From contig NZ_JAOCQF010000001.1 of the NCBI RefSeq assembly GCF_025380365.1, positions 372,001-436,000 on the forward strand: a stretch of 64,000 bases of DNA, in the 5' to 3' direction. The position numbers and the translations under genes are program-made. This DNA comes from Albidovulum sediminis. GTDB taxonomy: Bacteria; Pseudomonadota; Alphaproteobacteria; Rhodobacterales; Rhodobacteraceae. The stretch's first letter is position 1. Every line of letters starts with the position of its first letter. This document shows, one piece after another, positions 1 through 64,000 of this stretch. A model generated the notes under the pieces. That model was not told the origin of the DNA, did no database searches, and saw only the letters and a list, made by a program, of their open reading frames with translations.

Positions 1-177
1 CGGATTGCGGCGCAGATACCAAAGATATCCTTCTGCCGAGCAGGACTGTTGTGCCAGTTGCCAGTCGGCCTCATCGGTCTGGCTTGACTTTGCGCCGGTT
101 GGCGTGGCCGCGCCGCCAAACAGAAGGGTCACCAGGAATGCACGCCAAAAAATGATCCAACGCGAAACGGTTGCCAT
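1..177 (-). CDS. Secreted protein, N-terminal fragment cut by the window edge
   Basis: The first 59 residues of a minus-strand gene are present; the rest lies outside the window. The start ATG at 175-177 is preceded by an AGGGGA ribosome site. Residues 1-30 form a signal peptide or membrane anchor (basic N-terminus, hydrophobic WIIFWRAFLVTLLFG, then an Ala-rich cleavage region). The remainder contains a Trp/Ala/Tyr/Leu/Pro pattern (DWQLAQQS...YLWYLRRNP) that resembles the short repeats seen in some secreted caspase-like and Sel1-type proteins. That family link is a guess from about 25 residues. It lies just downstream of a hypothetical gene on the same strand, with a 57-nt gap. Confidence 0.55.
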   Translation of the reverse strand, partial: MATVSRWIIFWRAFLVTLLFGGAATPTGAKSSQTDEADWQLAQQSCSAEGYLWYLRRNP

Positions 178-234
178 TTTCATTCCCCTCGCTGCCCCGA
201 TACGTTGCCGGATTCTTGCGAGATAAACAACTTG

Positions 235-687
235 TTAACGCAGGCGAACCTGATTTCCTTCCGGGGGAAGGCGGGTATTGAGCGCGCGCATCGCGCCAAG
301 CCATCCCGCAGTGGCAGGGCCGACGGGATAAAGACTGCCCAAGCGCCACTTTTCGCAGATCATGGCGAGGCGTCTGGCGGCGTACAGAAGCCGGGCAGAG
401 TCGGGCGGCGTTGACCCGTCTGCATCGGCGAACGGCAGGAATTCGGTCGTAAGACCGGGTGTCTGATACTGCGCAAGATCGCGCGACGCCGTTATCAGGA
501 ACGCGATCTTGCCAAGCTTGCGCATCGCGGCCCGGACCTCTGCCGTCTCGCACTCGGCACCGAGCGCGAGGACGGCAGGGACATCCGGCACGGTCGGGGC
601 ATCATCGGGAATGCCGCGCGTATTGCTGTTGGCGACCGCATCCCGGCCGGCCTGCAGCGCCTCGCGGAAACGGCTGAGCAGTATCAT
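235..687 (-). CDS. Hypothetical protein, 150 aa
   Basis: This is a complete 150-residue reading frame with ATG at 685-687 behind a strong GGGAGG site, ending in TAA. No signal peptide or membrane segment is visible, and I recognise no domain. The middle is rich in Ala, Arg and Leu and looks helical, with a possible alpha/beta piece around KIAFLITASRDLAQ. It diverges from the glycosyltransferase gene that starts at 773 and is followed by the secreted-protein fragment on the same strand. The good ribosome site and typical codon use support a real gene; the function is unknown. Confidence 0.6.
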   Translation of the reverse strand: MILLSRFREALQAGRDAVANSNTRGIPDDAPTVPDVPAVLALGAECETAEVRAAMRKLGKIAFLITASRDLAQYQTPGLTTEFLPFADADGSTPPDSARLLYAARRLAMICEKWRLGSLYPVGPATAGWLGAMRALNTRLPPEGNQVRLR

Positions 688-772
688 GTGCCGCCTCCCG
701 GCAGACTGGCGTGGACATGTCGCGTACCTTGGTTCACTCTGTTTGCATGTTCAAGTCTGCTGCCGGAGCATC

Positions 773-2929
773 GTGCAATCTGACGTTCTGATCCTGGGCG
801 ATATCCGGTTTCCCGGCGGCACCGCGACGGCCATGGCGTCAGAGGCCCGTGCCTTGGCGGAAGCAGGCTACGAAGTCGGGATATTGCCGGTCAGGGGCGG
901 TGTCCTGAATTTCCCGCACCCGGTGAACCCCGCGCTGCAGGCGCTGTCGGGGCGCGAACGCATCACTCTGGTGCCCCCCGGCGTCGTGCCGCGCGCCCGG
1001 CTATGTCTCCTGCATCATCCGCAGCTTTACACGGACCTTCCCGCCGACCCCATCCGGGTCATCGCCGATGAATTTCGGATGATCGTCCACCACCCACCCG
1101 TCGACGCGCGCGGAACGGCGAACTACGACTGGCGGGCGATCGATCGCAACCTGCGCCTTCTTTTCGGCCCCCTGCGCTGGGCGCCGGTGGGGCCCAAAGT
1201 GCGTGCGGCTTTCCGGGGACTTCCGGATGGACCCGACGTCACTTCCGAAGACTGGGTCAACGTTCTGGATTCCAATGATTTTCGACTGGCGCGCACCGGT
1301 TTCCTGCCAGCGGTCCCGGTGGTCGGGCGGCACGGTCGGCCCGATCCGCTGAAATGGCCCGACGACAGGACGAGTTTCCTTGCCGCCTACCCGGCGCGCC
1401 CGGACATCCGCGTCAGGCTGATGGGCTACGGGCCTGAACAGGATGCGGTCGTTGTCAAGCGCCCAGAGAACTGGGAAGTCCTGCCGTTCAACGCCGAACC
1501 TGTGCGACATTTCCTCGGCAGCATCGACTATTATGTGCACTTCCATGGCGGCGACTGGATCGAGGCGTTCGGCCGCGCCATCCTGGAGGCGATCGCATCA
1601 GGGGCCGTTGCGATCCTTCCGGAGCATTTCCGCGGCGTTTTCGGCGATGCGGCCGTCTATTGCCCGGCAAAGGGCGTGGCTGACACGGTGCTGGCGCTGC
1701 ACCGCGACCCGGCGGCCTATACCCGGCAATCTGCCCGTGCGCTCGCAATCATACGCGAGTCCTATGGACCGGAGACGGCGGTGGCGAGGGTTCGCCAGAT
1801 CATCGGGGCCCCTGCGCCGACCCGGCCCGTGCCAGCCCGGGCTGCGCCTGCGGCAAAGGCACTGTTCCTGACCTCGAACGGTGTCGGCATGGGACACCTG
1901 ACGCGCGCGGTGGCCGTCGCGCGGCGTTTGCCCCCGGCCGTTCGTCCGGTGGTCGTGACCTTGTCCAAGGCTTTCGGCGTTTGCACGGCCGACGGCATCG
2001 AGGCGGAATATCTTCCTTATCACAAGTCGGTCGACATGGATTACGACCGCTGGCAAGGCTTTCTCGTGCGCGAGATGGACGAAATCCTTGGCTTCCACCG
2101 CCCCCAGGTCTTCGTGTTCGACGGCAACGTGCCCTATCCCGGGCTGGTGGCCGCACTGAGCGGGCGGCAGGGCCTGTGGAAGGTCTGGGAAAGGCGGGCG
2201 ATGTGGGCACCGGGTTCGGGCGCGCATCACCTGGCGCAGGAACCTGCCTTCGATGCGGTCATCGAGCCGGGCGAACTGGCTGGCCTCATGGACCGCGGGC
2301 TGACCCGCGACAGCCGGGCACGGACGATCGCCGTGCCGCCCGTCCGCTATCTCCGCCAGGATGAAGGCCTGGATCGCCAGACTGCCCGCAAGGAACTGGG
2401 CCTGGAGGAGGGTACGACTGCGGTTCTGCTGCAACTTGGTTCAGAAAACAACTTTGACCTGTCGTCCGTGCGCAATGCCGCGATAGCCGAACTGAGCCGC
2501 TATCCGCGGGTGGCCCTTGTCAACGCCGAATGGCTGATCCGCAACGGCACGACCGAGGTTCCGCCGGGCGTCATCGCTCTTCGCCAGTTTCCCATCGCCC
2601 GGTATCTGTCGGCCTTCGACTTCGCGATTTCGACGGCGGGCTACAACACCTATCACGAAAACATCTTTGCCGGCCTGCCGACGATCTTCGTTCCGAACGA
2701 GAACCCGGAACAGGACGAACAATGGTTGCGCGCCCGCTACGCCGAAATGAGCGGGCTGGCGATGTCGGCGCGCCTCATCGACCCTCATGATCTGGCGCCC
2801 AAGATCGCGGCGATGATGGATCCCGAGGTGCGAGACGGTCTGGCGCGCGCCTGTGCGGCGCTCGATCCATCGAACGGCGCCGATGCGGCCGCGCGGTACA
2901 TCGCGGAACTGGCGATGATCCGGCGCTAG
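773..2929 (+). CDS. Fused two-domain glycosyltransferase (GT4-like plus MurG/GT28-like)
   Basis: A 718-residue cytoplasmic protein made of two different GT-B modules. Residues 1 to about 345 resemble a GT4 enzyme, opening with a Rossmann strand and a GG loop (LILGDIRFPGGTA) and carrying an E-x7-E type donor motif (EAFGRAILEAIASG). Residues about 360-718 resemble MurG/GT28 or undecorated UGT enzymes, with a fresh Rossmann start (LFLTSNGVGMGHLTRA) and the acceptor/donor loop STAGYNTYHENIFAGLP. I chose GTG at 773 because GGAG lies 4 nt upstream and the protein then starts directly at the first strand. The open frame extends further upstream, to 509, without domain content. The sugar and acceptor are unknown. 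Its stop overlaps that of the convergent radical SAM gene. Confidence 0.8.
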   Translation: MQSDVLILGDIRFPGGTATAMASEARALAEAGYEVGILPVRGGVLNFPHPVNPALQALSGRERITLVPPGVVPRARLCLLHHPQLYTDLPADPIRVIADEFRMIVHHPPVDARGTANYDWRAIDRNLRLLFGPLRWAPVGPKVRAAFRGLPDGPDVTSEDWVNVLDSNDFRLARTGFLPAVPVVGRHGRPDPLKWPDDRTSFLAAYPARPDIRVRLMGYGPEQDAVVVKRPENWEVLPFNAEPVRHFLGSIDYYVHFHGGDWIEAFGRAILEAIASGAVAILPEHFRGVFGDAAVYCPAKGVADTVLALHRDPAAYTRQSARALAIIRESYGPETAVARVRQIIGAPAPTRPVPARAAPAAKALFLTSNGVGMGHLTRAVAVARRLPPAVRPVVVTLSKAFGVCTADGIEAEYLPYHKSVDMDYDRWQGFLVREMDEILGFHRPQVFVFDGNVPYPGLVAALSGRQGLWKVWERRAMWAPGSGAHHLAQEPAFDAVIEPGELAGLMDRGLTRDSRARTIAVPPVRYLRQDEGLDRQTARKELGLEEGTTAVLLQLGSENNFDLSSVRNAAIAELSRYPRVALVNAEWLIRNGTTEVPPGVIALRQFPIARYLSAFDFAISTAGYNTYHENIFAGLPTIFVPNENPEQDEQWLRARYAEMSGLAMSARLIDPHDLAPKIAAMMDPEVRDGLARACAALDPSNGADAAARYIAELAMIRR

Positions 2930-4065
2930 GCGGCAGGATTGCCGGAGGGGCGGAACTGATCGGTCGACAGATAGGTCGAGGTGAAGGCGTCGATACCCAC
3001 CTGTCCGCAGATCTGCGCGCATTTCATCAGCCGCTCGGGGCCGGGCCCCCAGGCACGCGTAAAGTGTGGCAGGTATCGCTCGATGATGACGGCCAGAGGC
3101 GTTTCGCGCAGATTCAGGCGATCTTCGCCAACTCTCCCGACCAGTTCATGAAAGGACTGGTGAACGGCACTTGATTTCCGGCTGTCGGGCAGCCCCGGCT
3201 TTTCGTGCAGGATCGCGCCAAGCCAACAGCAGGGAAAGACATGCCCGGTCGCGGCGACGTAGACCGAGCCCTCGGGTATCACCTTGCACCGGATCGGGCA
3301 GGACGCCAGAGCCTGACGGTCGGGCCGCGCGGCAAGTGCGGGTGCGGGAAACCTCTCGCTCGGGTGCAGGCGGTCGACCTCGCGCCCGTCGTCGTCAAGA
3401 ACCCTGTGGTCCGGGCCGTTGAAACGGGTCGTGGACTTCAGGACGAAGCGTTCGAAACCCATCTGGCGCGCCATGGTGCGCGCTGTCTCCACCTCGTGCT
3501 CGTTATGGGAAAAGACCAGCATGTCCCAGGTCGCCCGTCCGCCTGCGCCCATGAAGGTGGCGGCATTCTGCAGGATCGTGCCGAACCGGGTATGACGCCG
3601 GTAACGGCGATGCGTCTCTTCGGTTGCGCCGTCCAGCGCAAAATGGGCATGCGCCCCCAGCGCACCAAGGTCCGACCAGAAGCTTGCTGGGCGCGCGCTG
3701 CCGTTGGTGATCAGGTTCAGATGCAGACGCCGGTTCATGCGCCGCGCGTGTTCCAGCATCGGCAGGCAGTCCTGCGCGATGATCGGGTCGCCGAAGTTTC
3801 CGCAGAAGGTCAGGGTGGATAGCTGCCTCAGGAAGGCGGGGCTGAACCACGCGACGAACTCCGCAAGCGTGACTTCGTTCAACGGCAGGTTGGCACGCGG
3901 GCGCCCGCCAGCGACGTTGCGCCCGCACATCGGGCAGGCAGCCTGGCATTTCGCGCTTGGTTCGAGGTGCAGGTTGCGCACTTCGGCGTAGCTGTAGAGC
4001 CGTTGGAACATGCGTTCGTTCAACCTGAAAGACGCGGCGACCTTCGCCATGGGCGCGTGGCGCAA
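2926..4065 (-). CDS. Radical SAM protein with C-terminal cysteine cluster
   Basis: This 379-residue protein carries the radical SAM signature C-x3-C-x2-C at Cys40, Cys44 and Cys47, which binds the 4Fe-4S cluster that cleaves S-adenosylmethionine. A TIM-barrel like region follows. The C-terminal third has further cysteines (CPIRCK, FPCCW, CAQIC) in the manner of SPASM or twitch domains that hold auxiliary clusters. Such proteins modify peptides or sugars; the substrate cannot be read from sequence. Neighbours are a two-domain glycosyltransferase (convergent) and UDP-glucose dehydrogenase (upstream, same strand, 44-nt gap), so a carbohydrate or glycoconjugate role is plausible. ATG at 4065 lacks a clear ribosome site; a second Met lies five codons in. 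Confidence 0.8.
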   Translation of the reverse strand: MRHAPMAKVAASFRLNERMFQRLYSYAEVRNLHLEPSAKCQAACPMCGRNVAGGRPRANLPLNEVTLAEFVAWFSPAFLRQLSTLTFCGNFGDPIIAQDCLPMLEHARRMNRRLHLNLITNGSARPASFWSDLGALGAHAHFALDGATEETHRRYRRHTRFGTILQNAATFMGAGGRATWDMLVFSHNEHEVETARTMARQMGFERFVLKSTTRFNGPDHRVLDDDGREVDRLHPSERFPAPALAARPDRQALASCPIRCKVIPEGSVYVAATGHVFPCCWLGAILHEKPGLPDSRKSSAVHQSFHELVGRVGEDRLNLRETPLAVIIERYLPHFTRAWGPGPERLMKCAQICGQVGIDAFTSTYLSTDQFRPSGNPAA

Positions 4066-4109
4066 TAGTGACCCAAGAGGTGCTGGCTGTCACCCGCAAA
4101 GCCCGATGT

Positions 4110-5276
4110 TCAGTCCAACCCGAACAGATCCCGGGAAAAGACCTTTCCCGCGACATCGGCAAGATCATCCGATACCCGGTTGGCGATGATGACATCCGAG
4201 CTTTGCTTGAAGACCGCGAGATTCCCGATCAGGCGCGCGCCCTTGATCCGGTCCCCACTCAACAGCGGCTCGTGGACAAGCAATTCGATCCCGCGGTCCC
4301 GAAGACGGGCCATGACGTCGAGGATCGGCGAATGGCGGAAACTGTCGCTGCCCGCCTTCATCTCGAGCCGGTGTATGCCAACAGTTCGCGGCATCAGGGC
4401 GAATATCCGGTCCGCCAGGAAATCGGTCCGCGTCCGGTTTGCGTCCACGATGGCGCGAATGATGTTCTGCGGAACTCCTGAATAGCTCGCAAGGAGCTGC
4501 CGGGTGTCCTTGGGCAGGCAGTAACCGCCGTAACCGAAGGATGGATTGTTGTAGTGATTGCCGATCCGCGGGTCGTGCCCCAGACCCTCGATGACAGGGC
4601 GCGCGTTGATGCCGCGCGCCAACGCAAAACTATCCAGTTCGTTGAAGAACGCAACGCGCATCGCAAGGAAGGCGTTGGAGAAAAGCTTGATCGCCTCGGC
4701 TTCCCGCGGGTCTGTCAGAAGAACCGGAATATCCGAGGAGTGGGCCCCCTGACGCAACAGTTCGGCGAAGGCCCGTGCCCTGTCCGAGATTTCGCCGACG
4801 ACGATCCGCGACGGGTTCAGCGTATCGTGAAGTGCGTGGCTTTCACGGAGGAACTCAGGGCTGAACAGGACCTGCCGGGTGTTCAGTTGCGCTCGAACGT
4901 TCTCGACGAATCCCACGGGTATCGTCGAACGGATGACGATCACCGCCTCCGGGTTCAGCGCGGCCGCCTCGGCGATCACCTGCTCAACCGAAGAGGTGTC
5001 GAAGCAATCGGTTGCCGGGTCATAATCGGTGGGCGTGGCGATCAGGACGTATCGTGCGCCGGGCACGGCCTTTGCGAGGTCGGTCGTTGCGGAAAGTCGC
5101 AGGTTTTCGCTTGCCAGAAAGCTTGCCAGCTCTCGATCGCCAAGGGGGCTTTCGCGCCGGACGATACTTGCCACCCGGTCTGGGTCGGAATCGACCGCCA
5201 CGACGTCGTTGTGCCGCGCCAGGAGAACGGCGTTCGAAAGCCCGACATGGCCAAGCCCCACGACACAGATGCGCAC
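4110..5276 (-). CDS. ugd: UDP-glucose 6-dehydrogenase
   Basis: The protein (388 aa) oxidises UDP-glucose to UDP-glucuronate with two NAD+, supplying precursors for polysaccharide or glycolipid synthesis. The N-terminal NAD fold shows GLGHVG at residues 7-12 and the acidic end of the second strand (VAVDSD). The catalytic cysteine is Cys253 in GYGGYCLPKDT, and the dimerisation helix KLFSNAFLAMRVAFFNE follows the family pattern. Length is normal for the short Ugd/UDP-ManNAc dehydrogenase class, and UDP-ManNAc dehydrogenase is the main alternative. Its upstream region ends within about 20 bp of an IS6-family remnant, so the native promoter may have been replaced. Confidence 0.9.
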   Translation of the reverse strand: MRICVVGLGHVGLSNAVLLARHNDVVAVDSDPDRVASIVRRESPLGDRELASFLASENLRLSATTDLAKAVPGARYVLIATPTDYDPATDCFDTSSVEQVIAEAAALNPEAVIVIRSTIPVGFVENVRAQLNTRQVLFSPEFLRESHALHDTLNPSRIVVGEISDRARAFAELLRQGAHSSDIPVLLTDPREAEAIKLFSNAFLAMRVAFFNELDSFALARGINARPVIEGLGHDPRIGNHYNNPSFGYGGYCLPKDTRQLLASYSGVPQNIIRAIVDANRTRTDFLADRIFALMPRTVGIHRLEMKAGSDSFRHSPILDVMARLRDRGIELLVHEPLLSGDRIKGARLIGNLAVFKQSSDVIIANRVSDDLADVAGKVFSRDLFGLD

Positions 5277-5292
5277 TTTGCCTTACTCCTCT

Positions 5293-5505
5293 CCGGCGGA
5301 ATGTCTCATGGCTCACATCGACCCCGCGCTGGTGCAACAGAACTTCGGCATTCCGGAGCGAGGGCGGGAACCGGACTTGGAGCATCACGGCCGGCCGGAA
5401 AGCCTCGGGGCTGGTCTTGAACCATTTGAAAGGGCTGGGATTGACCCCGCCCTGACGCTAGCGAATGCCCGGTCACGCCTCAAGCCGAGTTTGTCCGGCA
5501 AAGCC
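5293..5505 (-). pseudogene. Truncated IS6-family element: terminal repeat plus transposase N-terminus
   Basis: Minus-strand translation of about 5296-5450 gives NPSPFKWFKTSPEAFRPAV, LQVRFPPSLRNAEVLL and HQRGVDVSHETFR, which match the start of the intact IS6 transposase at 5685-6389. Homology stops after HETFR, where the DDE domain should follow, and about 20 bp before ugd. The right end (GGCTTTGCCGGACAAACTCGG read on the minus strand from 5505) matches the terminal repeat of the intact neighbour at most positions. Differences from the neighbour show that it is a different IS6 member and not a duplicate copy. Confidence 0.75.
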
Positions 5506-5630
5506 TGGCGGACCACTTCATCGCGGGAGGATCAGCGTCATCGGAGCCCGCTCCATGGCAAAGGAGAGGCAGAACCTGTCCGAGCGCGGCCTTGCTCGAT
5601 TGATCGGCAGCGGCGTTGCATCCGTCTGCA
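5506..5630. other. Spacer between two IS6 elements, no recognised content
   Basis: These 125 bases separate the truncated and the intact IS6 element. I see no gene with a convincing ribosome site and no match to either element. It may be a remnant of the ancestral sequence or of a lost IS copy. Confidence 0.4.
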
Positions 5631-6447
5631 GGGTGGTGGCAGACAAATGCAAAGTCGTCTCAGCAAGGGCAGGATGGTTGTCCCTTATGCCGCGCAGAGG
5701 CCGCGCCACTCGGCGAGAGCAGCGGCGCGGTTCAACTTGAAATTCTGTCGCGAGGAGAGGCTGCGCTCCGAGTTGAACAGGTTGAGGACAGAGGCGTGGA
5801 CGGATGCGAACTTCTGCAACGATCGCATCTGACGAAAGCGGAGCATGGCCCGCTCCCGTCGTCGAAAGGGCAAGTGCGAGTTCTCGGCGCCGTTGTTCAT
5901 CCATCGGCCGGTTTGCTGGCGGTCGCGGATACCCATCTCGCCAAGTGCAGCGCCATAGGATCGAAGGCGATCAGTCACGAATTCGTCGGCTCGGCCATGC
6001 CGCTTCAGGGATTTCTTGAGGAATTTCAATGCCGCGTTCTTGTCCCGCCTATTCGTAACGAAGCTTTCCAGCACCTCACCCTCGTGATCGACGGCCCGCC
6101 TCAGATAATGCCGCTCGCCGTTGACCCTTACGAACATCTCGTCTAGGTGCCAACGGGCGCGACTGGACTGCATCCTCTCCACACGCCGCTTTCGGATCTC
6201 CGCCGCGAACATCGGGCCGAACCTGTGCCACCAAAAGCGAACCGTCTCGTGGCAGATATCGACGCCCCGTTCGTGCAGCAAATCCTCGACATTCCTGAGC
6301 GACAGCGGAAACCGGATGTACATCATCACCGCCAGGCGGATGATCTCGGGCGACGTTTTGAAGTAGCGAAAGGGGGAGCGTTTCGTCATGGGCGGAGGCT
6401 ACGAAACCGACCAGCCCGCCTCAAGCCGCGTTTGTCTGACAGAGCCC
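5631..6447 (-). mobile_element. Complete IS6-family insertion sequence (817 bp)
   Basis: A single transposase gene is flanked by imperfect terminal inverted repeats: GGGTGGTGGCAGACAAATGC at 5631-5650 and GGGCTCTGTCAGACAAACGC on the minus strand at 6447-6428, with 15 of 20 positions matching. The size is within the 0.8-0.9 kb range of the family. I find no 8-bp target duplication, which fits either an old insertion or replicative IS6 events with rearrangement. It sits 60 bp from tRNA-Ser and next to a second, truncated IS6 element. Confidence 0.8.
5685..6389 (-). CDS. IS6-family transposase
   Basis: This 234-residue DDE transposase has the family N-terminal helix-turn-helix (YFKTSPEIIRLAVMMYIRFP, SLRNVEDLLHERGVDICHET), then the catalytic triad: Asp83 in WHLDEMFV, a second Asp in VTDRLRSYG and Glu in the NNGAENSHLPFRRRERAM segment. 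The frame is intact and full length, so it may be active. It catalyses replicative transposition and cointegrate formation, typical of IS26/IS6100 relatives. ATG at 6387-6389 fits the conserved start. Confidence 0.9.
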   Translation of the reverse strand: MTKRSPFRYFKTSPEIIRLAVMMYIRFPLSLRNVEDLLHERGVDICHETVRFWWHRFGPMFAAEIRKRRVERMQSSRARWHLDEMFVRVNGERHYLRRAVDHEGEVLESFVTNRRDKNAALKFLKKSLKRHGRADEFVTDRLRSYGAALGEMGIRDRQQTGRWMNNGAENSHLPFRRRERAMLRFRQMRSLQKFASVHASVLNLFNSERSLSSRQNFKLNRAAALAEWRGLCAA

Positions 6448-6507
6448 ACCGGAATCACGCCACAATGCGCGGAGCATAAAATCGATCAATATCAATGACT
6501 TACGTGG

Positions 6508-6597
6508 TGGCGGAGTGGAAGGGATTCGAACCCTCGAGACGGTTTCCCGTCTGCACCCTTAGCAGGGGTGTGCCTTCGACCACTCGGCCACCACTCC
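6508..6597 (-). tRNA. tRNA-Ser(GCT)
   Basis: Read on the minus strand the sequence folds as a 90-nt type II tRNA with CCA encoded. The acceptor GGAGTGG pairs with CCACTCC, the D arm contains GCCGAGTGGTCGAAGGC, and the anticodon loop CTGCTAA gives anticodon GCT (complement of 6561-6563). A long variable arm (GACGGGAAACCGTC) and the T arm GAGGGTTCGAATCCCTTC follow. The large variable arm identifies it as serine. Confidence 0.95.
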
Positions 6598-6663
6598 GCC
6601 TGCTGCTCTATCAGGGGTGCGGGGGCGGAAACAAGGGCAAAGTCGCCGGACTGCTGGCGAAAG

Positions 6664-6720
6664 GACCGCCCGTGGTCCCGGGGCGGCACACGGTGACCCC
6701 GGACGGCCCGCGGGGCGGTC
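6664..6720 (-). terminator. Inverted repeat at the end of the GST gene
   Basis: GACCGCCC at 6664-6671 is complementary to GGGCGGTC at 6713-6720, the second arm overlapping the GST stop codon. There is further G/C-rich pairing inside. It has no U-run, so it may be a transcript-stabilising stem and not a classic terminator. Confidence 0.35.
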
Positions 6721-7372
6721 AGGCCTTGTCGGCGCTGGCAAGTGCGGCCCAGTCCTCGGCCAGTGGCCGGTAGGTCGCGAATTCGGCCGCGACCGCGGGA
6801 AGGGCGGCGCAGCGGGCGCGATAGGCGGTGACGGTCGCGGGCCAGTCGATCCCGAGGCCGAGGGGGGCAGCCACCGTCTCGATCCAGAAGAGCGTGATCG
6901 GCAGGCCGCAATCGGCGATCGTCAGCGCCGCGCCGGCGTCGGGCGTCGTCTCCAGCATCCGGCCAAGCTGGCCCAGCCGCGTCTGCACCTGGCTCGCGGC
7001 CTCGGCCAGCCCGGTCGTATCGCGCCGTGACGGGCGCACGTGCGGGAAAAGCTTGCGCACCTCGGGGTCGAGCCGGGTGTCGTTGAAGCGCGAGCGTTCG
7101 CGCACCCGCGCGCGGTCCGCCGGATCGCGGGGCAGCGCGGGGGGCTCGGGGAAGCGGTCCTCCAGATACTCCGCGATCGCCTCGCTGTCGGCGATCGTCA
7201 GCCCGTCATGGACAAGCGTCGGCAGGTTGCCCGAGGGCACGATGCGGCGATATTCCTCCGACCCGTAGCCGCCGGGCGGGGGCACCTCGCGGTAATCGAG
7301 GCCCTTGTGGCGCAGAAGGATGCGCGTCTTGGCGCAGTAACTGCTCATCGGAATGGCGTAGAGCGTGATCAT
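6719..7372 (-). CDS. Glutathione S-transferase family protein
   Basis: A 217-residue protein with an N-terminal thioredoxin-like GST domain (residues 1-80) that begins ITLYAIPMSSYCAKTRILL and has the glutathione-binding SEAIAEYLEDRFP motif. A helical C-terminal domain follows. The active residue is probably a Ser or Cys of the SSYC segment. It likely conjugates or reduces small electrophiles in the cytoplasm. I prefer ATG at 7370-7372 over GTG at 7376-7378 because the GAGGGAGG site is six bases before the ATG and abuts the GTG. The gene stands alone between tRNA-Ser and the nucleoside operon. Confidence 0.85.
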   Translation of the reverse strand: MITLYAIPMSSYCAKTRILLRHKGLDYREVPPPGGYGSEEYRRIVPSGNLPTLVHDGLTIADSEAIAEYLEDRFPEPPALPRDPADRARVRERSRFNDTRLDPEVRKLFPHVRPSRRDTTGLAEAASQVQTRLGQLGRMLETTPDAGAALTIADCGLPITLFWIETVAAPLGLGIDWPATVTAYRARCAALPAVAAEFATYRPLAEDWAALASADKA

Positions 7373-7438
7373 CGGCACCCTCCCTCGGTGGACGTCAGGC
7401 GCAGGCTAGCAGGTCGCGGCACCGCCGGCGAGCGGCAT

Positions 7439-8737
7439 TCAGGATGCGCCGTGCGCCGGCACGCGCCCCGGCGCGCGGCGGCGCGCCGCACCGGGGCGGC
7501 CGGGCAGGGCCAGCGCATGGTCCCCCCGCGGCGTGCGCGCGACGACCTGGCCCTTCGACACCACCGCGAGGCGGGCGGGGCGCAGGCGCAACGCCTCGGT
7601 CGGGGTTCCCGCGTCGAGGACGACGAGCGAGGCCATGGCGCCGGGCCTGATCCCGTAGCCCTGAAGGTTCAGGATCGCGGCGTTGCCCTCCGTCACCATC
7701 TCGAAGCACTTGGCCATCTCGGCCGGATGGGTCATCTGTGCGACATGCAGCCCCATGAAGGCCACGTCCAGCATGTCGGCGGTGCCCAGCGAATACCAGG
7801 GGTCGAGCACGCAGTCCTGCCCCCAGCCGACGGTGATGCCGTGGGCCAGCATCTCCATCACCCGGGTCATGCCGCGCCGCTTCGGATAGGTGTCGTGGCG
7901 CCCCTGAAGGGTGATGTTGATCAAGGGGTTGGGGATCGCGCACATGCCGCTTTCGGCGATCAGCGGCAGAAGCTTGGAGACATAGTAGTTGTCCATCGAA
8001 TGCATCGAGGTCAGGTGGCTGCCCGCCGCGCGGCCGCCCAGACCGTGGCGCGTGACCTCGGCCGCAAGCGTCTCGACATGCCGGCTGAGGGGGTCGTCGG
8101 TCTCGTCGCAGTGCAGGTCCAGCATCAGCCCGCGTTCGGCGGCGATCCGGGCCACGTCAGCCACGCTGTCGCGGCCCGCCTCCATCGTGCGTTCGAAATG
8201 CGGGATGCCGCCGACCACGTCGACGCCCATGTCGAGCGCGCGGATCAGGTTCGCGCGCCCGGTGGCGGTACGGTAGAGGCCGTCCTGCGGAAAGGCGACA
8301 AGCTGCAGGTCGATGTAGTCGCGCACGCGCCGCTTGACCTCAAGCATCGCCGTCACGCCGCGCAGGTGGTCGGGGGTGGTGTCGACATGGGTGCGGATCG
8401 CCAGCAACCCCATGCCCACGGCCCAGTCGCAGTAGGCCAGCGCGCGCTCGACCATCTCCTCGACCGTCGCCATGTCGCGCAACTCGCCCCAGAGCGCGAT
8501 CCCCTCCAGAAGCGTGCCGGAGGCGTTGACGCGGGGCAGGCCGTAGGACAGCGTCGCGTCCATGTGGAAATGCGGGTCCACGAAGGGCGGGCTGACCAGA
8601 TCGCCCGTGGCCTCGATCACCTCGCGCGCGGGGGCGCCCTCCAGCCGTTCGACCGCCGCGATCCGGTCGCCGCGGATGCCGATGTCGGCCACCCGCCCGT
8701 CGGGCAGCGTGCCGCCCTTCACGATCAGATCGAACAT
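7439..8737 (-). CDS. Cytosine deaminase-like amidohydrolase
   Basis: The protein (432 aa) is a metal-dependent amidohydrolase of the CodA/N-acyl-D-amino acid type. After a small beta domain (residues 1-50) the metal motif PHFHMD puts His56 and His58 at the end of strand 1; later metal ligands are in LDLHCDETDD and GWGQDCVLDPW, and SHLTSMHSMDN matches the cytosine deaminase pattern. It probably releases ammonia from cytosine, isocytosine or a related N-heterocycle. ATG at 8735-8737 has GGGGGA upstream and overlaps the permease stop by one base (TGATG). It is the last gene of a nucleoside ABC operon, which suggests the ring imported by that system is its substrate. The C-terminus is Arg/Pro-rich and may be disordered. 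Confidence 0.85.
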   Translation of the reverse strand: MFDLIVKGGTLPDGRVADIGIRGDRIAAVERLEGAPAREVIEATGDLVSPPFVDPHFHMDATLSYGLPRVNASGTLLEGIALWGELRDMATVEEMVERALAYCDWAVGMGLLAIRTHVDTTPDHLRGVTAMLEVKRRVRDYIDLQLVAFPQDGLYRTATGRANLIRALDMGVDVVGGIPHFERTMEAGRDSVADVARIAAERGLMLDLHCDETDDPLSRHVETLAAEVTRHGLGGRAAGSHLTSMHSMDNYYVSKLLPLIAESGMCAIPNPLINITLQGRHDTYPKRRGMTRVMEMLAHGITVGWGQDCVLDPWYSLGTADMLDVAFMGLHVAQMTHPAEMAKCFEMVTEGNAAILNLQGYGIRPGAMASLVVLDAGTPTEALRLRPARLAVVSKGQVVARTPRGDHALALPGRPGAARRRAPGRVPAHGAS

Positions 8738-9681
8738 CACCGTTCCCCCTTGTTGTAGGGCACCATCAGCGCCGCCGGCACCTCGGCCCGCCGCGACATC
8801 AGGATCAGCGCGAGGATGGAGAGCGCGAAGGGCATCATCAGGAAGACCTGATAGGGCACGACCGCGCCGATGGGCATCTGCTGCAGCCGGATCTGCAGCG
8901 CGTCGAAGGCGGCGAACAGGACCGCGCCTAGAAGCGACTTCCACGGCTTCCACGCCCCGAAGACGACCAGCGCGATGCAGATCCAGCCGCGCCCGTTCAC
9001 CATCTCGAAGAAGAAGGAGTTGAAGGCCGACATGGTCAGGAAGGCCCCCCCCACGGCCATCAGACCCGACCCGGCCATGACCGCGCCCATGCGCAAGGCG
9101 GTGACCGAGAGGCCCTGCGCCTCGACGGCGGCCGGGTTCTCGCCCACCGCGCGCAGCGCAAGGCCCATGGGCGTGCGGTAAAGGACGAAGGCCACCGCCG
9201 CGACCGTCGCGAAGGCGAGGTAGGTCAGCGGCGTTTGGGCAAACAGCGCCGGGCCCACCAGCGGCAAGTCGGACAGGACCGGCACCGGCCATTCCGCGAA
9301 GGCCTCGATCCGCGGGGGCGAGGTGACCTCGGGCAGGGCGAGGCGGTAGGTGAAATAGGTCATCGAGGTCGCGAGCAGCGTGACGCCCAGCCCGACCACA
9401 TGCTGCGACAGGCCGAAGGGCACGGTCAGCGTGCCGTGCAGCGCGCCGAAGGCCATGCCGACCAGCAGCGCCATCAGGACGCCCGCGGGCAGCGGCAGGC
9501 CGGAATAGACCGCGAACCAGCCGGTGAAGGCGCCCGCGATCATGATCCCCTCGATGCCGAGGTTCAGGACACCCGCACGCTCGCAGATCAACTCGCCCAC
9601 GGTGGCGAAGATCAGTGGGCTGGCGATCCGGATCGCCGCCGCCCAGAAGGTCGCCGACAGAAGGATGTCGAAGATCTCCAT
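8737..9681 (-). CDS. Nucleoside-type ABC transporter permease 2
   Basis: This 314-residue inner-membrane protein is the second permease of a BMP/NupNOPQ-type importer. It has about eight to nine hydrophobic segments and the hallmarks of the family: the ERAGVLNLGIEGIMI segment near residue 35 and the cytoplasmic coupling loop LRAVGENPAAVEAQGLSV near residue 190. It overlaps the upstream permease and the downstream deaminase gene by single bases, so the four genes are translationally linked. Confidence 0.9.
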   Translation of the reverse strand: MEIFDILLSATFWAAAIRIASPLIFATVGELICERAGVLNLGIEGIMIAGAFTGWFAVYSGLPLPAGVLMALLVGMAFGALHGTLTVPFGLSQHVVGLGVTLLATSMTYFTYRLALPEVTSPPRIEAFAEWPVPVLSDLPLVGPALFAQTPLTYLAFATVAAVAFVLYRTPMGLALRAVGENPAAVEAQGLSVTALRMGAVMAGSGLMAVGGAFLTMSAFNSFFFEMVNGRGWICIALVVFGAWKPWKSLLGAVLFAAFDALQIRLQQMPIGAVVPYQVFLMMPFALSILALILMSRRAEVPAALMVPYNKGER

Positions 9682-10730
9682 CAGCCCCTCCTGACCCTGA
9701 CCCGCGCGAGCAGGAGTGCGAGCACCATGAACAGGAGCGCCGCCGCCGTCAGCGCGTCGGCGATGTAGGTGGGCACGCCGATCGCCCGGCTCATCGAATC
9801 CGCGCCGACGAAGACCCCGGCGACGAAAAGCGCCGAGACGACGACGCCCAGCGGGTTGAGAAGGGCCAGCATGGCGACGATGATCCCGGCGTAACCGAAG
9901 CCGGGGCTGAGGTCGAGCGTCAGGCTCCCCTTCAGCCCGGCCACCTCGGACCAGCCGGCAAGGGCGGCAAGCCCCCCCGACAGAAGCGCGGTCTTGATGA
10001 GGATCCGCCCCACCGGCAGCCCGGCAAAGCGCGCGGCCTCGGGGTTCAGGCCGACCGCGCGCATCTCGTAGCCGAGCGTGGTGCGGGTCTGCACGACCCA
10101 GACCCCCAGGGCCGCGATCAGCGCGAGGAGAAAGCCCCAGTGCAGGCGCAGCCCCTCCATGATCCGGGGCAGCCGCGCCTCGGCGATCAGCTTTTCCGAC
10201 TTGGGCCAGCCCATGCCCGCGGGGTCTTTCATCGGCCCTTCCAGCAGGTAGGACACGAACAGCAGCATGATGAAGTTGAACAGGAGCGTGGTGACAACTT
10301 CATCCACCCCGAAGCGCAGCTTCAGCGTGGCGGGGCCGAGAAGGACCAGCGCCCCCGCCACCGCCGCGAAAAGCGCCGAGACCGGCAAGAGGAGCGGCCA
10401 GGGCAGGCCAAGCGCGCCAGTGCCCAGAAGCACGGTGACGATCGCACCCGCGTAAAGCTGCGCCTCCGCGCCGATGTTCCACAGCTTGGCGCGGAAGGCG
10501 ACCGCGACGGCCAGTCCGGTGAAGATCAGGGGCGTCGCCCGGTTCAGCGTTTCGAGAAGCGCGAACTTCGACCCGGCGGCCCCCTTCACCATCAGCCCCA
10601 GCACCGCGAACGGGTCGGCCCCCGCCACCAGCGCCAGCGCCATCGCGAAGGCGACCGTGGCGCCAAGGGCCGCGGCGGGATAGCCGAGGCTGCGGCCGAG
10701 GCCCGGATCGGCAACCGGTTCAAGCCGCAT
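9681..10730 (-). CDS. Nucleoside-type ABC transporter permease 1
   Basis: The protein (349 aa) is the first permease of the importer, with many transmembrane helices, the LWNIGAEAQLYAGAI motif near residue 85 and the coupling loop MRAVGLNPEAARFAGLPVGR near residue 225. The start ATG at 10728-10730 follows GAGGAGG and lies inside the end of the ATPase gene (11-nt overlap). Together with the other permease it would form the channel for nucleosides or nucleobase-like solutes. Confidence 0.9.
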   Translation of the reverse strand: MRLEPVADPGLGRSLGYPAAALGATVAFAMALALVAGADPFAVLGLMVKGAAGSKFALLETLNRATPLIFTGLAVAVAFRAKLWNIGAEAQLYAGAIVTVLLGTGALGLPWPLLLPVSALFAAVAGALVLLGPATLKLRFGVDEVVTTLLFNFIMLLFVSYLLEGPMKDPAGMGWPKSEKLIAEARLPRIMEGLRLHWGFLLALIAALGVWVVQTRTTLGYEMRAVGLNPEAARFAGLPVGRILIKTALLSGGLAALAGWSEVAGLKGSLTLDLSPGFGYAGIIVAMLALLNPLGVVVSALFVAGVFVGADSMSRAIGVPTYIADALTAAALLFMVLALLLARVRVRRG

Positions 10731-12264
10731 GTCCGGCCTCCTCGAACCCGTGGCCGGCCATCCACACGCCGAGGCCGGCAGGCGTCATGTCGCCCCGCGC
10801 GAAGGCAGGGGACAGGCGGCCTTCGGAAATCACGTGGATCACGTCGGAAAGCGCCATCACCTCGTCAAGATCCTCCGAGATCAGCAAGACCGCCGCGCCC
10901 TCGTCCCGCGCCCTGAGCAGGCGCTGGTGCACATAGGTCACCGCGCCGATGTCGAGCCCCCGCACCGGCTGATTCGCCAGGATGATCTTCGGCCCGCGTT
11001 CCAGCACGCGGCCGAGGATCAGCTTCTGCATGTTGCCCCCCGACAGCAGGCGGATGCGCGTCGCCGGGCCGGGGCAGCGCACGTCATAGGTGGCGATGAT
11101 GTCCTGCGCAAAGCCTTCGGCCGCGCGCCAGTCCATCCATCCGCGGCGGCTGAAGCGGGCGTCGCCGTAGCTTTCGAGGATCGCGTTCTCGGTCAGGGTG
11201 AAGTCGGCGATGGTGCCGGTCTTGTGCCGGTCCTCGGGGATGCGCGCCACGCCCGCGTCGACGGCCAGCCGGGGCGACCAGCCCTCGACCGGCGCGCCGG
11301 CCAGGTCCATCTCGCCCGTCTCGGGCATCTCCAGCCCGCCGACCAGCGCGGCAAGGGTTGCCTGCCCGTTGCCGGACACCCCGGCAAGCCCGGTGATCTG
11401 CCCCGCCCGCAACTCCAGCGTCACCCCGCGCAACCCCGTCGCATTGCCCCGCGCCGGGGTGGAGACGCCGCGCAGCCCCATCAGCACCGGCCCCGGCGCA
11501 TGCGGCCTGACCTCAAGCTCCGCCACCTCGGCGCCGACCATCATCGTCGCCAGCTGGTGCCGGTCGGTCTCCGCCGTCCTGACCTCGCCCACCAGCCTGC
11601 CGTGCCTGAGGACCAGCACGCGCGAGGATATCGCCATCACCTCGTGCAGCTTGTGGCTGATGAAGATCACCGACATCCCGCGCGCCACCGCCTTCCCCAG
11701 CGTGGCGAAAAGGTCGTCGGCCTCCTGCGGGGTCAGCACCGCCGTCGGCTCGTCCAGGATCAGGATGCGCGCATCCCGGTAGAGCGCCTTGAGGATCTCG
11801 ACCCGCTGCCGCTCTCCCACCGTCAGGCTGCCCACCCGCGCATCGGGGTGCACCGCCAGCCCGAAATCGCGCGAGAGATCCTCGACCCGGCCCCGCGCCG
11901 CCGCGCGACCCCGGCCCAGCCGCCACAGGGGCTCGGTGCCCAGCGTGATATTCTCCATCACCGTCAGGTTGTCGGCCAGCGTGAAGTGCTGGTGCACCAT
12001 GCCGACACCCGCGGCCAGCGCCGCGCGCGGGTTGCCCGGGGGCAGGGGCGCGCCGAACAGCTCGACCGCGCCTTCGTCGGCCGAATAATGGCCGAACAGG
12101 ATGTTCATCAGCGTGGTCTTGCCCGCGCCGTTCTCGCCCAGAAGCGCGATCACCTCGCCCTCGTGCAGGTCGAAGGTGATCGCGTCATTGGCCACCAGCG
12201 GCCCGAACCGCTTGGTGATGCCCGAAAGGCGCAGGACGACCCGCGCCTGCGCCTCCATGCCCAT
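10720..12264 (-). CDS. Nucleoside-type ABC transporter ATPase (two ATPase domains)
   Basis: A 514-residue fused ATPase. Domain 1 has Walker A GENGAGKTT (residues 43-51), an LTVGERQRVEILKAL signature and Walker B ILILDEPTAVL. Domain 2 has a degenerate Walker A (GVSGNGQATL) and an altered signature LLSGGNMQKLILGRVL, with Walker B IILANQPVRGLD. An asymmetric pair of sites is normal for the sugar/nucleoside class. ATG at 12262-12264 was chosen because it overlaps the binding-protein stop by one base; the same open frame continues upstream with no relation to the family. Confidence 0.9.
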   Translation of the reverse strand: MGMEAQARVVLRLSGITKRFGPLVANDAITFDLHEGEVIALLGENGAGKTTLMNILFGHYSADEGAVELFGAPLPPGNPRAALAAGVGMVHQHFTLADNLTVMENITLGTEPLWRLGRGRAAARGRVEDLSRDFGLAVHPDARVGSLTVGERQRVEILKALYRDARILILDEPTAVLTPQEADDLFATLGKAVARGMSVIFISHKLHEVMAISSRVLVLRHGRLVGEVRTAETDRHQLATMMVGAEVAELEVRPHAPGPVLMGLRGVSTPARGNATGLRGVTLELRAGQITGLAGVSGNGQATLAALVGGLEMPETGEMDLAGAPVEGWSPRLAVDAGVARIPEDRHKTGTIADFTLTENAILESYGDARFSRRGWMDWRAAEGFAQDIIATYDVRCPGPATRIRLLSGGNMQKLILGRVLERGPKIILANQPVRGLDIGAVTYVHQRLLRARDEGAAVLLISEDLDEVMALSDVIHVISEGRLSPAFARGDMTPAGLGVWMAGHGFEEAGHAA

Positions 12265-13292
12265 CAGCCCGCCACGGGCTCGTTGTCGTTGATCTCGACG
12301 GTAAGGCTGCCGTCCTTGATCGCCGCCTCGCGTTCGGCGACCAGCGCCACCGCCGCCTCGGGCACCTTGCCCTCGAACGTGCCAAGGGGGGCGAGCGAGC
12401 AGCCGCCTTCCTTCATCTGCGAATAGACGCCGTAGTTGTCGGCCGTGAAGCTGCCGTCCTGCACCTTCGCCAGCGCGGCGTTGAAGGTCGGCTCGAAGTG
12501 CCAGAGCGCCGAGGCGACGACGGTTTCGGGATAGTCGGCCTGCGTGTCGATGACGTTGCCCACCGAGAACACGCCGCGCTCCTTCGCCGCGTCCGAGACG
12601 CCGAAGCGTTCGGCATACATCACGTCCGCGCCCGCATCGATCATGGCGAATGCGGTTTCCTTGGCCTTCGGGGGATCGAACCACGAGCCGATGAAGCTGA
12701 TCTGGAACTTCGCGTCCGCGCGCGTTTCGCGCACGCCCGCCATGAAGGCGTTCATCAGCCGGTTGACCTCGGGGATGGGGAAGCCGCCGACCATGCCGAT
12801 GTTTCCGCTTTGCGTCATCGCGCCGGCGATGATGCCCGACAGGTAGGAGGCATCCTGGATGTAGTTGTCGAAGACCGCGAGGTTCGGATGGGCCGGGTCG
12901 GGCATGAAGCTCGACCCCATCAGGAAGGCCACCTCGGGATAGTCGCCCACGACCTCGCGCGCCTCGTCCTCGACGCCGAAGATCTCGCCCACGATCAGCT
13001 TGGCGCCGCCCTCGGCATATTCCCGCATGACGCGGGCATAGTCGGTGTTCGCGGTGTTCTCCGAGAAGGTATAGCTGACCGCGCCCGCGTCCTGCTGGGC
13101 CATCGCGGCCTTGTGGATGCGGCTGACCCACTGCTGCTCGACGGGCACGGTGTAGATGCCCGCGACGCTGACCGGATCGGCCGCCAGAAGCCGGGCGGGC
13201 AGGCCGATGAGGCCGGTCGCGGTCAGCGCGCCGGTGGATTGAAGCAGTCTGCGGCGCGACAAGGGCGCCCCGGCCGTCATTCGCTGGATCAT
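12264..13292 (-). CDS. BMP-family substrate-binding protein
   Basis: This 342-residue periplasmic lipoprotein-like binding protein belongs to the PnrA/BMP family, which binds nucleosides and related compounds. The N-terminus contains SRRRLLQSTGALTATG, an Arg-pair plus hydrophobic stretch that suggests Tat export (residues 12-35), with cleavage near LLAAD. The mature part has FSENTANTDYARVMREYAEGG and YIQDASYLSGIIAGAMTQ, both typical of the family. It is the first gene of the operon (binding protein, ATPase, two permeases, deaminase), preceded by a 115-nt intergenic region with a candidate operator. Confidence 0.9.
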   Translation of the reverse strand: MIQRMTAGAPLSRRRLLQSTGALTATGLIGLPARLLAADPVSVAGIYTVPVEQQWVSRIHKAAMAQQDAGAVSYTFSENTANTDYARVMREYAEGGAKLIVGEIFGVEDEAREVVGDYPEVAFLMGSSFMPDPAHPNLAVFDNYIQDASYLSGIIAGAMTQSGNIGMVGGFPIPEVNRLMNAFMAGVRETRADAKFQISFIGSWFDPPKAKETAFAMIDAGADVMYAERFGVSDAAKERGVFSVGNVIDTQADYPETVVASALWHFEPTFNAALAKVQDGSFTADNYGVYSQMKEGGCSLAPLGTFEGKVPEAAVALVAEREAAIKDGSLTVEINDNEPVAG

Positions 13293-13321
13293 TGTCGTTT
13301 TCCCTGTTGGTGGATATTTTT

Positions 13322-13335
13322 TACTATCTGGTCAA
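13322..13335 (-). promoter_or_regulatory. Candidate operator TTGACCAGATAGTA before the nucleoside operon
   Basis: On the minus strand, TTGACCAGATAGTA ends 29 nt before the binding-protein start codon, in an AT-rich patch of an otherwise GC-rich gap (13293-13407). The same 14-mer with one change (TTGACCAGAGAGTA) lies at 21094-21107 in front of the GntR gene. The half-site TTGACCA resembles half of the RutR consensus, but no second half is present. Function is inferred from the repeat alone. Confidence 0.5.
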
Positions 13336-13407
13336 ACATTGCCGATTCGGGCAAGCGCCTTCACGGCCCCGCCAGCATAGACCGCGCGGGGGCAGGGACC
13401 AGCGGCT

Positions 13408-14916
13408 TCAGTTGGCCTTGCGCCCGCCGGCGTCCAGGAACCAGTCGTCCGGGTAGGGATACCACCACCCCTGCATCCGCGGCTTGTGGTCGATGATGAC
13501 CATCTTCGTGCGGCGGAACGCGTCGAGCCCCTGCCGCCCCAGTTCGCGCCCGAGGCCCGAGGCCTTCCAGCCGCCGAAGGGCAGCGCGTCGTTGTCGATC
13601 AGCGGGTTGTTGACCCAGACCATGCCGGCCTCCAGCCGCTCCGCCGCCTCCATCGCCTCGTCGAGCCGCGTGGTGAAGACGGAGGCGCCAAGACCGAAGG
13701 GGGAATCGTTTGCCCGTTCAATGGCTTCCTCGAAGTCTTTCACGCGGACGACGGCGGCGACGGGGCCGAAGCATTCCGTGCGCAGGATCTCCATCTCGTC
13801 GGTGCAGCCGGTCAGGATCGTCGGTTCATAGAACCAGCCCCGCGGCTGGTCGGGCGGGATGCGCCCGCCGGTCACGACCGTGGCCCCGCGCGCGCGGGCA
13901 TCGTCCACAAGCCGCATGACCTTCGCCCGCGCCCCCTCGCTGACCAGGGGGCCGATCTCGGACCGGGCCAGCCCGTTGCCGATGCGCAGCATCCGGGCGC
14001 GGCGGGCGAACTCCGCCACGAAGGCGTCGTGGACCGCGTCCACCACGTAAAGGCGCTCGGCCGAGGTGCAGACCTGGCCCGAGAGGTGAAAGGCCGCCGT
14101 GACCGCACCCGCCGCGGCAACGTCGAGGGGCGCGCTCTCGCTGATGATCATCGGGTCGCTGCCGCCTGCCTCGATCACCGCGGGCTTCATCGCGCCTGCC
14201 GCCGCGGCGCCGACCGCGCGCCCTGCCGCGACCGAGCCGGTGAAGGCGACCGCATGGGTCAGGGGCGAGGCGATCAGCGCCTCGGCCAGCCCCGCGCCGC
14301 CGGGCAGGCAGGCCACAAGGCCCTCCGGCAAACTGCTGAAGCATTTCATGAATTCGAGCGTGGAGAGGGTCGTCGCCGGGGCCGGCTTGATCACGCAGCC
14401 GTTACCCGCGGCCAGCGACGCCGCGACCGTCCAGCACATCAGGAGGACGGGGAAGTTGAACGGCATGATGTGGACCGACACGCCAAGGGGTTCGTAGCGC
14501 GCATGCTGGAACGACCCGGCCTGCGTGGTGCCCGCGACCTTGCCCGCCTCATCCCGCGCCATCTCGGCGTAGTAGCGGAAGATCGGCGCGCAGTTCGCGA
14601 TTTCTCCGATCGCCTCGGGGTAGGGCTTGCCCATCTCGCGGCTCATCAGGATGGCGGCGGGGCGGTGGTCCGCCGCCTCGATCCGGTTGGCCAGATCGTG
14701 AAGCGCCTTTGCGCGGCTCTTGGCGTCAAGCCGCTTCCACACGCCCTGCGCGGCGTTGACCGCGCGCAGGACCGCCTCCGCCTCCGCCCAGGTCGTCTCG
14801 GCGATGCGTCCGACCTCCTCCAGCGTCGCCGGGTCGACGACCGGCCGGGCGGCGGCGGCAAGCGGCCGGTAACCGGGCGCAAGGTAAAGGGCGGGGGTGG
14901 CGGGATCGAAGGTCAT
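13408..14916 (-). CDS. NAD(P)-dependent aldehyde dehydrogenase
   Basis: This full-length 502-residue aldehyde dehydrogenase has PFNFP at 152-156 (oxyanion Asn154), FTGS at the NAD fold, the general base Glu249 in a slightly unusual IEAGGSDP context and the nucleophile Cys283 in SGQVCTSAERLYV. It is closest in style to the succinate-semialdehyde/lactaldehyde/betaine aldehyde group. In this operon it follows three cupin genes, a glycosyltransferase and a polyamine-type importer, so it would oxidise an aldehyde released from the imported amine or conjugate. It is the last gene of the minus-strand operon; the gap to the preceding cupin is 6 nt. Confidence 0.92.
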   Translation of the reverse strand: MTFDPATPALYLAPGYRPLAAAARPVVDPATLEEVGRIAETTWAEAEAVLRAVNAAQGVWKRLDAKSRAKALHDLANRIEAADHRPAAILMSREMGKPYPEAIGEIANCAPIFRYYAEMARDEAGKVAGTTQAGSFQHARYEPLGVSVHIMPFNFPVLLMCWTVAASLAAGNGCVIKPAPATTLSTLEFMKCFSSLPEGLVACLPGGAGLAEALIASPLTHAVAFTGSVAAGRAVGAAAAGAMKPAVIEAGGSDPMIISESAPLDVAAAGAVTAAFHLSGQVCTSAERLYVVDAVHDAFVAEFARRARMLRIGNGLARSEIGPLVSEGARAKVMRLVDDARARGATVVTGGRIPPDQPRGWFYEPTILTGCTDEMEILRTECFGPVAAVVRVKDFEEAIERANDSPFGLGASVFTTRLDEAMEAAERLEAGMVWVNNPLIDNDALPFGGWKASGLGRELGRQGLDAFRRTKMVIIDHKPRMQGWWYPYPDDWFLDAGGRKAN

Positions 14917-14922
14917 GCGGCC

Positions 14923-15270
14923 TCAGCGGATCATGTAGACTTTCTTGATCGTCTCGTGGACGGTGCAGACGCCTTTCCAGTCCTGCGGGAAGAAGGCGGC
15001 GGTATCCGGCGTGATTTCAATCACTTCGCCGCTGTCGTGAACGTAGGTGCAGCGGCCTTCGAGGAAGTGGCAGAACTCGTCCCGGGTGACGTGGCAGACC
15101 CATTTGCCGGGCGTGCAGACCCAGAGCCCGCATTCGCTCATCCCCTCCGGCCCCTTGTGGATCACCCGGCCCGAGGTGCGGCTTTGCCCCTCCAGCATGG
15201 TCGGGATCACGCCCCAGTCGACAAGGTCGGCCTGCTCCAGCGGCTTGCGCATCAAAGGTGTGGTGGTCAT
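14923..15270 (-). CDS. Small cupin protein 1 (DUF861/ureidoglycine aminohydrolase-like)
   Basis: This 115-residue single-domain cupin has the conserved core DEFCHFLEGRCTYV...GEVIEITPDTAAFFPQDWKGVCTVHETIKKVYMI. The TPGKW and DEFCHF segments form the metal pocket region of the cupin_3 group, which includes EutQ-like and (S)-ureidoglycine aminohydrolase-like proteins. ATG at 15268-15270 is preceded by GGAGAG. It is the third of three neighbouring paralogues, all ending in a short aromatic/basic tail. The reaction is not known. Confidence 0.85.
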   Translation of the reverse strand: MTTTPLMRKPLEQADLVDWGVIPTMLEGQSRTSGRVIHKGPEGMSECGLWVCTPGKWVCHVTRDEFCHFLEGRCTYVHDSGEVIEITPDTAAFFPQDWKGVCTVHETIKKVYMIR

Positions 15271-15277
15271 GGCTCTC

Positions 15278-15619
15278 CTATCGGCTCATGAAGGCCTTGG
15301 TGACGGTTTCGGTGACGATGCAGGTGCCGCTCCAGCCGGCGCGGAAGAAGACCATGCCGCCGGGGTTTATCGGGATCTCCTGTCCGTCCTCAGCGACATA
15401 GGCGCCGCGCCCGGCGACGAAGTAGCAGAACTCGTCGGCGGGGATGGTGACGCGCCGCTTGCCCGGCGTGCAGGACCAGAGACCGCATTCGCTGCTGCCG
15501 TCGGGGTTGGCGTGCATCACCTTGCCCGAGAGGTGGGGCGCGCCCTCGATCACGTTGGCGCTGGGCCCCCAGTCCTCCAGCGTGACGTCGGCCGCGTTCG
15601 GCCAGTTGGGTGTGGTCAT
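15278..15619 (-). CDS. Small cupin protein 2 (DUF861-like)
   Basis: The protein (113 aa) is a paralogue of its two neighbours: DWGPSANVIEGAPHLSGKVMH aligns with the start of cupin 1, and TPGKRRVTIPADEFCYFVAGRGAYV with its core. In this copy the histidine after DEFC is replaced by Tyr (DEFCYF), so the metal site may differ. ATG at 15617-15619 has GGGAGG upstream and overlaps the stop of cupin 3 (ATGA). The three genes are translationally coupled or nearly so. Confidence 0.85.
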   Translation of the reverse strand: MTTPNWPNAADVTLEDWGPSANVIEGAPHLSGKVMHANPDGSSECGLWSCTPGKRRVTIPADEFCYFVAGRGAYVAEDGQEIPINPGGMVFFRAGWSGTCIVTETVTKAFMSR

Positions 15620-15981
15620 GTCTCCGCCTCCCGGTCGGTCAGGTAATAGGTGTTGCGCAGGGTCTCGTGCACCGTGCACTCCCCCGCCCAGCCGGCGGGG
15701 AAAAGGACGGCAGTGCCGGGGGTTATCTCGATCACCTCGCCCGCGACGGAACGGTAGGTCGCCCGCCCCGCGACGAAGTGGCAGAACTCGTCCCGCGGGA
15801 TGGCGAGGCGCCAGCGCCCCGGCGTGCAGACCCAGATGCCGATCTCGGGCCGGTTGCCGGGGCCCTTGTGGACCAGCCGCCCGGAGGAGTGCGAGGTGCC
15901 CGAGATCGCGTCGGGTTGCGCGCCCCAGTCCACGAGGTCGGCGCGGGTCGAGGCGTCGTGAAGGTGCGGGGCGCTGCTCAC
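15616..15981 (-). CDS. Small cupin protein 3 (DUF861-like)
   Basis: A 121-residue cupin with TPGRWRLAIPRDEFCHFVAGRATYRS and GEVIEITPGTAVLFPAGWAGECTVHETLRNTYYL. GTG at 15979-15981 was taken as start: it overlaps the glycosyltransferase stop as GTGA and has GGAGG nine bases upstream. The region upstream in the same frame is antisense-like filler from the glycosyltransferase. It is the first of three adjacent paralogous cupins. Confidence 0.82.
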   Translation of the reverse strand: MSSAPHLHDASTRADLVDWGAQPDAISGTSHSSGRLVHKGPGNRPEIGIWVCTPGRWRLAIPRDEFCHFVAGRATYRSVAGEVIEITPGTAVLFPAGWAGECTVHETLRNTYYLTDREAET

Positions 15982-17255
15982 CTGACCAGCGCCTCCAGCA
16001 GCTTCGCGGCCTTGGCGGGGCCGTCCTGGCCCTGCATATGCGCCGATGTCGCCGCAAGTTTCGCCGCCATCCCCTTGTCGGATATGCAGGTTTCGAGCTT
16101 GGCCAGCAGCTCCGCCTCGGTCCAGTCGTAGCGCGGCATCTTGAAGCCGTGCCCGGTCTCCTGCACCCGCGTGGCGTTGTCGTGGCCGTCCCAGACATAG
16201 GGCATGATGATCGCGGGTTTGCCGAAATAGAGGCATTCGGTGAAGGAGTTGTTGCCGCCGTGGTGGATCGCCACGTCGACCTGCGGGATGACGGAAGGCT
16301 GCGGGAACCAATTCGATACATGAACGTTGCCCGGCAGATCGCGGTATTCGCTGCCATAATCGCCGATGTTGACCAGCGCGCGGAAGCGCGAGTTGCCGAG
16401 TGCCGCGATGATCCGCTTCAGGAGGTCCGTATCCCCGGCACCGAGCGAGCCGAAGGAGACATAGACCAGCGGGCCGTCGTTGTTCTTCGCGAAGGTCGGA
16501 ACCTCATAGGGCGCCTCCTTGCGCACGCAGCCTTCGAGGTACTGGAAGCGCGCGGGGTCGAGCGGGTGCTGGCGGTCGAACTTCACCGGCTCGGGGTAGA
16601 GCAGCAGGTTGAGGAAGGGCGAGGCCTCGAAGAACTGGCCGATCGGATAGGCGTCTTCGCCGCAGGAGGCCAGGAAGGCGTTGAAGTCGTCGTGGATCGG
16701 CTTGATCACCGTGTTGAAGCGGTCGCGGAAGGCCTGGTGGCAGGCGTGGTCCTTTTCGCCGCAGCCCGACAGATGCGGCGGGATCCCCTCATCCTCGATC
16801 TCGTTTTCCGAACACGAAATGACGCGGACCCAGGGCACGCCATGCTGCTTGATCGCGGGAAAGAGGATGACGTTGTCCACCGCGATCACGTCGGGCTTCA
16901 CCTTCGCCAGAACGCCCGGCAGGTCCTTCTGCGCCCATTTCGCGCTGTCGACGATCGCGGTCCAGCAGTCCTTCACGTAGTTGTCGATCTGGTCGTAGGG
17001 CGACTTGCGGAAGTTCGGGATGTGGCCATTGATGAAATCCTCCCAGAACTTCGCCATCTGCTCGGGCGGCATCGGTTCGGAGAGCGCCACGGGATGCGCC
17101 TCGAACCCGTAGCCCTCGTAGACCGGGACGAAGCCGGGGTCGGAGAGGAACACCGCCCGGTGGCCCAGCGCCTCGACCGCCTGGGCGATGCCGACGGAGT
17201 TGAGCGCGGGGCCGAAGGCGGCCTCGGGGAAGAAGGCGAAGGTTTTCTGCGGCAT
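15978..17255 (-). CDS. UGT/MGT-type glycosyltransferase A
   Basis: This 425-residue GT-B enzyme is of the UDP-glucuronosyl/macrolide glycosyltransferase type. The N-terminal acceptor domain begins FAFFPEAAFGPALNSVGIAQA; the C-terminal donor domain has VYVSFGSLGAGD and the signature IHHGGNNSFTECLYFGKPAIIMPYVWDGHDNATR (shown in pieces: HHGGNNSF, WDGHDNA). It would transfer a sugar from an NDP-sugar to a small acceptor in the cytoplasm. ATG at 17253-17255 follows GGGAG. It sits between the ABC ATPase gene (10-nt gap) and the cupins, an odd place for such an enzyme, and has a close paralogue at 22148-23437. Confidence 0.88.
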   Translation of the reverse strand: MPQKTFAFFPEAAFGPALNSVGIAQAVEALGHRAVFLSDPGFVPVYEGYGFEAHPVALSEPMPPEQMAKFWEDFINGHIPNFRKSPYDQIDNYVKDCWTAIVDSAKWAQKDLPGVLAKVKPDVIAVDNVILFPAIKQHGVPWVRVISCSENEIEDEGIPPHLSGCGEKDHACHQAFRDRFNTVIKPIHDDFNAFLASCGEDAYPIGQFFEASPFLNLLLYPEPVKFDRQHPLDPARFQYLEGCVRKEAPYEVPTFAKNNDGPLVYVSFGSLGAGDTDLLKRIIAALGNSRFRALVNIGDYGSEYRDLPGNVHVSNWFPQPSVIPQVDVAIHHGGNNSFTECLYFGKPAIIMPYVWDGHDNATRVQETGHGFKMPRYDWTEAELLAKLETCISDKGMAAKLAATSAHMQGQDGPAKAAKLLEALVR

Positions 17256-17265
17256 CTGGGTCTCC

Positions 17266-18261
17266 CTATTCGGTGAAGGTGCGGGTGTCGGCCTGGGTCC
17301 AGCCGAGCGTGACGGTATCGCCCTCGGCCACCGGGCGGCGGTCGGCGGCCTCGGCGGTCAGGCGGACGACAAGCGGGCGGGGCGAAAGCGGCGTGGCGAC
17401 GTGCAGCATGAGGTCGAGCCCGTGGTAGGCCCGCGCGGTGACGCGGCCTTCGGTGGTGCGATCGGCGGCGTCGGGGAACAGGCGGATGCGCTCAGGGCGG
17501 ATGGCCAGCGTGCGGCCCGCCTCCTCGATGAAGTTCATCACGCCGATGAAGTCGGCGGCATAGCGGCTGGCCGGGGCCTCGTAGACCTCGTGCGGGGTGC
17601 CTACCTGCAAAAGCCGCCCGTCCTTCAGGATGGCGATGCGGTCGGCCATGACCAGCGCCTCTTCCTGGTCGTGGGTGACGACGATGAAGGTGATGCCGAC
17701 CTCGTGCTGGAGGCGTTTCAGTTCCAGCTGCATCGCCGCGCGCAGCTTCTTGTCGAGCGCGCCCAGCGGCTCGTCCAGAAGCAGGAGCCGCGGCCGCTTG
17801 ACCAGCGCGCGGGCCAGCGCCACGCGCTGCCGCTGCCCGCCCGATAGCTGGTCCGGCTTGCGCCCGGCCATGGGGGACAGTTCGGTGATCGCCATGATCT
17901 CGTCCACCCGCGCGGCGATCTCGGCGCGGGGAAGGCGTTCCATTTCAAGCCCGTAGGCGATGTTGCCCGCAACCGTCATATGCGGGAAAAGCGCGTAGGA
18001 CTGGAACATCAGGTTGACCGGACGGCGGTTCGGCGGAACCCGCGCGATGTCGGCACCATCGAGGCGGATCGCCCCTTCCTCGGGCGTCTCGAACCCGGCG
18101 AGCATCCTGAGAAGCGTGGTCTTGCCGGAACCGGACGCGCCCAGAAGGGCGAAGAACTCGTTTTCGCGGATGTCGAGCGACAGCCGGTCCACCGCCGTCA
18201 CCCGGCCGAAGCGCTTGGTCACGCCGTCGATGGAAAGTAGTGTCGTCGCGCTGGAGTTCAT
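17266..18261 (-). CDS. Polyamine-type ABC transporter ATPase (PotA-like)
   Basis: The 331-residue protein has an ATPase domain with Walker A GASGSGKTT, signature LSGGQRQRVALARALV, Walker B LLLLDEPLGALD and a switch histidine in VVTHDQEEAL. A C-terminal TOBE-type beta domain (residues 235-331, LAIRPERIRLFP) follows. It powers import by the two permeases encoded just upstream. ATG at 18259-18261 overlaps the permease stop as ATGA. Confidence 0.92.
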   Translation of the reverse strand: MNSSATTLLSIDGVTKRFGRVTAVDRLSLDIRENEFFALLGASGSGKTTLLRMLAGFETPEEGAIRLDGADIARVPPNRRPVNLMFQSYALFPHMTVAGNIAYGLEMERLPRAEIAARVDEIMAITELSPMAGRKPDQLSGGQRQRVALARALVKRPRLLLLDEPLGALDKKLRAAMQLELKRLQHEVGITFIVVTHDQEEALVMADRIAILKDGRLLQVGTPHEVYEAPASRYAADFIGVMNFIEEAGRTLAIRPERIRLFPDAADRTTEGRVTARAYHGLDLMLHVATPLSPRPLVVRLTAEAADRRPVAEGDTVTLGWTQADTRTFTE

Positions 18262-19052
18262 GGCGCGATCACCCCCCTGTTGAGCCGTTGCGCCAGCGTC
18301 AGGGCGGTGACCGAGACCAGCATGACGAGGGTGGCGAGCGCGTTGATCTCGGGCGTCACGCCGAAGCGGATCATGGCGAAGATCTGCATCGGCAGCGTGG
18401 TCGAGGCGCGGCCGGCGCCGGCGGTGAAGAAGGCGATGATGAATTCGTCGACCGACAGCGTGAAGGCCAGAAGCGCGCCCGCGATGACGGCCGGCAGGAT
18501 CAGCGGCAGCGTCACCCTGCGGAAGGTGGTGAGGGCGCTGGCGCCGAGATCTGCCGAGGCCTCGGTCACCGACCAGTCGAAGGTCTTGAGCCGCGCGCGC
18601 ACCACCGCAGAGACGAAGGCGAGGTTGAATACGACGTGGGAGGCGATGATCGTGTGAAGCCCCATCGGCACGTTCAGGAGCGAGAAGAACGACAGGAGCG
18701 CGATTGCGAGCACGATGTCGGGAATGATCATCGGCGCGAAGACCAGCGCCTCGATCGCGCGGCCCTTGCGGCGGCGGGTTTCGATGCCGAGGGCAAGCAG
18801 GGTGCCGAGGATTGTGGCGATCAGGGTGGAGATCACGCCCACCACCAGCGTGTTGCCCGCCGCCGACAGGATGTCGCGGTTCGACAGCAGCGCGCCATAC
18901 CACTTTGCCGAAAACCCGGTCCAGGCGGTGGGCATGCCGCCGGCGTTGAACGACAGCGCCACCAGGATGCCGATGGGCAGGTAGAGGAAGGCGAGGACGA
19001 AGGCCAGGAGCGTCGCGAGGCCGCGCCGGGTGGCGGGGGACCGTTCAGCCAT
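18258..19052 (-). CDS. Polyamine-type ABC permease (PotC-like)
   Basis: This 264-residue inner-membrane permease has six predicted helices and the EAA loop (EASADLGASALTTFRRVTLPLILPAVIAG) that contacts the ATPase. I chose ATG at 19050-19052 because GGGAGGG is placed correctly for it; a GTG two codons earlier would put the site too close. The gene overlaps the upstream permease by 8 nt and the ATPase by 4 nt. Confidence 0.92.
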   Translation of the reverse strand: MAERSPATRRGLATLLAFVLAFLYLPIGILVALSFNAGGMPTAWTGFSAKWYGALLSNRDILSAAGNTLVVGVISTLIATILGTLLALGIETRRRKGRAIEALVFAPMIIPDIVLAIALLSFFSLLNVPMGLHTIIASHVVFNLAFVSAVVRARLKTFDWSVTEASADLGASALTTFRRVTLPLILPAVIAGALLAFTLSVDEFIIAFFTAGAGRASTTLPMQIFAMIRFGVTPEINALATLVMLVSVTALTLAQRLNRGVIAP

Positions 19053-19911
19053 CCGCACCCTCCCGCCGCTGACCGGCGCCGCGGTCGGCGGCCATCGCCT
19101 GAAGCGTGAGAAGCCCCATCATGATCGCGATCAGCGCCATCGACAGGGCCGCGCCGAAGGGCCAGTCGTTCGCGGTCAGGAACTGCGCGTAGACGAGGTT
19201 GCCGATCATCTGGAACCGCCCGCCGCCCAGAAGGGCCGGGGTGATGAAATTGCCGATGGAGAGGACGAAGACGAAGACCGCGCCCGCCGCGACCCCGTGC
19301 AGCGTCATCGGCAGGACCACGCGGCGGAAGGTGGTGAAGGCCGAGGCACCCAGATCGCGCGAGGCCTCGGCCAGTTCGGGGTTCAGCCGGGCAAGCGGCG
19401 CGTAGCAGGCGAGGATTACGAAGGGCAGGTAGTTGTAGACCAGCCCGGTGATGACCGCCCCCTCGGTGTAGAGGAGCGAGGGTGGCTCCCCCTCATACCC
19501 CATCATCCGCAGGGCTTGCGTGATCAGCCCCTCGCGGTTCAGGAGCACGATCCAGGCGTAGGTGCGGATCAGGTAGTTCGACCAGAACGGCAGCACGGCG
19601 AGGAAGAGGAGAAGCGGCTGGCGGTGGCGCGGCGCCGCGGCGATGGCGTAGGCGGCGGCATAGCCGATGACGACGGCGATCAGGGTGGCGGTGCCGGCGA
19701 TCCGGGCCGAGGTCAGGAAGATGCCCGCATAGAGCGGGTCGAGGAGAAGCGCGAAATTCTCCAGCGTGAACGTGTATTCGATGCCGCCGTAGACGCCGCG
19801 CCGGAAGAAGCCGAGCGCCAGGATCAGTGCGCAGGGAATGACCATGAGCGCGGTCAGCCAGGCCAGCGCCGGGGCCATGAGGGCGGTCGAGCGTGCGTTC
19901 GAAGGGGTCAC
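19045..19911 (-). CDS. Polyamine-type ABC permease (PotB-like)
   Basis: The protein (288 aa from GTG at 19909-19911) has six helices and the EAA loop EASRDLGASAFTTFRRVVLPMTLHG. The open frame extends further upstream into the binding-protein gene, so a downstream start is needed. GTG at 19911 leaves a normal cytoplasmic tail before helix 1, but the ribosome site is weak. The long first periplasmic loop (GVYGGIEYTFTLENFALLLD) is typical of PotB. Confidence 0.85.
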   Translation of the reverse strand: MTPSNARSTALMAPALAWLTALMVIPCALILALGFFRRGVYGGIEYTFTLENFALLLDPLYAGIFLTSARIAGTATLIAVVIGYAAAYAIAAAPRHRQPLLLFLAVLPFWSNYLIRTYAWIVLLNREGLITQALRMMGYEGEPPSLLYTEGAVITGLVYNYLPFVILACYAPLARLNPELAEASRDLGASAFTTFRRVVLPMTLHGVAAGAVFVFVLSIGNFITPALLGGGRFQMIGNLVYAQFLTANDWPFGAALSMALIAIMMGLLTLQAMAADRGAGQRREGADG

Positions 19912-19931
19912 GTGTCGGGTCCGGTGGGGAA

Positions 19932-19953
19932 GGGCGGGCGCGGGGGCCCGCCC
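19932..19953 (-). terminator. Hairpin between binding-protein and permease genes
   Basis: GGGCGGGC at 19932-19939 pairs with GCCCGCCC at 19946-19953 around a 6-nt loop. It sits just after the stop of the binding-protein gene and before the first permease. Such stems commonly protect the upstream mRNA or attenuate read-through so that the binding protein is made in excess. Confidence 0.5.
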
Positions 19954-19960
19954 GCTATCT

Positions 19961-21010
19961 TCAGTTCGCGGCCTTGATGGCGGAGACCGCCTTGGCATAG
20001 GCCCGCGTCGCGTCGCCAACGTCGCGCAGCTGTTCGAGCTTCAGCAGGTCGGCGGGCGTCATGCCCATGTTCGGGAACTGCGCGATCAGGTCGGGCGACA
20101 GCCCCTCCATCGCGGCCTGGTTCGGCACCTTGTAAAGGATGTTCTCGGCCGCCCAGCGGTGGTTGCCGGCATCGAGGATGTAGTTGAGGAACTTGAAGGC
20201 CCCGTCCTTGTTCTTCGACGCCTTCAGCACCACCATCGTGTCCACCCAGAGGTCGGAGCCTTCGGACGGCACCGCGAACTTGATCGCCGCGTTCTCGGCG
20301 ATGCCGTAGTTGCACCAGCCGTCCCAGGCATGGACCAGCGTCGCCTCGCCCGAGACGAGCTTGGAATAGAAGGTGGTGTCGTCGAAGGCGAGCATGGTCT
20401 GCTTCGCGGCGATCAGGTCGGCCTCGACCTCGTCAAGTTTCGCCTGGTCGGTCTCGTTCACCGAATAGCCCTTGGCGAGGAACCCTGCGGCGAGAAGCCA
20501 GCGGTCGGTGCCCAGAAGCGTGACCTTGCCCGCCTGCGCCTCGGCCGGTTGGAGGAGGTCGTTCCAGGACGCGGGCTCGGGCGAGACGAGGTCAGAGCGG
20601 TAGCAAAGCCCCGTGGTGCCCCAGGCATAGGGGACGGAGAAGGCGTTGCCGGGGTCGTGCGGCAGGCTTGCCGCCTCGGGGTAAAGGTTGGCGAGGTTCG
20701 GCACCTTGGCCGGGTCGATCGGCTCCAGCAGGCCGAGGTTGTTCAGCACCTCGGCGAAGGGGGAGGAGACGAAGGCCACGTCGAACCCCTCCCCGCCAGA
20801 GGCGATGATCTTGCCCATGATCTCCTCGTTGGTGGCGTGGACCACCATCTCGGCGGCCTCGCCGGTCTCGGTCGAGAAGTTCGCGACCGCATCGGGGGCC
20901 ATGTAGCCGTCCCAGTTGGAGATCACGAGCTGGGCAAGCGCGGGGGCGGCGGACAGCGAAAACGCGGCGCCGGCAAAAAGCGCGCGCAGCGGAAGGGAGG
21001 TGGTGATCAT
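19961..21010 (-). CDS. Polyamine-type substrate-binding protein (PotD-like)
   Basis: This 349-residue periplasmic binding protein starts with a Sec signal peptide (residues 1-26, cleavage after PALA). The mature protein begins LVISNWDGYMAPDAVANFSTETG, as PotD/PotF relatives do, and contains the VPYAWGTTGLCYRSD segment near the cleft. The substrate may be a polyamine or another cationic or amide compound; the operon context (cupins, aldehyde dehydrogenase) argues for an amine-derived nutrient. It is first in a nine-gene minus-strand operon. Confidence 0.9.
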   Translation of the reverse strand: MITTSLPLRALFAGAAFSLSAAPALAQLVISNWDGYMAPDAVANFSTETGEAAEMVVHATNEEIMGKIIASGGEGFDVAFVSSPFAEVLNNLGLLEPIDPAKVPNLANLYPEAASLPHDPGNAFSVPYAWGTTGLCYRSDLVSPEPASWNDLLQPAEAQAGKVTLLGTDRWLLAAGFLAKGYSVNETDQAKLDEVEADLIAAKQTMLAFDDTTFYSKLVSGEATLVHAWDGWCNYGIAENAAIKFAVPSEGSDLWVDTMVVLKASKNKDGAFKFLNYILDAGNHRWAAENILYKVPNQAAMEGLSPDLIAQFPNMGMTPADLLKLEQLRDVGDATRAYAKAVSAIKAAN

Positions 21011-21093
21011 GGCGGTTCCTCTCTGGCTGGACTTCCGGATTGGTCTTTTTTGCTTATTTCCGCCCGCACAATTTGCGCCGGGCGGCGACTTCC

Positions 21094-21127
21094 TTGACCA
21101 GAGAGTATTATTGCGCGAAAAAATACG
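21094..21127. promoter_or_regulatory. Divergent promoter region with candidate GntR operator
   Basis: TTGACCAGAGAGTA at 21094-21107 repeats the motif found before the nucleoside operon. For the minus-strand transporter operon, TTGACG at 21127-21122 and AATACT 16 nt further downstream form a plausible -35/-10 pair, and the motif overlaps this -10. An operator overlapping a -10 fits repression by the GntR protein encoded next to it. This is inferred from layout only. Confidence 0.5.
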
Positions 21128-21180
21128 TCAACAGAAACCTTGCCGCCTTGGTGCGGTTGCCGCGACGGGGCAGATGCGAC

Positions 21181-22155
21181 ATGGCACGATCCGCCAGCCC
21201 GAACCGCCAGGCCCGCCCCCGGAGCAGCCCCCGGGCCAGCCATCTGGACCTGGCGCAGCGCATTCTCGACCTGGCCCGCGCGCGGGGCATGGGGGCGGGG
21301 GCGCATCTGCCCGAACAGGTGCTGGCGACCGCCTGCAACGTGTCGCGCACGCCCGTGCGGGCGGCGCTCGATCTCTTGGTGGATCAGGGGCTTGCGGAGC
21401 ATGAGTCGTCTTCGGGCTATCGCCTGGCGGCGGGGTTCTCGCCCGCCTCGACGATTTCCGGGCCGCTGCCGGACGCGGCCGAGGCCGACCTTGCGCGGCG
21501 CATCCTGCGCGACCGAGCGGCGCGGCGGCTGGATGAAACGGTGACGGTGGGCGAGTTGATCCGCCGCTATGGCGCGGCACGTTCCGCGGTCGGAAAGGCG
21601 CTGGCGCGGCTGGCGGAAGACGGGCTCGTGACCCGCGCGCCGGGGCAGTCCTGGGTTTTCGCGGCCCTGCCCGACGCCCCCGAATCGCAGGCCGACAGCT
21701 ATGAGTTCCGCCTGATGCTGGAACCTGCGGCGCTGACCGCGCCGGGATTCCGGCTTGACCCCGACCGGGCGGCGGCGCTGCGCCGGGCCATGGTCGCCTT
21801 TCTGGCCGAGCCGGACGACCGGCTTGACCCGCGCGCTTTCCAGACGCTTGACGCCGCGTTTCACGGGCTGATCGCGCGGGGGGCGGCGAACCGCTTCGTG
21901 GCCGACGCGCTGGGCCAGCACCTGCGCCTGCGCGAACTGCCGGGTGCCGTGGTGCGGGCCAATGTCGTGCGGCTGAGGCAGGCGATGCAGGAACACCTCG
22001 GCATCCTCGACCAGATGGAGGCGGGGCGGTTCGACGTCGCGGCCGACCTGCTTTGCGTGCACCTGAGGCTGTCGCGCAGCCAGCGACCGCAGGCGGCCAA
22101 CCGCGGCGCGCCGCCCCTGTTCGGGCTGACATACCGGGTGGGCGGCGATGGCTGA
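21181..22155 (+). CDS. GntR-family regulator with two winged-helix domains and an FCD domain
   Basis: This 324-residue regulator has a first winged helix at about residues 20-80 (LAQRILDLARARG...VSRTPVRAALDLLVDQGLAEHESSSGYRLA) and a second at about 98-160 (LARRILRD...GAARSAVGKALARLAEDGLVTRA). An FCD ligand domain follows (170-290) with metal-type His in AFHGLI, QEHLGIL and VHLRL. ATG at 21181 has GGGG upstream; the open frame extends to 21040 with no domain content. It is divergent from the transporter operon and overlaps the next glycosyltransferase by 8 nt, so it is the likely local regulator. Confidence 0.85.
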   Translation: MARSASPNRQARPRSSPRASHLDLAQRILDLARARGMGAGAHLPEQVLATACNVSRTPVRAALDLLVDQGLAEHESSSGYRLAAGFSPASTISGPLPDAAEADLARRILRDRAARRLDETVTVGELIRRYGAARSAVGKALARLAEDGLVTRAPGQSWVFAALPDAPESQADSYEFRLMLEPAALTAPGFRLDPDRAAALRRAMVAFLAEPDDRLDPRAFQTLDAAFHGLIARGAANRFVADALGQHLRLRELPGAVVRANVVRLRQAMQEHLGILDQMEAGRFDVAADLLCVHLRLSRSQRPQAANRGAPPLFGLTYRVGGDG

Positions 22156-23437
22156 GGCGCCGGTCATCGCCTTCTTCCCCGAGGCGAGCTTCGGCGCAGC
22201 GCTGAACTGCGTCGGCATCGCCCGTGCGGCGCAGGCGCGTGGCGCGCGCCCCGTCTTCATCTGCCATCCGGGCTTCACCGGCATCTTCGCCGACTACGGG
22301 TTTCAGGAATACCACCTGCCCGCGGTGGGCGCGCCGCCCTCTGCGGATTACTGGCAGGACTTCATCCGCCGGCACCTGCCGCATTTCAACCTGACGCCGA
22401 TCGACCAGATCGAGACCTATGTCGCCCCCACCTGGGAGGCGATCGTGGACACCGCCATCGGGGCCGAGGCGGCGCTCGCGGCCCTTCTGGCGCGGCTCCG
22501 GCCGGATGTGGTGGTGCTCGACAACGTGGTGATGTTCCCGGCCATCGCGCGGGCGGGCTGCCCCTGGGTGCGCGTCGTCTCCTGCGCCGAGACCGAGATC
22601 GCCGACGAAGCCGTGCCGCCCTATTGCTCGGGCCTTGCGCGCGACGACCGGGAAGGGCGCGCGCGCTTCCTCGCCCGCTACCTGCGCGCCGTCGCCCCGG
22701 CGCAGGACCGCTACAACCGCTTCCGCGCGGGCGCGGGACTGCCGGCGCTGCCACCGGGGGAGTTCCTGGAGCCGTCGCCGCACCTGAACCTGCTGCTGGC
22801 CCCGTCGATCCTGCGTCACGACCGTGCCCGCCCGCTCGACCCCGCCCGCTTTGCCTTCCTCGAAGGGGCGGTGCGGCGCGAAGGCCCCTACGACCTGCCG
22901 GAGTTCCCGAAGGGCGAGGGGCCGCTGGTCTACGTCGCCTTCGGCAGCCTCGGGGCGATGGATGTCGCGCTGATGGAACGCATGATCGCCGCGTTTGCCC
23001 ATGTGCCCGCGCGGTTCCTTGTCAATGTGGGCGCGTTCCGCGATGCCTACCGCGCGGTGCCCGACAACGTGCACCTGGAGGGCTGGTATCCGCAGCCCTC
23101 GGTCGTGGCGATGGCCGATCTCTTCATCCACCACGGCGGCAACAACAGCTTTTGCGAGGCGCTTTACCACGGCGTGCCGTCGCTGATCCTGCCCTATTGC
23201 TGGGACGGCCACGACAACGCCACGCGGGCCGGGGAGACGGGGACGGGGATGCGTCTCGACCGTGCCCGCTGGACGACCGGGGACCTTGCGGCGGCGATTG
23301 CCGCGCTGGTGTCCGACCAGGCGATGCGCGCGCGTCTGCGCGAGAACGCACGGGCGATGCAGGCCAGCCCCGGCGTCGATCTGGCGGCGGAGCGCATCCT
23401 CGCCCTCGTGCCCGGCCGGGCCAAGGCGGCGGGCTAG
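22148..23437 (+). CDS. UGT/MGT-type glycosyltransferase B
   Basis: A 429-residue paralogue of the enzyme at 15978-17255: the start (IAFFPEASFGAALNCVGIAR), the DQIETYVAPTWEAIVDTAIG region and the donor motif (HHGGNNSFCEALYHGVPSLI, then YCWDGHDNATR) align throughout. Both lack membrane segments and a signal peptide. It is cotranscribed with the GntR gene, whose stop lies within this gene's first codons. A pair of homologous enzymes in opposite arms of the cluster could act in sequence or on two acceptors. It ends in a CTAG shared with the convergent TetR gene. Confidence 0.87.
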   Translation: MAEAPVIAFFPEASFGAALNCVGIARAAQARGARPVFICHPGFTGIFADYGFQEYHLPAVGAPPSADYWQDFIRRHLPHFNLTPIDQIETYVAPTWEAIVDTAIGAEAALAALLARLRPDVVVLDNVVMFPAIARAGCPWVRVVSCAETEIADEAVPPYCSGLARDDREGRARFLARYLRAVAPAQDRYNRFRAGAGLPALPPGEFLEPSPHLNLLLAPSILRHDRARPLDPARFAFLEGAVRREGPYDLPEFPKGEGPLVYVAFGSLGAMDVALMERMIAAFAHVPARFLVNVGAFRDAYRAVPDNVHLEGWYPQPSVVAMADLFIHHGGNNSFCEALYHGVPSLILPYCWDGHDNATRAGETGTGMRLDRARWTTGDLAAAIAALVSDQAMRARLRENARAMQASPGVDLAAERILALVPGRAKAAG

Positions 23438-24048
23438 ATCCGGTCGGCCAGATGCGGCAGCATGAGCCGCAGATGGTCGAGCGCCTGGCCGAGCGCGCGC
23501 GCCCGCGGCATCCGCGCGCCATGGATGTGCATCTGCAGCCAGAGCCCGTCGGTCATCGCGTCGACTGACCGCGCCAGCAGGTCGGGCGCCGGTCCGCCGT
23601 AGAGGGCGACCAAGTCGCGCGCCGCCTCCTCCATCGCGAGCGCGCGTTCCCGTTCGGCGGTTTCGCACAGGTTGCGGCAGATCGGCCGGGCCGCCGTCTC
23701 ACCCCAGAAGGCGAACCAGAGTGCCAGCGTGCGGCGCGAGCAGACCGGGGCGCTGTAGTCGGTGCGGATCAGGCCAAGGACGCGCGCCAAGGGGTCGGAC
23801 CGCGTCAGCGCGGCTTGCCAGAGCCGCCGGTAGTCGGCGTTCTGGCGGCGCAGCGTTTCGGCCAGAAGCCCCTCCTTCGTGCGGAAGTGAAAGACCAGAA
23901 CCCCCTGCGACACCCCGGCCGCCCTGGCGACGAGCGCGAGCGTCGTGCCCGAAATCCCGTGCGCGGCAACGGTGTCGATCACCGCCTCGATGATGCGGGC
24001 CTGCATGCGGCGGCTGGTCGGGGAGAGAGAGGCATCTTCATCAAGCAT
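23434..24048 (-). CDS. TetR-family regulator, BetI-like
   Basis: The protein (204 aa) has an N-terminal TetR helix-turn-helix (residues 15-60, TTLALVARAAGVSQGVLVFHFRTKEGLL) and a C-terminal domain of the BetI type with the LALWFAFWGETAARPICRNLCE segment. BetI relatives sense choline or other quaternary amines. ATG at 24046-24048 leaves a normal N-terminal arm; there is no ribosome site, so the message may be leaderless, and a GTG at 24102 is the alternative. It is divergent from the MttB-like gene, its likely target. Confidence 0.82.
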   Translation of the reverse strand: MLDEDASLSPTSRRMQARIIEAVIDTVAAHGISGTTLALVARAAGVSQGVLVFHFRTKEGLLAETLRRQNADYRRLWQAALTRSDPLARVLGLIRTDYSAPVCSRRTLALWFAFWGETAARPICRNLCETAERERALAMEEAARDLVALYGGPAPDLLARSVDAMTDGLWLQMHIHGARMPRARALGQALDHLRLMLPHLADRI

Positions 24049-24089
24049 AGCAGCATGGTAATGGTGGAAATTCGAAAAACCAAGATTAT

Positions 24090-24125
24090 TGAGCGGGTGC
24101 ACGAAAAAAATTGACTCAACGCTCA
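24090..24125. promoter_or_regulatory. Divergent region between TetR and MttB-like genes
   Basis: TGAGCG at 24090-24095 and CGCTCA at 24120-24125 form an inverted repeat, and inside it TTGAC/TCAA (24111-24119) is a shorter palindrome that also offers a TTGACT -35. The spacing of the outer arms is long for one TetR dimer, so two dimers or only the inner site may apply. No other copy is seen in the window. Confidence 0.35.
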
Positions 24126-24162
24126 GGTATTTCTAGCCTCGCCTGAACCGACAGGAGTCCTC

Positions 24163-25737
24163 ATGCACACCACCGCATCCCCTGAACGCCGCGCCCGGCC
24201 GGGCGGACGTGCCGCGCGTCTTGCCCTTCGGGGCGCGGCGCCCGATCCCGACCGCAAGCCTGTCCGGGCCGGGGTGTCGGGCGGGCGCTACAACCCCCTG
24301 ACGGAGCCGGACGTTCTGGCGATCCACCGCGCCGCACTGGAGATTCTGGCAACCGTCGGCATCGGGCAGGCGACGGCAGAGGTCGTCGCTATCGCCACCG
24401 CGCAGGGGTGCCGCCTCAGTCCGCGCGGGCGGCTCCTGTTCCCCTCCGCGCTGGTCGAAGACCTGCTGACGAAGGCGGCGCGCGAGTACATGATCTGCAG
24501 CCGTGACCCCGCGCATGCCGATCTGCATGTGGGCGGAAGCCGCGTCCACTACGCAACCTCGGGCGAGGCGGTGTCGGTCCTCGACCCCGCGACGCGCCGC
24601 TACCGGCCTTCGACGCTGTGCGATGTCTACGACACCGCGCGGGTGACCGATGCGTTGCCGAATATCCACCAATACGGCCAGATGGTCGTGCCGACCGAGA
24701 TCGAGGATCTGGTCGAGGCCGACATCAACGTGGCCTATGCCGCGCTGGCCGGGACGACGAAGCCGGTCGAGCATGCGGTGAACGCGGTCGGCTCGTTGCC
24801 GGCGCTGATGGAGATTTATGCGACGGTGGCGGGGTCGGAGCGCCGGTTCCGCGACCGGCCCTTCGTCTCGTTCGGGGGCTGCCCGATCGTGTCGCCCTTG
24901 CGCTTCGCGGCCGACAGCCTGGATGTCATGGTCGCGACCGCGCGGCTGGGCCTGGTCAGCGACATCGCCATCGCACCGCAGGCGGGGGCGACGGCGCCCG
25001 CCTATCTGGCCGGCACGCTGGTGCAGGTGGTGGCCGAGGCGCTGGCCTGCCTCGCAGTCGTCAACATGGTCAATCCGGGTTGCCCGATGTCCTTCGCCGC
25101 CTGGCCCTTCACCGTCGACCTGAGGACCGGCGCCTTTGCCGGCGGCTCGGCCGAGGTGGCCGTGCTGATGGCCGCCATCGCGCAGATCGGCCGCTTCTAC
25201 GACGTGCCGACGACGGTTGCGACCTCGATGTCGGATGCGAAGATGCCCGATGCGCAGATGGGCTACGAGAAGGGCATCAGTTCCATCGTCGCGGGGCTGG
25301 CGGGGGCCAACCGGATCATGGAATCGGCGGGCATGATGGCAAGCCTGATGGGTGTGTCCTACGAGGCGCTGGTGATCGACAACGACATGCTGGGCATGGC
25401 GCAGCGCGTGGTGCGCGGGATCGAGGTGACGGAGGAGACGCTGTCGGTCGGGGCGATCCGGGCGGCTGTGCTGGGCGAGGGGCATTTCCTCGGCGCCGCG
25501 GACACGCTGAAAAGCATGGAGACGGAATACCTCTATCCCGCGTTGGCCGACCGCTCCTCGGTTCAGGTCTGGACCGCGGACGGGGCCAGCACGATCGAGG
25601 AGCGCGCCCGCGATGCGGCGGCGGCGCTGCTGGCGGGGCATTTCCCGCAAGCGATCGCCCCGGAGGTCGACGCGCGGCTCCGCGACCGCTTTCCGATCCG
25701 CCTGCCGGAGGATCGGATGCGGCCGGCCGCAAACTGA
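24163..25737 (+). CDS. MttB-family (trimethylamine methyltransferase-like) protein
   Basis: This 524-residue protein belongs to the MttB superfamily of amine methyltransferases, seen in LEILATVGIG near the N-terminus, the barrel segments (GCPIVSPLRFAADSLDVMV, YEKGISSIVAGLAGANRIM) and EAGHFL-like GEGHFLGAADTL. No in-frame amber codon interrupts it, so it is of the non-pyrrolysine kind, whose characterised members demethylate glycine betaine, carnitine or proline betaine with a corrinoid protein. No corrinoid protein or activase lies in the window. ATG at 24163 follows AGGAG. A basic N-terminal extension of about 40 residues precedes the domain. Confidence 0.85.
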   Translation: MHTTASPERRARPGGRAARLALRGAAPDPDRKPVRAGVSGGRYNPLTEPDVLAIHRAALEILATVGIGQATAEVVAIATAQGCRLSPRGRLLFPSALVEDLLTKAAREYMICSRDPAHADLHVGGSRVHYATSGEAVSVLDPATRRYRPSTLCDVYDTARVTDALPNIHQYGQMVVPTEIEDLVEADINVAYAALAGTTKPVEHAVNAVGSLPALMEIYATVAGSERRFRDRPFVSFGGCPIVSPLRFAADSLDVMVATARLGLVSDIAIAPQAGATAPAYLAGTLVQVVAEALACLAVVNMVNPGCPMSFAAWPFTVDLRTGAFAGGSAEVAVLMAAIAQIGRFYDVPTTVATSMSDAKMPDAQMGYEKGISSIVAGLAGANRIMESAGMMASLMGVSYEALVIDNDMLGMAQRVVRGIEVTEETLSVGAIRAAVLGEGHFLGAADTLKSMETEYLYPALADRSSVQVWTADGASTIEERARDAAAALLAGHFPQAIAPEVDARLRDRFPIRLPEDRMRPAAN

Positions 25738-25740
25738 AAC

Positions 25741-25762
25741 GGGCGGCCTCCGTGGGCCGCCC
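25741..25762. terminator. Bidirectional hairpin terminator
   Basis: GGGCGGCC at 25741-25748 pairs perfectly with GGCCGCCC at 25755-25762 around a 6-nt loop, four bases after the MttB-like stop and 25 before the end of the convergent acidic-protein gene. There is no clear U-run on either side, so efficiency is uncertain. Confidence 0.55.
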
Positions 25763-25786
25763 GCCTGATGCCGGTCTGCCCGGTTT

Positions 25787-26680
25787 CTATTCGGTCACAA
25801 GGACGATCTCTTCCTCGACCGGGACCTCGCCTTCGGCCAGCTCCTCGCCCTCGACCGGTACTTCCTCGACAAGCTCTTCCTCGGGCGTCAGGTCAAGACC
25901 CCACTTGTCGCCCATCTCGTCGAAGAGCTCTTCCTGCTGGGCTTCGTCGAGCGGCTTGTTGGATTCGTCGATGATGCGCTGCTTGGAGTCCTCGAGGAAC
26001 TGGTCATAGGCATCCGCGATCGCTTCCGCCTCCAGTTCCTCCGCGATCGCGTCCGCCTCGGCCTGCTTCTCCGCAAGTGCGGCGTCGTCGATGCCGTCGC
26101 AGTTCGCGGAGCAGTCGACCAGGCCGTTTTCGTCCACCGAGTATTGCGGGTCGGTATCCGGATCAGTCCCTTCGTTCAGGGCATCGGCGATTGCCTGCGG
26201 GTCGGCCATGACGTCGCTTGTGTCCACGAAACCGTCAAGCGCGGCCTGCTGCTCAGGCGTCAGTTCCGCGCCCGAGGCGGCCATCGCCGCCAGGCGCACC
26301 TGCGACAGGGCACCGATGGTGCCGTTGAAGTTGCCGTTGGCGATATGGGCGTCGAGCGCGTTGGTGTTCGCGTTCATCGCGTTCCACTTGCCCTTCTGGC
26401 TCGGATGCAGCGTGCCGTCGGCCGACGCCACCTTGGCGGCCTTGCCGTTTGCGGCGGCGGACTTGCCGCTGGCCGACTGGCCCTTGGCTTTGCCGTTACC
26501 GTTACCGCCATTGCCGTTGCCGCCATTGCCGTTTCCGCCGGCCTTGTCGGACTTGGCGTAGGCCGCACCGTCCCAGCCGATGCCACCCAGGGGGGCGAAG
26601 CCGGGGGCCGCCGCCAGCACCGCGGCCAATGCGCAGCACGACAGTATCCGCACCGTTTTCGTCCTGTCAGAATATCCCAT
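25787..26680 (-). CDS. Secreted Gly/Asn-repeat and acidic low-complexity protein
   Basis: This 297-residue protein has a signal peptide (residues 1-41, TM-like ILSCCALAAVLAAAPGFAPLG, cleavage near AYA). Next come a Gly-Asn repeat (GNGNGG units, residues about 48-64), a helical middle domain (LHPSQKGKWNAMNANTNALDAHIANG) and a strongly acidic C-terminal half (runs of E and D, ending PVEEEIVLVTE). I recognise no catalytic domain. The middle segment recurs in alphaproteobacterial hypothetical proteins as far as I recall. A surface, matrix or cation-binding role is possible but unproven. Confidence 0.75.
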   Translation of the reverse strand: MGYSDRTKTVRILSCCALAAVLAAAPGFAPLGGIGWDGAAYAKSDKAGGNGNGGNGNGGNGNGKAKGQSASGKSAAANGKAAKVASADGTLHPSQKGKWNAMNANTNALDAHIANGNFNGTIGALSQVRLAAMAASGAELTPEQQAALDGFVDTSDVMADPQAIADALNEGTDPDTDPQYSVDENGLVDCSANCDGIDDAALAEKQAEADAIAEELEAEAIADAYDQFLEDSKQRIIDESNKPLDEAQQEELFDEMGDKWGLDLTPEEELVEEVPVEGEELAEGEVPVEEEIVLVTE

Positions 26681-27055
26681 CGCTCGGTTCCTCGCTTGTT
26701 GTGCGCGCCATGGGTTCGGCGCAGCAGTCTGAATTCGGCAAGTCTAGTTGTCAGGATAGCGGAGGCGCGAGCTTTTCTGCGGCGGGAATTTGGCCGAATA
26801 GTGACCACTGGCGGGAACATGCTCGACAATAAGAGGCGATTTTACGGATTGTCGCCGACGACACCTCATGCCCCTGCACCGGCCTTGCGCCTTCGGCGAA
26901 CTTTCGCCCAGACTTTCTCCTCAGCGATTTTGCCAGCAACCACCAAGGCTTGCGTCGCGTTCGAGATTCGCAACCAGGGCGGGAATCTGGCTGCCCCCCG
27001 AGTCGCGCGGGGCAGCCCCGAGGCAAGGGGGCGGATCGTCGGGGCAATGGCAGGC
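26681..27055. other. Intergenic region left of the integrated element
   Basis: This 375-bp stretch holds the upstream region of the acidic secreted protein (minus strand) and the ancestral flank of the integration site. I see no gene with a ribosome site, no tRNA and no clear promoter. Base composition near 26740-26860 is noticeably more AT-rich than the genes. Confidence 0.4.
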
Positions 27056-27073
27056 TGGCGATCCCGGGAGGAC
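27056..27073. repeat. attL: 18-bp direct repeat copy of the tRNA-Arg 3' end
   Basis: TGGCGATCCCGGGAGGAC is identical to 37525-37542, and the match stops at both edges (27055 C against 37524 A; 27074 G against 37543 T). It repeats the CCA end, acceptor strand and part of the T arm of tRNA-Arg, as expected when an element enters the 3' end of a tRNA gene and restores it. Confidence 0.9.
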
Positions 27074-27114
27074 GGCGCCGCCGCCCGGATTTCTGACAGT
27101 TTTCAAAGTAGGCG

Positions 27115-27180
27115 ACGGGACACGAGCGCCGGAACGGGGCGCTTGGCGGCCAATAGGTTGCTGAGCGGTTCGGGACACAC
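27115..27180 (+). repeat. Candidate integrase arm sites, left end
   Basis: ACGGGACACG at 27115-27124 and CGGGACACAC at 27171-27180 share the core CGGGACAC in the same orientation. Equivalent copies lie near the other end at 37443-37453 and 37464-37473. One copy of each subtype (ending in CG or in CAC) is present per end. Arm-type sites of tyrosine integrases have this kind of layout; binding is inferred. Confidence 0.5.
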
Positions 27181-27201
27181 TTTGCAGGTGGGCGCGCGGC
27201 C

Positions 27202-27609
27202 ATGAATCAGCAAGCGCGCCTCGCGAACCTCTCCCGTCCCGGCCTTGCCTGGGAAGACATCGCCTGCCGCCTCGAATGCGCCGAGCGCCTGGCCGAGGCC
27301 ATCGCGGATGCTCATCCCGACGATGCCGCGCAGCTGATGACAGCGGCGCTCCTCGATCATGCCGCCCGGTCGCCTGTCGGTGACGTGTTCCTGAACGCCG
27401 AGGAGGATGCTCGCTGGTGGGCGAGCATCGCGCCGCCGCACCAGCTCGTCGCGGTCCTGGCAGCGACCCTCGACGCTCTGGGCAGCAAGGCGCTGCACCT
27501 GAAGATGCGCAAGCAGCTGTTCCTCACGCTTTGGAAGAGCTTCCCGACTGCCGATCGGCAGAACTTCGTCGATTACGCCGCGGGCCAAGGCAGAGGGGCA
27601 ACAGAATGA
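27202..27609 (+). CDS. Hypothetical element protein, 135 aa
   Basis: The protein has 135 residues, is helical in appearance (LECAERLAEAIADAHPDDAAQLMTAALLDHAARS) and has no signal peptide or recognised domain. The C-terminal segment contains conserved-looking KMRKQLFLTLWKSFPTADRQNFVDYA. It is the first gene after attL and overlaps the ATPase gene by ATGA, so the two are probably translated together. A replication- or partition-related role is suggested only by the neighbour. Confidence 0.65.
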   Translation: MNQQARLANLSRPGLAWEDIACRLECAERLAEAIADAHPDDAAQLMTAALLDHAARSPVGDVFLNAEEDARWWASIAPPHQLVAVLAATLDALGSKALHLKMRKQLFLTLWKSFPTADRQNFVDYAAGQGRGATE

Positions 27610-28490
27610 CGGTGGACCAGGTGCGCCAGATGATGAGTGCGGCCGAAGAGATCGACCCGTCGAGGGCCGCGCCGGGCGTCGGCGACAAGACGGTGACGCC
27701 GCTGCGCCGCGGCTTGGCTGATCACGCCAAGCGCCTCCTGGCGCGGATCGAGTTCGCAGGAGAGATCAGCCCGTCGCTTGATCGGGATTATGTGATCAAG
27801 GGCTGGATCGACCGGGGCGGGCTGTCGATCGTCTATGGTGACGCCAACGCCGGGAAGTCATTCTTCGCGGTCGATGTCGCTCACCATGTGCATGCGGGGG
27901 CGACCTGGGCGGGCTGCAAGGTGCGGCGAGGTGCGGTGCTCTATGTCGCGGCCGAGGGCGGGGCGCTGTTCGACAACCGGCTTGCCGCCCGACACGCGAA
28001 CTTCATGGTCCTGCGCGGGCCGATTCGGTTTGGCGGTCGAGGCAGCGACGGCCCGCCGCTGGCCGATACCGTGCGCCACCTGGCCGAGATCCACGGCCCG
28101 TTCGCGCTGATCATCGTGGACACCCTGGCGCGGACCATGGCCGGCGACGAGAACACGGCACCGGACGTGGCGGCGCTCCTGCGCGACCTCGATCTCATCC
28201 GGGAGCGGACGGGCGCGCATGTCATGGTCGTGCACCACAATGGCAAGGATGCGTCCCGCGGCGCACGGGGGCATTCCTCGCTGCGCGCGGCCGTCGATAC
28301 CGAACTGCACCTGTCGAAGGACGAGGACGGTCGGCGCTTGGTGCGCGTGACGAAGCAGCGGGACGGCGAAACCGGGCTGGAGCGCCGGTTCACCCTGAAA
28401 CAGGTGCAGCTTGGGTCCGACGCTGACGGCGATCCGGTCACCACCTGCATTGTTCAACACGAAGAGAGGGAGGAGCAGCGACTGTTCTAG
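27606..28490 (+). CDS. RecA/RepA-like AAA ATPase of the element
   Basis: This 294-residue protein has a RecA-like fold of the AAA_25 kind: Walker A GDANAGKSFF near residue 78, Walker B FALIIVDTLARTM near residue 170 and a sensor segment VMVVHHNGKDASRGARGHSSLRAAVD. Such proteins act as hexameric helicases or helicase loaders in phage, satellite and plasmid replication (RepA-like). ATG at 27606 has GAGGGG upstream. No primase or DNA polymerase gene is seen, so the element would depend on host or helper factors. Confidence 0.82.
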   Translation: MTVDQVRQMMSAAEEIDPSRAAPGVGDKTVTPLRRGLADHAKRLLARIEFAGEISPSLDRDYVIKGWIDRGGLSIVYGDANAGKSFFAVDVAHHVHAGATWAGCKVRRGAVLYVAAEGGALFDNRLAARHANFMVLRGPIRFGGRGSDGPPLADTVRHLAEIHGPFALIIVDTLARTMAGDENTAPDVAALLRDLDLIRERTGAHVMVVHHNGKDASRGARGHSSLRAAVDTELHLSKDEDGRRLVRVTKQRDGETGLERRFTLKQVQLGSDADGDPVTTCIVQHEEREEQRLF

Positions 28491-28889
28491 TCTGACCCGC
28501 CTCATTGTCCCGGCCGCGCCAGCACGGGCTGGCCCGCTTGTACGCCCCCCGCGACCTCATGGCGCCCCGGGGCTGATGCAGAGGCGACGACGACAGGAAG
28601 CCCGATCAGGACCGGGGAGCGAAGGCCAAGCGACCCCCAGACCTAACGCGGAGTCCGTGAACGGAGGCGGCTTGCCCGACGAAGAGAGAGGCGCGGAACA
28701 ATGAACAGAACGGCATATCGAACGGCCCAAGGGACCGGGTGGGGTTCCCCCCTAAAGGGGGAAACCCCCACTCCCTGCAGGAGGCCCTTGGCTGTCGAGG
28801 GGGAGGGGGGCAAATCCTTGGAGATCGACCGGCCCCAGACCCGCGTCACCCTCAACGGCAGATTTTTTTCTCGGAGGGGGTGAGATCGG
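28491..28889 (+). other. Non-coding or weakly coding gap inside the element, with a strong hairpin
   Basis: This 399-bp gap separates the ATPase gene from the small HTH gene. GGGGTTCCCCCC, TAAA and GGGGGAAACCCC at 28741-28768 form a very stable stem with a four-base loop. A 60-codon frame at 28701-28883 (start ATG, weak GAGAGG site) runs through the hairpin and codes Arg/Gly/Pro-rich sequence that matches nothing I know. It could be a terminator, a structured RNA or an origin; I do not call it a gene. Confidence 0.4.
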
Positions 28890-29150
28890 ATGTCTGAGGC
28901 TCAGGGTTCGCTGTTCGACCTCGGCCCGGAGTGCCCCCGGAGAGGGCGCGGGCGCCCAAGATTTGAGAAAAATAAAGAAAATCAATGGCTTGTTGACGCC
29001 ATGTTGCGGCATGGCATGACGCAGGACCAGATCGCGGAGCGCCTGGGCGTCTCCGTGCCGACCTTGCGGCGCTATTTTTTCAGCTCGCCGCACTGGAACC
29101 CGAAGGGCCTTGGCCCAGGACCTAGAGACCGGAAAGGAGAGGAAGAATGA
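28890..29150 (+). CDS. Small helix-turn-helix protein, 86 aa
   Basis: The protein has 86 residues with a clear helix-turn-helix at about 31-58 (WLVDAMLRHGMTQDQIAERLGVSVPTLRRYF) preceded by a basic, Arg-rich arm. It could be a small regulator or the DNA-recognition part of a terminase small subunit-like protein. The former is more likely because no large subunit is present. ATG at 28890 follows GGAGGGGG, and the gene overlaps the next by ATGA. Confidence 0.65.
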   Translation: MSEAQGSLFDLGPECPRRGRGRPRFEKNKENQWLVDAMLRHGMTQDQIAERLGVSVPTLRRYFFSSPHWNPKGLGPGPRDRKGEEE

Positions 29151-29356
29151 GGTCGAGTGAGATCGAGCAGGCCCTGATCGAGGCTCAAGCGAAAGGGGTT
29201 GAGGAGCTGGCGGCCGTTTCGACGCTGCAGCTCTACATCATGTTGGCGAGCGTCACTGTCGCAATTTCGCTGCGCCGCGGGCGTGGCGAGGCAGCCGCAG
29301 ATCTTCACGATCTGGCCGATGTGATCGCCGACGAGCGGCGCAGGGTGGTGAACTGA
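29147..29356 (+). CDS. Hypothetical element protein, 69 aa
   Basis: The protein is 69 residues, mostly helical, with an alternating polar/apolar centre (LQLYIMLASVTVAISLRRGRGEAAADLHDLADVIADERRR). The hydrophobic stretch is too short and broken for a confident membrane helix. It has a good AGGAGAGG site and 4-nt and 1-nt overlaps with its neighbours, which supports translation. No family is recognised. Confidence 0.6.
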   Translation: MRSSEIEQALIEAQAKGVEELAAVSTLQLYIMLASVTVAISLRRGRGEAAADLHDLADVIADERRRVVN

Positions 29357-29574
29357 TGCGCAGCGTCTCCCGGGAAGAAGCGGCGCAGATCGCCGTGCAT
29401 CGGTTCCGGGCCTCTCGCGCAGCGGCCCGGATGAGTGACGCGGAGCTGGAGGGATGCCTGATAGCGTTCCTGCGCGAGAGGTCCAAGCGCGACGGCCTGA
29501 CCGCAGCCTCGGCCTGGTGCATGCACTGGGGCGACAAGCTGATGCTCGCAGCTGGTCGAGAAGGTGACTCTTGA
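29356..29574 (+). CDS. Hypothetical element protein, 72 aa
   Basis: The protein is 72 residues and basic at the N-terminus (REEAAQIAVHRFRASRAAARMSDAELEGCLIAFLRERSKRDG), ending in a Trp-rich segment (ASAWCMHWGDKLM). ATG at 29356 overlaps the previous stop (TGATG). It has no recognised domain. It occupies the position before the protease where phages carry packaging genes, but it is far too small to be one. Confidence 0.6.
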   Translation: MRSVSREEAAQIAVHRFRASRAAARMSDAELEGCLIAFLRERSKRDGLTAASAWCMHWGDKLMLAAGREGDS

Positions 29575-29713
29575 TCATGCACCATATTTTGCGTATCGTT
29601 GCCTGCAAGTCGCAGCCCTTGGCGCGTCGGACATATGCGCGGCAGCTCTCCAGCGTCGCAGCACAACGGAAACCCGGCGCCTCGCGTCGGTTCGGTGCTA
29701 ACGGAGGGCTGCG
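29575..29713. other. Short gap before the prohead protease
   Basis: These 139 bases are less GC-rich at their start (CACCATATTTTGCGTATCG) and may hold the promoter for the virion gene block. No -35/-10 pair with good spacing is evident. Confidence 0.3.
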
Positions 29714-30415
29714 GTGAATACACCCCTCAAATTCGATGCTCCTCTTCGGTTCGGCTTGGCCCTTGAAGCCAAGGCGAGCGCTCAAGGGCATATCTCCGGG
29801 CTTGCCTCGCCCTTCGGCGGGGAACCGGATACCTACGGCGACGTCATCGCGCCTGGTGCCTACGCGGCTTCCCTGGCGCGTCACGAGGCCGAGAAAACAG
29901 CGCCCGTCATGCTTTGGGGCCACGATCAGACCCGCGTCGTCGGGCGGTGGGACGCCCTCCACGAAAGGGCGGACGGGCTCCACGTCGAAGGCTTTCTGAA
30001 CATGGCAACGGCAATGGGCCGGGACGCCTTCGAACACCTGAAGGCCGGCGATCTCTCAGGCCTCTCGATCGGTTTCGTGGTGCCGAAAGACGGCGCATCC
30101 ATGGACTATCGAACCGGCGTGCGCACGCTGACCAAGATCGACCTTTGGGAAATCTCGCTGGTGGCTCTTCCAGCGGCACGGCGCGCGCGGGTTCGGAGTG
30201 TGAAGTCGATCGGCGGGCCGGAGGAGCTGCGCGACCTGTTGCGCTCGCACGGGCTGCCGCATCGCTTCTGCGAAAAGGTCGCGGCCGGCGGATGGGCCGC
30301 GCTCGAAGGCAAGAGCATCGAAGACCTGGAAGCCGAGGCGCGCGCCGCGGCTGTTTCTGAAACCCTGGCCCAAGCTCTCGGCATTCTGCGCGAGACGGCC
30401 AAATCAATGAGGTAG
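29714..30415 (+). CDS. HK97-family prohead protease
   Basis: This 233-residue serine protease of the U35 family cleaves scaffold and capsid N-termini during head maturation. The family pattern is visible: GHISGLASPFGGEPDTYGDVIAPGAYA, then the catalytic His in VMLWGHDQTRVVGRWD and the serine in LSGLSIGFVVPKD. GTG at 29714 follows GGAGGG. It is directly followed (4 nt) by the capsid gene, the usual order. The length and motifs are intact. Confidence 0.9.
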   Translation: MNTPLKFDAPLRFGLALEAKASAQGHISGLASPFGGEPDTYGDVIAPGAYAASLARHEAEKTAPVMLWGHDQTRVVGRWDALHERADGLHVEGFLNMATAMGRDAFEHLKAGDLSGLSIGFVVPKDGASMDYRTGVRTLTKIDLWEISLVALPAARRARVRSVKSIGGPEELRDLLRSHGLPHRFCEKVAAGGWAALEGKSIEDLEAEARAAAVSETLAQALGILRETAKSMR

Positions 30416-30419
30416 CGAC

Positions 30420-31616
30420 ATGGATCCTCTTCTGGAAATCAAGACGACCCTGGAAACGATCAAGGGCAAGGCGGGCGAAGTGGACGGCGTGAAGGCCGAC
30501 ATCGAAACCCTGAAGCGCAGCTTCGAAGACCTCGAAGCGGTGATTTCGCGGCCGGCCGGCAATGGCGGTGGCGAGTACGTTTCGCCGCAACAGAAGGAAC
30601 ACGCGGACACCTTCGCGAAGTGGTTGCGGAATCCGCGTGACATGGAGATCAGGGCGCAGCTGCGGGCGCTGGAAACGAAGACCGCCTCCGGCCTTTCGGA
30701 CAGCTCGGGCGGTGCGCTGGTGCCGGAGCTGATCGTCAATCAGATCCTGAAGCGGCTGAAGGATGGCAGTGTCATCCGGTCGCTTGCCAGCGTTCGCAGC
30801 GTCGGTACCTCCGATGTGAAAATGATCCTGTCGAACAACGAAGCTTCTTCGGCATGGGTCGGTGAAACCGGAACGCGCAGCCAGACGACCGAGCCGACGA
30901 TCGAGCCGCGATCGCCGACCTTCGGCACGCTCTACAGCTACGTCTACACGACCGAAGAGCTGGCGATGGACAGCCAGTTCGATATCGCCTCCTGGTTCTC
31001 CGATGCGATCGCAGATGAGATGATAGTGCAGGAGGGTGTCGCGTTCATCTCCGGGAACGGGTCGAACAAGCCGACTGGCATGCTCAACACGTCTCCGTCT
31101 TCGGCAGGCGACAATGACAGCCCGGCGCGCAACGTGGCGGCGTTCAAGTACGTCCCGACCGGAGTCGCGGGAGCCTTCCCCGCCGACATGCTCGGATCGC
31201 CGGCCAGCAACCCCGCCGATGTCCTGGTCGATACGGTCTATGATCTGCGCGCGCCCTACCGTCGCAATGCCTCCTGGCTGATGAACTCTGCGACGGCTGG
31301 CGTGCTGCGCAAGTGGAAGGACGCGGACGGTCGGCACATCTGGACCGACAGCCTGGCCGCAGGGCAGCCCGCGCGGCTGATGGGTTATCCCGTGGCGATC
31401 GACGAGGCCATGCCGGACATCGGATCGAACACCTTCCCGGTCGGCTTCGGCGATTTCAGCCGGGGATACGGGATCTTCGATCTGGGCGGGCTGCGGATCA
31501 CGATCGACGACAACATCACCACGCCGGGCCTGGTGAAGTACTACTTCCGCAAGCGCGTCGGCGGTTGCGTCCTGAACAACAATGCGGTGCGCTTCATCAA
31601 GTGCGCTGCTTCCTGA
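30420..31616 (+). CDS. HK97-family major capsid protein
   Basis: This 398-residue capsid protein has an N-terminal scaffold-like delta domain (about residues 1-85, coiled coil IKTTLETIKGKAGEVDGVKADIETLKRSFEDLEAV). The HK97 fold follows: LSDSSGGALVPELI at the N-arm, ETGTRSQTTEPTIE of the E-loop region, the VQEGVAFISGNGSNKPTGML motif and the P-domain end. The cleavage point expected for the protease is near KTASG. It would allow the element to build its own shell. Confidence 0.92.
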   Translation: MDPLLEIKTTLETIKGKAGEVDGVKADIETLKRSFEDLEAVISRPAGNGGGEYVSPQQKEHADTFAKWLRNPRDMEIRAQLRALETKTASGLSDSSGGALVPELIVNQILKRLKDGSVIRSLASVRSVGTSDVKMILSNNEASSAWVGETGTRSQTTEPTIEPRSPTFGTLYSYVYTTEELAMDSQFDIASWFSDAIADEMIVQEGVAFISGNGSNKPTGMLNTSPSSAGDNDSPARNVAAFKYVPTGVAGAFPADMLGSPASNPADVLVDTVYDLRAPYRRNASWLMNSATAGVLRKWKDADGRHIWTDSLAAGQPARLMGYPVAIDEAMPDIGSNTFPVGFGDFSRGYGIFDLGGLRITIDDNITTPGLVKYYFRKRVGGCVLNNNAVRFIKCAAS

Positions 31617-31717
31617 TCAAGGGCAGGGCCTCCTCTCTCGGCTTAGCCGATGGCCCTCCCTCCTGCCTAAACGGACGGGCAGGCCGACCAGCTGGCGGTG
31701 TCGGGAACAACACCAGC

Positions 31718-31753
31718 GGCCCGGGCGCACCACTGTCTCGGTGCGGCCCGGGC
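31718..31753 (+). other. Large hairpin between capsid and tape-measure genes
   Basis: GCCCGGGCGCACC (31719-31731) pairs with GGTGC plus GCCCGGGC (31740-31753) with a single bulged G and an 8-nt loop. A second palindrome, TCGGCTTAGCCGA, lies upstream near 31639-31651 inside an AGGGCC/GGCCCT pair. There is no U-run. The 168-bp gap otherwise contains no frame with a ribosome site. It may cap the abundant capsid message. Confidence 0.5.
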
Positions 31754-31784
31754 ACCTTCCTCCACCTAGACAAGGTTTGTAGGC

Positions 31785-34700
31785 ATGGCTGACAAGGATC
31801 CGCTCGAACTCGACATCACGCTGGCGCTGCAGAAGATCTTTGCCCAGACGGCGCGGATGGAACAGCGGTTCGCGCGGGCGAGCAAGAAGATGGAAAACGA
31901 CTTCCGCGCCGCGAACGCCAAGGCCGCCCGGTCCATGGACCAGGTGCAAGAGGCGATCGGGCGCACCGGGCGGAGCCTATCCGGTCTTCGCAACATCCTG
32001 ATCGGGGCGCTGTCGGCGCGCGAGATCGTGGCCTATGCCGACGCCTGGACGATAGCCGAGAACAAGATCGCAGCGGCGGCGCAGGTGGCGGGAATCTCCG
32101 CGCGCTCCCTGTCGGCGATCAACGACATCGCGACCGAGACCCGCGCCTCGATCGGATCGACGGCCGACCTCTACGCCAAGCTGCTGCAATCGACGAAGGG
32201 CGTGGCGAAGAGCGAGCAGGAGGTGGCCCGCGCCACCGCCATCGTCAACAAGGCCTTCAAGGCCGGTGGCGCCGCGGCGAGCGAACAGGCGGCGGGGATC
32301 CTGCAGCTGGCGCAGGCGCTCTCCTCCGGCGTCCTTCAGGGCGACGAGCTGCGCAGCCTGCGCGAGAACGCGCCGCTCCTGGCCAAGGCGATCGCGGACG
32401 CCTTCGGCGTAACCGTGGGCCAGCTGAAGGATCTGGGCGCCGAGGGCCAGCTGACGTCCGACAAGGTGTTCGGCGCGATCCTCGCCGCGCAGCCCGAGAT
32501 CGAGGCCGCGTTCGCGAAGACGAACGCCACCATCGGCGAGGGCTTCACCCGGCTCAGAAACGCGCTGACCGAATACATCGGCCGCGCCGACGACACGATC
32601 GGGGCGACCCGCAAGATCGCCGACGCGCTGACCTTCCTCGCCGACAACATCGACGGGGTGGTGACGGCCGCGACGATCCTGGGCGCGTCCTTCCTCGGTC
32701 GCGGGCTGACGCCGCTCCTGGCAAGCCTGGTCCCGCTCCTGGGCGGCGCCACGGCGGCGCTGGCGGGCCTCTCGGCCGGCGCGCGCGCCACCGCCGTGGG
32801 CATGACCGCGCTCCGGGGTGCGATCGGCCTCCTGGGCGGGCCTGTGGGCGCCACGCTGGTCGCGCTGACGGCGCTGCCTCTGATGGTCCAGACATCTAGC
32901 GAGAAGGTGGCCGGCATGGCGCAGGCGTCTCGTGACGCGGTGACGGCGCTCGACGCCTACGCCACCGCGTCGCAGCGCGCGACCGACGAGCAGGAGAAGC
33001 TTGGCGGGCAGGTTTCGACCACGACGCTGGAAATCCTGGAGCAGAGCAGGACGCAGTTGAAAGAGGCGCTGCGTGCCCTGAAGGAATCGGCCGGGTCAAC
33101 GCTTTCCGACCTGAAGGGGCAGGGCCTGTTCGATTTGGACAACCTGACACAGGTGGCCGACGACATCCGGCGCGCAATCAACCTCGACCCGCTCGGCAAC
33201 GACTTCCTCGCCGGGATCGAGGAGGGGCTGCGCGGCCTGCGGCAGGGCACCGGGGACGCAACGGCAATCGCGGATCAGATGGCCCGCCTTGCGACTATCG
33301 GCGACGAGGTGCTGCCCTTCGTGGAGCGGTTCACTGCGGCGCTGGCGGCTGGCGACCAGGGCGCGCTGGCACAGGTGCAGGGCGAGCTGGTGCGCCTGGC
33401 CGAGACGCTGGGCGGCTTCGAGGCCGAACTGGCGGCGGTGCAGGCGGCCGCGAGCGACGAGGCGCGGGTGGCGGCTTTTAAGGCGCTGCGCGACCGCATC
33501 CTCGAAGCGGCGCAGGCGGGCGATGTTCTGCGCCAGACCCAGATCGCCGCGATCCGCGAGCAACTGGCGGCCTACGGGTTGCAGAAGACGCAGATCGACG
33601 CGATCGAGGCCGCCTTGGTCGGGAACAACGAACAGGTTCAGAAGATCAGGGATCGCCTGAACGAAGGCGCCGACGCGGCGGGCGAGCTTGGCGCCGCGGC
33701 GGGCCAGATCGACTTCTCAAACGGCGCCGCCACGGCTGGCGCCATGGCCGATCAGCTGCGCCGGGCGGTCAATGCCGCGATGGACCTGCGCACGCAAAGC
33801 ATTCAGGGCGTCGAGCGGGCGCGCATCGAGTACGAGTTCCGGGACGATCCGGTCCGGAAGGCTGCTGAACTTGCGGCTGCCGACTTCGACAGAAAATCGC
33901 CGGTTCCGCCCGGTGCTGACAGCACGGTCCTGAATTTCCGCGAAGCGCAGCGCCGCGCGACGATCGCCAACGCTGCCGAAGAGGAAAGGTATCGGCAGAA
34001 GATCATCGCTTCGAATGAAGCCCTACGCAGCCGCGGTGGTGGCGGTGGTGGTGGTTCCACGACCGAGGATCGCCCGTTCTTCGAGGTCAGCCAGGAACAG
34101 ATCGACCGGCTGAACGCGCAGATCGCGGCGATCGGCCAGACGGCAGGCAGGACGGCTGAGCTCTACGCCAAGACCGAGATGCTGAACGAAGCGAAGCGCC
34201 GCGGCCTCGACCTGGACGCGGTGCAGGCCGAGACGGGCAAGACCTTGCGCCAGGAGATCGACGCGCAGGCCGCGACGATCGGGCGGCTGGTTGACAAGAA
34301 AGATGAGCTGGCGGAGCGCTCGCAGTTCGTCAACGGGCTGATGCAGGACTTCCGGCAGGGTCTAGTTGACGCCATCGTGGACGGGGAAAGCTTCATCGGC
34401 ACGCTGGAAGGGATCGCCCGGGCGCTGGCCAAGGCGCTCCTGCAGGCGGCGCTCTTCGGCGAGGGGCCGTTCGCGACACTCTGGGGCGGCATCAAGGGCG
34501 TCGGGCTTCTCACTGGCTGGGACAAGGGCGGATACACCGGCCCTGGCGGCAAGCACGATCCGGCCGGCATCGTGCACCGCGGCGAGTACGTCTTTTCCGC
34601 CGACGCGGTGAAGCGGATCGGGGTGCCGAACCTGGACGCCATGCACCGCCGGCTGAAGGGGTTCAGGGAAGGGGGCTTCGTCGGGTCGGCGCCCGCGGTG

Positions 34701-34850
34701 CCGATGGCCCAGGCGGCGCCGGTGACGGTTGCGCCGGTGGTCAAGGTCGTTGTCCTCGACGACAAGCGCAAGCTCGGTGAGTTCCTGCAATCGGCCGAGG
34801 GCGAGCGCGCGGTGATCGCGGCGCTCCGGAAGAACAGGGACGCGCTTTGA
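31785..34850 (+). CDS. Tail tape-measure protein
   Basis: This 1021-residue protein has a tape-measure N-terminal domain at about residues 60-260 (LSAREIVAYADAWTIAENKI, then RASIGSTADLYAKLLQSTKGVAKSEQEV and GVLQGDELRSLRENAPLLAKAIADAFGV). Hydrophobic segments lie around 290-370, long coiled-coil and Ala-rich helical stretches follow, and the C-terminus has the motif HDPAGIVHRGEYVFSADAVKRIG. The length would fit a tail of roughly 150 nm if the usual 1.5 angstrom per residue rule holds. No other tail gene accompanies it, which is unusual. Confidence 0.88.
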   Translation: MADKDPLELDITLALQKIFAQTARMEQRFARASKKMENDFRAANAKAARSMDQVQEAIGRTGRSLSGLRNILIGALSAREIVAYADAWTIAENKIAAAAQVAGISARSLSAINDIATETRASIGSTADLYAKLLQSTKGVAKSEQEVARATAIVNKAFKAGGAAASEQAAGILQLAQALSSGVLQGDELRSLRENAPLLAKAIADAFGVTVGQLKDLGAEGQLTSDKVFGAILAAQPEIEAAFAKTNATIGEGFTRLRNALTEYIGRADDTIGATRKIADALTFLADNIDGVVTAATILGASFLGRGLTPLLASLVPLLGGATAALAGLSAGARATAVGMTALRGAIGLLGGPVGATLVALTALPLMVQTSSEKVAGMAQASRDAVTALDAYATASQRATDEQEKLGGQVSTTTLEILEQSRTQLKEALRALKESAGSTLSDLKGQGLFDLDNLTQVADDIRRAINLDPLGNDFLAGIEEGLRGLRQGTGDATAIADQMARLATIGDEVLPFVERFTAALAAGDQGALAQVQGELVRLAETLGGFEAELAAVQAAASDEARVAAFKALRDRILEAAQAGDVLRQTQIAAIREQLAAYGLQKTQIDAIEAALVGNNEQVQKIRDRLNEGADAAGELGAAAGQIDFSNGAATAGAMADQLRRAVNAAMDLRTQSIQGVERARIEYEFRDDPVRKAAELAAADFDRKSPVPPGADSTVLNFREAQRRATIANAAEEERYRQKIIASNEALRSRGGGGGGGSTTEDRPFFEVSQEQIDRLNAQIAAIGQTAGRTAELYAKTEMLNEAKRRGLDLDAVQAETGKTLRQEIDAQAATIGRLVDKKDELAERSQFVNGLMQDFRQGLVDAIVDGESFIGTLEGIARALAKALLQAALFGEGPFATLWGGIKGVGLLTGWDKGGYTGPGGKHDPAGIVHRGEYVFSADAVKRIGVPNLDAMHRRLKGFREGGFVGSAPAVPMAQAAPVTVAPVVKVVVLDDKRKLGEFLQSAEGERAVIAALRKNRDAL

Positions 34851-34872
34851 TGTTTTCAGGCGCCGCGCCCGA

Positions 34873-35061
34873 TCAGCCCTTAGCGGCTTCGATGAGTTGC
34901 CGAATGAACTCCGGGCGCGAAGGCGCAGGATCGAGCTTGGCGCGCTCGGCATCAACCCATGCGAGGAGGTCAGGCTGTAGGCGAACGCCGATCAAGGTGC
35001 CAAGCCCTGTAGCAGGGCGGCCCCGCCGCTTTTCCGTTATCGTTTTTTCTTGCTCGGTCAT
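34873..35061 (-). CDS. Small ribbon-helix-helix type protein, 62 aa
   Basis: The protein has 62 residues: a basic N-terminus with an AT-hook-like KRRGRPATG, then a strand-helix-helix pattern (LIGVRLQPDLLAWVDAERAKLDPAPSRPEFIRQLIEAAKG) typical of CopG/Arc regulators. It is one of the few minus-strand genes of the element, facing the tape-measure gene, and could repress the left or right gene block. The ribosome site is weak. Confidence 0.65.
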   Translation of the reverse strand: MTEQEKTITEKRRGRPATGLGTLIGVRLQPDLLAWVDAERAKLDPAPSRPEFIRQLIEAAKG

Positions 35062-35150
35062 CGCGTTTCATGTTATCGGAAAAGCGGACCGAACGAAAGC
35101 GGCAACTCTCGCTCGATCCTCACCGAAACCCGATCCAGAGGAGATCGCGA

Positions 35151-35330
35151 ATGGCTACGCAGTGCCATAACACCCCCGGCTTGCCCGGAGAAACCCCCTT
35201 GAATCGACAAGCCGCTTCGCCTGCTTCGGAGATCGAAGCGGAGTTCGCCGCGCTCCTGCGGTCGATGACCCACGCGCAGTTCGGCCGGTTCCTGGACATG
35301 ATCGAGAAGGAGGGGGCAAATGCTCGCTAA
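35151..35330 (+). CDS. Hypothetical element protein, 59 aa
   Basis: The protein has 59 residues with a Pro/Gly/Ala-rich start and a helical end (SEIEAEFAALLRSMTHAQFGRFLDMIEKEGANAR). ATG at 35151 follows GGAG with good spacing, and its last codons overlap the start of the next gene. No family is recognised. Confidence 0.55.
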   Translation: MATQCHNTPGLPGETPLNRQAASPASEIEAEFAALLRSMTHAQFGRFLDMIEKEGANAR

Positions 35331-35604
35331 GCGCATCGACGGACAAGCCGACTTAAGCGCTTTCAAGACTGTCGAAGAGTACGTGGAGGCCAAACAGGCG
35401 GCGGCCCGCGAAGTCGCGGAGATCCTTCCCTTCTACCAGGAGCTTGGACAGGAAGAGAAGGAGTTGATGCTGGCCTATATGAAGGCCGCGGCTGCAGACC
35501 ACGGGCGGGGTGTGGAGATCCTGAGGGAGTTCTTTCGGGAACTGATCCGGCGCCGGCGCGCGGCTGGCGAGGTTTACGATCTGCCGCCGAATTGGCCGGA
35601 GTGA
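35320..35604 (+). CDS. Hypothetical element protein, 94 aa
   Basis: The protein has 94 residues and is strongly helical and charged (SAFKTVEEYVEAKQAAAREVAEILPFYQELGQEEKELMLAYMKAAAADHG). ATG at 35320 has GGAGGGG upstream and lies inside the previous gene. It may be a small regulatory or accessory factor; no family is recognised. Confidence 0.6.
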   Translation: MLAKRIDGQADLSAFKTVEEYVEAKQAAAREVAEILPFYQELGQEEKELMLAYMKAAAADHGRGVEILREFFRELIRRRRAAGEVYDLPPNWPE

Positions 35605-35617
35605 TCGGCGCGTTAAT

Positions 35618-35660
35618 CGTGAGACTTGACACGGAATGAGAAACCGTGGAAAGTCTCACG
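35618..35660. promoter_or_regulatory. 43-bp dyad with TTGACA in one arm, before the MerR-like gene
   Basis: Outer arms CGTGAGACTT (35618-35627) and AAGTCTCACG (35651-35660) are perfectly complementary; inner arms CACGG (35630-35634) and CCGTG (35644-35648) extend the symmetry around a 9-nt centre. TTGACA at 35626-35631 is a good -35 element within the dyad. The next gene starts 20 bp downstream. The simplest reading is an operator for the regulator it precedes; an RNA hairpin is the alternative. Confidence 0.6.
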
Positions 35661-35679
35661 ATACAAACGGGGCGTGCAG

Positions 35680-36249
35680 ATGAAATACACAGTCAAAGCG
35701 ATCGACCGCGAGTTCACCCCTGCAGAGGCTGCGCAGATTTCTGGCGCCTCTAACGATGTCCAGCGGGATTGGCGGCGGCGCGGTATTCTGCCGGAGCGCA
35801 AAGATAGCAAGCGCTCTTCGTTCAGCCTTACCGACGTGATCCGCATGACGGTGCTTCGCTCGCTCTCTCAAAGCGGAATCGGACTGGAGACCGCAGACAT
35901 AGCGGCTTCGCTCTCTGTGTTGCCGGTGATCTCCAGCTTGATGCTTTGGAAGGGCGCCGCGGCCTTCGAAGGGGACGAGCTTAGCGCTGCCGCTAGGCTG
36001 CGCATTCTTGACGGGCATGTGCGCGGCGCTTCGGATGAAGATCAGTTCGTTGTTCTTCCTTTGGGCGCCGCCGATAGCGCTGGAGTTCGGGTGAAGGATC
36101 TTCGTGACGCGGAGGGCGTGATGGGTAGGGCGGGCGCGTTCCAGGCGCTTGTGGTTGATCATCTTTCGCTGGCGCAACACATCATCAGGACAGCGCCCAT
36201 GCCGCTGGTCCGGTTCATCGTTGAAGTCACGGAGAACGGGGAAAGCTGA
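35680..36249 (+). CDS. MerR-like HTH regulator of the element
   Basis: The protein (189 aa from ATG 35680, GGGGCG upstream) has an N-terminal MerR-type winged helix (residues 8-60: FTPAEAAQISGASNDVQRDWRRRGILP, then FSLTDVIRMTVLRSLSQSGIG). A C-terminal region of unknown fold follows. In satellites and excisable islands such a gene often acts as master repressor or excision factor. The large dyad just upstream suggests autoregulation. A TTG at 35626 would extend the protein by 18 residues into the dyad and is less likely. Confidence 0.72.
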   Translation: MKYTVKAIDREFTPAEAAQISGASNDVQRDWRRRGILPERKDSKRSSFSLTDVIRMTVLRSLSQSGIGLETADIAASLSVLPVISSLMLWKGAAAFEGDELSAAARLRILDGHVRGASDEDQFVVLPLGAADSAGVRVKDLRDAEGVMGRAGAFQALVVDHLSLAQHIIRTAPMPLVRFIVEVTENGES

Positions 36250-36440
36250 TGTCTCGCCCTTCCGCCCCCTCTATGCCGACCGATAAGCAGATTCAAGACG
36301 CACACCGTACCGTTGCGGCGCTGCATCCTGGCGCCCGGATCGCGCGTGTGGGGCCGGAGGGCGTCACCTTCGAATATCCCGGCCAGGAGAGCGCCCCGGA
36401 TCACAGGTGGTCTGGTGTCCCGTTCAGTTCGGAGGGGTGA
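36249..36440 (+). CDS. Hypothetical element protein, 63 aa
   Basis: This small protein (63 aa) has a Ser/Pro-rich start and a beta-rich centre (ARIARVGPEGVTFEYPG). Its start overlaps the regulator stop (TGATG) and its stop overlaps the integrase start in the same way, so it is translationally coupled on both sides. It could be a small excisionase-like factor but shows no helix-turn-helix. Confidence 0.55.
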   Translation: MSRPSAPSMPTDKQIQDAHRTVAALHPGARIARVGPEGVTFEYPGQESAPDHRWSGVPFSSEG

Positions 36441-37441
36441 TGAGGAAGTATCCCTACCTTCGCTCCAAGCGCCGCCGGGGCCGCTGGTTTCATACCTACC
36501 GCCGGGGCGATCGGGAAATTTCCCTGGGCGTGCATGGTCTGCACCCGACCGACCCGCAAGTGATCGCCGCATGGGCAGCTGAGCATGCGCGGTGGGAGTT
36601 CTCGCCTCCCGACACCCCCACGCCTTCGCCGGAGACCTTCGCCTGGGGCGTGGATATCTACAAGGCAGGGCCGCATTGGCCGACGCTCAGCGCCGAGACG
36701 CGGAAGAACAGGGAAGCGATCCTGAGGCGCTACGTTCGCGCGCAGGGCGCCCGCCCTCTCCGCACCATCTCAACCGCCGACATCGAGGCGGCGCTTTCGG
36801 CCAAGGGTGGAAACGCAGCGGCAAACGAGCTGAAGGCCATCCGGCCCGTGTTCGCGCACCTGGCCAAGATCAAGTTCATCCCGCGCGACCCGACGCAGGG
36901 CATTGCGATCGAGCGGCCGAAGACGAAGGGCCATCCGACTGCCAGTTCGGCGGAGATCGCCAAGTTTCAGGAGCGGTGGCCGATCGGGACGCGTGAGCGT
37001 CTGATCTTCGACCTGGCGCTCTACACCGGCGCCGCGCGCGTGGATCTGGCGAGCCTGGGGCGGCGCAACATCGACGGGGGCATGATCATCTTCGAGCGCC
37101 ACAAGACCGGCGTGGAAACGATAGTGCCCCTCACACACGAGCTCCGGGCAGTGATCGCCAGGACGCCGGACATAGCCCCCGCTTTCGTCCTTACGAGCCG
37201 CGGGAAGCCTTATTCGAAGGAGAGCCTTGGAAACATCTTCAGGGACGCCGCAGCGGCGGCCGGGGTGAACTTTCGGCTCCACGGCCTTCGCAAGGCCTTC
37301 TGCGTCTATTGGGCTGAACAGGGCAGATCGACTCACCAGATCGCGACGATGGCGGGGCACCTGACCCTGAAGGAAGTGGAGCGCTACACCCGTGATGCCG
37401 ACCGCAAGCGGATGATCCAGCTACTTGTGGAGAGTTCATGA
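36440..37441 (+). CDS. int: Tyrosine recombinase (integrase)
   Basis: This 333-residue phage-type integrase has a basic N-terminal segment (RKYPYLRSKRRRGRWFHTYRR), a SAM-like core-binding domain (about 65-150) and a catalytic domain. Catalytic residues are visible: Arg in YTGAARVDLASLG, Lys-containing KTGVETIVPLT, the HGLRKAFC box (His-x-x-Arg), His in AGHLTLKEV and the nucleophile Tyr in ERYTRDAD. ATG at 36440 follows GGAGGGG. It sits 83 bp from attR, as expected for the enzyme that inserted the element into tRNA-Arg. Confidence 0.9.
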   Translation: MRKYPYLRSKRRRGRWFHTYRRGDREISLGVHGLHPTDPQVIAAWAAEHARWEFSPPDTPTPSPETFAWGVDIYKAGPHWPTLSAETRKNREAILRRYVRAQGARPLRTISTADIEAALSAKGGNAAANELKAIRPVFAHLAKIKFIPRDPTQGIAIERPKTKGHPTASSAEIAKFQERWPIGTRERLIFDLALYTGAARVDLASLGRRNIDGGMIIFERHKTGVETIVPLTHELRAVIARTPDIAPAFVLTSRGKPYSKESLGNIFRDAAAAAGVNFRLHGLRKAFCVYWAEQGRSTHQIATMAGHLTLKEVERYTRDADRKRMIQLLVESS

Positions 37442-37442
37442 A

Positions 37443-37473
37443 ACGGGACACACCCACCCAGAAACGGGACACG
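37443..37473 (+). repeat. Candidate integrase arm sites, right end
   Basis: ACGGGACACAC at 37443-37453 and ACGGGACACG at 37464-37473 are direct repeats 21 bp apart, both within a GAAACGGGACAC 12-mer. They lie between the integrase gene and attR and mirror the two copies near attL. Confidence 0.5.
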
Positions 37474-37524
37474 CTCTTGCAAGTAACTGTTATTGCGGGG
37501 GCAAATTTGCCGGGTTTGTGCAAA

Positions 37525-37542
37525 TGGCGATCCCGGGAGGAC
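37525..37542. repeat. attR: 18-bp direct repeat within tRNA-Arg
   Basis: This is the second copy of TGGCGATCCCGGGAGGAC, forming the 3' end of the intact tRNA-Arg gene. The strand exchange must have taken place within these 18 bases. Confidence 0.9.
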
Positions 37543-37601
37543 TCGAACCCCCGACCCGCTGCTTAGAAGGCAGCTGCTCTATCCAGCTGAGCTACGGGAC
37601 C
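37525..37601 (-). tRNA. tRNA-Arg(TCT)
   Basis: This 77-nt tRNA is on the minus strand with CCA encoded. GGTCCCG pairs with CGGGATC (one G-T pair), the D arm has GCTCAGCTGGATAGAGC, the anticodon stem-loop CTGCCTTCTAAGCAG gives anticodon TCT, and the T arm is GGGGGTTCGAGTCCTCC. The 3' end serves as attachment site for the element to its left and is fully restored. Confidence 0.95.
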
Positions 37602-37630
37602 GTGGCCCCCTTTTGCGACAGTCCGCGCCG

Positions 37631-38095
37631 TCACGCAAGCCGGAGCGTCATGAAGACGCTGGCGGGATCGGGGCCGTAGCCCTCGAACGGGGGGCATTCG
37701 ATGAACCCGGCCCGGGCGTAGAGCGCGCGTGCCGGCGCGAAGCCCGGCTGCGATCCGGTCTCGAGGCTGAGTTGCCGGATGCCCGAGGCCCGCGCCTCGG
37801 CCAGAAGGTGGTCAAGCATCGCCTGCGCCAGGCCGCGCCCGCGCTCTTCTGCCAGGATATGCATCGACTTGATTTCGGCGTGATCGCCCGTCAGGCGCTT
37901 CAGCGCGCCCATGCCGACGGGGCGGCCGTCCTCGTCCCGCATCACGAAGAAGGCGATCCCGGGCACGGCAAGAGCGGCGGCGTCCAGCATGTGGATGCTT
38001 TCGGGCGGCGTTTCGGCGTGCATGGCGGCGGTGTGCCGCTCCATCAGCAGCGCGAGGTCCGGCAAGGTCGGGCTTTCGCGACGGATCGCGGGCAT
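37631..38095 (-). CDS. GNAT-family N-acetyltransferase
   Basis: This 154-residue acetyltransferase has the acetyl-CoA motif A (MHILAEERGRGLAQAMLDHLLAEARASG) and motif B (LYARAGFIECPPFEGY), of the YbdL/ElaA-like small GNAT kind. It transfers an acetyl group to an unknown amine. ATG at 38093-38095 overlaps the stop of the upstream complex I gene by one base (TGATG), so it is coupled to that gene. Confidence 0.85.
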   Translation of the reverse strand: MPAIRRESPTLPDLALLMERHTAAMHAETPPESIHMLDAAALAVPGIAFFVMRDEDGRPVGMGALKRLTGDHAEIKSMHILAEERGRGLAQAMLDHLLAEARASGIRQLSLETGSQPGFAPARALYARAGFIECPPFEGYGPDPASVFMTLRLA

Positions 38096-38406
38096 CAGTG
38101 TGTCCAGGCGCCCTTGCGGTCGGTGGCGAAGTTCTCGCCATAGCCGCGCGGGCGGATATTGGGCGCGCGCTTGTGGGGCTCGGCCACGGTGTAGTCGATG
38201 CCGTGGTCGCGGGCATAGGCCTCGGCCGCCTCGCGGCTGTCGAAGCGGAGCCTGACCTGGCTTTGCGTGTCGGGCGATCCGGTCCAGCCCATCAGGGGGT
38301 CGATCTCGCGCGCCGCGGCGGGGGCGAATTCGAGGACCCAGACGCGGGTCTTTGCGGTGCCCGACTGCATCGCGTTGCGGGCCGGCTGATAGATGCGCGC
38401 GCGCAT
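38095..38406 (-). CDS. NDUFS4-like complex I accessory subunit (ETC_C1_NDUFA4 family)
   Basis: This 103-residue protein matches the bacterial homologue of the 18-kDa complex I subunit, found in alphaproteobacteria: [46 protein letters not shown], and the C-terminal [22 protein letters not shown]. It binds at the peripheral arm of NADH dehydrogenase. ATG at 38404-38406 follows GGAGG, and the Shine-Dalgarno region is tandemly duplicated. The open frame extends upstream without relation to the family. Confidence 0.9.
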
Positions 38407-38407
38407 G

Positions 38408-38429
38408 GGAACCTCCGTGGAACCTCCGT
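38408..38429 (-). repeat. Tandem duplication of the Shine-Dalgarno region
   Basis: GGAACCTCCGT is repeated head to tail at 38408-38418 and 38419-38429. On the coding (minus) strand this gives two GGAGGTTCC blocks, the nearer one at correct spacing for the start codon at 38406. Confidence 0.75.
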
Positions 38430-38678
38430 GCTCTCGGCCCCTTATCGTGAAAGCGGCGGCCGCGCGCAAGGGGGGGCGCAAGTGGGACGGTGGGGGGGCG
38501 GTGTTGGGCGGCGCCCGCGCCGGCGCGATCACGGATCGGGCACTTTTCGCTCAATCGAACGTGCTGATTGCGTGAACGGGGACAGGTCTATCCTTCCCGA
38601 CATGTCCGACCGGACTCGTCACAAGACCGCACCAGTGGCACCGCGACCGGCGACGGACCTGATCAGGGGAGGAACTCC

Positions 38679-39455
38679 ATGACAAGACCCACCTTACCAG
38701 CGACACGCGCGGCCGCGCTGGCCCTGCTGTCGCTGGGCCTGTCCGGCACCGCCGCGCAGGCATTCTCCTACACCGATGTCCAGCTTCACTACGGCGACGG
38801 GTTCCGCCTTGGCCGCAACGGCATCGAGGAGACATCGCGCGCGGTCCTGACGCTCGAACACTTCTCCACCTTCGGATATGGCGACTTCTTCGCCTTCATC
38901 GATCTTTTCAACGATTTCGACGGGCCGGACACGAACACCGAAAGCGGCCACTACGGCGAAGCCTACCTGCATTTCAGCGGCAAGGCCTTCGGGCTGGGGC
39001 TTGGCGACGGGATCCTGCGCGACATCGGCGCGGACATCGGCATCAACCATGGCGACGACTTCGGCGTGGGGCTGATCGGTGCGCGGGCGGATTTCAACGT
39101 TCCCGGCTTCAATGTCCTCTCGCTCGGCCTCTATTCCTACAACAACTACCTCGACCCGTTCGACCGCGACCTCGATTCCACCTACCAGGTGACGATCGTC
39201 TGGAACGCGCCCTTCGAGATCGGCAACCAGAAGTTCACCGCGCAGGGCTTTGTCGATTTCATCGGCGACCAGGGGTCGGGGGTGGACGACCAGATCGTGT
39301 TTTCCCCGCAGCTGCGCTGGGATGTCGGCAACGCCCTTGGCCACGAGCCGGGCAAGTTCGACCTTGGCCTCGAATACACGCATTTCAACAACAAGTTCGG
39401 CGTGACCGGCGTTGATGACAACTCCCTCACCATCTTCGCCGCAATGAAGTTCTAG
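38679..39455 (+). CDS. Tsx-like outer membrane channel protein
   Basis: This 258-residue protein has a signal peptide (residues 1-26, cleavage after AQA). A 12-strand barrel-like pattern follows, and the C-terminus ends in Phe (LTIFAAMKF), as outer membrane proteins do. The start of the mature part (FSYTDVQLHYGDGFRLG) and the LEHFSTFGYGDFFAFIDLFNDFD and YTHFNNKFGV segments match nucleoside-specific Tsx/DUF5020 proteins. It may pass nucleosides across the outer membrane, complementing the importer at 7.4-13.3 kb. ATG at 38679 follows AGGGGAGG. Confidence 0.85.
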   Translation: MTRPTLPATRAAALALLSLGLSGTAAQAFSYTDVQLHYGDGFRLGRNGIEETSRAVLTLEHFSTFGYGDFFAFIDLFNDFDGPDTNTESGHYGEAYLHFSGKAFGLGLGDGILRDIGADIGINHGDDFGVGLIGARADFNVPGFNVLSLGLYSYNNYLDPFDRDLDSTYQVTIVWNAPFEIGNQKFTAQGFVDFIGDQGSGVDDQIVFSPQLRWDVGNALGHEPGKFDLGLEYTHFNNKFGVTGVDDNSLTIFAAMKF

Positions 39456-39801
39456 GGCAGGGGAATTTCCGGCATCAGGCTCCCTCCTGCGCCGGAAAAG
39501 CTCTGGAACTGGGCCAATCCCGGCCTGCCTGGCGGTTCCGGTCCGGCAGGTGGCGGGATTGGCCTGATTGCCGTCCATCGGGCGTTAGGTGCGAGCCGAT
39601 GCTGCCGCCCGTCTCTCCGTGGTGATACTTGCGCTGGCAGCGGAAGCGATGACACCTTGCGGACATGCAGAGAGAATCGCCCCGCCCCCTCGACGACGCC
39701 CGCCCGCCGATGCCGCGCCCAAAAGGTCCGGCCGTGCGCCGTCCTGCGGGCGTTGATGGCGGCGGGCGGTCGGGGCCGGGCGGGCGGACGTGGGGGTGCC
39801 G
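39456..39801. other. Intergenic region with a strong hairpin
   Basis: The 346-bp gap between the Tsx-like and MerR genes contains GGCCAATCCCG plus GCCTGCC from 39512, complementary with small bulges to GGCAGG...CGGGATTGGCC ending at 39564. It lies 57 bp after the Tsx-like stop and may end that transcript. The rest (39565-39801) is GC-rich without a convincing gene or RNA; the MerR promoter should be here but no long-spacer pair is obvious. Confidence 0.45.
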
Positions 39802-40257
39802 ATGAAGATCGGCGATCTTGTCCGCAGGTCCGGCCTGAGCGAGCGCATGTTGCGCCACTATGAATCGCTCGGCATCCTCTCGCCCTCCCGCAGTCCGGGG
39901 GGGACGCGCGAGTATTCGGAGGCCGATCTTCAGATCGCCCGCCTTGCCGGGTATTTCCGCGCCGTCGACGTGCCGCTTGAAGAGGTCGCGGCCGTCGCCC
40001 GGGAACGGGTGCACCACGCCACCGGGGACAGTTCGCAACGCGCGATCGGCGCGCTTCTGGGCGAACTGGCGCGCGAACTGGCGATCAAGGCCGAACGCGC
40101 CGCGACGCTGCAACGGCTTGTCGCAGAGGCGTCAAGCGCAGTGGCGCAGTGCAAGGGCTGCGAAAACCCGCCCGGCGCCGCGACCTGCCCGGACTGCCCG
40201 ATGAACGACGCGGCCGAACGCAACGCGGTCGTGGCGATGATCTGGAAGGACGGCTAG
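39802..40257 (+). CDS. MerR-family regulator with C-terminal cysteine motif
   Basis: The protein (151 aa) has a MerR winged helix at residues 1-70 (MKIGDLVRRSGLSERMLRHYESLGILSPSRSPGGTREYSEADL), a dimerisation helix and a Cys-rich tail (CKGCENPPGAATCPDC). The tail could bind a metal or sense thiol stress; the pattern differs from the classic CueR/SoxR spacing. ATG at 39802 follows GGGGGTG. Its stop shares the CTAG tetramer with the convergent methyltransferase gene. Confidence 0.85.
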   Translation: MKIGDLVRRSGLSERMLRHYESLGILSPSRSPGGTREYSEADLQIARLAGYFRAVDVPLEEVAAVARERVHHATGDSSQRAIGALLGELARELAIKAERAATLQRLVAEASSAVAQCKGCENPPGAATCPDCPMNDAAERNAVVAMIWKDG

Positions 40258-40910
40258 GCGCGGAAGACGCGCCCGATCAGCGGCCATGACAGATCGAAGG
40301 GGGCCGCCAGTCCGGGCGCCTTTGGCAGCGGGATCGCCACGCCGGCCCGGCGCGCGGCGCGCGCGGCGCTCCAGCGGGAGATCTCGGCGTTCAGCCCGGC
40401 AATGTCGGCGCGGCGCCGCATTGCAGCCGTGGGCAAGGGAACCGGCTGGCCTGCAAACCCGAGGCCGCGATAGCCGGAGAGGACCCAGTCCCTCTCGCTT
40501 TCCCAGAAGGGGGCCAGCGCCGCGAAGGCGGGCCGGTAGAGCGGTCTGAGGGCTTCGGGAAGCACGATTTCCCCCCAGCAGAGCGCGGCGAAGACGCCGC
40601 CGGGGCGCAGGATCCGCCTCGCCTCGCGCAGGTGGGCGGGCACGTCGAAGTGGTGCAGCGCCTGCATCGACACGACAAGGTCGGCGCTGGCATCGGCAAA
40701 GGGCAGATGCTCGGCCCGTGCGGCCAAGATGGGGACGGCACACGGGACGCCCGAGTGCGGCGGGGCCGCGTCGGTGGCGATGGCGCGGGCGAAGGTGCCA
40801 CCCAGAAAGGCGGTCACCTCGCCCGCGCCCGCGCCACATTCCACGCAGACGTCCCGGCGCGGGGGCAGGGACGCCAGCCAGCGGAAGAATGCGGGCGGGT
40901 CGAGCGCCAT
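40254..40910 (-). CDS. SAM-dependent methyltransferase
   Basis: This 218-residue class I methyltransferase of the Methyltransf_11 type has motif I VCVECGAGAGEVTAFLG, an acidic residue at the end of strand 2 (IATDAAPP), ADASADLVVSMQALHHF as motif post-II and ILRPGGVFAALCWGE. It methylates an unknown small molecule and is similar in style to YcgJ/UbiE relatives. ATG at 40908-40910 was chosen because it starts the domain; the ribosome site is weak. It follows the PanB-like gene by 11 nt. Confidence 0.85.
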   Translation of the reverse strand: MALDPPAFFRWLASLPPRRDVCVECGAGAGEVTAFLGGTFARAIATDAAPPHSGVPCAVPILAARAEHLPFADASADLVVSMQALHHFDVPAHLREARRILRPGGVFAALCWGEIVLPEALRPLYRPAFAALAPFWESERDWVLSGYRGLGFAGQPVPLPTAAMRRRADIAGLNAEISRWSAARAARRAGVAIPLPKAPGLAAPFDLSWPLIGRVFRA

Positions 40911-40921
40911 CGCCGGGGGCC

Positions 40922-41767
40922 TCAGGCGATGTCGCTCAGGAAGCGCGCGAACTCGCCCTCCGGCATGGTGTGGCTGAGGTCGGGGTTGGGGAAGGCGCCG
41001 CTGCGGGCCGCGGCGAAATAGGCCGAATAGGCCTTCTGCATCTCGCCCCAGACATCGCCGAACACCTCGCGCTTGGGCGGGATCGGAAAGACCGAACAGC
41101 CGATGATGTCGCTCGAGACATGGAAGATCCCGTGCGCGTAGGGGCCCGACCCAAGGCTTGCCACCGCGACGGGCAGGTTCTCGTAGCACCATTTCGTCAG
41201 TTCGACCGAGGTATGCTCGAAGAGCGCGGCGAATATCCCCGCGTTGATCGAGGCGCGGACCAGCCGGACGATGTCGGCCGCTTCCTTCGCGGTGCGGCCC
41301 GCCGACGCGTGGCCCGAGTTCATCACCGCGCGTTCACCCTGCACGCCGAAATGGCCGACGACGGGAATGCCCGCGTCGACGATCGCGCGGATATGCGGCA
41401 CGGTGCCGAGCGAGGGTTCGATATGCACGCCGTCGGCCCCGAGCTTGACCACGCGCGCCGCGTTGCGCACCGATTCCTCGATCGAGATGCAGGCCGTCGT
41501 GTTCGGCATGTTGCAGATGATGAAGGGCGAGGAGGCCCCCCGCAGCACGCCCTGCAGCATGTAGAGCTGTTCCTCGAAGTCCACCGTGGCCATGGACTTG
41601 TGCCCCATCAGCCCCATCGGGCCGGGGCTGCCGCAGCACAGCAGGTCCATGCCCAGTTCCTCGGCCATCATCGCGCTGGGCGTGTCATGGCATTCCATGC
41701 CGATGATCCGTTCGCCGCGCTGAACCTTTTCGGCCAGGTGCTTCAGCCGTGTCTTGCGTCGTGCCAT
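40922..41767 (-). CDS. PanB-fold protein lacking two metal-binding aspartates
   Basis: This 281-residue TIM-barrel protein is related to ketopantoate hydroxymethyltransferase and the PEP mutase group. The barrel pattern is clear (RIIGMECHDTPSAMMAEELGMDLLCCG, GADGVHIEPS, IPVVGHFGVQGERAV). Where PanB has VGDS and LADLPF, with the metal-binding Asp45 and Asp84, this protein has CGSPG and ICNMPN. The acidic residues of KIEGG and LECVP are kept (HIEPS, LFEHTS). It therefore probably does another reaction. ATG at 41765-41767 has GGGAGG; an ATG 13 codons earlier lacks one. No panC gene is nearby. Confidence 0.78.
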   Translation of the reverse strand: MARRKTRLKHLAEKVQRGERIIGMECHDTPSAMMAEELGMDLLCCGSPGPMGLMGHKSMATVDFEEQLYMLQGVLRGASSPFIICNMPNTTACISIEESVRNAARVVKLGADGVHIEPSLGTVPHIRAIVDAGIPVVGHFGVQGERAVMNSGHASAGRTAKEAADIVRLVRASINAGIFAALFEHTSVELTKWCYENLPVAVASLGSGPYAHGIFHVSSDIIGCSVFPIPPKREVFGDVWGEMQKAYSAYFAAARSGAFPNPDLSHTMPEGEFARFLSDIA

Positions 41768-41808
41768 CCTTCGTCCTCCCTGATGGTGATGGTCCGGTGA
41801 GGTCAAAA

Positions 41809-41826
41809 TCTGACATTAATGTTAGA
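41809..41826. promoter_or_regulatory. Palindromic operator candidate before the PanB-like gene
   Basis: TCTGACATTAATGTTAGA is an 18-bp inverted repeat with 8 of 9 arm positions matching, 41 bp upstream of the PanB-like start codon. The regulator is unknown; TetR, GntR or LacI-type proteins use sites of this form. Confidence 0.5.
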
Positions 41827-41907
41827 TTCGCAATCGAAACCTCTCGGTTCCCGGTCGCAGGTTGGCGGCGTGGCAGGCGCCGGTCTTTCCGCATTCGCCT
41901 TGAACAG

Positions 41908-41922
41908 GAACAAAAACAGATC
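41908..41922. promoter_or_regulatory. LexA (SOS) box candidate before uvrB
   Basis: GAACAAAAACAGATC matches the alphaproteobacterial LexA direct repeat GAAC-N7-GAAC except for one base in the second half (GATC). It lies 60 bp upstream of uvrB, a standard SOS gene. Confidence 0.5.
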
Positions 41923-41981
41923 AAATCTGTGGGGCGCGCGGGAATCGTCCATGTCTTCCGACGCCGCCAGAAGGTCAGGCC

Positions 41982-44159
41982 ATGCCCCACAACAACACCA
42001 ACATGCCGATGCACCGCCCGGAGGTCCTGACCCGGCCCAAGCTTGAAGGCGGGCGGCGCTTCGTGATGAAGACGGAGTTCAGCGCGGCCGGCGACCAGCC
42101 GACGGCCATCGCGGAACTCGCGGCGGGTGTGCTGGCGGGGGAGCGTGACCAGGTGCTTCTGGGTGCCACCGGCACCGGCAAGACCTTCACCATGGCGAAG
42201 GTGATCGAGGAGACGCAGCGCCCGGCGATCATTCTTGCGCCCAACAAGACGCTCGCCGCGCAATTATACGGCGAATTCAAGGGCTTCTTCCCGGAAAACG
42301 CGGTCGAATACTTCGTCAGCTATTACGACTACTACCAGCCCGAGGCCTACGTCCCGCGCACCGACACCTATATCGAGAAGGAATCCCAGATCAACGAACA
42401 GATCGACCGCATGCGCCACTCGGCCACGCGGGCGCTGCTGGAGCGCGACGACGTGATCATCGTCGCCTCGGTCTCCTGCATCTACGGCATCGGCTCGGTC
42501 GAGACCTATTCGGCGATGACGCAGGACCTGGCGGTCGGCGGGCTTTACGACCAGCGCAAGTTCCTGGCCGAACTGGTGGCGCAGCAATACCGCCGGCAGG
42601 ACGCGGCCTTCCAGCGCGGCGCCTTCCGGGTCAAGGGCGACACGGTCGACCTCTGGCCCGCCCACCTCGAGGATCGGGCCTGGCGGTTTTCCTTCTTCGG
42701 CGAGGAGCTTGAGGCGATCACCGAGTTCGACCCCCTGACCGGCGCCAAGACCGACGCCTTCGAGAAGATCCGCATCTACGCCAACAGCCACTACGTCACC
42801 CCGCGCCCGACGCTGCAACAGGCGATCAAGGGCATTCGGGTGGAACTGGCCCAGCGGCTGAAGCAACTGACCGGCGAGGGCAAGCTCCTGGAGGCGCAGC
42901 GGCTGGAACAGCGCTGCAACTTCGACCTCGAGATGCTGGAGGCGACGGGCGTCTGCAACGGGATCGAGAACTACTCGCGCTACCTGACGGGCCGCGCGCC
43001 GGGCGAACCGCCGCCGACGCTGTTCGAGTTCATCCCCGACCATGCCATCGTCTTCGCCGATGAAAGCCACGTCTCGGTGCCGCAGATCGGCGGCATGTAC
43101 CGGGGCGACTACCGGCGCAAGTTCACGCTGGCCGAGCACGGGTTCCGGCTACCCTCCTGCATGGACAACCGCCCCCTGAAGTTCGAGGAATGGGACGCGA
43201 TGCGCCCGCAGTCCGTCTTCGTCTCCGCCACACCCGCCGCCTGGGAGCTGGAGCAGACGGGCGGGGTCTTCACCGAACAGGTGATCCGCCCGACCGGGCT
43301 TCTGGACCCGGAGGTGGAAATCCGCCCGGTCGAGATGCAGGTCGACGACCTGCTGGACGAGGTGCGGAAGGTGGCCGCGCGGGGCCTGCGCACGCTGGTG
43401 ACCACGCTGACCAAGCGCATGGCCGAGGACCTGACCGAATACATGCACGAACAGGGCATCCGTGTGCGCTACATGCATTCGGACATCGACACGATCGAGC
43501 GGATCGAGATCCTGCGCGACCTGCGGCTGGGCGCCTTCGACGTGCTCGTGGGCATCAACCTTCTGCGCGAGGGGCTGGATATTCCCGAATGCGGGCTGGT
43601 TGCGATCCTCGATGCCGACAAGGAAGGCTTCCTGCGATCCGAGACCTCGCTGATCCAGACCATCGGCCGGGCCGCGCGGAACGCGGAAGGCCGCGTCATC
43701 ATGTATGCCGACCGGGTGACCGGCAGCATGGAGCGCGCGCTGGCCGAGACCAACCGGCGGCGCGAAAAGCAGGTCGCCTACAACGAGGCCCACGGGATCA
43801 CGCCCGCGACGGTCAGGAAGAACGTCGAGGATATCCTGGCGGGCCTCTACAAGGGCGATACCGACCAGTCCCGCGTCACCGCGAAGGTCGACCGGCCGAT
43901 GGCGGGCGCGAACCTTGCCGCCCATCTCGACGCGCTGCGGCTGCAGATGCGCAAGGCGGCCGAGAACCTCGAGTTCGAGGAGGCCGCGCGGCTCAGGGAC
44001 GAGGTCAGGCGGCTTGAGGCGGTGGAACTGGCCGTCGCCGACGACCCGCTTGCCCGCCAATCGGCGGTGGACGAGGCGGTGGAAGCGGCCGTCCGGACCT
44101 CCGGCCGGTCGACGGCCGGAAGGGCAGGGCAAAGGGGCGGGAAGAGGAGGCGGGGGTGA
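41982..44159 (+). CDS. uvrB: Excinuclease ABC subunit B
   Basis: The protein (725 aa) is the damage-verifying helicase of nucleotide excision repair, acting with UvrA and UvrC. Visible are Walker [11 protein letters not shown], the beta-hairpin region ([21 protein letters not shown]), the [17 protein letters not shown] motif, helicase motif VI (QTIGRAARN) and the C-terminal UVR domain ([28 protein letters not shown]) that binds UvrC. The length is slightly above the family norm because of an N-terminal extension of about 28 residues; start ATG 41982. Confidence is high. Confidence 0.97.
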
Positions 44160-44309
44160 CGATCGGGATGGAGGCGGCAGCCGGTTCCGCCTGTCCGGCC
44201 GCGGTGTTTCCCTGCGACCGCCTGTCGCTGCATGGGGACGGCCCGCGACTCCCGCGGGCAAATGATCCACAGTGTCGCGCGCCGGCGTTCTGACCGGCAG
44301 GGGGCAAGC

Positions 44310-46133
44310 ATGGCCAGAAAGGCGTCGAAGACCGCGATCACGAAGCCGGCCGTTTCCGGGGCGGGGGCGCCCATGGTTCCGGCCGGGATCCCGCAGCCGG
44401 CCCCGAAAGAGCCGGTGCATCCCCGCCAGACTCTCGATCGCAGCGTCCGGGCGGCGATGGCGCAGCTGAGCGGCGGCGTCTCGGCGCATGCGTTCATCGG
44501 GGCATGGACCGACTGGCTCTATCACCTCGGCGAGTCGCCGGGACGTCAGCTGGAACTGATCGAGCGCGCGCAGCGCAATGCGCTGGCCCTGACCGCCCTG
44601 GCCGCCGGCGTCGATCGCGACAGCCCGCCGCCGTTCCGGCCAAAGCCCTTCGACCATCGCTTCGGCCACCCCGACTGGCAGAAGGAGCCGTTCCGGATGT
44701 GGCAGCAGGGGTTCCTGGCGGTGCAGGACTGGTGGGACCACGCGACGGACCATCTGCGCGGCCTTCGACCCGAGGATGCGGACCGGGTGCGGTTCATGGC
44801 GCGACAGGCCCTCGATACGGTCTCGCCCTCGAACTTTCCCGTGCTCAACCCCGAAATCCTCGCGGCCACCCTGGCTTCGGGCGGGCAGAACCTGATCGAG
44901 GGCGCGGCCAACTTCGCCAAGGACTTCTACCGGACCGTGACCCAGACCCACGACCCGGCCCCAGAAGGCTTCCGCGTCGGGCAGGACCTTGCCTGCACGC
45001 CGGGGACGGTCGTGTTCCGAAACGAGTTGTTCGAACTGATCCAGTATGCGCCGCAGACGGCCGCCGTGCAGGCCGAGCCGGTGCTGATCGTGCCGGCCTG
45101 GATCATGAAGTACTACATCCTCGACCTGTCGCCCCACGATTCGATGGTCCGCTACCTGGTCGGGCAGGGGTTCACGGTGTTCATGATCTCTTGGACCAAT
45201 CCCACCGCGGCCCAGGCCGCACTTTCGCTCGAGGACTATCGCAAGTCGGGCGTGATGACGGCGCTGGATGCCGTCGGCCGGATCGTGCCCGACCGCAGGG
45301 TGCATGCCGTGGGCTACTGTCTGGGCGGAACGATGCTGGCAATCGCGGCGGCGACCATGGCGCGGGACGGGGACGATCGCCTGGCCACGGTCACGCTCAT
45401 GGCCGCGCAGGTCGATTTCGCCGAGGCGGGCGAACTGCTCCTTTTCGTCGATGAAAGCCAGGTGGCCTTCCTCGAGGACATGATGTGGGATCAGGGCTAT
45501 CTCGACCGGCCCCAGATGGCGCGGACCTTCTCCACCATCCGGTCCGAGGATCTGATCTGGTCGCGCGCGGTGCGACGGTACTTCCTGGGGCAACAGGACC
45601 AGCCCACCGATCTTGGGGTCTGGTCGGCCGACACGACCCGGATGCCCGCGCGCATGCATTCCGAATACCTGCGCGGCCTGTTCCTCGAGAACCGGCTGAC
45701 CGCGGGGCGCTTCGCGGTCGAGGGGCGGGTGATCGCGCTCAAGGACATCTGTGTCCCCATGTTCGTCATCGCCACCGAAACGGACCACATCGCGCCCTGG
45801 AAATCCGTCTACAAGACCCAGCTTTTCACCGATTGCGATCTGAGCTTCGTGCTGACCTCGGGCGGGCACAACAGCGGCATCGTGAACCCGCCGGACGGTG
45901 ATCCGCGCAGCCGCTACCGGCGCGGGCACCGCCCGGCAAAGGCGCATTACGAGGGGGCCGACCGCTGGCTGAACACGGCCGAGACTCGCGCGGGTTCCTG
46001 GTGGCCGGAATGGGCCGGCTGGATGGCCGACCACGGCACCGGCGCCGCGGCCGCCCCCCCCGCAACCGGCGCGCCGGACAGGGGAGTTTTCCCCCTCTGC
46101 GCCGCGCCGGGCACCTATGTCTTCCAGACATGA
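44310..46133 (+). CDS. phaC: Class I polyhydroxyalkanoate synthase
   Basis: This 607-residue enzyme polymerises 3-hydroxyacyl-CoA into PHA at the granule surface. The catalytic triad is visible: Cys337 in the lipase-like box GYCLGG, Asp492 in ETDHIAPW and His520 in GGHNSGI. The N-terminal region (NFPVLNPEILAATLASGGQNLIEG) matches PhaC_N. ATG at 44310 follows GGGGG and excludes an upstream extension without homology. No phasin, phaA or phaB gene is adjacent. The C-terminal tail shows the usual GSWWPEWAGWM and PGTYVFQT segments. Confidence 0.95.
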   Translation: MARKASKTAITKPAVSGAGAPMVPAGIPQPAPKEPVHPRQTLDRSVRAAMAQLSGGVSAHAFIGAWTDWLYHLGESPGRQLELIERAQRNALALTALAAGVDRDSPPPFRPKPFDHRFGHPDWQKEPFRMWQQGFLAVQDWWDHATDHLRGLRPEDADRVRFMARQALDTVSPSNFPVLNPEILAATLASGGQNLIEGAANFAKDFYRTVTQTHDPAPEGFRVGQDLACTPGTVVFRNELFELIQYAPQTAAVQAEPVLIVPAWIMKYYILDLSPHDSMVRYLVGQGFTVFMISWTNPTAAQAALSLEDYRKSGVMTALDAVGRIVPDRRVHAVGYCLGGTMLAIAAATMARDGDDRLATVTLMAAQVDFAEAGELLLFVDESQVAFLEDMMWDQGYLDRPQMARTFSTIRSEDLIWSRAVRRYFLGQQDQPTDLGVWSADTTRMPARMHSEYLRGLFLENRLTAGRFAVEGRVIALKDICVPMFVIATETDHIAPWKSVYKTQLFTDCDLSFVLTSGGHNSGIVNPPDGDPRSRYRRGHRPAKAHYEGADRWLNTAETRAGSWWPEWAGWMADHGTGAAAAPPATGAPDRGVFPLCAAPGTYVFQT

Positions 46134-46159
46134 CGCGCGCGCCCGGAAAGGACCTCAGA

Positions 46160-47773
46160 ATGTCCCATCCCCGCCTCAGCTTCCATGGCGCTGCCGGGGC
46201 CGTCACCGGCTCCTGCTTCCGGCTGCAGACAGAGGCGGGGCAGGTGCTGATCGACTGCGGACTGTTCCAGGGGTCCAAGACCGAGAAGGAGCTGAACTAC
46301 CGGCCCTTCCCGTTCGCGCCGGGCAAGATCGCGGCGGTGATCCTGAGCCATGCGCACATCGATCATTCCGGGCTGCTGCCCAAACTGGTGCGCCACGGTT
46401 TCTCCGGCGCCATCCACGCCACCCCGGCCACCATCGACCTGGCCGGGGTCATGCTCCCCGACAGCGCCCACATCCAGGAGATCGAGGTCGAGCAGTTCAA
46501 CCGCCGCGCGGCGCATCGCAACCGCGACAGGGTGTCGCCGATCTATGACGGCACGGACGTCGCGGCCTGTCTTGACCTGTTGCGCCCGCAGGACCTGGGG
46601 GACTGGTTCGCCGTACTCCCCGGCCTGCGCGCCAGGTTCTGGAACGCCGGGCATCTTCTCGGGTCAGCCTCGATCGAGATCGAGCTGGCGCAGGGCGGGG
46701 ACGAACCGCCGCTGCGCCTCATGTTCTCGGCCGATATCGGCCCGGACAGCAAGCTGATGCATTCCGACCCGGAGGGGCCGAGCGGCGTCGATTACCTGAT
46801 CTGCGAATCCACCTATGGCGACGTGGACCGCGAGGAGGCGACCGCCGCGCGCCGCCGCGCCCTCCTGCGCGAGGAGGTGCGGGCGGCGATGCATCCGAAC
46901 GGTGCGCTCCTGATCCCGTCCTTCGCGGTCGAGCGGGCGCAGGAGCTGATCAGCGACATCGGCCGCCTGATCGCAGACGGCGAACTGCCCGATATCCCCA
47001 TCCACGTCGACAGCCCGCTGGCAACGCAGGCGACCCGGATCTTTGCCAGGCACCATCGCGAACTCGAGGAGGGCGCGGTGCTGATGCGGGGCCTGCGGGC
47101 CCGGAACCTGCATTTCACCGAGACGGTCGAACAGAGCAAGGCGCTGGACCGCCTGCACGGGTTCCACATCGTCATCGCCGCCTCGGGGATGTGCGACGCC
47201 GGCCGCATCCGGCACCGGCTGCGGAACTGGCTGTGGCGCGACGAGGCGACGGTGCTGTTCACCGGCTATCAGGCCGAGGGGACGCTGGGCCGCATCCTGC
47301 AGGACGGTGCGCGGTCAGTCCGCATACAGGGCGAGGAATTCAGGGTCCGCGCCCGCATCCGCTCGCTCGACCTCTATTCCGGGCACGCCGACGGCCCCGA
47401 ACTGGCGGACTGGATCAAGGCGCGGTTGCCGCTGGCGCATGACCTGTTTCTGGTCCATGGCGAGCCGGACGCGATCGAGGGGCTGGCCGCGCGGCTGGCC
47501 GGGGTCGTCGATCCGGACCGCATCCTGCGGCCGGTGCTGGACGAGGAATTCGAACTGACCGCCACGGGGGCGCGCCGCCTTGGCGGGGCTGCTCCGCGCC
47601 GCCTGCGCCCCGAAATGGTTGCCCGTCTCGACTGGCACAACGATGTCTCGCGGCTGATCCTCGACATCAACGAGGCCCTGGCCTCGGAGCCGGACGAAAA
47701 GGTGCGTGCCGTCCTGATCCGGCGGCTGCGCCGGGCGCTCGACCCGGACGAGGGTGCGGGCCGCAGGGCCTGA
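46160..47773 (+). CDS. Metallo-beta-lactamase/beta-CASP fold nuclease
   Basis: This 537-residue protein of the CPSF73-like RNA or DNA processing family has the metal site HAHIDH at His64-His69 and further ligands in WNAGHLLGSASIEIE and FSADIGPDS. The beta-CASP insert carries ESTYGDV, SFAVERAQEL, IVIAASGMCDAGRI and the final SGHADGPEL histidine. It is predicted to cleave RNA. A C-terminal extension of about 80 residues is not part of the fold. ATG at 46160 follows AAAGGA. It is downstream of phaC with a 26-nt gap. Confidence 0.9.
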   Translation: MSHPRLSFHGAAGAVTGSCFRLQTEAGQVLIDCGLFQGSKTEKELNYRPFPFAPGKIAAVILSHAHIDHSGLLPKLVRHGFSGAIHATPATIDLAGVMLPDSAHIQEIEVEQFNRRAAHRNRDRVSPIYDGTDVAACLDLLRPQDLGDWFAVLPGLRARFWNAGHLLGSASIEIELAQGGDEPPLRLMFSADIGPDSKLMHSDPEGPSGVDYLICESTYGDVDREEATAARRRALLREEVRAAMHPNGALLIPSFAVERAQELISDIGRLIADGELPDIPIHVDSPLATQATRIFARHHRELEEGAVLMRGLRARNLHFTETVEQSKALDRLHGFHIVIAASGMCDAGRIRHRLRNWLWRDEATVLFTGYQAEGTLGRILQDGARSVRIQGEEFRVRARIRSLDLYSGHADGPELADWIKARLPLAHDLFLVHGEPDAIEGLAARLAGVVDPDRILRPVLDEEFELTATGARRLGGAAPRRLRPEMVARLDWHNDVSRLILDINEALASEPDEKVRAVLIRRLRRALDPDEGAGRRA

Positions 47774-47829
47774 CGGCCCCGCTGCAAGGCCGGTCCCCGT
47801 CGCGTGCGCTGCGGCCCATTGCAGGGCCA

Positions 47830-49173
47830 TCAGGCCCCGTCCGGCGGGCACTCCGGCAGCCGGATCGTCGCCTCGAACCCCGCATCATGGCCCGATCGGG
47901 GCGAATCGAGGGTCAGGCCGCTGCCGATCCTTTCGGCAATCGCCGACACGATGGCGAGGCCGAGGCCGCTGCCGTCGCCCCGGGCACCCGCCCGTTCGAA
48001 GCGGCGTGTCAGGCGATCCAGAACGGCTGACGGCACGACAGGCCCATCATTCGCCACTGAAAACATGCCATCCTGCGCGAGGGTCACCTCGACCGGTCCG
48101 GCCGGTGCCCCATGCCGCAGCGCATTCTCGACGAGGTTGCGGAACAGGATGGCGAAGGCGTCCGGGTCAAGGTCGGACATGACGGATGCCTCGGGCAGCG
48201 AAAGCCTGATGCGACCCGGCCCCGCCAGCGGCGCCATCTCGTCGGTCAGGATGCGGGCGAGGGGGCGAAGGTCCGCGGCCCGGTCACGCCGGAGCCGGGC
48301 GCCTTCCGCGCGCGCGAGTTGCATCAGCCGCTCCGACAGACGCGTGAGGCGCTTCAGCGTGGCTTCCATCTCGGCCGCCCGTGCCCTCGCCGCGTCATCC
48401 CGCGTTTCCGACTGAAGCCGCTGTGCCTGTGCGATCGCCCCGGCCAGGGGGGTGCGCAGTTCATGCGCGGCATTCGCGGCAAAGTTGCGTTCGGCCTCGA
48501 ATGCCGCGTCCAGCCTGGCCAGCAGGCCGTTCATCGTCTCGGCCACGGGGGCGATCTCGGCGGGCAGATCGACGCTGGCGACCGGGCTCAGGTCGCGCGC
48601 CCCGCGCGCGGCCAGCCGGTCGCGGAACTGCCTGAGCGGCGCAAGGCTGGCGCGGACGGCGAGCACGATGGCCAGAAACGTCACCGGCAACACGATCAGG
48701 AGCGGCAGGCCGAGGCCCATCTGGATTTCCCGTGCGATGCCGGCGCGGTGATCCAGTGGTTCTGCGACGGTGATCCGGATCGTGCCCCGGACGGCTTCGT
48801 CGCTGAAAAGCCGGTGTGTCGCGGTCTGCCGGAACCCGGTCCCGTCCCAGGCCGGAAAGACCGCCGGATCGGCGGCATGGGATTGCAGCAGCACGCGCCC
48901 CTGATCGTCGCGCACGATGTAGGTGAAGAACTCGTCATGTTCCCGGATCGCGGCGAGGCGCTGGCTGATGCCTTCCTCCTCGCGGTTCAGGATGTCGACG
49001 ACGGCCAGCGGCAGGATGCGCTGCGCGGTTTCCTGCAGGGCCGCATCGAAGACCTCCTCGATCTCGGCGCGCGCGATCAGGGCCGTCACGCTGGCCGCCG
49101 TCACCCAGAGCAGCGTCAGCGCAATGCCCAGCCAGAGCCCGAGGCGCCCCTGAAGGCTGCGCGGACCCCTCAT
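47830..49173 (-). CDS. Sensor histidine kinase (QseC/PmrB-like)
   Basis: This 447-residue membrane kinase has TM1 at about 12-34, a periplasmic sensor region (35-150, of the short 2CSK_N kind), TM2 at about 152-174 and a HAMP linker. HisKA with His237 in NAAHELRTPL and HATPase_c with N-box NLVENALRHG and G-box GDGSGLGLAIV follow. It phosphorylates the response regulator encoded just upstream, which it overlaps by 4 nt (ATGA). Convergent to the nuclease gene, it probably governs the redox cluster to its right. Confidence 0.9.
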   Translation of the reverse strand: MRGPRSLQGRLGLWLGIALTLLWVTAASVTALIARAEIEEVFDAALQETAQRILPLAVVDILNREEEGISQRLAAIREHDEFFTYIVRDDQGRVLLQSHAADPAVFPAWDGTGFRQTATHRLFSDEAVRGTIRITVAEPLDHRAGIAREIQMGLGLPLLIVLPVTFLAIVLAVRASLAPLRQFRDRLAARGARDLSPVASVDLPAEIAPVAETMNGLLARLDAAFEAERNFAANAAHELRTPLAGAIAQAQRLQSETRDDAARARAAEMEATLKRLTRLSERLMQLARAEGARLRRDRAADLRPLARILTDEMAPLAGPGRIRLSLPEASVMSDLDPDAFAILFRNLVENALRHGAPAGPVEVTLAQDGMFSVANDGPVVPSAVLDRLTRRFERAGARGDGSGLGLAIVSAIAERIGSGLTLDSPRSGHDAGFEATIRLPECPPDGA

Positions 49174-49829
49174 CCCCGGCCCAGCCGGTAGCCGAGACCG
49201 CGTTCGGTCTCGATCACCTCGGCGCCCAGCTTCTTGCGCAGGCGGCTGACATGGACCTCGATGGTGTTGCTTTCGATCTCGGCCCCGAAGGCATAAAGCT
49301 TGTCTTCCAGCTGCGCCTTGGACAGAAGCTGGCCGGGACGCGACAGGAAGGCCTCGAACAGCGCCCATTCGCGCGCGGTCAGGCCGACGGGGCGGCCGTC
49401 GCGATGGATGCTGCGGGCAGCGAGGTCGATCTCCAGCGGTCCGTGCGTGACGATCGGGTTGGGGTTGCCGGCATAGCGCCGCGCCACCGACCCGATCCGC
49501 GCCGAAAGTTCGGCCAGATCGAAGGGTTTCACCAGATAGTCGTCTGCCCCGGCGTTCAGCCCCTCGATCCGGTCGCTGATCTGGTCGAGCGCGGTCAGGA
49601 TGATGACGGGCGTCACGTCGCCCCGCGCGCGCAGGCGGCGCAGGAACGGGATGCCCCGGCCGTCGGGCAGCATCAGGTCGAGAAGCACGAGGTCGAACGC
49701 CGTGCCCCTCAAGGCATCCCCGGCGGCGTCCAGTCGCTGCACCCAGTCGACGGAATGGCCATCGGCCGCAACCTGGTCACGCACGGCTGCGCCCAGAACC
49801 AGGTCATCCTCGATCAGCAATATGCGCAT
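49170..49829 (-). CDS. OmpR/QseB-family response regulator
   Basis: This 219-residue regulator has a receiver domain (1-115: acidic pocket IEDD, phospho-acceptor Asp51 in LLDLMLPDG, Thr in ILTALD, Lys in LVKPFD) and a winged helix (125-219, with REWALFEAFLSRPGQLLSKAQLEDKLY and VHVSRLRKKLG). OmpR-family dimers bind direct repeats with an 11-bp period, and three such repeats lie in this neighbourhood. It is divergent from the PepSY/cytochrome genes. Confidence 0.92.
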   Translation of the reverse strand: MRILLIEDDLVLGAAVRDQVAADGHSVDWVQRLDAAGDALRGTAFDLVLLDLMLPDGRGIPFLRRLRARGDVTPVIILTALDQISDRIEGLNAGADDYLVKPFDLAELSARIGSVARRYAGNPNPIVTHGPLEIDLAARSIHRDGRPVGLTAREWALFEAFLSRPGQLLSKAQLEDKLYAFGAEIESNTIEVHVSRLRKKLGAEVIETERGLGYRLGRG

Positions 49830-49880
49830 GCTCTCTTGCCGTCCCTGTGGCCCGTGCTGCGTGCCTTCTGCCCCGCGCCC

Positions 49881-49897
49881 CTGACAGAAAGCTGAAG
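49881..49897 (+). promoter_or_regulatory. Response-regulator box 1 (CTGACAGAAAGCTGAAG)
   Basis: CTGA recurs at 11-bp spacing (49881 and 49892) within a 17-mer that matches the box at 51000-51016 at 15 of 17 positions. It lies 83 bp before the PepSY start codon, a distance close to that of the other plus-strand box to its gene. Confidence 0.6.
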
Positions 49898-49912
49898 CGT
49901 CCTCTTCCCCGT

Positions 49913-49929
49913 CTTCAGGCTGCCGTCAG
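49913..49929 (-). promoter_or_regulatory. Response-regulator box 2, inverted
   Basis: On the minus strand the sequence CTGACGGCAGCCTGAAG matches box 1 at 13 of 17 positions with the same 11-bp period. It points toward the response-regulator gene and lies 83 bp from its start codon, suggesting autoregulation. Confidence 0.55.
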
Positions 49930-49980
49930 CTTCGGCGCGCATCACATCCTCCAGACTGGCCGTAACCCGGAGTGTGGCCC

Positions 49981-50289
49981 ATGCGAAAGGCCCTGACAAT
50001 TCTTGCTTTTCTGGCGGCGATTCCCGCCGGGGCGGCGTTCGCGGACGATGACTGCTTCGTGCCTATGGCCGATTGGCAGCCGCGTGAGGCCGTCGCCCGG
50101 CTCGCGGCCGAGCAGGGATGGGCGGTGCGCCGCATCAGGATCGACGATGGCTGCTACGAGATCGACGGCCGCGACGCCGAGGGCCGCGCCATCGAGGTGA
50201 AGGTCCATCCCGGCACGCTCCGGATCGTCGAGCTCGAGTTCGAGGATGACGATCAGGGCCACGAACGCGAGGGGCAGGAGGATGACTGA
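49981..50289 (+). CDS. Periplasmic PepSY-domain protein
   Basis: The protein (102 aa) has a signal peptide (residues 1-22, cleavage after AFA). A single PepSY-like domain follows (WQPREAVARLAAEQGWAVRRIRIDDGCYEIDGRDAEGRAIEVKVHPGTLRIVELE) with two Cys, and an acidic tail ends the protein (EDDDQGHEREGQEDD). Similar small PepSY proteins accompany cytochrome b561 and QseBC-type systems. It may modulate or donate to the redox partners. It overlaps the cytochrome gene by 8 nt. Confidence 0.85.
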   Translation: MRKALTILAFLAAIPAGAAFADDDCFVPMADWQPREAVARLAAEQGWAVRRIRIDDGCYEIDGRDAEGRAIEVKVHPGTLRIVELEFEDDDQGHEREGQEDD

Positions 50290-50929
50290 GCAGGCATTCG
50301 AACGTGACGCCGGGGCCGGGACGGTGCGCGTCTGGGATCCGCTGGTGCGCGTCTTCCACTGGAGCCTGGTGGCCGCCTTCGCGATCGCCTGGCTGAGCGC
50401 CGACGAGGCGCAACCCATCCACGAGGTCGCGGGCTACGCCGTCGCCGGTCTTGTCGCCTTCCGGCTGGTCTGGGGGTTTGTGGGCAGCCGCCATGCCCGC
50501 TTTGCGGATTTCGTAAAGGGGCCAAGGGCCACGCTTGCCTATCTCGGCACTCTGCTGCGCGGGTCCGAGCGCAGGTATCTGGGGCACAACCCGGCCGGGG
50601 CTGCCATGGTCGTGGCGCTGCTCCTGACGCTTTCGGGCACCGCGTTCACCGGCTGGCTGATGGCGGAGCCGTCCCGCGTGGCGATGCTGCCCGGCCTGCC
50701 GCAGATCGTGACGCCCGCCTGGGCGGACGATGACGAAGAGGACGGCGGGGAATCGGAGGTCGAGGATCTGCTTGAGGAGGTGCACGAGACGCTGGCCAAC
50801 CTCATGCTTCTGCTCGTGGCGCTTCATGTCGGTGGCGTCGTTCTCGCCTCGCTCCGCCATCGGGAGAATCTGGCCCGTGCCATGGTCACCGGCGACAAGC
50901 GGGCGCCCGGCCCTGGCGACGTGGCCTGA
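50282..50929 (+). CDS. Cytochrome b561-type membrane protein with acidic loop
   Basis: This 215-residue protein has four membrane helices and conserved His ligands in VFHWSLVAAF, the second helix region (IHEVAGYAVAG) and ALHVGGVVLASLRH, matching the bacterial/Ni-hydrogenase cytochrome b family. Between helices 3 and 4 lies an Asp/Glu-rich stretch (ADDDEEDGGESEVEDLLEE) that could bind metal at the outer face. It moves electrons across or along the inner membrane. ATG at 50282 follows CAGGAGG. Confidence 0.88.
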   Translation: MTEQAFERDAGAGTVRVWDPLVRVFHWSLVAAFAIAWLSADEAQPIHEVAGYAVAGLVAFRLVWGFVGSRHARFADFVKGPRATLAYLGTLLRGSERRYLGHNPAGAAMVVALLLTLSGTAFTGWLMAEPSRVAMLPGLPQIVTPAWADDDEEDGGESEVEDLLEEVHETLANLMLLLVALHVGGVVLASLRHRENLARAMVTGDKRAPGPGDVA

Positions 50930-50999
50930 CGCGGGCCACGCATCACCCGTCCCCGTGGTCCGGTTGGCCCCTCCCTTGCCGGGTGGGGCCATCGACTTC

Positions 51000-51016
51000 C
51001 TGACACCAAGCTGAAG
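51000..51016 (+). promoter_or_regulatory. Response-regulator box 3 (CTGACACCAAGCTGAAG)
   Basis: It carries the same 11-bp-period CTGA repeat as boxes 1 and 2 and lies 77 bp before the start of the Asp-rich protein gene. This puts the second half of the redox cluster under the same predicted regulator. Confidence 0.6.
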
Positions 51017-51093
51017 CACGAAGGGCCGGGCCGTCAGCAACCGCTCAGGTCGCGCGCACAGACAGGCTTCATCGCATTCACGGAGATACAGCC

Positions 51094-51483
51094 ATGAAGA
51101 CCCGCCTTTCCCTTCTCTTCGCCTCGACGACCCTTGCCGCGGCGCTTGGCCTGCCGGCGCTTTCGGCAATGGCGTCCCAGGACAGCGTTGCTGGCCCGTG
51201 CAGCGGCGCCTCAGCCGCGCTGTTCGACACGGACGGACGGCCCCTGCAGCCGATCCGGGTCAGCGGAGACGATGACGACGAGGATGACGGCGGCTGGTTT
51301 GGCCGCTGGCGCGATGACGATGACGATGACGAGGATGAGGACGACGACTGCGACGATGATGACGACGATGACGACTGCACGGGGGCCCGAGGCAGGGCCA
51401 ATCCCGCGCCCGCGGGCACCGTCGCTCCACCGGCCAACGGGCTTTTCGGAACCGGCGCGCCGCCCCGCGCCGTGACCAACTGA
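51094..51483 (+). CDS. Secreted Asp-rich protein
   Basis: The protein (129 aa) has a signal peptide (residues 1-27). A central tract then runs almost entirely to Asp and Glu (about residues 59-91), interrupted by Trp/Gly/Arg (GGWFGRWR) and two Cys, and a Pro/Gly/Ala tail ends NGLFGTGAPPRAVTN. The tract is encoded by GAC/GAT codon runs and could be a low-affinity metal or calcium binder in the periplasm. Only low-complexity sequence is present, so no family can be named. Confidence 0.75.
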   Translation: MKTRLSLLFASTTLAAALGLPALSAMASQDSVAGPCSGASAALFDTDGRPLQPIRVSGDDDDEDDGGWFGRWRDDDDDDEDEDDDCDDDDDDDDCTGARGRANPAPAGTVAPPANGLFGTGAPPRAVTN

Positions 51484-51544
51484 CCCCGACGGACCGCGGC
51501 GCGCACGCCGTCTGACCCGAGACCAGAAGCCAAGGAAAGATCAG

Positions 51545-52012
51545 ATGAAATCCCTTCCAGCCGCACTTGCACTGACCACCGCGCTGACCCTGCCGGGTCT
51601 GGCGTTGGCCCGCCCCGTCACGCTTGCCACGACCCTGAATGCCTATGGCGGCGATGGCGCCTATCTCGCCCTCTACGTCACCGATCCCTCCGGCGCCTAT
51701 GTGGGCAGCCTGTGGATGGCCGGCGGCAAGTCGAAATACTACGAGCATCTGAGCGACTGGCATGCCGCCACCGGGGGCGATCCCGCGCAGGTCGACGGCA
51801 TCACCGGGGCCAGCGTCGGCGCGGGCCGGACGCTGGAGATCACGCTGGACCTGGCCGATGCGCTGTTCGACGCCGGCTATGTGCTGCACATCGACGCTGC
51901 GGTCGAGGAGATGCGCGACAGCCCGAACGAGATCGCGGTGCCGCTGACGGCCTCCGGGGCGGGCACGCCGGTGCCGGGCCGCCGCTACATCGCCAGCTTC
52001 ACCTACCGGTAA
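51545..52012 (+). CDS. DUF2271-family periplasmic protein with flavinylation motif
   Basis: This 155-residue protein has a signal peptide (1-22) and a DUF2271 beta domain (LATTLNAYGGDGAYLALYVTDPSGAYVGSLWMAGGKSKYYEHLSDWHAAT). The motif DGITGAS at 84-90 fits the ApbE target pattern, so Thr87 is the expected site of FMN attachment. An ApbE gene lies 2.2 kb downstream in the same run of genes. The protein would act as a flavin electron carrier in the periplasm. Confidence 0.85.
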   Translation: MKSLPAALALTTALTLPGLALARPVTLATTLNAYGGDGAYLALYVTDPSGAYVGSLWMAGGKSKYYEHLSDWHAATGGDPAQVDGITGASVGAGRTLEITLDLADALFDAGYVLHIDAAVEEMRDSPNEIAVPLTASGAGTPVPGRRYIASFTYR

Positions 52013-52024
52013 GAGGCCGGCCCG

Positions 52025-54232
52025 ATGATCCGCGCGCTTCACCGCTGGCCGGGGCTTCTGGCCCTGGCCCTTGTGACCGTCCTCGCGCTCAGCGGTGCGG
52101 CGCTGTCGGTCTTTCCGGCCGCGGAGCGCCTGTCGGCCCCGCGTCCCGTCGCGGGGCAAGGCGTGGCCGATCTGGCCGCGCGGGTTGCCGCGGCCCATCC
52201 GGGGCTGGAGGAGATCCGCCGGTCACCGTCCGGCACGATCACCGCCTGGTGGTTCGACGGCGGCACGCCGGGGTCGGCGGTGATCGACCCGGCGACCGGA
52301 GCGGATGCCGGCTCGGCCGATCCAAACCCGGTGGAACGCTGGCTGACCAACCTGCACCGGTCGCTGTTTCTGGACGACGCCGGGCGCCTGGTGATGGCGG
52401 CGGGGGCGGCGGCGTTGCTGGTGCTGTCGCTCTCGGGCGCGGCGCTGGTCGCGCGGCGCGCGGGCGGCTGGCGGCACTGGTTCGCGCGGCTTCGCGGACC
52501 GTGGCCCGGGCGGCTGCATGTGGAGATGGCGCGGGTCGCGGTCTTCGGCCTTGCGCTGTCGGGCGCGACGGCCCTGTGGATGACCGCCTCGACCTTCGAC
52601 CTTCTGCCCGATGGCGCCCTGCGCCCGGCCGCGCCTGCCCTGGTGAGCGGGCAGACGGACTTCCCGCTGGACCGGATGGCCGCGCTCAGGGACATGCCGG
52701 TCGAAAGCCTCCGCAAGCTGAGCTTTCCCTTCGAAGGTGACGCGCAGGACGTGTTCACCCTGTCCACCGAGACCGGCACGGGTCTGATCGACCAGGGCAC
52801 GGGTGAACTGCTGTCCTGGACCGGCCTGACGGCGTGGCAGCAGGTGTCGGAGACCATCTACATGCTGCATACCGGTCAGGGCGCGGCGGTTCTGGGCCTG
52901 GTCCTGGGCCTGATGGCGCTGGGCGTGCCGGCGATGGGTGCGACCGGCGCCCTGGTGTGGGCCGCCGGACGCCGGGGCCGCCCCCGCCTGCGGGACAACG
53001 CCCCGGCCGCCCGCGCGCAGACGGTGATCCTGGTCGGCTCCGAAGGCGGCAGCACCTGGGGCTTTGCCGCGACGCTGGCCCGCGCCCTGCGCGAGGCCGG
53101 TCAGGCGGTGCATCTGGCGCCGATGTCGGCCTTCGACCCTGCCCGTCATCCCCGCGCCGAGCGGTTCCTGATCCTGGCCGCCACCTATGGCGAGGGCGAT
53201 GCCCCGGCCTCGGCCAAGTGGTTCCTCGACCGGCTGGCGGGCTTGGCGGCGGCGCCGCAGGCCCCGCTGGCCGTCCTGGGTTTCGGCGACCGCAGTTTCC
53301 CCGCCTTCTGCGCCTTCGCGGCCAAGGTTGAACGGGCGGCGCGCGCCAGGGGCTGGGCAAGCCTGCTCCCGATGGACACGGTGGACCGCCAGTCGCCGCA
53401 GGATTTCGCCCGCTGGGGCCGGGCGCTGGGGACGGCGCTTGGCGTGCCGCTGGAGCTTGACCACCAGCCCGCCCGACCCGCCGCCGAGAGCCTGACCCTG
53501 ATCTCGCGCCGCGATTACGGGGCCGAGGTGCAGGCCCCGACCGCGATCCTGCGCCTTGCCTTGCCGAAGGCCGGCCTTTGGGCACGCATCGCCGGCCGGG
53601 GCCTGACGCGGTTCGAGGCGGGCGACCTGCTGGGCATCCTGCCCGAGGGATCGGCCGTGCCGCGCTTCTATTCTGTGGCCTCCGGCAGCCGGGACGGCTT
53701 CATCGAGATCGCGGTGAAACGACACCCCGGCGGGTTATGTTCCGGCCAACTGCTGTCGCTGGAACCCGGCGACCGCGTGCAGGCCTTCCTGCGCCGCAAT
53801 CCGGGCTTCCATGCCGGCCGCGGCCGGGCGGCCCTGATCCTGATCGGGGCGGGAACCGGGATCGGGCCGCTGGCGGGGTTCATCCGCGCCAACGACCGCC
53901 GCCGCCCGGTGCATCTGTTCTTCGGGATGCGCCATCCGGACAGCGACTTCCTCTATGAAAGGGATCTTGCCGCGTGGCATGCAGACGGGCGGCTTGCCAG
54001 GCTGACGACCGCCGCCTCGCGCGGGGCAAGGCCGCATTATGTGCAGGATGCGCTCAGGGCCGAGGCCGCGCAGGTCATCGAGGCAATCCGCAAAGGGGCA
54101 AGGGTCATGGTTTGCGGCGGGCGTGACATGGCGCAAGGCGTGGCCTGCACGCTGGAGGATATTCTTGCGCCGGCGGGCCTGACACCCGCGATGCTGAAGG
54201 AGCGGGGGCGCTATGCCGAAGATGTCTACTGA
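52025..54232 (+). CDS. PepSY-TM / flavodoxin / NADPH-flavin reductase fusion
   Basis: This 735-residue protein has an N-terminal PepSY-TM unit (residues 1-330, helices near 7-27, 120-145, 165-190 and 290-320). A flavodoxin-like domain follows (335-480, ILVGSEGGSTWGFAATLARAL, LAATYGEGDAPASA) and then a CysJ-like reductase half (500-735, FAD site RFYSVASGS, NADPH site ILIGAGTGIGPLAGF, MVCGGRDMAQGV). Electrons would pass from NADPH through FAD and FMN to haem or flavin at the membrane. The start of the reductase half lacks part of the usual linker. It overlaps apbE by 20 nt. Confidence 0.88.
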   Translation: MIRALHRWPGLLALALVTVLALSGAALSVFPAAERLSAPRPVAGQGVADLAARVAAAHPGLEEIRRSPSGTITAWWFDGGTPGSAVIDPATGADAGSADPNPVERWLTNLHRSLFLDDAGRLVMAAGAAALLVLSLSGAALVARRAGGWRHWFARLRGPWPGRLHVEMARVAVFGLALSGATALWMTASTFDLLPDGALRPAAPALVSGQTDFPLDRMAALRDMPVESLRKLSFPFEGDAQDVFTLSTETGTGLIDQGTGELLSWTGLTAWQQVSETIYMLHTGQGAAVLGLVLGLMALGVPAMGATGALVWAAGRRGRPRLRDNAPAARAQTVILVGSEGGSTWGFAATLARALREAGQAVHLAPMSAFDPARHPRAERFLILAATYGEGDAPASAKWFLDRLAGLAAAPQAPLAVLGFGDRSFPAFCAFAAKVERAARARGWASLLPMDTVDRQSPQDFARWGRALGTALGVPLELDHQPARPAAESLTLISRRDYGAEVQAPTAILRLALPKAGLWARIAGRGLTRFEAGDLLGILPEGSAVPRFYSVASGSRDGFIEIAVKRHPGGLCSGQLLSLEPGDRVQAFLRRNPGFHAGRGRAALILIGAGTGIGPLAGFIRANDRRRPVHLFFGMRHPDSDFLYERDLAAWHADGRLARLTTAASRGARPHYVQDALRAEAAQVIEAIRKGARVMVCGGRDMAQGVACTLEDILAPAGLTPAMLKERGRYAEDVY

Positions 54233-55193
54233 CCTTGTCCGTCACGCGCTGAACGGCGCCACGATGGGCACGCGCTGGACGGCCCTGTTCTTTGCCGCCC
54301 CCGGCTTCGATCCCGCCCCGGTGCGGGCCGCACTTCAGGCCGCGGTCGATGCGGTGGACGCGCAGATGTCCACCTGGAGGCCCGACAGCGACCTGATGCG
54401 CCTGAACGCGGCGCCGGTGGGCGCATGGCTGCGGGTTCCGCCCGACCTGGCGCGTGTTCTTGCGCTGGGCCTCGCCATCGGCCGCGCCTCGGGCGGGGCT
54501 TTCGACATCGGCCAGGGCGATGCAGTCCTTGCCTGGGGCTTCGGCCCCGGCGCGGCCGACCCCAAGGCCATCCGCGCCGCGACAGAGGCCCCGCGTCGCC
54601 CCGCCTTCGAGGTGCTGGAACTGGCCGGGGACAGGGCACGCAAGGCCGCGCCCGTCACGCTGGACCTGAACGGCATCGCCAAGGGATACGGCGTCGACCG
54701 GCTGGCCGAGGTCCTGCGGGGTCACGGCATCCGCGACGGACTGGTCGGCATAGACGGCGAGATGCGCGCCCTCGGCCTGCGCCCCGATGGCACCCCCTGG
54801 ACCGTCGCGGTCGAGGCGCCCGACCCCGATCGACGCGCGCCCCATTCGATCCTGAGCCTTTCGGACGCCGCCGTCGCGACCTCGGGCGATTACCGACACC
54901 GGGTGAAAGTGCAGGGCCGGCACCTTTCGCACACGATGGACCCGGAACGGCGCGCGCCGCTGACGGCATCGCCCGCATCGGTCACCGTGGTCGCGCCCGC
55001 TTGCGTCGCGGCCGATGCCTGGGCCACGGCGCTGATGGTCGCCGGCGCGGTCGCCGGGCACCGGATGGCGGAGCGGCATGGCCTCGACGCCCTCATCATC
55101 TCGCGCGATGATGCGGGCGGCTTGCAAAGCAGGGCGGTTGGCCGCCTGTTCTCGATCGGGATCGCGGCGACAGTCCCGGCCATCGTGGAGTAG
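54213..55193 (+). CDS. apbE: FAD:protein FMN transferase
   Basis: The protein (326 aa) transfers FMN from FAD to a Thr or Ser of exported proteins. Family marks are the N-terminal GATMGTRW, STWRPDSDLMRLN, the FAD-binding DLNGIAKGYGVDRLAEVL and the C-terminal ATSGDYRH and HTMDPERRAPL segments with a Mg site. I see no signal peptide at ATG 54213; exported ApbE usually has one, so the location is uncertain. Its likely substrates are the DUF2271 protein and possibly other partners in the same cluster. Confidence 0.92.
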   Translation: MPKMSTDLVRHALNGATMGTRWTALFFAAPGFDPAPVRAALQAAVDAVDAQMSTWRPDSDLMRLNAAPVGAWLRVPPDLARVLALGLAIGRASGGAFDIGQGDAVLAWGFGPGAADPKAIRAATEAPRRPAFEVLELAGDRARKAAPVTLDLNGIAKGYGVDRLAEVLRGHGIRDGLVGIDGEMRALGLRPDGTPWTVAVEAPDPDRRAPHSILSLSDAAVATSGDYRHRVKVQGRHLSHTMDPERRAPLTASPASVTVVAPACVAADAWATALMVAGAVAGHRMAERHGLDALIISRDDAGGLQSRAVGRLFSIGIAATVPAIVE

Positions 55194-55197
55194 ACCT

Positions 55198-57117
55198 GTG
55201 GATCGCGAACGGACGGACCGACTGAAGACCCTTCTGCTGGCGATCGCGCTCGCCGGTCTTCTGCTGGGGCTGGCGCTTCACTTCGGCGGGCGGCCCGACC
55301 TCGCCCGGAGCCTCTGGTTCGCGGGTGTCGTGCCCGTTCTGGCGGCGCTGGTGATCGAGATCCTGCGCGGCCTTGCCCGCGGCGAGGTCGGGCTGGACAT
55401 CGTGGCGGCGCTTTCGATGTCGGCCGCGCTGACCTTCGGCGAGACGCTGGCGGCTGCGGTGGTCGCCGTCATGTATTCGGGCGGCACCTTCCTGGAAAGC
55501 TTTGCCGAAGGCCGTGCCCGCCGCGAGATGCGCGATCTTCTCTCCCGCGTGCCGCGCACCGCGACGCGCCACCGCAACGGCGGGCTGGAGGAGGTGCCGC
55601 TTGACGAGGTCGCTCCGGGCGACCGCCTGCTGATCCGCCAGGGCGATGTCGTGCCGGTTGACGGGCGCATCGCCTCGGCCACGGCCCATCTCGATACCTC
55701 GGCGCTGACCGGGGAATCGCTGCCCGTCCGGCTGGAGCGCGGCGCCGACGCGATGAGCGGGTCGACCAACGCAGGCGAAGCCTTCGACCTCGAGGCCACG
55801 CACGAAGCCCGCGACAGCACCTATGCCGGTATCGTGCGCCTGGTCGAGGAGGCGCAGCGTTCCAGGGCCCCGATGGCGCGTCTGGCCGACCGCTGGTCGC
55901 TGGGATTTCTGGCCGTCACCCTCGTTGTCGCCGGTGCCGCCGGGTGGCTTACCGGCGATCCGATCCGCGCCGTGGCGGTCATGGTCGTCGCCACGCCGTG
56001 CCCGCTGATCCTGGCCGTTCCGGTCGCGCTTGTCGCCGGGCTGAGCCGGGCCGCGCACTTCGGGGTTCTGGTCAAGGGCGCGAGGCCGCTCGAGGCGATG
56101 GCGCGCACCCGGACCCTGATCCTCGACAAGACCGGCACGCTGACCGACGGGCGCCCGCAGATCGTGAGCATCGATTGCCATGACGGGATGGGCGGCGATG
56201 ACATCCTGCGCTTCGCCGCGGCACTGGATCAGGCGTCGAAACACCCCGTCGCGCAGGCCATTGTGGCGGCTGCGAAGGACCGCGGCCTGACCCTTCCGGT
56301 TCCCGAGGATGTCGCCGAGATTGCCGGCGAAGGCGTGATCGGTTTCATCGACGGCCGTCAGGTGATCGTCGGCGGGGACGGCTTCGTTGCCGGTCGTGTC
56401 GGCCGGGCGCCGGCCGATCACCCTGACATCGCGGCAGGATCGGTGATGGTGGCGGTGGCGGTCGATGGCCGCATGGCCGGCCATCTGGTGATGTCGGACC
56501 CGCTGCGCGAGGGGACGAAGGAGATGCTGGAAGGCCTCAGGCGGCAGGGTGTGGGGCGGATCCTGCTGGCCACCGGCGACCGCGCGGAGGTGGCGCACCG
56601 GGTGACCGATGGCCTGGGCCTGGACGGTATCCGCGCGGGCCTGACCCCCGACCAGAAGGTGCTGCTGGTCCTGAGCGAGCACAAGAACGGCCCGGTGATG
56701 ATGGTGGGCGACGGGGTGAACGACGCCCCGGCGCTCGCCGCAGCCGACGTCGGCGTCGCCATGGGTGCGCGGGGGGCCGCGGCCAGCGCCGAGGCGGCGG
56801 ATGTGGTGCTGCTGGTCGACCGGGTCGACCGCATCGCGCCGGGGATCGAGATTGCCCGCCGCGCGCGCGGTATCGCGATCGAAAGCGTGGTCGCGGGGAT
56901 CGGCCTGTCGTTTCTCGGAATGCTCGCCGCGGCCTTCGGCTACCTGGCGCCCGTCGAGGGCGCGCTCCTGCAGGAGGGGATCGACGTCGCCGTCATCCTG
57001 AACGCGCTGCGCGCCCTGCGCATCGCGCCGCAGGGCGTGTCCGTCGACCGCGCCGCCACCGACGCGACGCCGGCGGTGGCCGGCCAGACCCCGCAGGCGG
57101 GGGAAGGCGCGCCGTGA
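55198..57117 (+). CDS. P1B-type heavy-metal ATPase
   Basis: This 639-residue metal pump lacks an N-terminal metal-binding domain. It has the membrane motif ATPCPLILAVP, the phosphorylation site Asp310 in DKTGTLT, the TGES loop, a KHPVAQ motif and GDGVNDAPAL. The Thr-Pro-Cys-Pro-Leu motif differs from the Cys-Pro-Cys of Cu and Zn/Cd pumps, so the metal is uncertain. GTG at 55198 follows GGAG, four bases after the apbE stop; the open frame continues upstream inside apbE. Confidence 0.88.
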   Translation: MDRERTDRLKTLLLAIALAGLLLGLALHFGGRPDLARSLWFAGVVPVLAALVIEILRGLARGEVGLDIVAALSMSAALTFGETLAAAVVAVMYSGGTFLESFAEGRARREMRDLLSRVPRTATRHRNGGLEEVPLDEVAPGDRLLIRQGDVVPVDGRIASATAHLDTSALTGESLPVRLERGADAMSGSTNAGEAFDLEATHEARDSTYAGIVRLVEEAQRSRAPMARLADRWSLGFLAVTLVVAGAAGWLTGDPIRAVAVMVVATPCPLILAVPVALVAGLSRAAHFGVLVKGARPLEAMARTRTLILDKTGTLTDGRPQIVSIDCHDGMGGDDILRFAAALDQASKHPVAQAIVAAAKDRGLTLPVPEDVAEIAGEGVIGFIDGRQVIVGGDGFVAGRVGRAPADHPDIAAGSVMVAVAVDGRMAGHLVMSDPLREGTKEMLEGLRRQGVGRILLATGDRAEVAHRVTDGLGLDGIRAGLTPDQKVLLVLSEHKNGPVMMVGDGVNDAPALAAADVGVAMGARGAAASAEAADVVLLVDRVDRIAPGIEIARRARGIAIESVVAGIGLSFLGMLAAAFGYLAPVEGALLQEGIDVAVILNALRALRIAPQGVSVDRAATDATPAVAGQTPQAGEGAP

Positions 57118-58355
57118 GCGACCGGCCCCCGTCCGCAGCGGGGGATGCCCGCGCGCCCTGGCGCCGCCTGCCCGCCGGCATCTGGGCGCTGGGCCTTGTG
57201 TCGATGCTGATGGATGTCTCGTCCGAGATGATCCATGCGCTGCTGCCGGTCTACCTGGTGGTGGGGCTGGGCACGACGACGCTGACCGTGGGTATCATCG
57301 AGGGTATCGCCGAGGCGACGGCGGCGATCACCAAGGTCTTCTCGGGCGCGATCAGCGACCGCGTCGGCCGGCGCAAGGACCTCGCGGCGCTGGGCTACGG
57401 CCTGGCCGCGGTGACGAAGCCGGTCTTTCCGCTGGCGCCGACCGTGGGCTGGCTGGTCGCCGCGCGATTTATCGACCGGGTCGGAAAGGGCATCCGCGGC
57501 GCCCCCCGCGATGCGCTGGTGGCCGACATCGCGCCGCCCGACCTGCGCGGCGCGGCCTTCGGGTTGCGGCAGTCGCTGGATACGGCGGGGGCTTTCCTCG
57601 GGCCGCTTGTGGCCATCGGGCTGATGTGGCTTTTCGCCGACGATTTCGCCGCGGTCTTCTGGGTGGCGGTGGTCCCGGCCTTCGCGGCGCTGGCGCTGAT
57701 CCTGTTCGCCGTCCACGAACCGCCGCGCCCGGCAGGGCTGCGGAGGGTCCGCAACCCGCTGTCCCGGCGCGAGCTTGCTGGGCTTGGCGGGGTCTACTGG
57801 TGGGTCGTGGCCGTGGCTGCGGTCTTCTCGCTGGCGCGCTTCAGCGAGGCGTTCCTGATCCTGCGGGCCGAGGGAGCGGGCCTTTCGCTGATGCTCGTGC
57901 CGCTGGTGCTGGTGGTGCTGAACATCGCCTATGCGCTGTCGGCCTATCCCGCGGGCGCACTGTCGGACAGCATCAACCGCATCGGCCTGCTGGTGGTGGG
58001 GCTGGTCCTGCTGATCGCAGCCGATCTCGTCCTGGCACTCGTGCCCGGCCTTCCGGGGATCGTAGCGGGGGTGATCCTGTGGGGGCTGCACATGGGGTTC
58101 ACGCAAGGGATCCTTGCCGCGCTCGTGGCCGACAGCGCCCCGCCCGATGTGCGCGGCACCGCATTCGGCGTGTTCAACCTCGTGACCGGCGCGGCCCTAC
58201 TGGCGGCAAGCGTCCTTGCGGGGCTTCTCTGGGACGCGTTCGGCGCCCGGTGGACCTTTCTCGCCGGTGCCGCCTTCGGCCTTCTGGCGATCGGCGGGCT
58301 GATCGCGCTGCACCGTCGGCTGGCCGAAGACCGGCGCGGGACGGACGAGGGGTAA
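57114..58355 (+). CDS. MFS transporter
   Basis: The protein (413 aa) has twelve predicted helices, loop motif GAISDRVGRRKD after helix 2 and RFIDRVGKGIRGAPRDALVAD, typical of the YfcJ/arabinose-efflux-like MFS group. GTG at 57114 overlaps the ATPase stop (GTGA), so it belongs to the same transcript. The substrate is unknown; the position suggests export of a metal complex or toxic compound. Confidence 0.87.
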   Translation: MSDRPPSAAGDARAPWRRLPAGIWALGLVSMLMDVSSEMIHALLPVYLVVGLGTTTLTVGIIEGIAEATAAITKVFSGAISDRVGRRKDLAALGYGLAAVTKPVFPLAPTVGWLVAARFIDRVGKGIRGAPRDALVADIAPPDLRGAAFGLRQSLDTAGAFLGPLVAIGLMWLFADDFAAVFWVAVVPAFAALALILFAVHEPPRPAGLRRVRNPLSRRELAGLGGVYWWVVAVAAVFSLARFSEAFLILRAEGAGLSLMLVPLVLVVLNIAYALSAYPAGALSDSINRIGLLVVGLVLLIAADLVLALVPGLPGIVAGVILWGLHMGFTQGILAALVADSAPPDVRGTAFGVFNLVTGAALLAASVLAGLLWDAFGARWTFLAGAAFGLLAIGGLIALHRRLAEDRRGTDEG

Positions 58356-58399
58356 GCGGCGCCCTTTCCAGCGCGGCGGCAAGGCCCTAGTCTTTCCCC

Positions 58400-59188
58400 A
58401 TGCGTCGCTCCGCCGCCCTTTTCGCCGCGCTCCTCCTCGCCCCGCAGGCGGGGGCGGATCCCTTGACCGCGTGGCACCCGAACGCCGCCGACCTGTGCCT
58501 TGTGCCGCCCTACGACGGCGCGGGGGGCGAGGAACCGGCCTCGCTTCACGCGCTTCTGGAGGCGGTCGAGGCGCTCGACCCCGCGCCCGACCCGCTGCTG
58601 GCCGTGCTGGCCGACACCGGCGCGGCGGTCTGCCTCGAGGATCGCCCGACCACGGTGCGCGGCGCCTACAACGTCGAGCGCAACCTGATCGAACTGCGCG
58701 CCGACCTCGACCAGGGGGAACGCCTGCTGATCCTGATCCACGAACTTCGCCACCTCGAACAGTTCGGCCGCGGCTTCTGCCCCTCGACCGACTTCGACCT
58801 CGAGGAGGCGGTGCGCTTCACCTACATGGTGGAGGCCGATGCGCAGGCCATCGCCACCCTCTACGCCTGGCGGCTGAGAGAGGCGGGCGACGCGCGGGCC
58901 TGGGACGCCATCGCGCGGCTCAGGGAATACGCCGACATCGGCGCGGTCTTTGCCGATGCCATGCGCCATGGCGCCGCGCCCGAGACGGCGGTCGCCGCCG
59001 CCTTCGACGCCTGGTTCACCTCGCCCTGGCGGGTGGAGAGCTACCGGCTGTCCACCTGCACCGCCTATCTCGACCGGCTCGACGACAGCAAGCGCCTGCG
59101 CAGCTACGCCCCCTTGCCGGAGGGCTATTTCGCGCGCCTCTGCACCCTGCCGGACGGCACCGGCTATCCCTGCACCCTGCCGGACTGA
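58400..59188 (+). CDS. Secreted DUF6782-type putative metallopeptidase
   Basis: The protein (262 aa) has a signal peptide (1-20) and a zinc-protease-like motif HELRHLEQ (near residue 115), followed about 30 residues later by EADAQAIA, which could supply the third ligand. The overall pattern fits the DUF6782 family as I recall it. The C-terminus contains a short tandem repeat (CTLPDGTGYPCTLPD). It lies 44 nt after the MFS gene and converges on the GFA gene. Confidence 0.75.
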   Translation: MRRSAALFAALLLAPQAGADPLTAWHPNAADLCLVPPYDGAGGEEPASLHALLEAVEALDPAPDPLLAVLADTGAAVCLEDRPTTVRGAYNVERNLIELRADLDQGERLLILIHELRHLEQFGRGFCPSTDFDLEEAVRFTYMVEADAQAIATLYAWRLREAGDARAWDAIARLREYADIGAVFADAMRHGAAPETAVAAAFDAWFTSPWRVESYRLSTCTAYLDRLDDSKRLRSYAPLPEGYFARLCTLPDGTGYPCTLPD

Positions 59189-59200
59189 AAGGGCGCGCGG

Positions 59201-59629
59201 CTACTCGGCCACCATCTCGCCCGACCCGCCGAAATCGGCCGGGAAGTCGCGGAACTTGGGCAGGCCATCCTTCATCCGCAGCGCGGTCTCGCCGTAGTTC
59301 ACATGCACGCCCGGCTTGAAGTCCACCGAGGGCAGGAGGGCGGCATAGACGTCGACAAGCTTCAGGCCCGGATGCCCGGTCATCAGGTGCCCGCCGCATC
59401 TGGTGCACCACTGCCGGTCGCTGGCCGGGGTCTTGTTATAGCGGCCGACGAACTCCGCCCCCTTGCTCACCCGGACCTTCGCCGGATCCCAGAGCGTGAA
59501 GGCGTTGACCGGCCCCGCCGACCAGTGGCGACAACTGTCGCAGTGGCAATATCCCATCGCGACCGGATCGCCCTCGGCCTCGATCTCGACCGCGCCGCAG
59601 AAACAGGTACCCTTGTGAACCGCTGCCAT
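59201..59629 (-). CDS. GFA-family (Mss4-like) zinc protein
   Basis: The protein (142 aa) is of the glutathione-dependent formaldehyde-activating enzyme family: zinc-binding cysteines in TCFCG, CHCDSC and CTRCGGHL. Members are often annotated as S-(hydroxymethyl)glutathione synthase, but most are unproven. ATG at 59627-59629 follows GGGAGGG. It stands as a single gene between convergent neighbours. Confidence 0.85.
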   Translation of the reverse strand: MAAVHKGTCFCGAVEIEAEGDPVAMGYCHCDSCRHWSAGPVNAFTLWDPAKVRVSKGAEFVGRYNKTPASDRQWCTRCGGHLMTGHPGLKLVDVYAALLPSVDFKPGVHVNYGETALRMKDGLPKFRDFPADFGGSGEMVAE

Positions 59630-59718
59630 TCTTCCCTCCCTGATGAACGGAGGTTTCCGGCCTGCATCACTACCCCGCGCCATGCTATCACGGCGCGGGC
59701 CGGGCCACTACCGGCGCG

Positions 59719-60084
59719 TCAGTCGAAATCGAAGATCTCGCTGAGGAAGCTCTTGCGGCGATGCGACCGTCGGCCGTCGCGGTCGTCGCTGTCGTCATGG
59801 CGGCGGTCGTCGTGGCGGCGGTCGTGATGGCGGTCGTCATACCGGCGCTCATCGTGGTCGCGGCGGTCCTGACGCGGGGCGGGGCGCGCTTCCGCACGCG
59901 GGTCGGGCCGCCCCGCCGCTTCCCTCCGGGGTTCGTCGAGCGCCACCGCGGGCGTCGCCCGGTCGATGATCTTGTCAAGCTCGCCGCGGTCGAGCCAGAC
60001 GCCCCGGCACTTCGGGCAATAGTCGATCTCGACCCCGTGCCGCTCCGTCATCACCAGTTCGGCGCCATCCACCGGACATTGCAT
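59719..60084 (-). CDS. Zinc-ribbon (zf-TFIIB) protein with His/Asp/Arg repeat tail
   Basis: The protein (121 aa) opens with a TFIIB-type zinc ribbon (residues 1-40: MQCPVDGAEL...DYCPKCRGVWLDRGELDKII). A charged tail built of DDRHHDRR-like repeats (residues 75-110) and a conserved end (SFLSEIFDFD) follow. ATG at 60082-60084 has GGAG upstream. Such proteins are common in proteobacteria and their function is unknown; the His/Asp tail could bind metal. Confidence 0.8.
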   Translation of the reverse strand: MQCPVDGAELVMTERHGVEIDYCPKCRGVWLDRGELDKIIDRATPAVALDEPRREAAGRPDPRAEARPAPRQDRRDHDERRYDDRHHDRRHDDRRHDDSDDRDGRRSHRRKSFLSEIFDFD

Positions 60085-60176
60085 CCCGTCATCTCCTGTC
60101 GTTGTCCGATCCCCATATGGGGGCGCGGTCGCGACAGGCAAGACGGGCCGGCGGAATGCCGCGGGTTGGCAGGCGG

Positions 60177-61895
60177 TCAGGTGCGCACGCCGGCGAACCG
60201 CTTCTGCCAGTCCTCGCGCTCCTCGTCCGCGATCTTGCGGAAGAGAACCTCGGGCGTCTCGAAGGCGTGGCCTGCGGGCAGGACCGAAAGCGCCTCGGCG
60301 ATCGGGCCGGGCCAGCTGCGGTCATCGGTTCCCATCGCCGCCAGCATCCGGGCGGAGGCATCGGGGATGAAGGGTTCGGACAGGACCGCGTAAAGCCGCA
60401 CGAGGTTCAGCCCCAGCCGCGTCATCGCCGCCGCCCGCTCCGGGTCCTCCTTGAAGACGGTCCAGGGCGCGGCCGACTGCAGGTATTCGTTGCCCGCGAC
60501 CCAGATCGCGCGCAACTCCGCCGCCGCCTTGCGGACCTCCATCGCCTCCATGTGGCCCTCATAGGCCCGCACGCGCGTCTCCAGTTCCGCGATCAGCGCC
60601 GCCGCCCGTTCTCCGGTCTGCCCGCCCTCGGGCACCAACTCGCCGAACTTCGAGCGGCAGAACTTGGTCACCCGGCTTACGAAGTTGCCCAGCACGTCGG
60701 CCAGGTCCTTGTTCACGCTCGCCTGGAAATTCTCCCAGGTGAACTCGCTGTCCGAGTTCTCCGGCGCGTGGGACAGAAGCCACCAGCGCCAGTAGTCCGC
60801 CGGCAGGATACTGAGCGCCTGGTCCATGAAGACGCCGCGGCCCTGGGAGGTGGAGAACTGGCCGCCGTCGTAGTTCAGGTAGTTGAAGGACTTGATGTAG
60901 TCGACGAGCTTCCAGGGCTCGTCCGAGCCGATGATCGTCGCCGGGAACGACAGCGTGTGGAAGGGCACGTTGTCCTTGCCCATGAACTGCACATAGGTCA
61001 CGTCGTGCGCGCCCTTGTCGGTGCGCCACCAGCGTTCCCAGGCGGCATCGTCCAGCCCGTGCGCGTCGGCCCATTCGGCGGTCCCCGCGATGTATTCGAT
61101 CGGCGCGTCGAACCAGACGTAGAAGACCTTGCCCTCCATCCCCTGCCAGGGCGCGCCTGCGAACTGCGCCGGCACGCCCCAGGCGAGGTCGCGGGTGATG
61201 CCCCGGTCCTGCAACCCCTCGCCGTCGTTCAGCCATTTCTTCGCGATTGAGGTGGTCAGCACCGGCCAGCCGGTCTTGCTGTCGATCCACTCCGCCAGCC
61301 GCTCCTTCAGCACGCGCTGGCGCAGGTAAAGGTGCTTGGTCTCGCGCAGTTCGAGATCGGTCGAGCCCGAGACGGCCGAACGCGGGTTGATCAGGTCGGT
61401 CGGGTCAAGCTGCTTGGTGCAGTTCTCGCACTGGTCGCCGCGCGCTCGGTCGTAGCCGCAGTTCGGGCAGGTACCCTCGATATAGCGGTCGGGCAGGAAG
61501 CGGTCGTCGGCCCTCGAGAACATCTGCTTCTCGACCACCTCGGCGATCAGCCCCTGCTCGCCCAGCCGGCGGGCGAAATGCTGCGTCAGCCGGTGGTTGC
61601 GCGCCGAGGAGGAACGGCCGAAATGATCGAACGACAACCGGAACCCGCGCGCGATTTCGGCCTGCACCCCGTGCATCTCGGCGCAATACTCCGCCACCGG
61701 CTTGCCCGCCTTGGCGGCGGCCAGTTCGGCCGGCGTGCCATGTTCGTCGGTGGCGCAGATGAACATCACCTCGTTCCCGCGCATGCGCATGTAGCGGGCG
61801 TAGAGGTCGGCCGGCAGCTGCGAGCCGACGAGGTTGCCGAGATGCTTGATCCCGTTGATGTAGGGGATCGCCGAGGTGATCAGAATCCGGGCCAT
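60177..61895 (-). CDS. metG: Methionyl-tRNA synthetase
   Basis: This 572-residue class I synthetase charges tRNA-Met. The HIGH-like motif is HLGN in [14 protein letters not shown] near the N-terminus; the zinc knuckle has [17 protein letters not shown]; the KMSKS position reads [11 protein letters not shown], a variant in which the first Lys is absent but which fits a known MetG subclass. ATG at 61893-61895 starts [12 protein letters not shown]; the frame upstream is not homologous. The zinc-ribbon gene lies 92 bp downstream on the same strand. Confidence 0.95.
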
Positions 61896-62012
61896 GCGCG
61901 CGCCTTTCCCTTGTGTCCCGGCCCCTTTATCGCCCCTCGGCGCGAAGGGCCAGAGGGCACGCGGACCCCGCGCCGCCACCCCTTCTTCTTTTCGGAAATA
62001 TCCTCGGGGGGC

Positions 62013-62035
62013 GCGGGGGGCAGACGGCCCCCCGC
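62013..62035 (-). terminator. G-rich hairpin terminator followed by GAGGATATTT
   Basis: GCGGGGGGC at 62013-62021 pairs with GCCCCCCGC at 62027-62035 around a 5-nt loop. On the minus strand, downstream of the MFS gene, it is followed by CCCCCCGAGGATATTTCCG, a sequence style I recall as recurrent after genes in Rhodobacterales. Confidence 0.65.
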
Positions 62036-62069
62036 TCTCCTTCAGACCCGCCTCTTCAAACCCGCAGCT

Positions 62070-63323
62070 TCAGCCGTCGCGCGGCGTCCGACGGAACAGC
62101 CGCCCGGCGATGAACGAGGTGCGCGGGGTGTAGATGTAGGGGGTGCGCGGGCCGACCGAGGGGCGCGCCCGCATCCTCAGGATGCCGAAACCGATCAGCA
62201 GGACATGGATCACCGCGATGAAGACGAACATCGCCGAGGGGCCATAGGCCTCGATCAGCCACGAGGCGGCGGCGGGCGAGGCGATGGCGCCGACCGCGTA
62301 GAGGAACATCAGCGCCGCCGAAAGCTCCACCCGCTCGTCGTCCTGCGCAAAGTCGTGGGCATGCGCGGTCGAGAGCGAATAGATCGGCATCGTGGTCGCA
62401 CCGAAGAAGGCAGCCCCCGCAAAGACCGCGACGGTGCCCATCCCCGACACCGCGATTGTCACCGCGCAGGACAGGATCGCCACCACCGAGATGCCGATCA
62501 GGACGTGGCGGCGGTCATGGCGGTCGGCCAGCCAGCCGAGCGGGAACTGCACCAGCGCGCCGCCGACGACGAAGGCGGCGAGGAAAAGCGCGATCATGTC
62601 CTGCGTCAGCCCGACCTCGAGCCCGTAGATGGGCCCGACCATGCGGAAGGCGGCACTCGTCACCCCCGACACCACGACGCCAAGCGCGGCCAGCGGCGAG
62701 CGTTGCCAGGCCAGCCCCGGACGCAGGCGCGGGGCCAGCGGCATGCCCGGCTCCTCGGCCTTGGAGACGAGCATCGGCAGCAGCGCCGCGCAGCACAGGA
62801 GTGCGAGCATGTTGTAGGAGAAATAGGCGGCGGGCGTCAGCACCCCGATGACCAGCTGTGCCGCCAGCGACCCGCCGGTATCGACGACGCGGTATATGCC
62901 CATCGCGCGGCCCCGCGTCTCGTTCGTGACCTTGGCCTGAAGCCAGGCCTCGATCACCGTGTAGGCGCCCGCGACGCAGAGACCCGAGAGCATCCTGAGC
63001 CCCGCCCAGGCCAGCGGATCGACGATCATCATGTGGGCGATGACGCCGATCGTTCCCGAGGCGGTAAAGGCGCCGAAGGCGCGCGAATGGCCAACCGCCC
63101 CGATCAGGCGCGGCGCCCACCAGCAGCCGATGAAGAAGCCGAAGAAATGCGCCGACCCCATGGTGCCGATCTCGGCCTTGGAGAATCCGAGTTCCACCCC
63201 CGACAGCGCGTCGAGCGGCGCGACTGACCCGGTGCCGAGTTGCAGGAACACGACCGACAGGAAAAGGGCGGCGAAGGAGATCAGAAGGCGCATCGCGGGG
63301 GCTCTTGCAGGTGCCGCCACCAT
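62070..63323 (-). CDS. MFS transporter, YcaD-like
   Basis: This 417-residue protein has twelve helices. Family marks are GSAHFFGFFIGCWWAPRLIGAVGHSRAFG between helices 2 and 3 and GWLADRHDRRHVLIG after helix 8. The group is usually assigned to small-solute or drug export, unproven. ATG at 63321-63323 follows GGAGG; an ATG ten codons later is the alternative. Confidence 0.87.
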   Translation of the reverse strand: MVAAPARAPAMRLLISFAALFLSVVFLQLGTGSVAPLDALSGVELGFSKAEIGTMGSAHFFGFFIGCWWAPRLIGAVGHSRAFGAFTASGTIGVIAHMMIVDPLAWAGLRMLSGLCVAGAYTVIEAWLQAKVTNETRGRAMGIYRVVDTGGSLAAQLVIGVLTPAAYFSYNMLALLCCAALLPMLVSKAEEPGMPLAPRLRPGLAWQRSPLAALGVVVSGVTSAAFRMVGPIYGLEVGLTQDMIALFLAAFVVGGALVQFPLGWLADRHDRRHVLIGISVVAILSCAVTIAVSGMGTVAVFAGAAFFGATTMPIYSLSTAHAHDFAQDDERVELSAALMFLYAVGAIASPAAASWLIEAYGPSAMFVFIAVIHVLLIGFGILRMRARPSVGPRTPYIYTPRTSFIAGRLFRRTPRDG

Positions 63324-63375
63324 GTCGCCTCCGGCGCCGGTTGCCCAGAGCGAAAACGCAGGCCGGGGGCGGAAA

Positions 63376-63951
63376 TCAGGGCGACAGCACCAGCCGCGCC
63401 AGGATCTTCAGCCGCACCTCGTCGCCCACCAAGTCGGCAAAGCCGGTCGCGCCGAACTCCGACCGCCGCACCGTTCCCGTCAGTTGCACCGCAAGACGCT
63501 CACGGTAGCCCGGATCGGTCCCCTGAGGGCGGAAGACGCGGGCCGAAAGCGTGACCGGCCGGGTCTGGCCGCGCAGGGTCAGCATGCCGGTCACCACCGC
63601 CGCATCGCCCTCGCGGCGGAACCCCGTGCTCTCGAAGCTGATCTTGGGGAAGCGGTCAGTGGCCAGCACGCCATCGCTTTTCATCGCCTGCGTGGCGAAA
63701 GGGATGTTCGCGACCGCACCCGCGGCGTCAAGGACGACCAGCGCCCGGCTGTTGGCCGCGCGATCGAAGTCGAGCGTCAGGTCCGCCTCCGCGACCGGGA
63801 AGGTGCCGCGAATCGTGCCCTCGTTGAACCCCACCTCGAAGCCGACAAGCGACCCCTCGGCCTGAAGGACGTAATCGAGCGGCCTGGCGGTGGCGGGCGG
63901 GGCCAGCCCCGCCGCAAGGCCGATCAGCAGGGCCGCGAGGGCTGGGCGCAT
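63376..63951 (-). CDS. YceI-family periplasmic lipid-binding protein
   Basis: The protein (191 aa) has a signal peptide (1-22, cleavage after ATA). The YceI lipocalin-like barrel follows: YVLQAEGSLVGFEVGFNEGTIRGTFPVAEADLTLDFDRA, AMKSDGVLATDRFPKISFES and FGATGFADLVGDEVRLKI. YceI proteins bind isoprenoid or amide lipids in the periplasm. ATG at 63949-63951 follows GGAG. A C-terminal fragment of a further minus-strand gene may end just upstream. Confidence 0.9.
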   Translation of the reverse strand: MRPALAALLIGLAAGLAPPATARPLDYVLQAEGSLVGFEVGFNEGTIRGTFPVAEADLTLDFDRAANSRALVVLDAAGAVANIPFATQAMKSDGVLATDRFPKISFESTGFRREGDAAVVTGMLTLRGQTRPVTLSARVFRPQGTDPGYRERLAVQLTGTVRRSEFGATGFADLVGDEVRLKILARLVLSP

Positions 63952-64000
63952 GGCGACTCCGTCAGGGGGCGGCGGCGGTCCGACGGCGCCGGATTCCGCG

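What the first reader, a model, noticed from the sequence alone, without database searches (positions are those of the whole stretch)
13408..25737. Cluster joining two UGT-type glycosyltransferases, three cupins, an aldehyde dehydrogenase, a polyamine-type importer and an MttB-like methyltransferase
Seen: nine minus-strand genes with 4- to 10-nt junctions (importer, glycosyltransferase, three cupins, aldehyde dehydrogenase) face a GntR/glycosyltransferase pair, then a BetI-like regulator and an MttB-like gene. Known: PotD importers take up amines, MttB-type enzymes demethylate quaternary amines, UGTs glycosylate small molecules. Inference: an amine or N-heterocycle may be imported, masked with a sugar, demethylated or opened, and the resulting aldehyde oxidised, a glycosylated-intermediate route comparable in logic to the gamma-glutamyl routes for putrescine and methylamine. 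I know of no described pathway with this gene set.
Basis: partly seen in the sequence, partly recalled or inferred. Interest (0 to 1): 0.75.

Follow-up and report, generated by a model that had tools for sequence, protein, structure and literature searches.

The report
Probable sugar-tagging amine-use gene cluster
A block of ten or eleven genes, kept together in the same order in many bacteria, probably imports an amine and breaks it down while temporarily attaching a sugar to it; no description of it was found, and the chemistry is inferred, not tested.

Summary
It occurs in another class of the phylum; haloarchaeal plasmids hold a smaller UGT-cupin-ALDH core. MttB and BetI do not belong (1 of 88). 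Many relatives add amine genes (DAO flavo-oxidase, glutamine-synthetase-like, PuuR-like regulator, trimethylamine-dehydrogenase homologue); some add sugar kinases (AmgK-like, or ROK plus phosphohexomutase). Both UGTs lack the usual catalytic histidine in 208 of 208 rows. The PotD-type binding protein has lost three acidic polyamine-binding residues but keeps an aromatic, Asp-bearing site. Best reading: an imported amine is N-glycosylated, oxidised to an aldehyde and then an acid, and the sugar is recycled. Substrate, sugar, bond, cupin role and sugar release are unknown. No paper on the cluster turned up in the held library.

The parts
13408..14916 (-). ALDH, aldehyde dehydrogenase (BADH/aminobutyraldehyde-dehydrogenase-like)
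   Evidence: Aldedh 470.7 bits; below the cut-offs of the 25 NCBIfam models shown of 43 matched; in 85 of 88 relatives, other 3 cut; motifs SGQVCTS and IEAGGS present
14923..15270 (-). CupC, short Cupin_3 protein
   Evidence: Cupin_3 59 bits; 85 of 88 relatives, other 3 cut; a CupA/CupC-like gene lies next to UGT1 in 12 of 12 distant loci, and a cupin gene directly follows the UGT in 2 of 2 haloarchaeal records
15278..15619 (-). CupB, second Cupin_3 protein, optional
   Evidence: Cupin_3 65.1 bits; 32 of 88 relatives
15616..15981 (-). CupA, third Cupin_3 protein, GTG start
   Evidence: Cupin_3 51.2 bits; 85 of 88 relatives, other 3 cut; in one open frame with CupC in G153 and G103
15978..17255 (-). 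UGT1, GT1-type UDP-glycosyltransferase without the catalytic His (segment FPEAAFGPALN)
   Evidence: UDPGT 48.3 and EryCIII-like_C 60.2 bits; nearest solved chain UGT203A2, 9.6e-52; Pro16, Glu11 and Asp127 each 114/114
17266..18261 (-). PotA-type ATPase
   Evidence: ABC_tran 124.1 bits; over the PotA subfamily cut-off, 362.2 vs 355.6
18258..19058 (-). PotC-type permease
   Evidence: BPD_transp_1 47.3 bits
19045..20019 (-). PotB-type permease (longest ORF; true start probably downstream)
   Evidence: BPD_transp_1 41.5 bits; overlaps PotD by 59 nt as called
19961..21010 (-). PotD-type substrate-binding protein with an altered binding site
   Evidence: SBP_bac_8 77.8 bits; aligned to E. coli PotD; site residues in 99 rows
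21040..22155 (+). GntR/FCD regulator, divergent from PotD
   Evidence: GntR 60.5 bits in two stretches and FCD 51.8 bits; 84 of 88 relatives, other 4 cut
22148..23437 (+). UGT2, paralogue of UGT1 (49%), also without the catalytic His (Ala)
   Evidence: 84 of 88 relatives, other 4 cut; UGT1 and UGT2 rows fall on two sides of one branch, support 99, in a quick tree

Best explanation
A catabolic unit for an imported amine that uses a sugar as a temporary, recycled tag. Steps: (1) the PotABCD-type importer takes up an amine that is not a common polyamine; (2) UGT1 moves a sugar from a UDP-sugar to the amine nitrogen, which as a good nucleophile needs no His base; UGT2, made with the GntR regulator, glycosylates a related compound or the inducer; (3) a flavin amine oxidase (beside the block in many relatives; in this genome it would be encoded elsewhere) oxidises the conjugate to an aldehyde; (4) the UGT-linked cupins act on the glycosylated compound, for example on the glycosylamine bond; (5) ALDH oxidises the aldehyde to an acid; (6) the freed sugar is re-phosphorylated and returned to the UDP-sugar pool. 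Shown: conserved gene set and order, absence of the His, changed PotD site, recurrent amine-oxidising neighbours and, less often, sugar kinases in relatives. Inferred: every reaction, the substrate, the sugar, the cupin role and the order of steps.
For: Block complete in 81 of 88 distinct relatives, the other 7 cut by contig ends. Amine genes within 4 kb of the block: DAO flavo-oxidase 39 of 88, glutamine-synthetase-like 37 of 88, the latter directly after UGT2 in 33. Background: the window genome has 33 near-full-length DAO matches in 4.29 Mb, about 6% expected in 8 kb of flank; other genomes may differ. Family f37 loci: PuuR-like XRE-cupin regulator 4/4, DAO 4/4, flavin amine oxidase 3/4, the fourth contig ending there. 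L166: trimethylamine-dehydrogenase homologue (814.9 bits to 1djn), an ETF/FeS gene and ALDH beside UGT1 and cupin. Sugar-recycling genes recur in two forms: an AmgK-like kinase between CupC and ALDH in 7 of 88 relatives and in 3 of 3 genomes of another class, each of the 6 such genomes searched having a second AmgK elsewhere; a ROK kinase plus a phosphohexomutase next to UGT-cupin-ALDH in 2 of 2 haloarchaeal records. No His in the catalytic segment in 208 of 208 UGT rows; human UGT1A4 has Pro40 in its cavity (passage) and, with UGT2B10, N-glucuronidates amines (passages). PotD: E36 to G 98/98, D168 to T 99/99, E171 to W 99/99; W229, W255, D257 kept 99/99.
Against: No reaction was tested. The window's block has no amine oxidase, glutamine-synthetase-like gene or sugar kinase; 81 of 88 relatives show no kinase there (3 of them cut before that point) and 0 of 12 distant loci show AmgK, ROK or mutase. 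No glycosidase was seen among the proteins scanned. Relatives are not independent: many are Mesorhizobium or Rhizobiaceae. The human parallel is loose: a passage groups UGT1A3 with the N-glucuronidating enzymes and the title of PMC4401096 gives UGT1A4 an O-glucuronidating activity, so His loss is neither needed for nor exclusive to N-transfer. Whether Pro16 sits exactly at the His depends on the alignment: it does against 7lvy and YjiC, but against 6pnt Pro meets Pro and the His column is a gap. Three actinobacterial UGTs (35-36% identical) also read GP; one of the three records is annotated, and it shows no cupin within about 6 kb. The cupins lack the HxH metal motif and resemble only solved structures without a stated function. 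Simple N-glycosylamines are labile in water (recalled). Invariant Glu11 could be a substitute base for O-glycosylation.
Confidence: 0.42

Rival explanations
1. O-glycosylation variant: the unit degrades or masks a hydroxylated amine or amino alcohol, and invariant Glu11 or Glu150/Glu152 replaces the His as base. Same catabolic role, different bond.
For: Glu11, Asp127, Glu150, Glu152 invariant in 208 rows; the solved relatives 7lvy, 6pnt and YjiC show a GH in this segment and are O-type enzymes as far as recalled; UGT1A4, with Pro40, also does O-glucuronidation by the title of PMC4401096.
Against: His is missing in both paralogues in all rows; the human enzymes cited for its loss are best known for nitrogen (link recalled).
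Confidence: 0.22
2. Detoxification: the UGTs inactivate an incoming toxic plant or microbial compound; import, cupins and ALDH clear its breakdown products.
For: UGTs score to macrolide-type MGT models and to mite UGT203A2/UGT202A2 structures; many hosts are rhizobia.
Against: MGT scores are far under the cut-off (108.7 and 112.4 vs 260); UGT1 is in one operon with an importer; amine-oxidising genes and sugar kinases recur in relatives.
Confidence: 0.15
3. Biosynthesis or signalling: the cluster makes a glycosylated amine (storage compound, opine-like nutrient or inducer), UGT2 serving the GntR regulator.
For: GntR-UGT2 pair kept in 84 of 88 relatives, other 4 cut; two UGT clades.
Against: No exporter gene was recognised in the block; ALDH and flavo-oxidases point to breakdown.
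Confidence: 0.12
4. The first reader's full list, with MttB demethylating a quaternary amine inside the unit.
For: BetI overlaps UGT2's end by 4 nt, MttB starts 60 nt beyond BetI, and both recur in L061.
Against: 1 of 88 relatives; 12 MTTB-family matches in the genome.
Confidence: 0.05

Closest known systems
Puu gamma-glutamyl-putrescine pathway (PuuABCD, PuuR)
   Same: Logic (recalled): a carrier group is put on an amine, then flavo-oxidase and ALDH act and the carrier is recycled; GS-like, DAO or PuuR-like genes lie beside the block in many relatives
   Different: No PuuA-, PuuB- or PuuD-like gene in the window's block; UGTs and cupins instead; the carrier would be a sugar
N-methylglutamate pathway for methylamine (recalled)
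   Same: Logic: a primary amine is turned into a secondary one before oxidation
   Different: Its genes were not searched for here
Human UGT1A4/UGT2B10 N-glucuronidation
   Same: Same GT1 superfamily; UGT1A4 has Pro40 in its cavity
   Different: Animal detoxification with glucuronic acid; exact match of Pro40 to Pro16 not tested; UGT1A4 also acts on oxygen (title)
Spider-mite UGT203A2/UGT202A2
   Same: Nearest solved chains by sequence (9.6e-52, 2.4e-31)
   Different: Both show a GH in the catalytic segment (GHVN, GHLN)
PotABCD/PotFGHI polyamine importers
   Same: Same family of ABC importer
   Different: Three acidic polyamine-contact residues replaced
AmgK anomeric sugar kinase
   Same: The kinase found in some relatives' blocks scores 207.3 bits to the model
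   Different: Below the cut-off of 500; a second copy lies elsewhere in 6 of 6 genomes searched; absent from the window's block

Membership tests
GT1 UDP-glycosyltransferase | UDPGT/EryCIII C-terminal domain with HGG donor-site motif | tested here: met
   HGGNN (332-336) in 114/114 UGT1 and in 93/93 UGT2 rows that reach it
GT1 UDP-glycosyltransferase | Catalytic His at the start of the first helix (GH-x-N) | tested here: not met
   position 16 is Pro 114/114 in UGT1, Ala 92 or Ser 2 of 94 in UGT2; ungapped against His in 7lvy and YjiC, a gap against the His of 6pnt
GT1 UDP-glycosyltransferase | Partner Asp of the His | tested here: met
   Asp127 in 208/208; its role as partner is by recall
GT1 UDP-glycosyltransferase | Sugar transfer activity | not testable with these tools
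   needs an enzyme assay
Polyamine importer PotABCD | Family of ATPase and binding protein | tested here: met
   PotA subfamily model over cut-off; PotD/PotF-type chains are the solved relatives
Polyamine importer PotABCD | Acidic residues that hold the polyamine (E36, D168, E171, D257; roles recalled) | tested here: not met
   only D257 kept; other three replaced in 98/98, 99/99, 99/99 rows
Puu gamma-glutamyl pathway | PuuA-like ligase and PuuB-like oxidase in the unit | tested here: not met
   not in the window's block; within 4 kb in 37 and 39 of 88 relatives
Puu gamma-glutamyl pathway | Gamma-glutamyl hydrolase PuuD | tested here: inconclusive
   class I amidotransferase in L167, weak matches (28-30%) in 2 loci
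MttB family | MTTB domain | tested here: met
   346.8 bits; under the TIGR02369 cut-off, 376.6 vs 525
MttB family | Belongs to this gene unit | tested here: not met
   1 of 88 relatives
Metal-dependent cupin | HxH(x)3-4E motif 1 (recalled) | tested here: not met
   Glu65 invariant (246/246) but no conserved HxH before it
AmgK kinase (relatives only) | NCBIfam AmgK equivalog cut-off | tested here: not met
   207.3 vs 500 bits, one member scanned

The most novel reading that the evidence does not exclude
A further carrier route for amines, with sugar in the role that glutamate plays in the gamma-glutamyl and N-methylglutamate routes: a His-less UGT turns a primary amine into an N-glycosylamine, a DAO or trimethylamine-dehydrogenase-type flavoenzyme oxidises this secondary amine to an aldehyde plus a glycosylamine, a Cupin_3 protein (cf. 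the ureidoglycine-aminohydrolase cupins, recalled) frees ammonia and sugar, and an AmgK-like kinase or a ROK kinase plus phosphohexomutase returns the sugar to the UDP-sugar pool.
Probability: 0.23. Interest if true: 0.87.

Novelty: new variant of a known kind. Interest (0 to 1): 0.62.

Why it matters
If true, bacteria and haloarchaea use UDP-sugars to process amines, a catabolic role for GT1 enzymes that I do not know of, and amine use by rhizobia and Rhodobacterales has an undescribed route. It would also give a microbial model for His-less UGT chemistry, known from human drug metabolism. Even if the chemistry differs, a block kept this strictly and without a function that I could find is a clear target.

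Tried and rejected
MttB and BetI as members (1 of 88). The Bmp importer and cytosine-deaminase-like gene downstream of ALDH as members: the whole set only in L061 among the 80 loci; a Bmp binding-protein match lies within 4 kb in 7 of 88, L061 included. Macrolide-resistance-type UGT: scores far under cut-offs. Ordinary polyamine importer: site not kept. Pseudomonas frederiksbergensis plasmid hit: a fragmented UGT2-like gene between type VI secretion genes, without the block. Phage carriage: one 26% match in 50,697 records. Structure models were not obtained, so the place of Glu11, Glu150 and Glu152 in the pocket is untested. Literature: searches returned no paper and search 89 six unrelated titles for the cluster; searches were about His-less human UGTs.
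Full report
Observation. UGT1 and UGT2 are 49% identical; CupB and CupA are 45% and 52% identical to CupC.

Conservation. A UGT1 search of 292 genomes of the order found 13 with a match at 1e-30 (window genome included), each with two UGT matches whose starts lie about 6 kb apart. In the 12 relatives the block is kept (CupB in 2 of 12); MttB, BetI and the Bmp binding protein were not matched in any of the 12, and one, G078, has a cytosine-deaminase-like gene about 11 kb away. A scan of species genomes gave 399 UGT1 relatives, of which the best 80 were returned and examined: Defluviimonas, Frigidibacter, Ruegeria, Shimia, Mesorhizobium, Rhizobium, Shinella and others. Merged, without four genomes met twice and the window itself, 88 distinct relatives remain: 81 complete, and the 7 incomplete ones all end at a contig edge inside the block. 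MttB and BetI occur beside it in 1 of 88 (L061, Defluviimonas sp. WL0002). Class-wide 13 of 385 genomes matched at 1e-40 and phylum-wide 8 of 398 at 1e-60, both counting the window genome and sharing some genomes, so it is widespread but sporadic.

Smaller and different versions. In the 12 distant loci of the class a CupA/CupC-like gene lies next to UGT1 in 12 of 12; an intact ALDH is close in 5, and a sixth has only a short ALDH match; several of these stretches end at contig edges. The haloarchaeal plasmids of Natrialba magadii and Natronorubrum aibiense hold UGT-cupin-ALDH, then a ROK kinase and a phosphohexomutase; the N. magadii kinase scores best to a glucokinase model and the mutase to the archaeal GlmM model, both below cut-offs. 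These were the only two haloarchaeal records in the plasmid collection.

Link to amines. Within 4 kb of the block: DAO flavo-oxidase in 39 of 88, glutamine-synthetase-like in 37, a second ALDH in 27, a saccharopine-dehydrogenase-like gene in 24; the glutamine-synthetase-like gene follows UGT2 within 300 nt in 33. In four loci of family f37 the order is PotDBCA-UGT1-CupA-CupC-ALDH-DAO, with a PuuR-like regulator (4/4) on the other side and a flavin amine oxidase beyond it (3/4, the fourth contig ending there). In L166 the neighbours are ALDH, a close trimethylamine-dehydrogenase homologue and an ETF/iron-sulphur gene; L160 also has such dehydrogenase-type genes. As background, the 4.29-Mb window genome has 33 near-full-length DAO matches, about 6% expected per 8 kb of flank. 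Relatives share ancestry, so counts are not independent events, and the window's own flanks show none of these genes.

Link to a recycled sugar. An AmgK-like kinase sits between CupC and ALDH in 7 of 88 relatives and 3 of 3 genomes of the other class. Six of those genomes were searched and all six have a second, more distant AmgK elsewhere, while the window genome and G106 have one copy, outside the block. With the archaeal ROK and mutase genes this is a repeated pairing of the unit with enzymes that turn free sugar into sugar phosphate. Against it: 81 of 88 relatives show no kinase there (3 of them cut before that point), and 0 of 12 distant loci show AmgK or ROK or mutase.

The UGTs. Solved relatives show a GH in the catalytic segment. 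Position 16 here is Pro in 114 of 114 UGT1 rows and Ala (92) or Ser (2) in 94 of 94 UGT2 rows; Glu11, Asp127, Glu150 and Glu152 are invariant in all 208 (rows include the window and four genomes twice; one P. frederiksbergensis fragment and three actinobacterial rows were set aside, and those three also read GP). The His is missing whichever way one aligns, but Pro stands exactly at its place only against 7lvy and YjiC; against 6pnt Pro meets Pro and the His column is a gap. Human UGT1A4 lists Pro40 among its cavity residues (PMC13293890, passages), and UGT1A4 and UGT2B10 N-glucuronidate amines (PMC8781437 and PMC5075577, passages). That the missing His favours N- over O-transfer is recalled; Kerdpin 2009 was seen only as a title in reference lists. 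Against it: the same passage groups UGT1A3 with them, and PMC4401096, of which I saw the title and a search without matches, is about O-glucuronidation by UGT1A3 and UGT1A4. A quick tree puts rows labelled UGT1 and UGT2, labels given by best match, on two sides of one branch, support 99, with long branches flagged.

The binding protein. Aligned to E. coli PotD and checked in 99 rows of over 55% identity and over 240 aligned residues, the window and four genomes met twice included: E36 is Gly (98/98), D168 Thr (99/99), E171 Trp (99/99), Y85 Pro (95) or Gln (4), T35 mostly Asp (87 of 98); W34 (98/98), W229, W255 and D257 (99/99) are kept. PotD ligand roles are recalled. This fits an amine but not a common polyamine. 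The haloarchaeal PotD-type proteins (25-30% identical) were not in this set.

The cupins. Members of Cupin_3 without a conserved HxH; Trp19, Glu46, Trp50, Cys52 and Glu65 are conserved in at least 242 of 246 rows where present. CupA and CupC form one open frame in two genomes, so they probably act together. No solved relative is named with a function.

Conclusion. The most likely reading is an amine-catabolic unit with a sugar tag. Glycosylation, the bond, the sugar and the substrate remain untested; structure prediction could not be completed. No paper on the cluster was found in the five searches aimed at it; subscription papers and preprints are not held.

Noticed in passing
window 6719-13292 (-): A Bmp/PnrA-type ABC importer, a cytosine-deaminase-family amidohydrolase (724.5 bits, over its NCBIfam cut-off of 438) and a GST lie just downstream of ALDH; importer and deaminase are also there in L061. 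Perhaps a separate nucleobase-type uptake unit.
   Followed up: partly
window 24163-25737 (+): The genome gives 12 MTTB-family matches; this one scores lower than eight of them.
   Followed up: partly
window 21040-22155 (+): The GntR regulator has two scored GntR stretches before its FCD domain, so it may carry two winged helices.
   Followed up: no
G153 and G103 loci (L043, L053): CupA and CupC lie in one open frame, as a double-cupin protein.
   Followed up: no
L160, L166: Two UGT1-type genes, one with an extra residue after FPE and the segment GPVMN, beside trimethylamine-dehydrogenase-type genes.
   Followed up: partly
L167 (Natrialba magadii pNMAG01): The UGT-cupin-ALDH unit lies between histidine-utilisation genes and a Puu-like set (PotABCD-type importer, glutamine-synthetase family, FAD oxidoreductases, amidotransferase, aminotransferase).
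   Followed up: no
L169, around 12000-13000: A fragmented UGT2-like gene between type VI secretion genes in a Pseudomonas frederiksbergensis plasmid.
   Followed up: no
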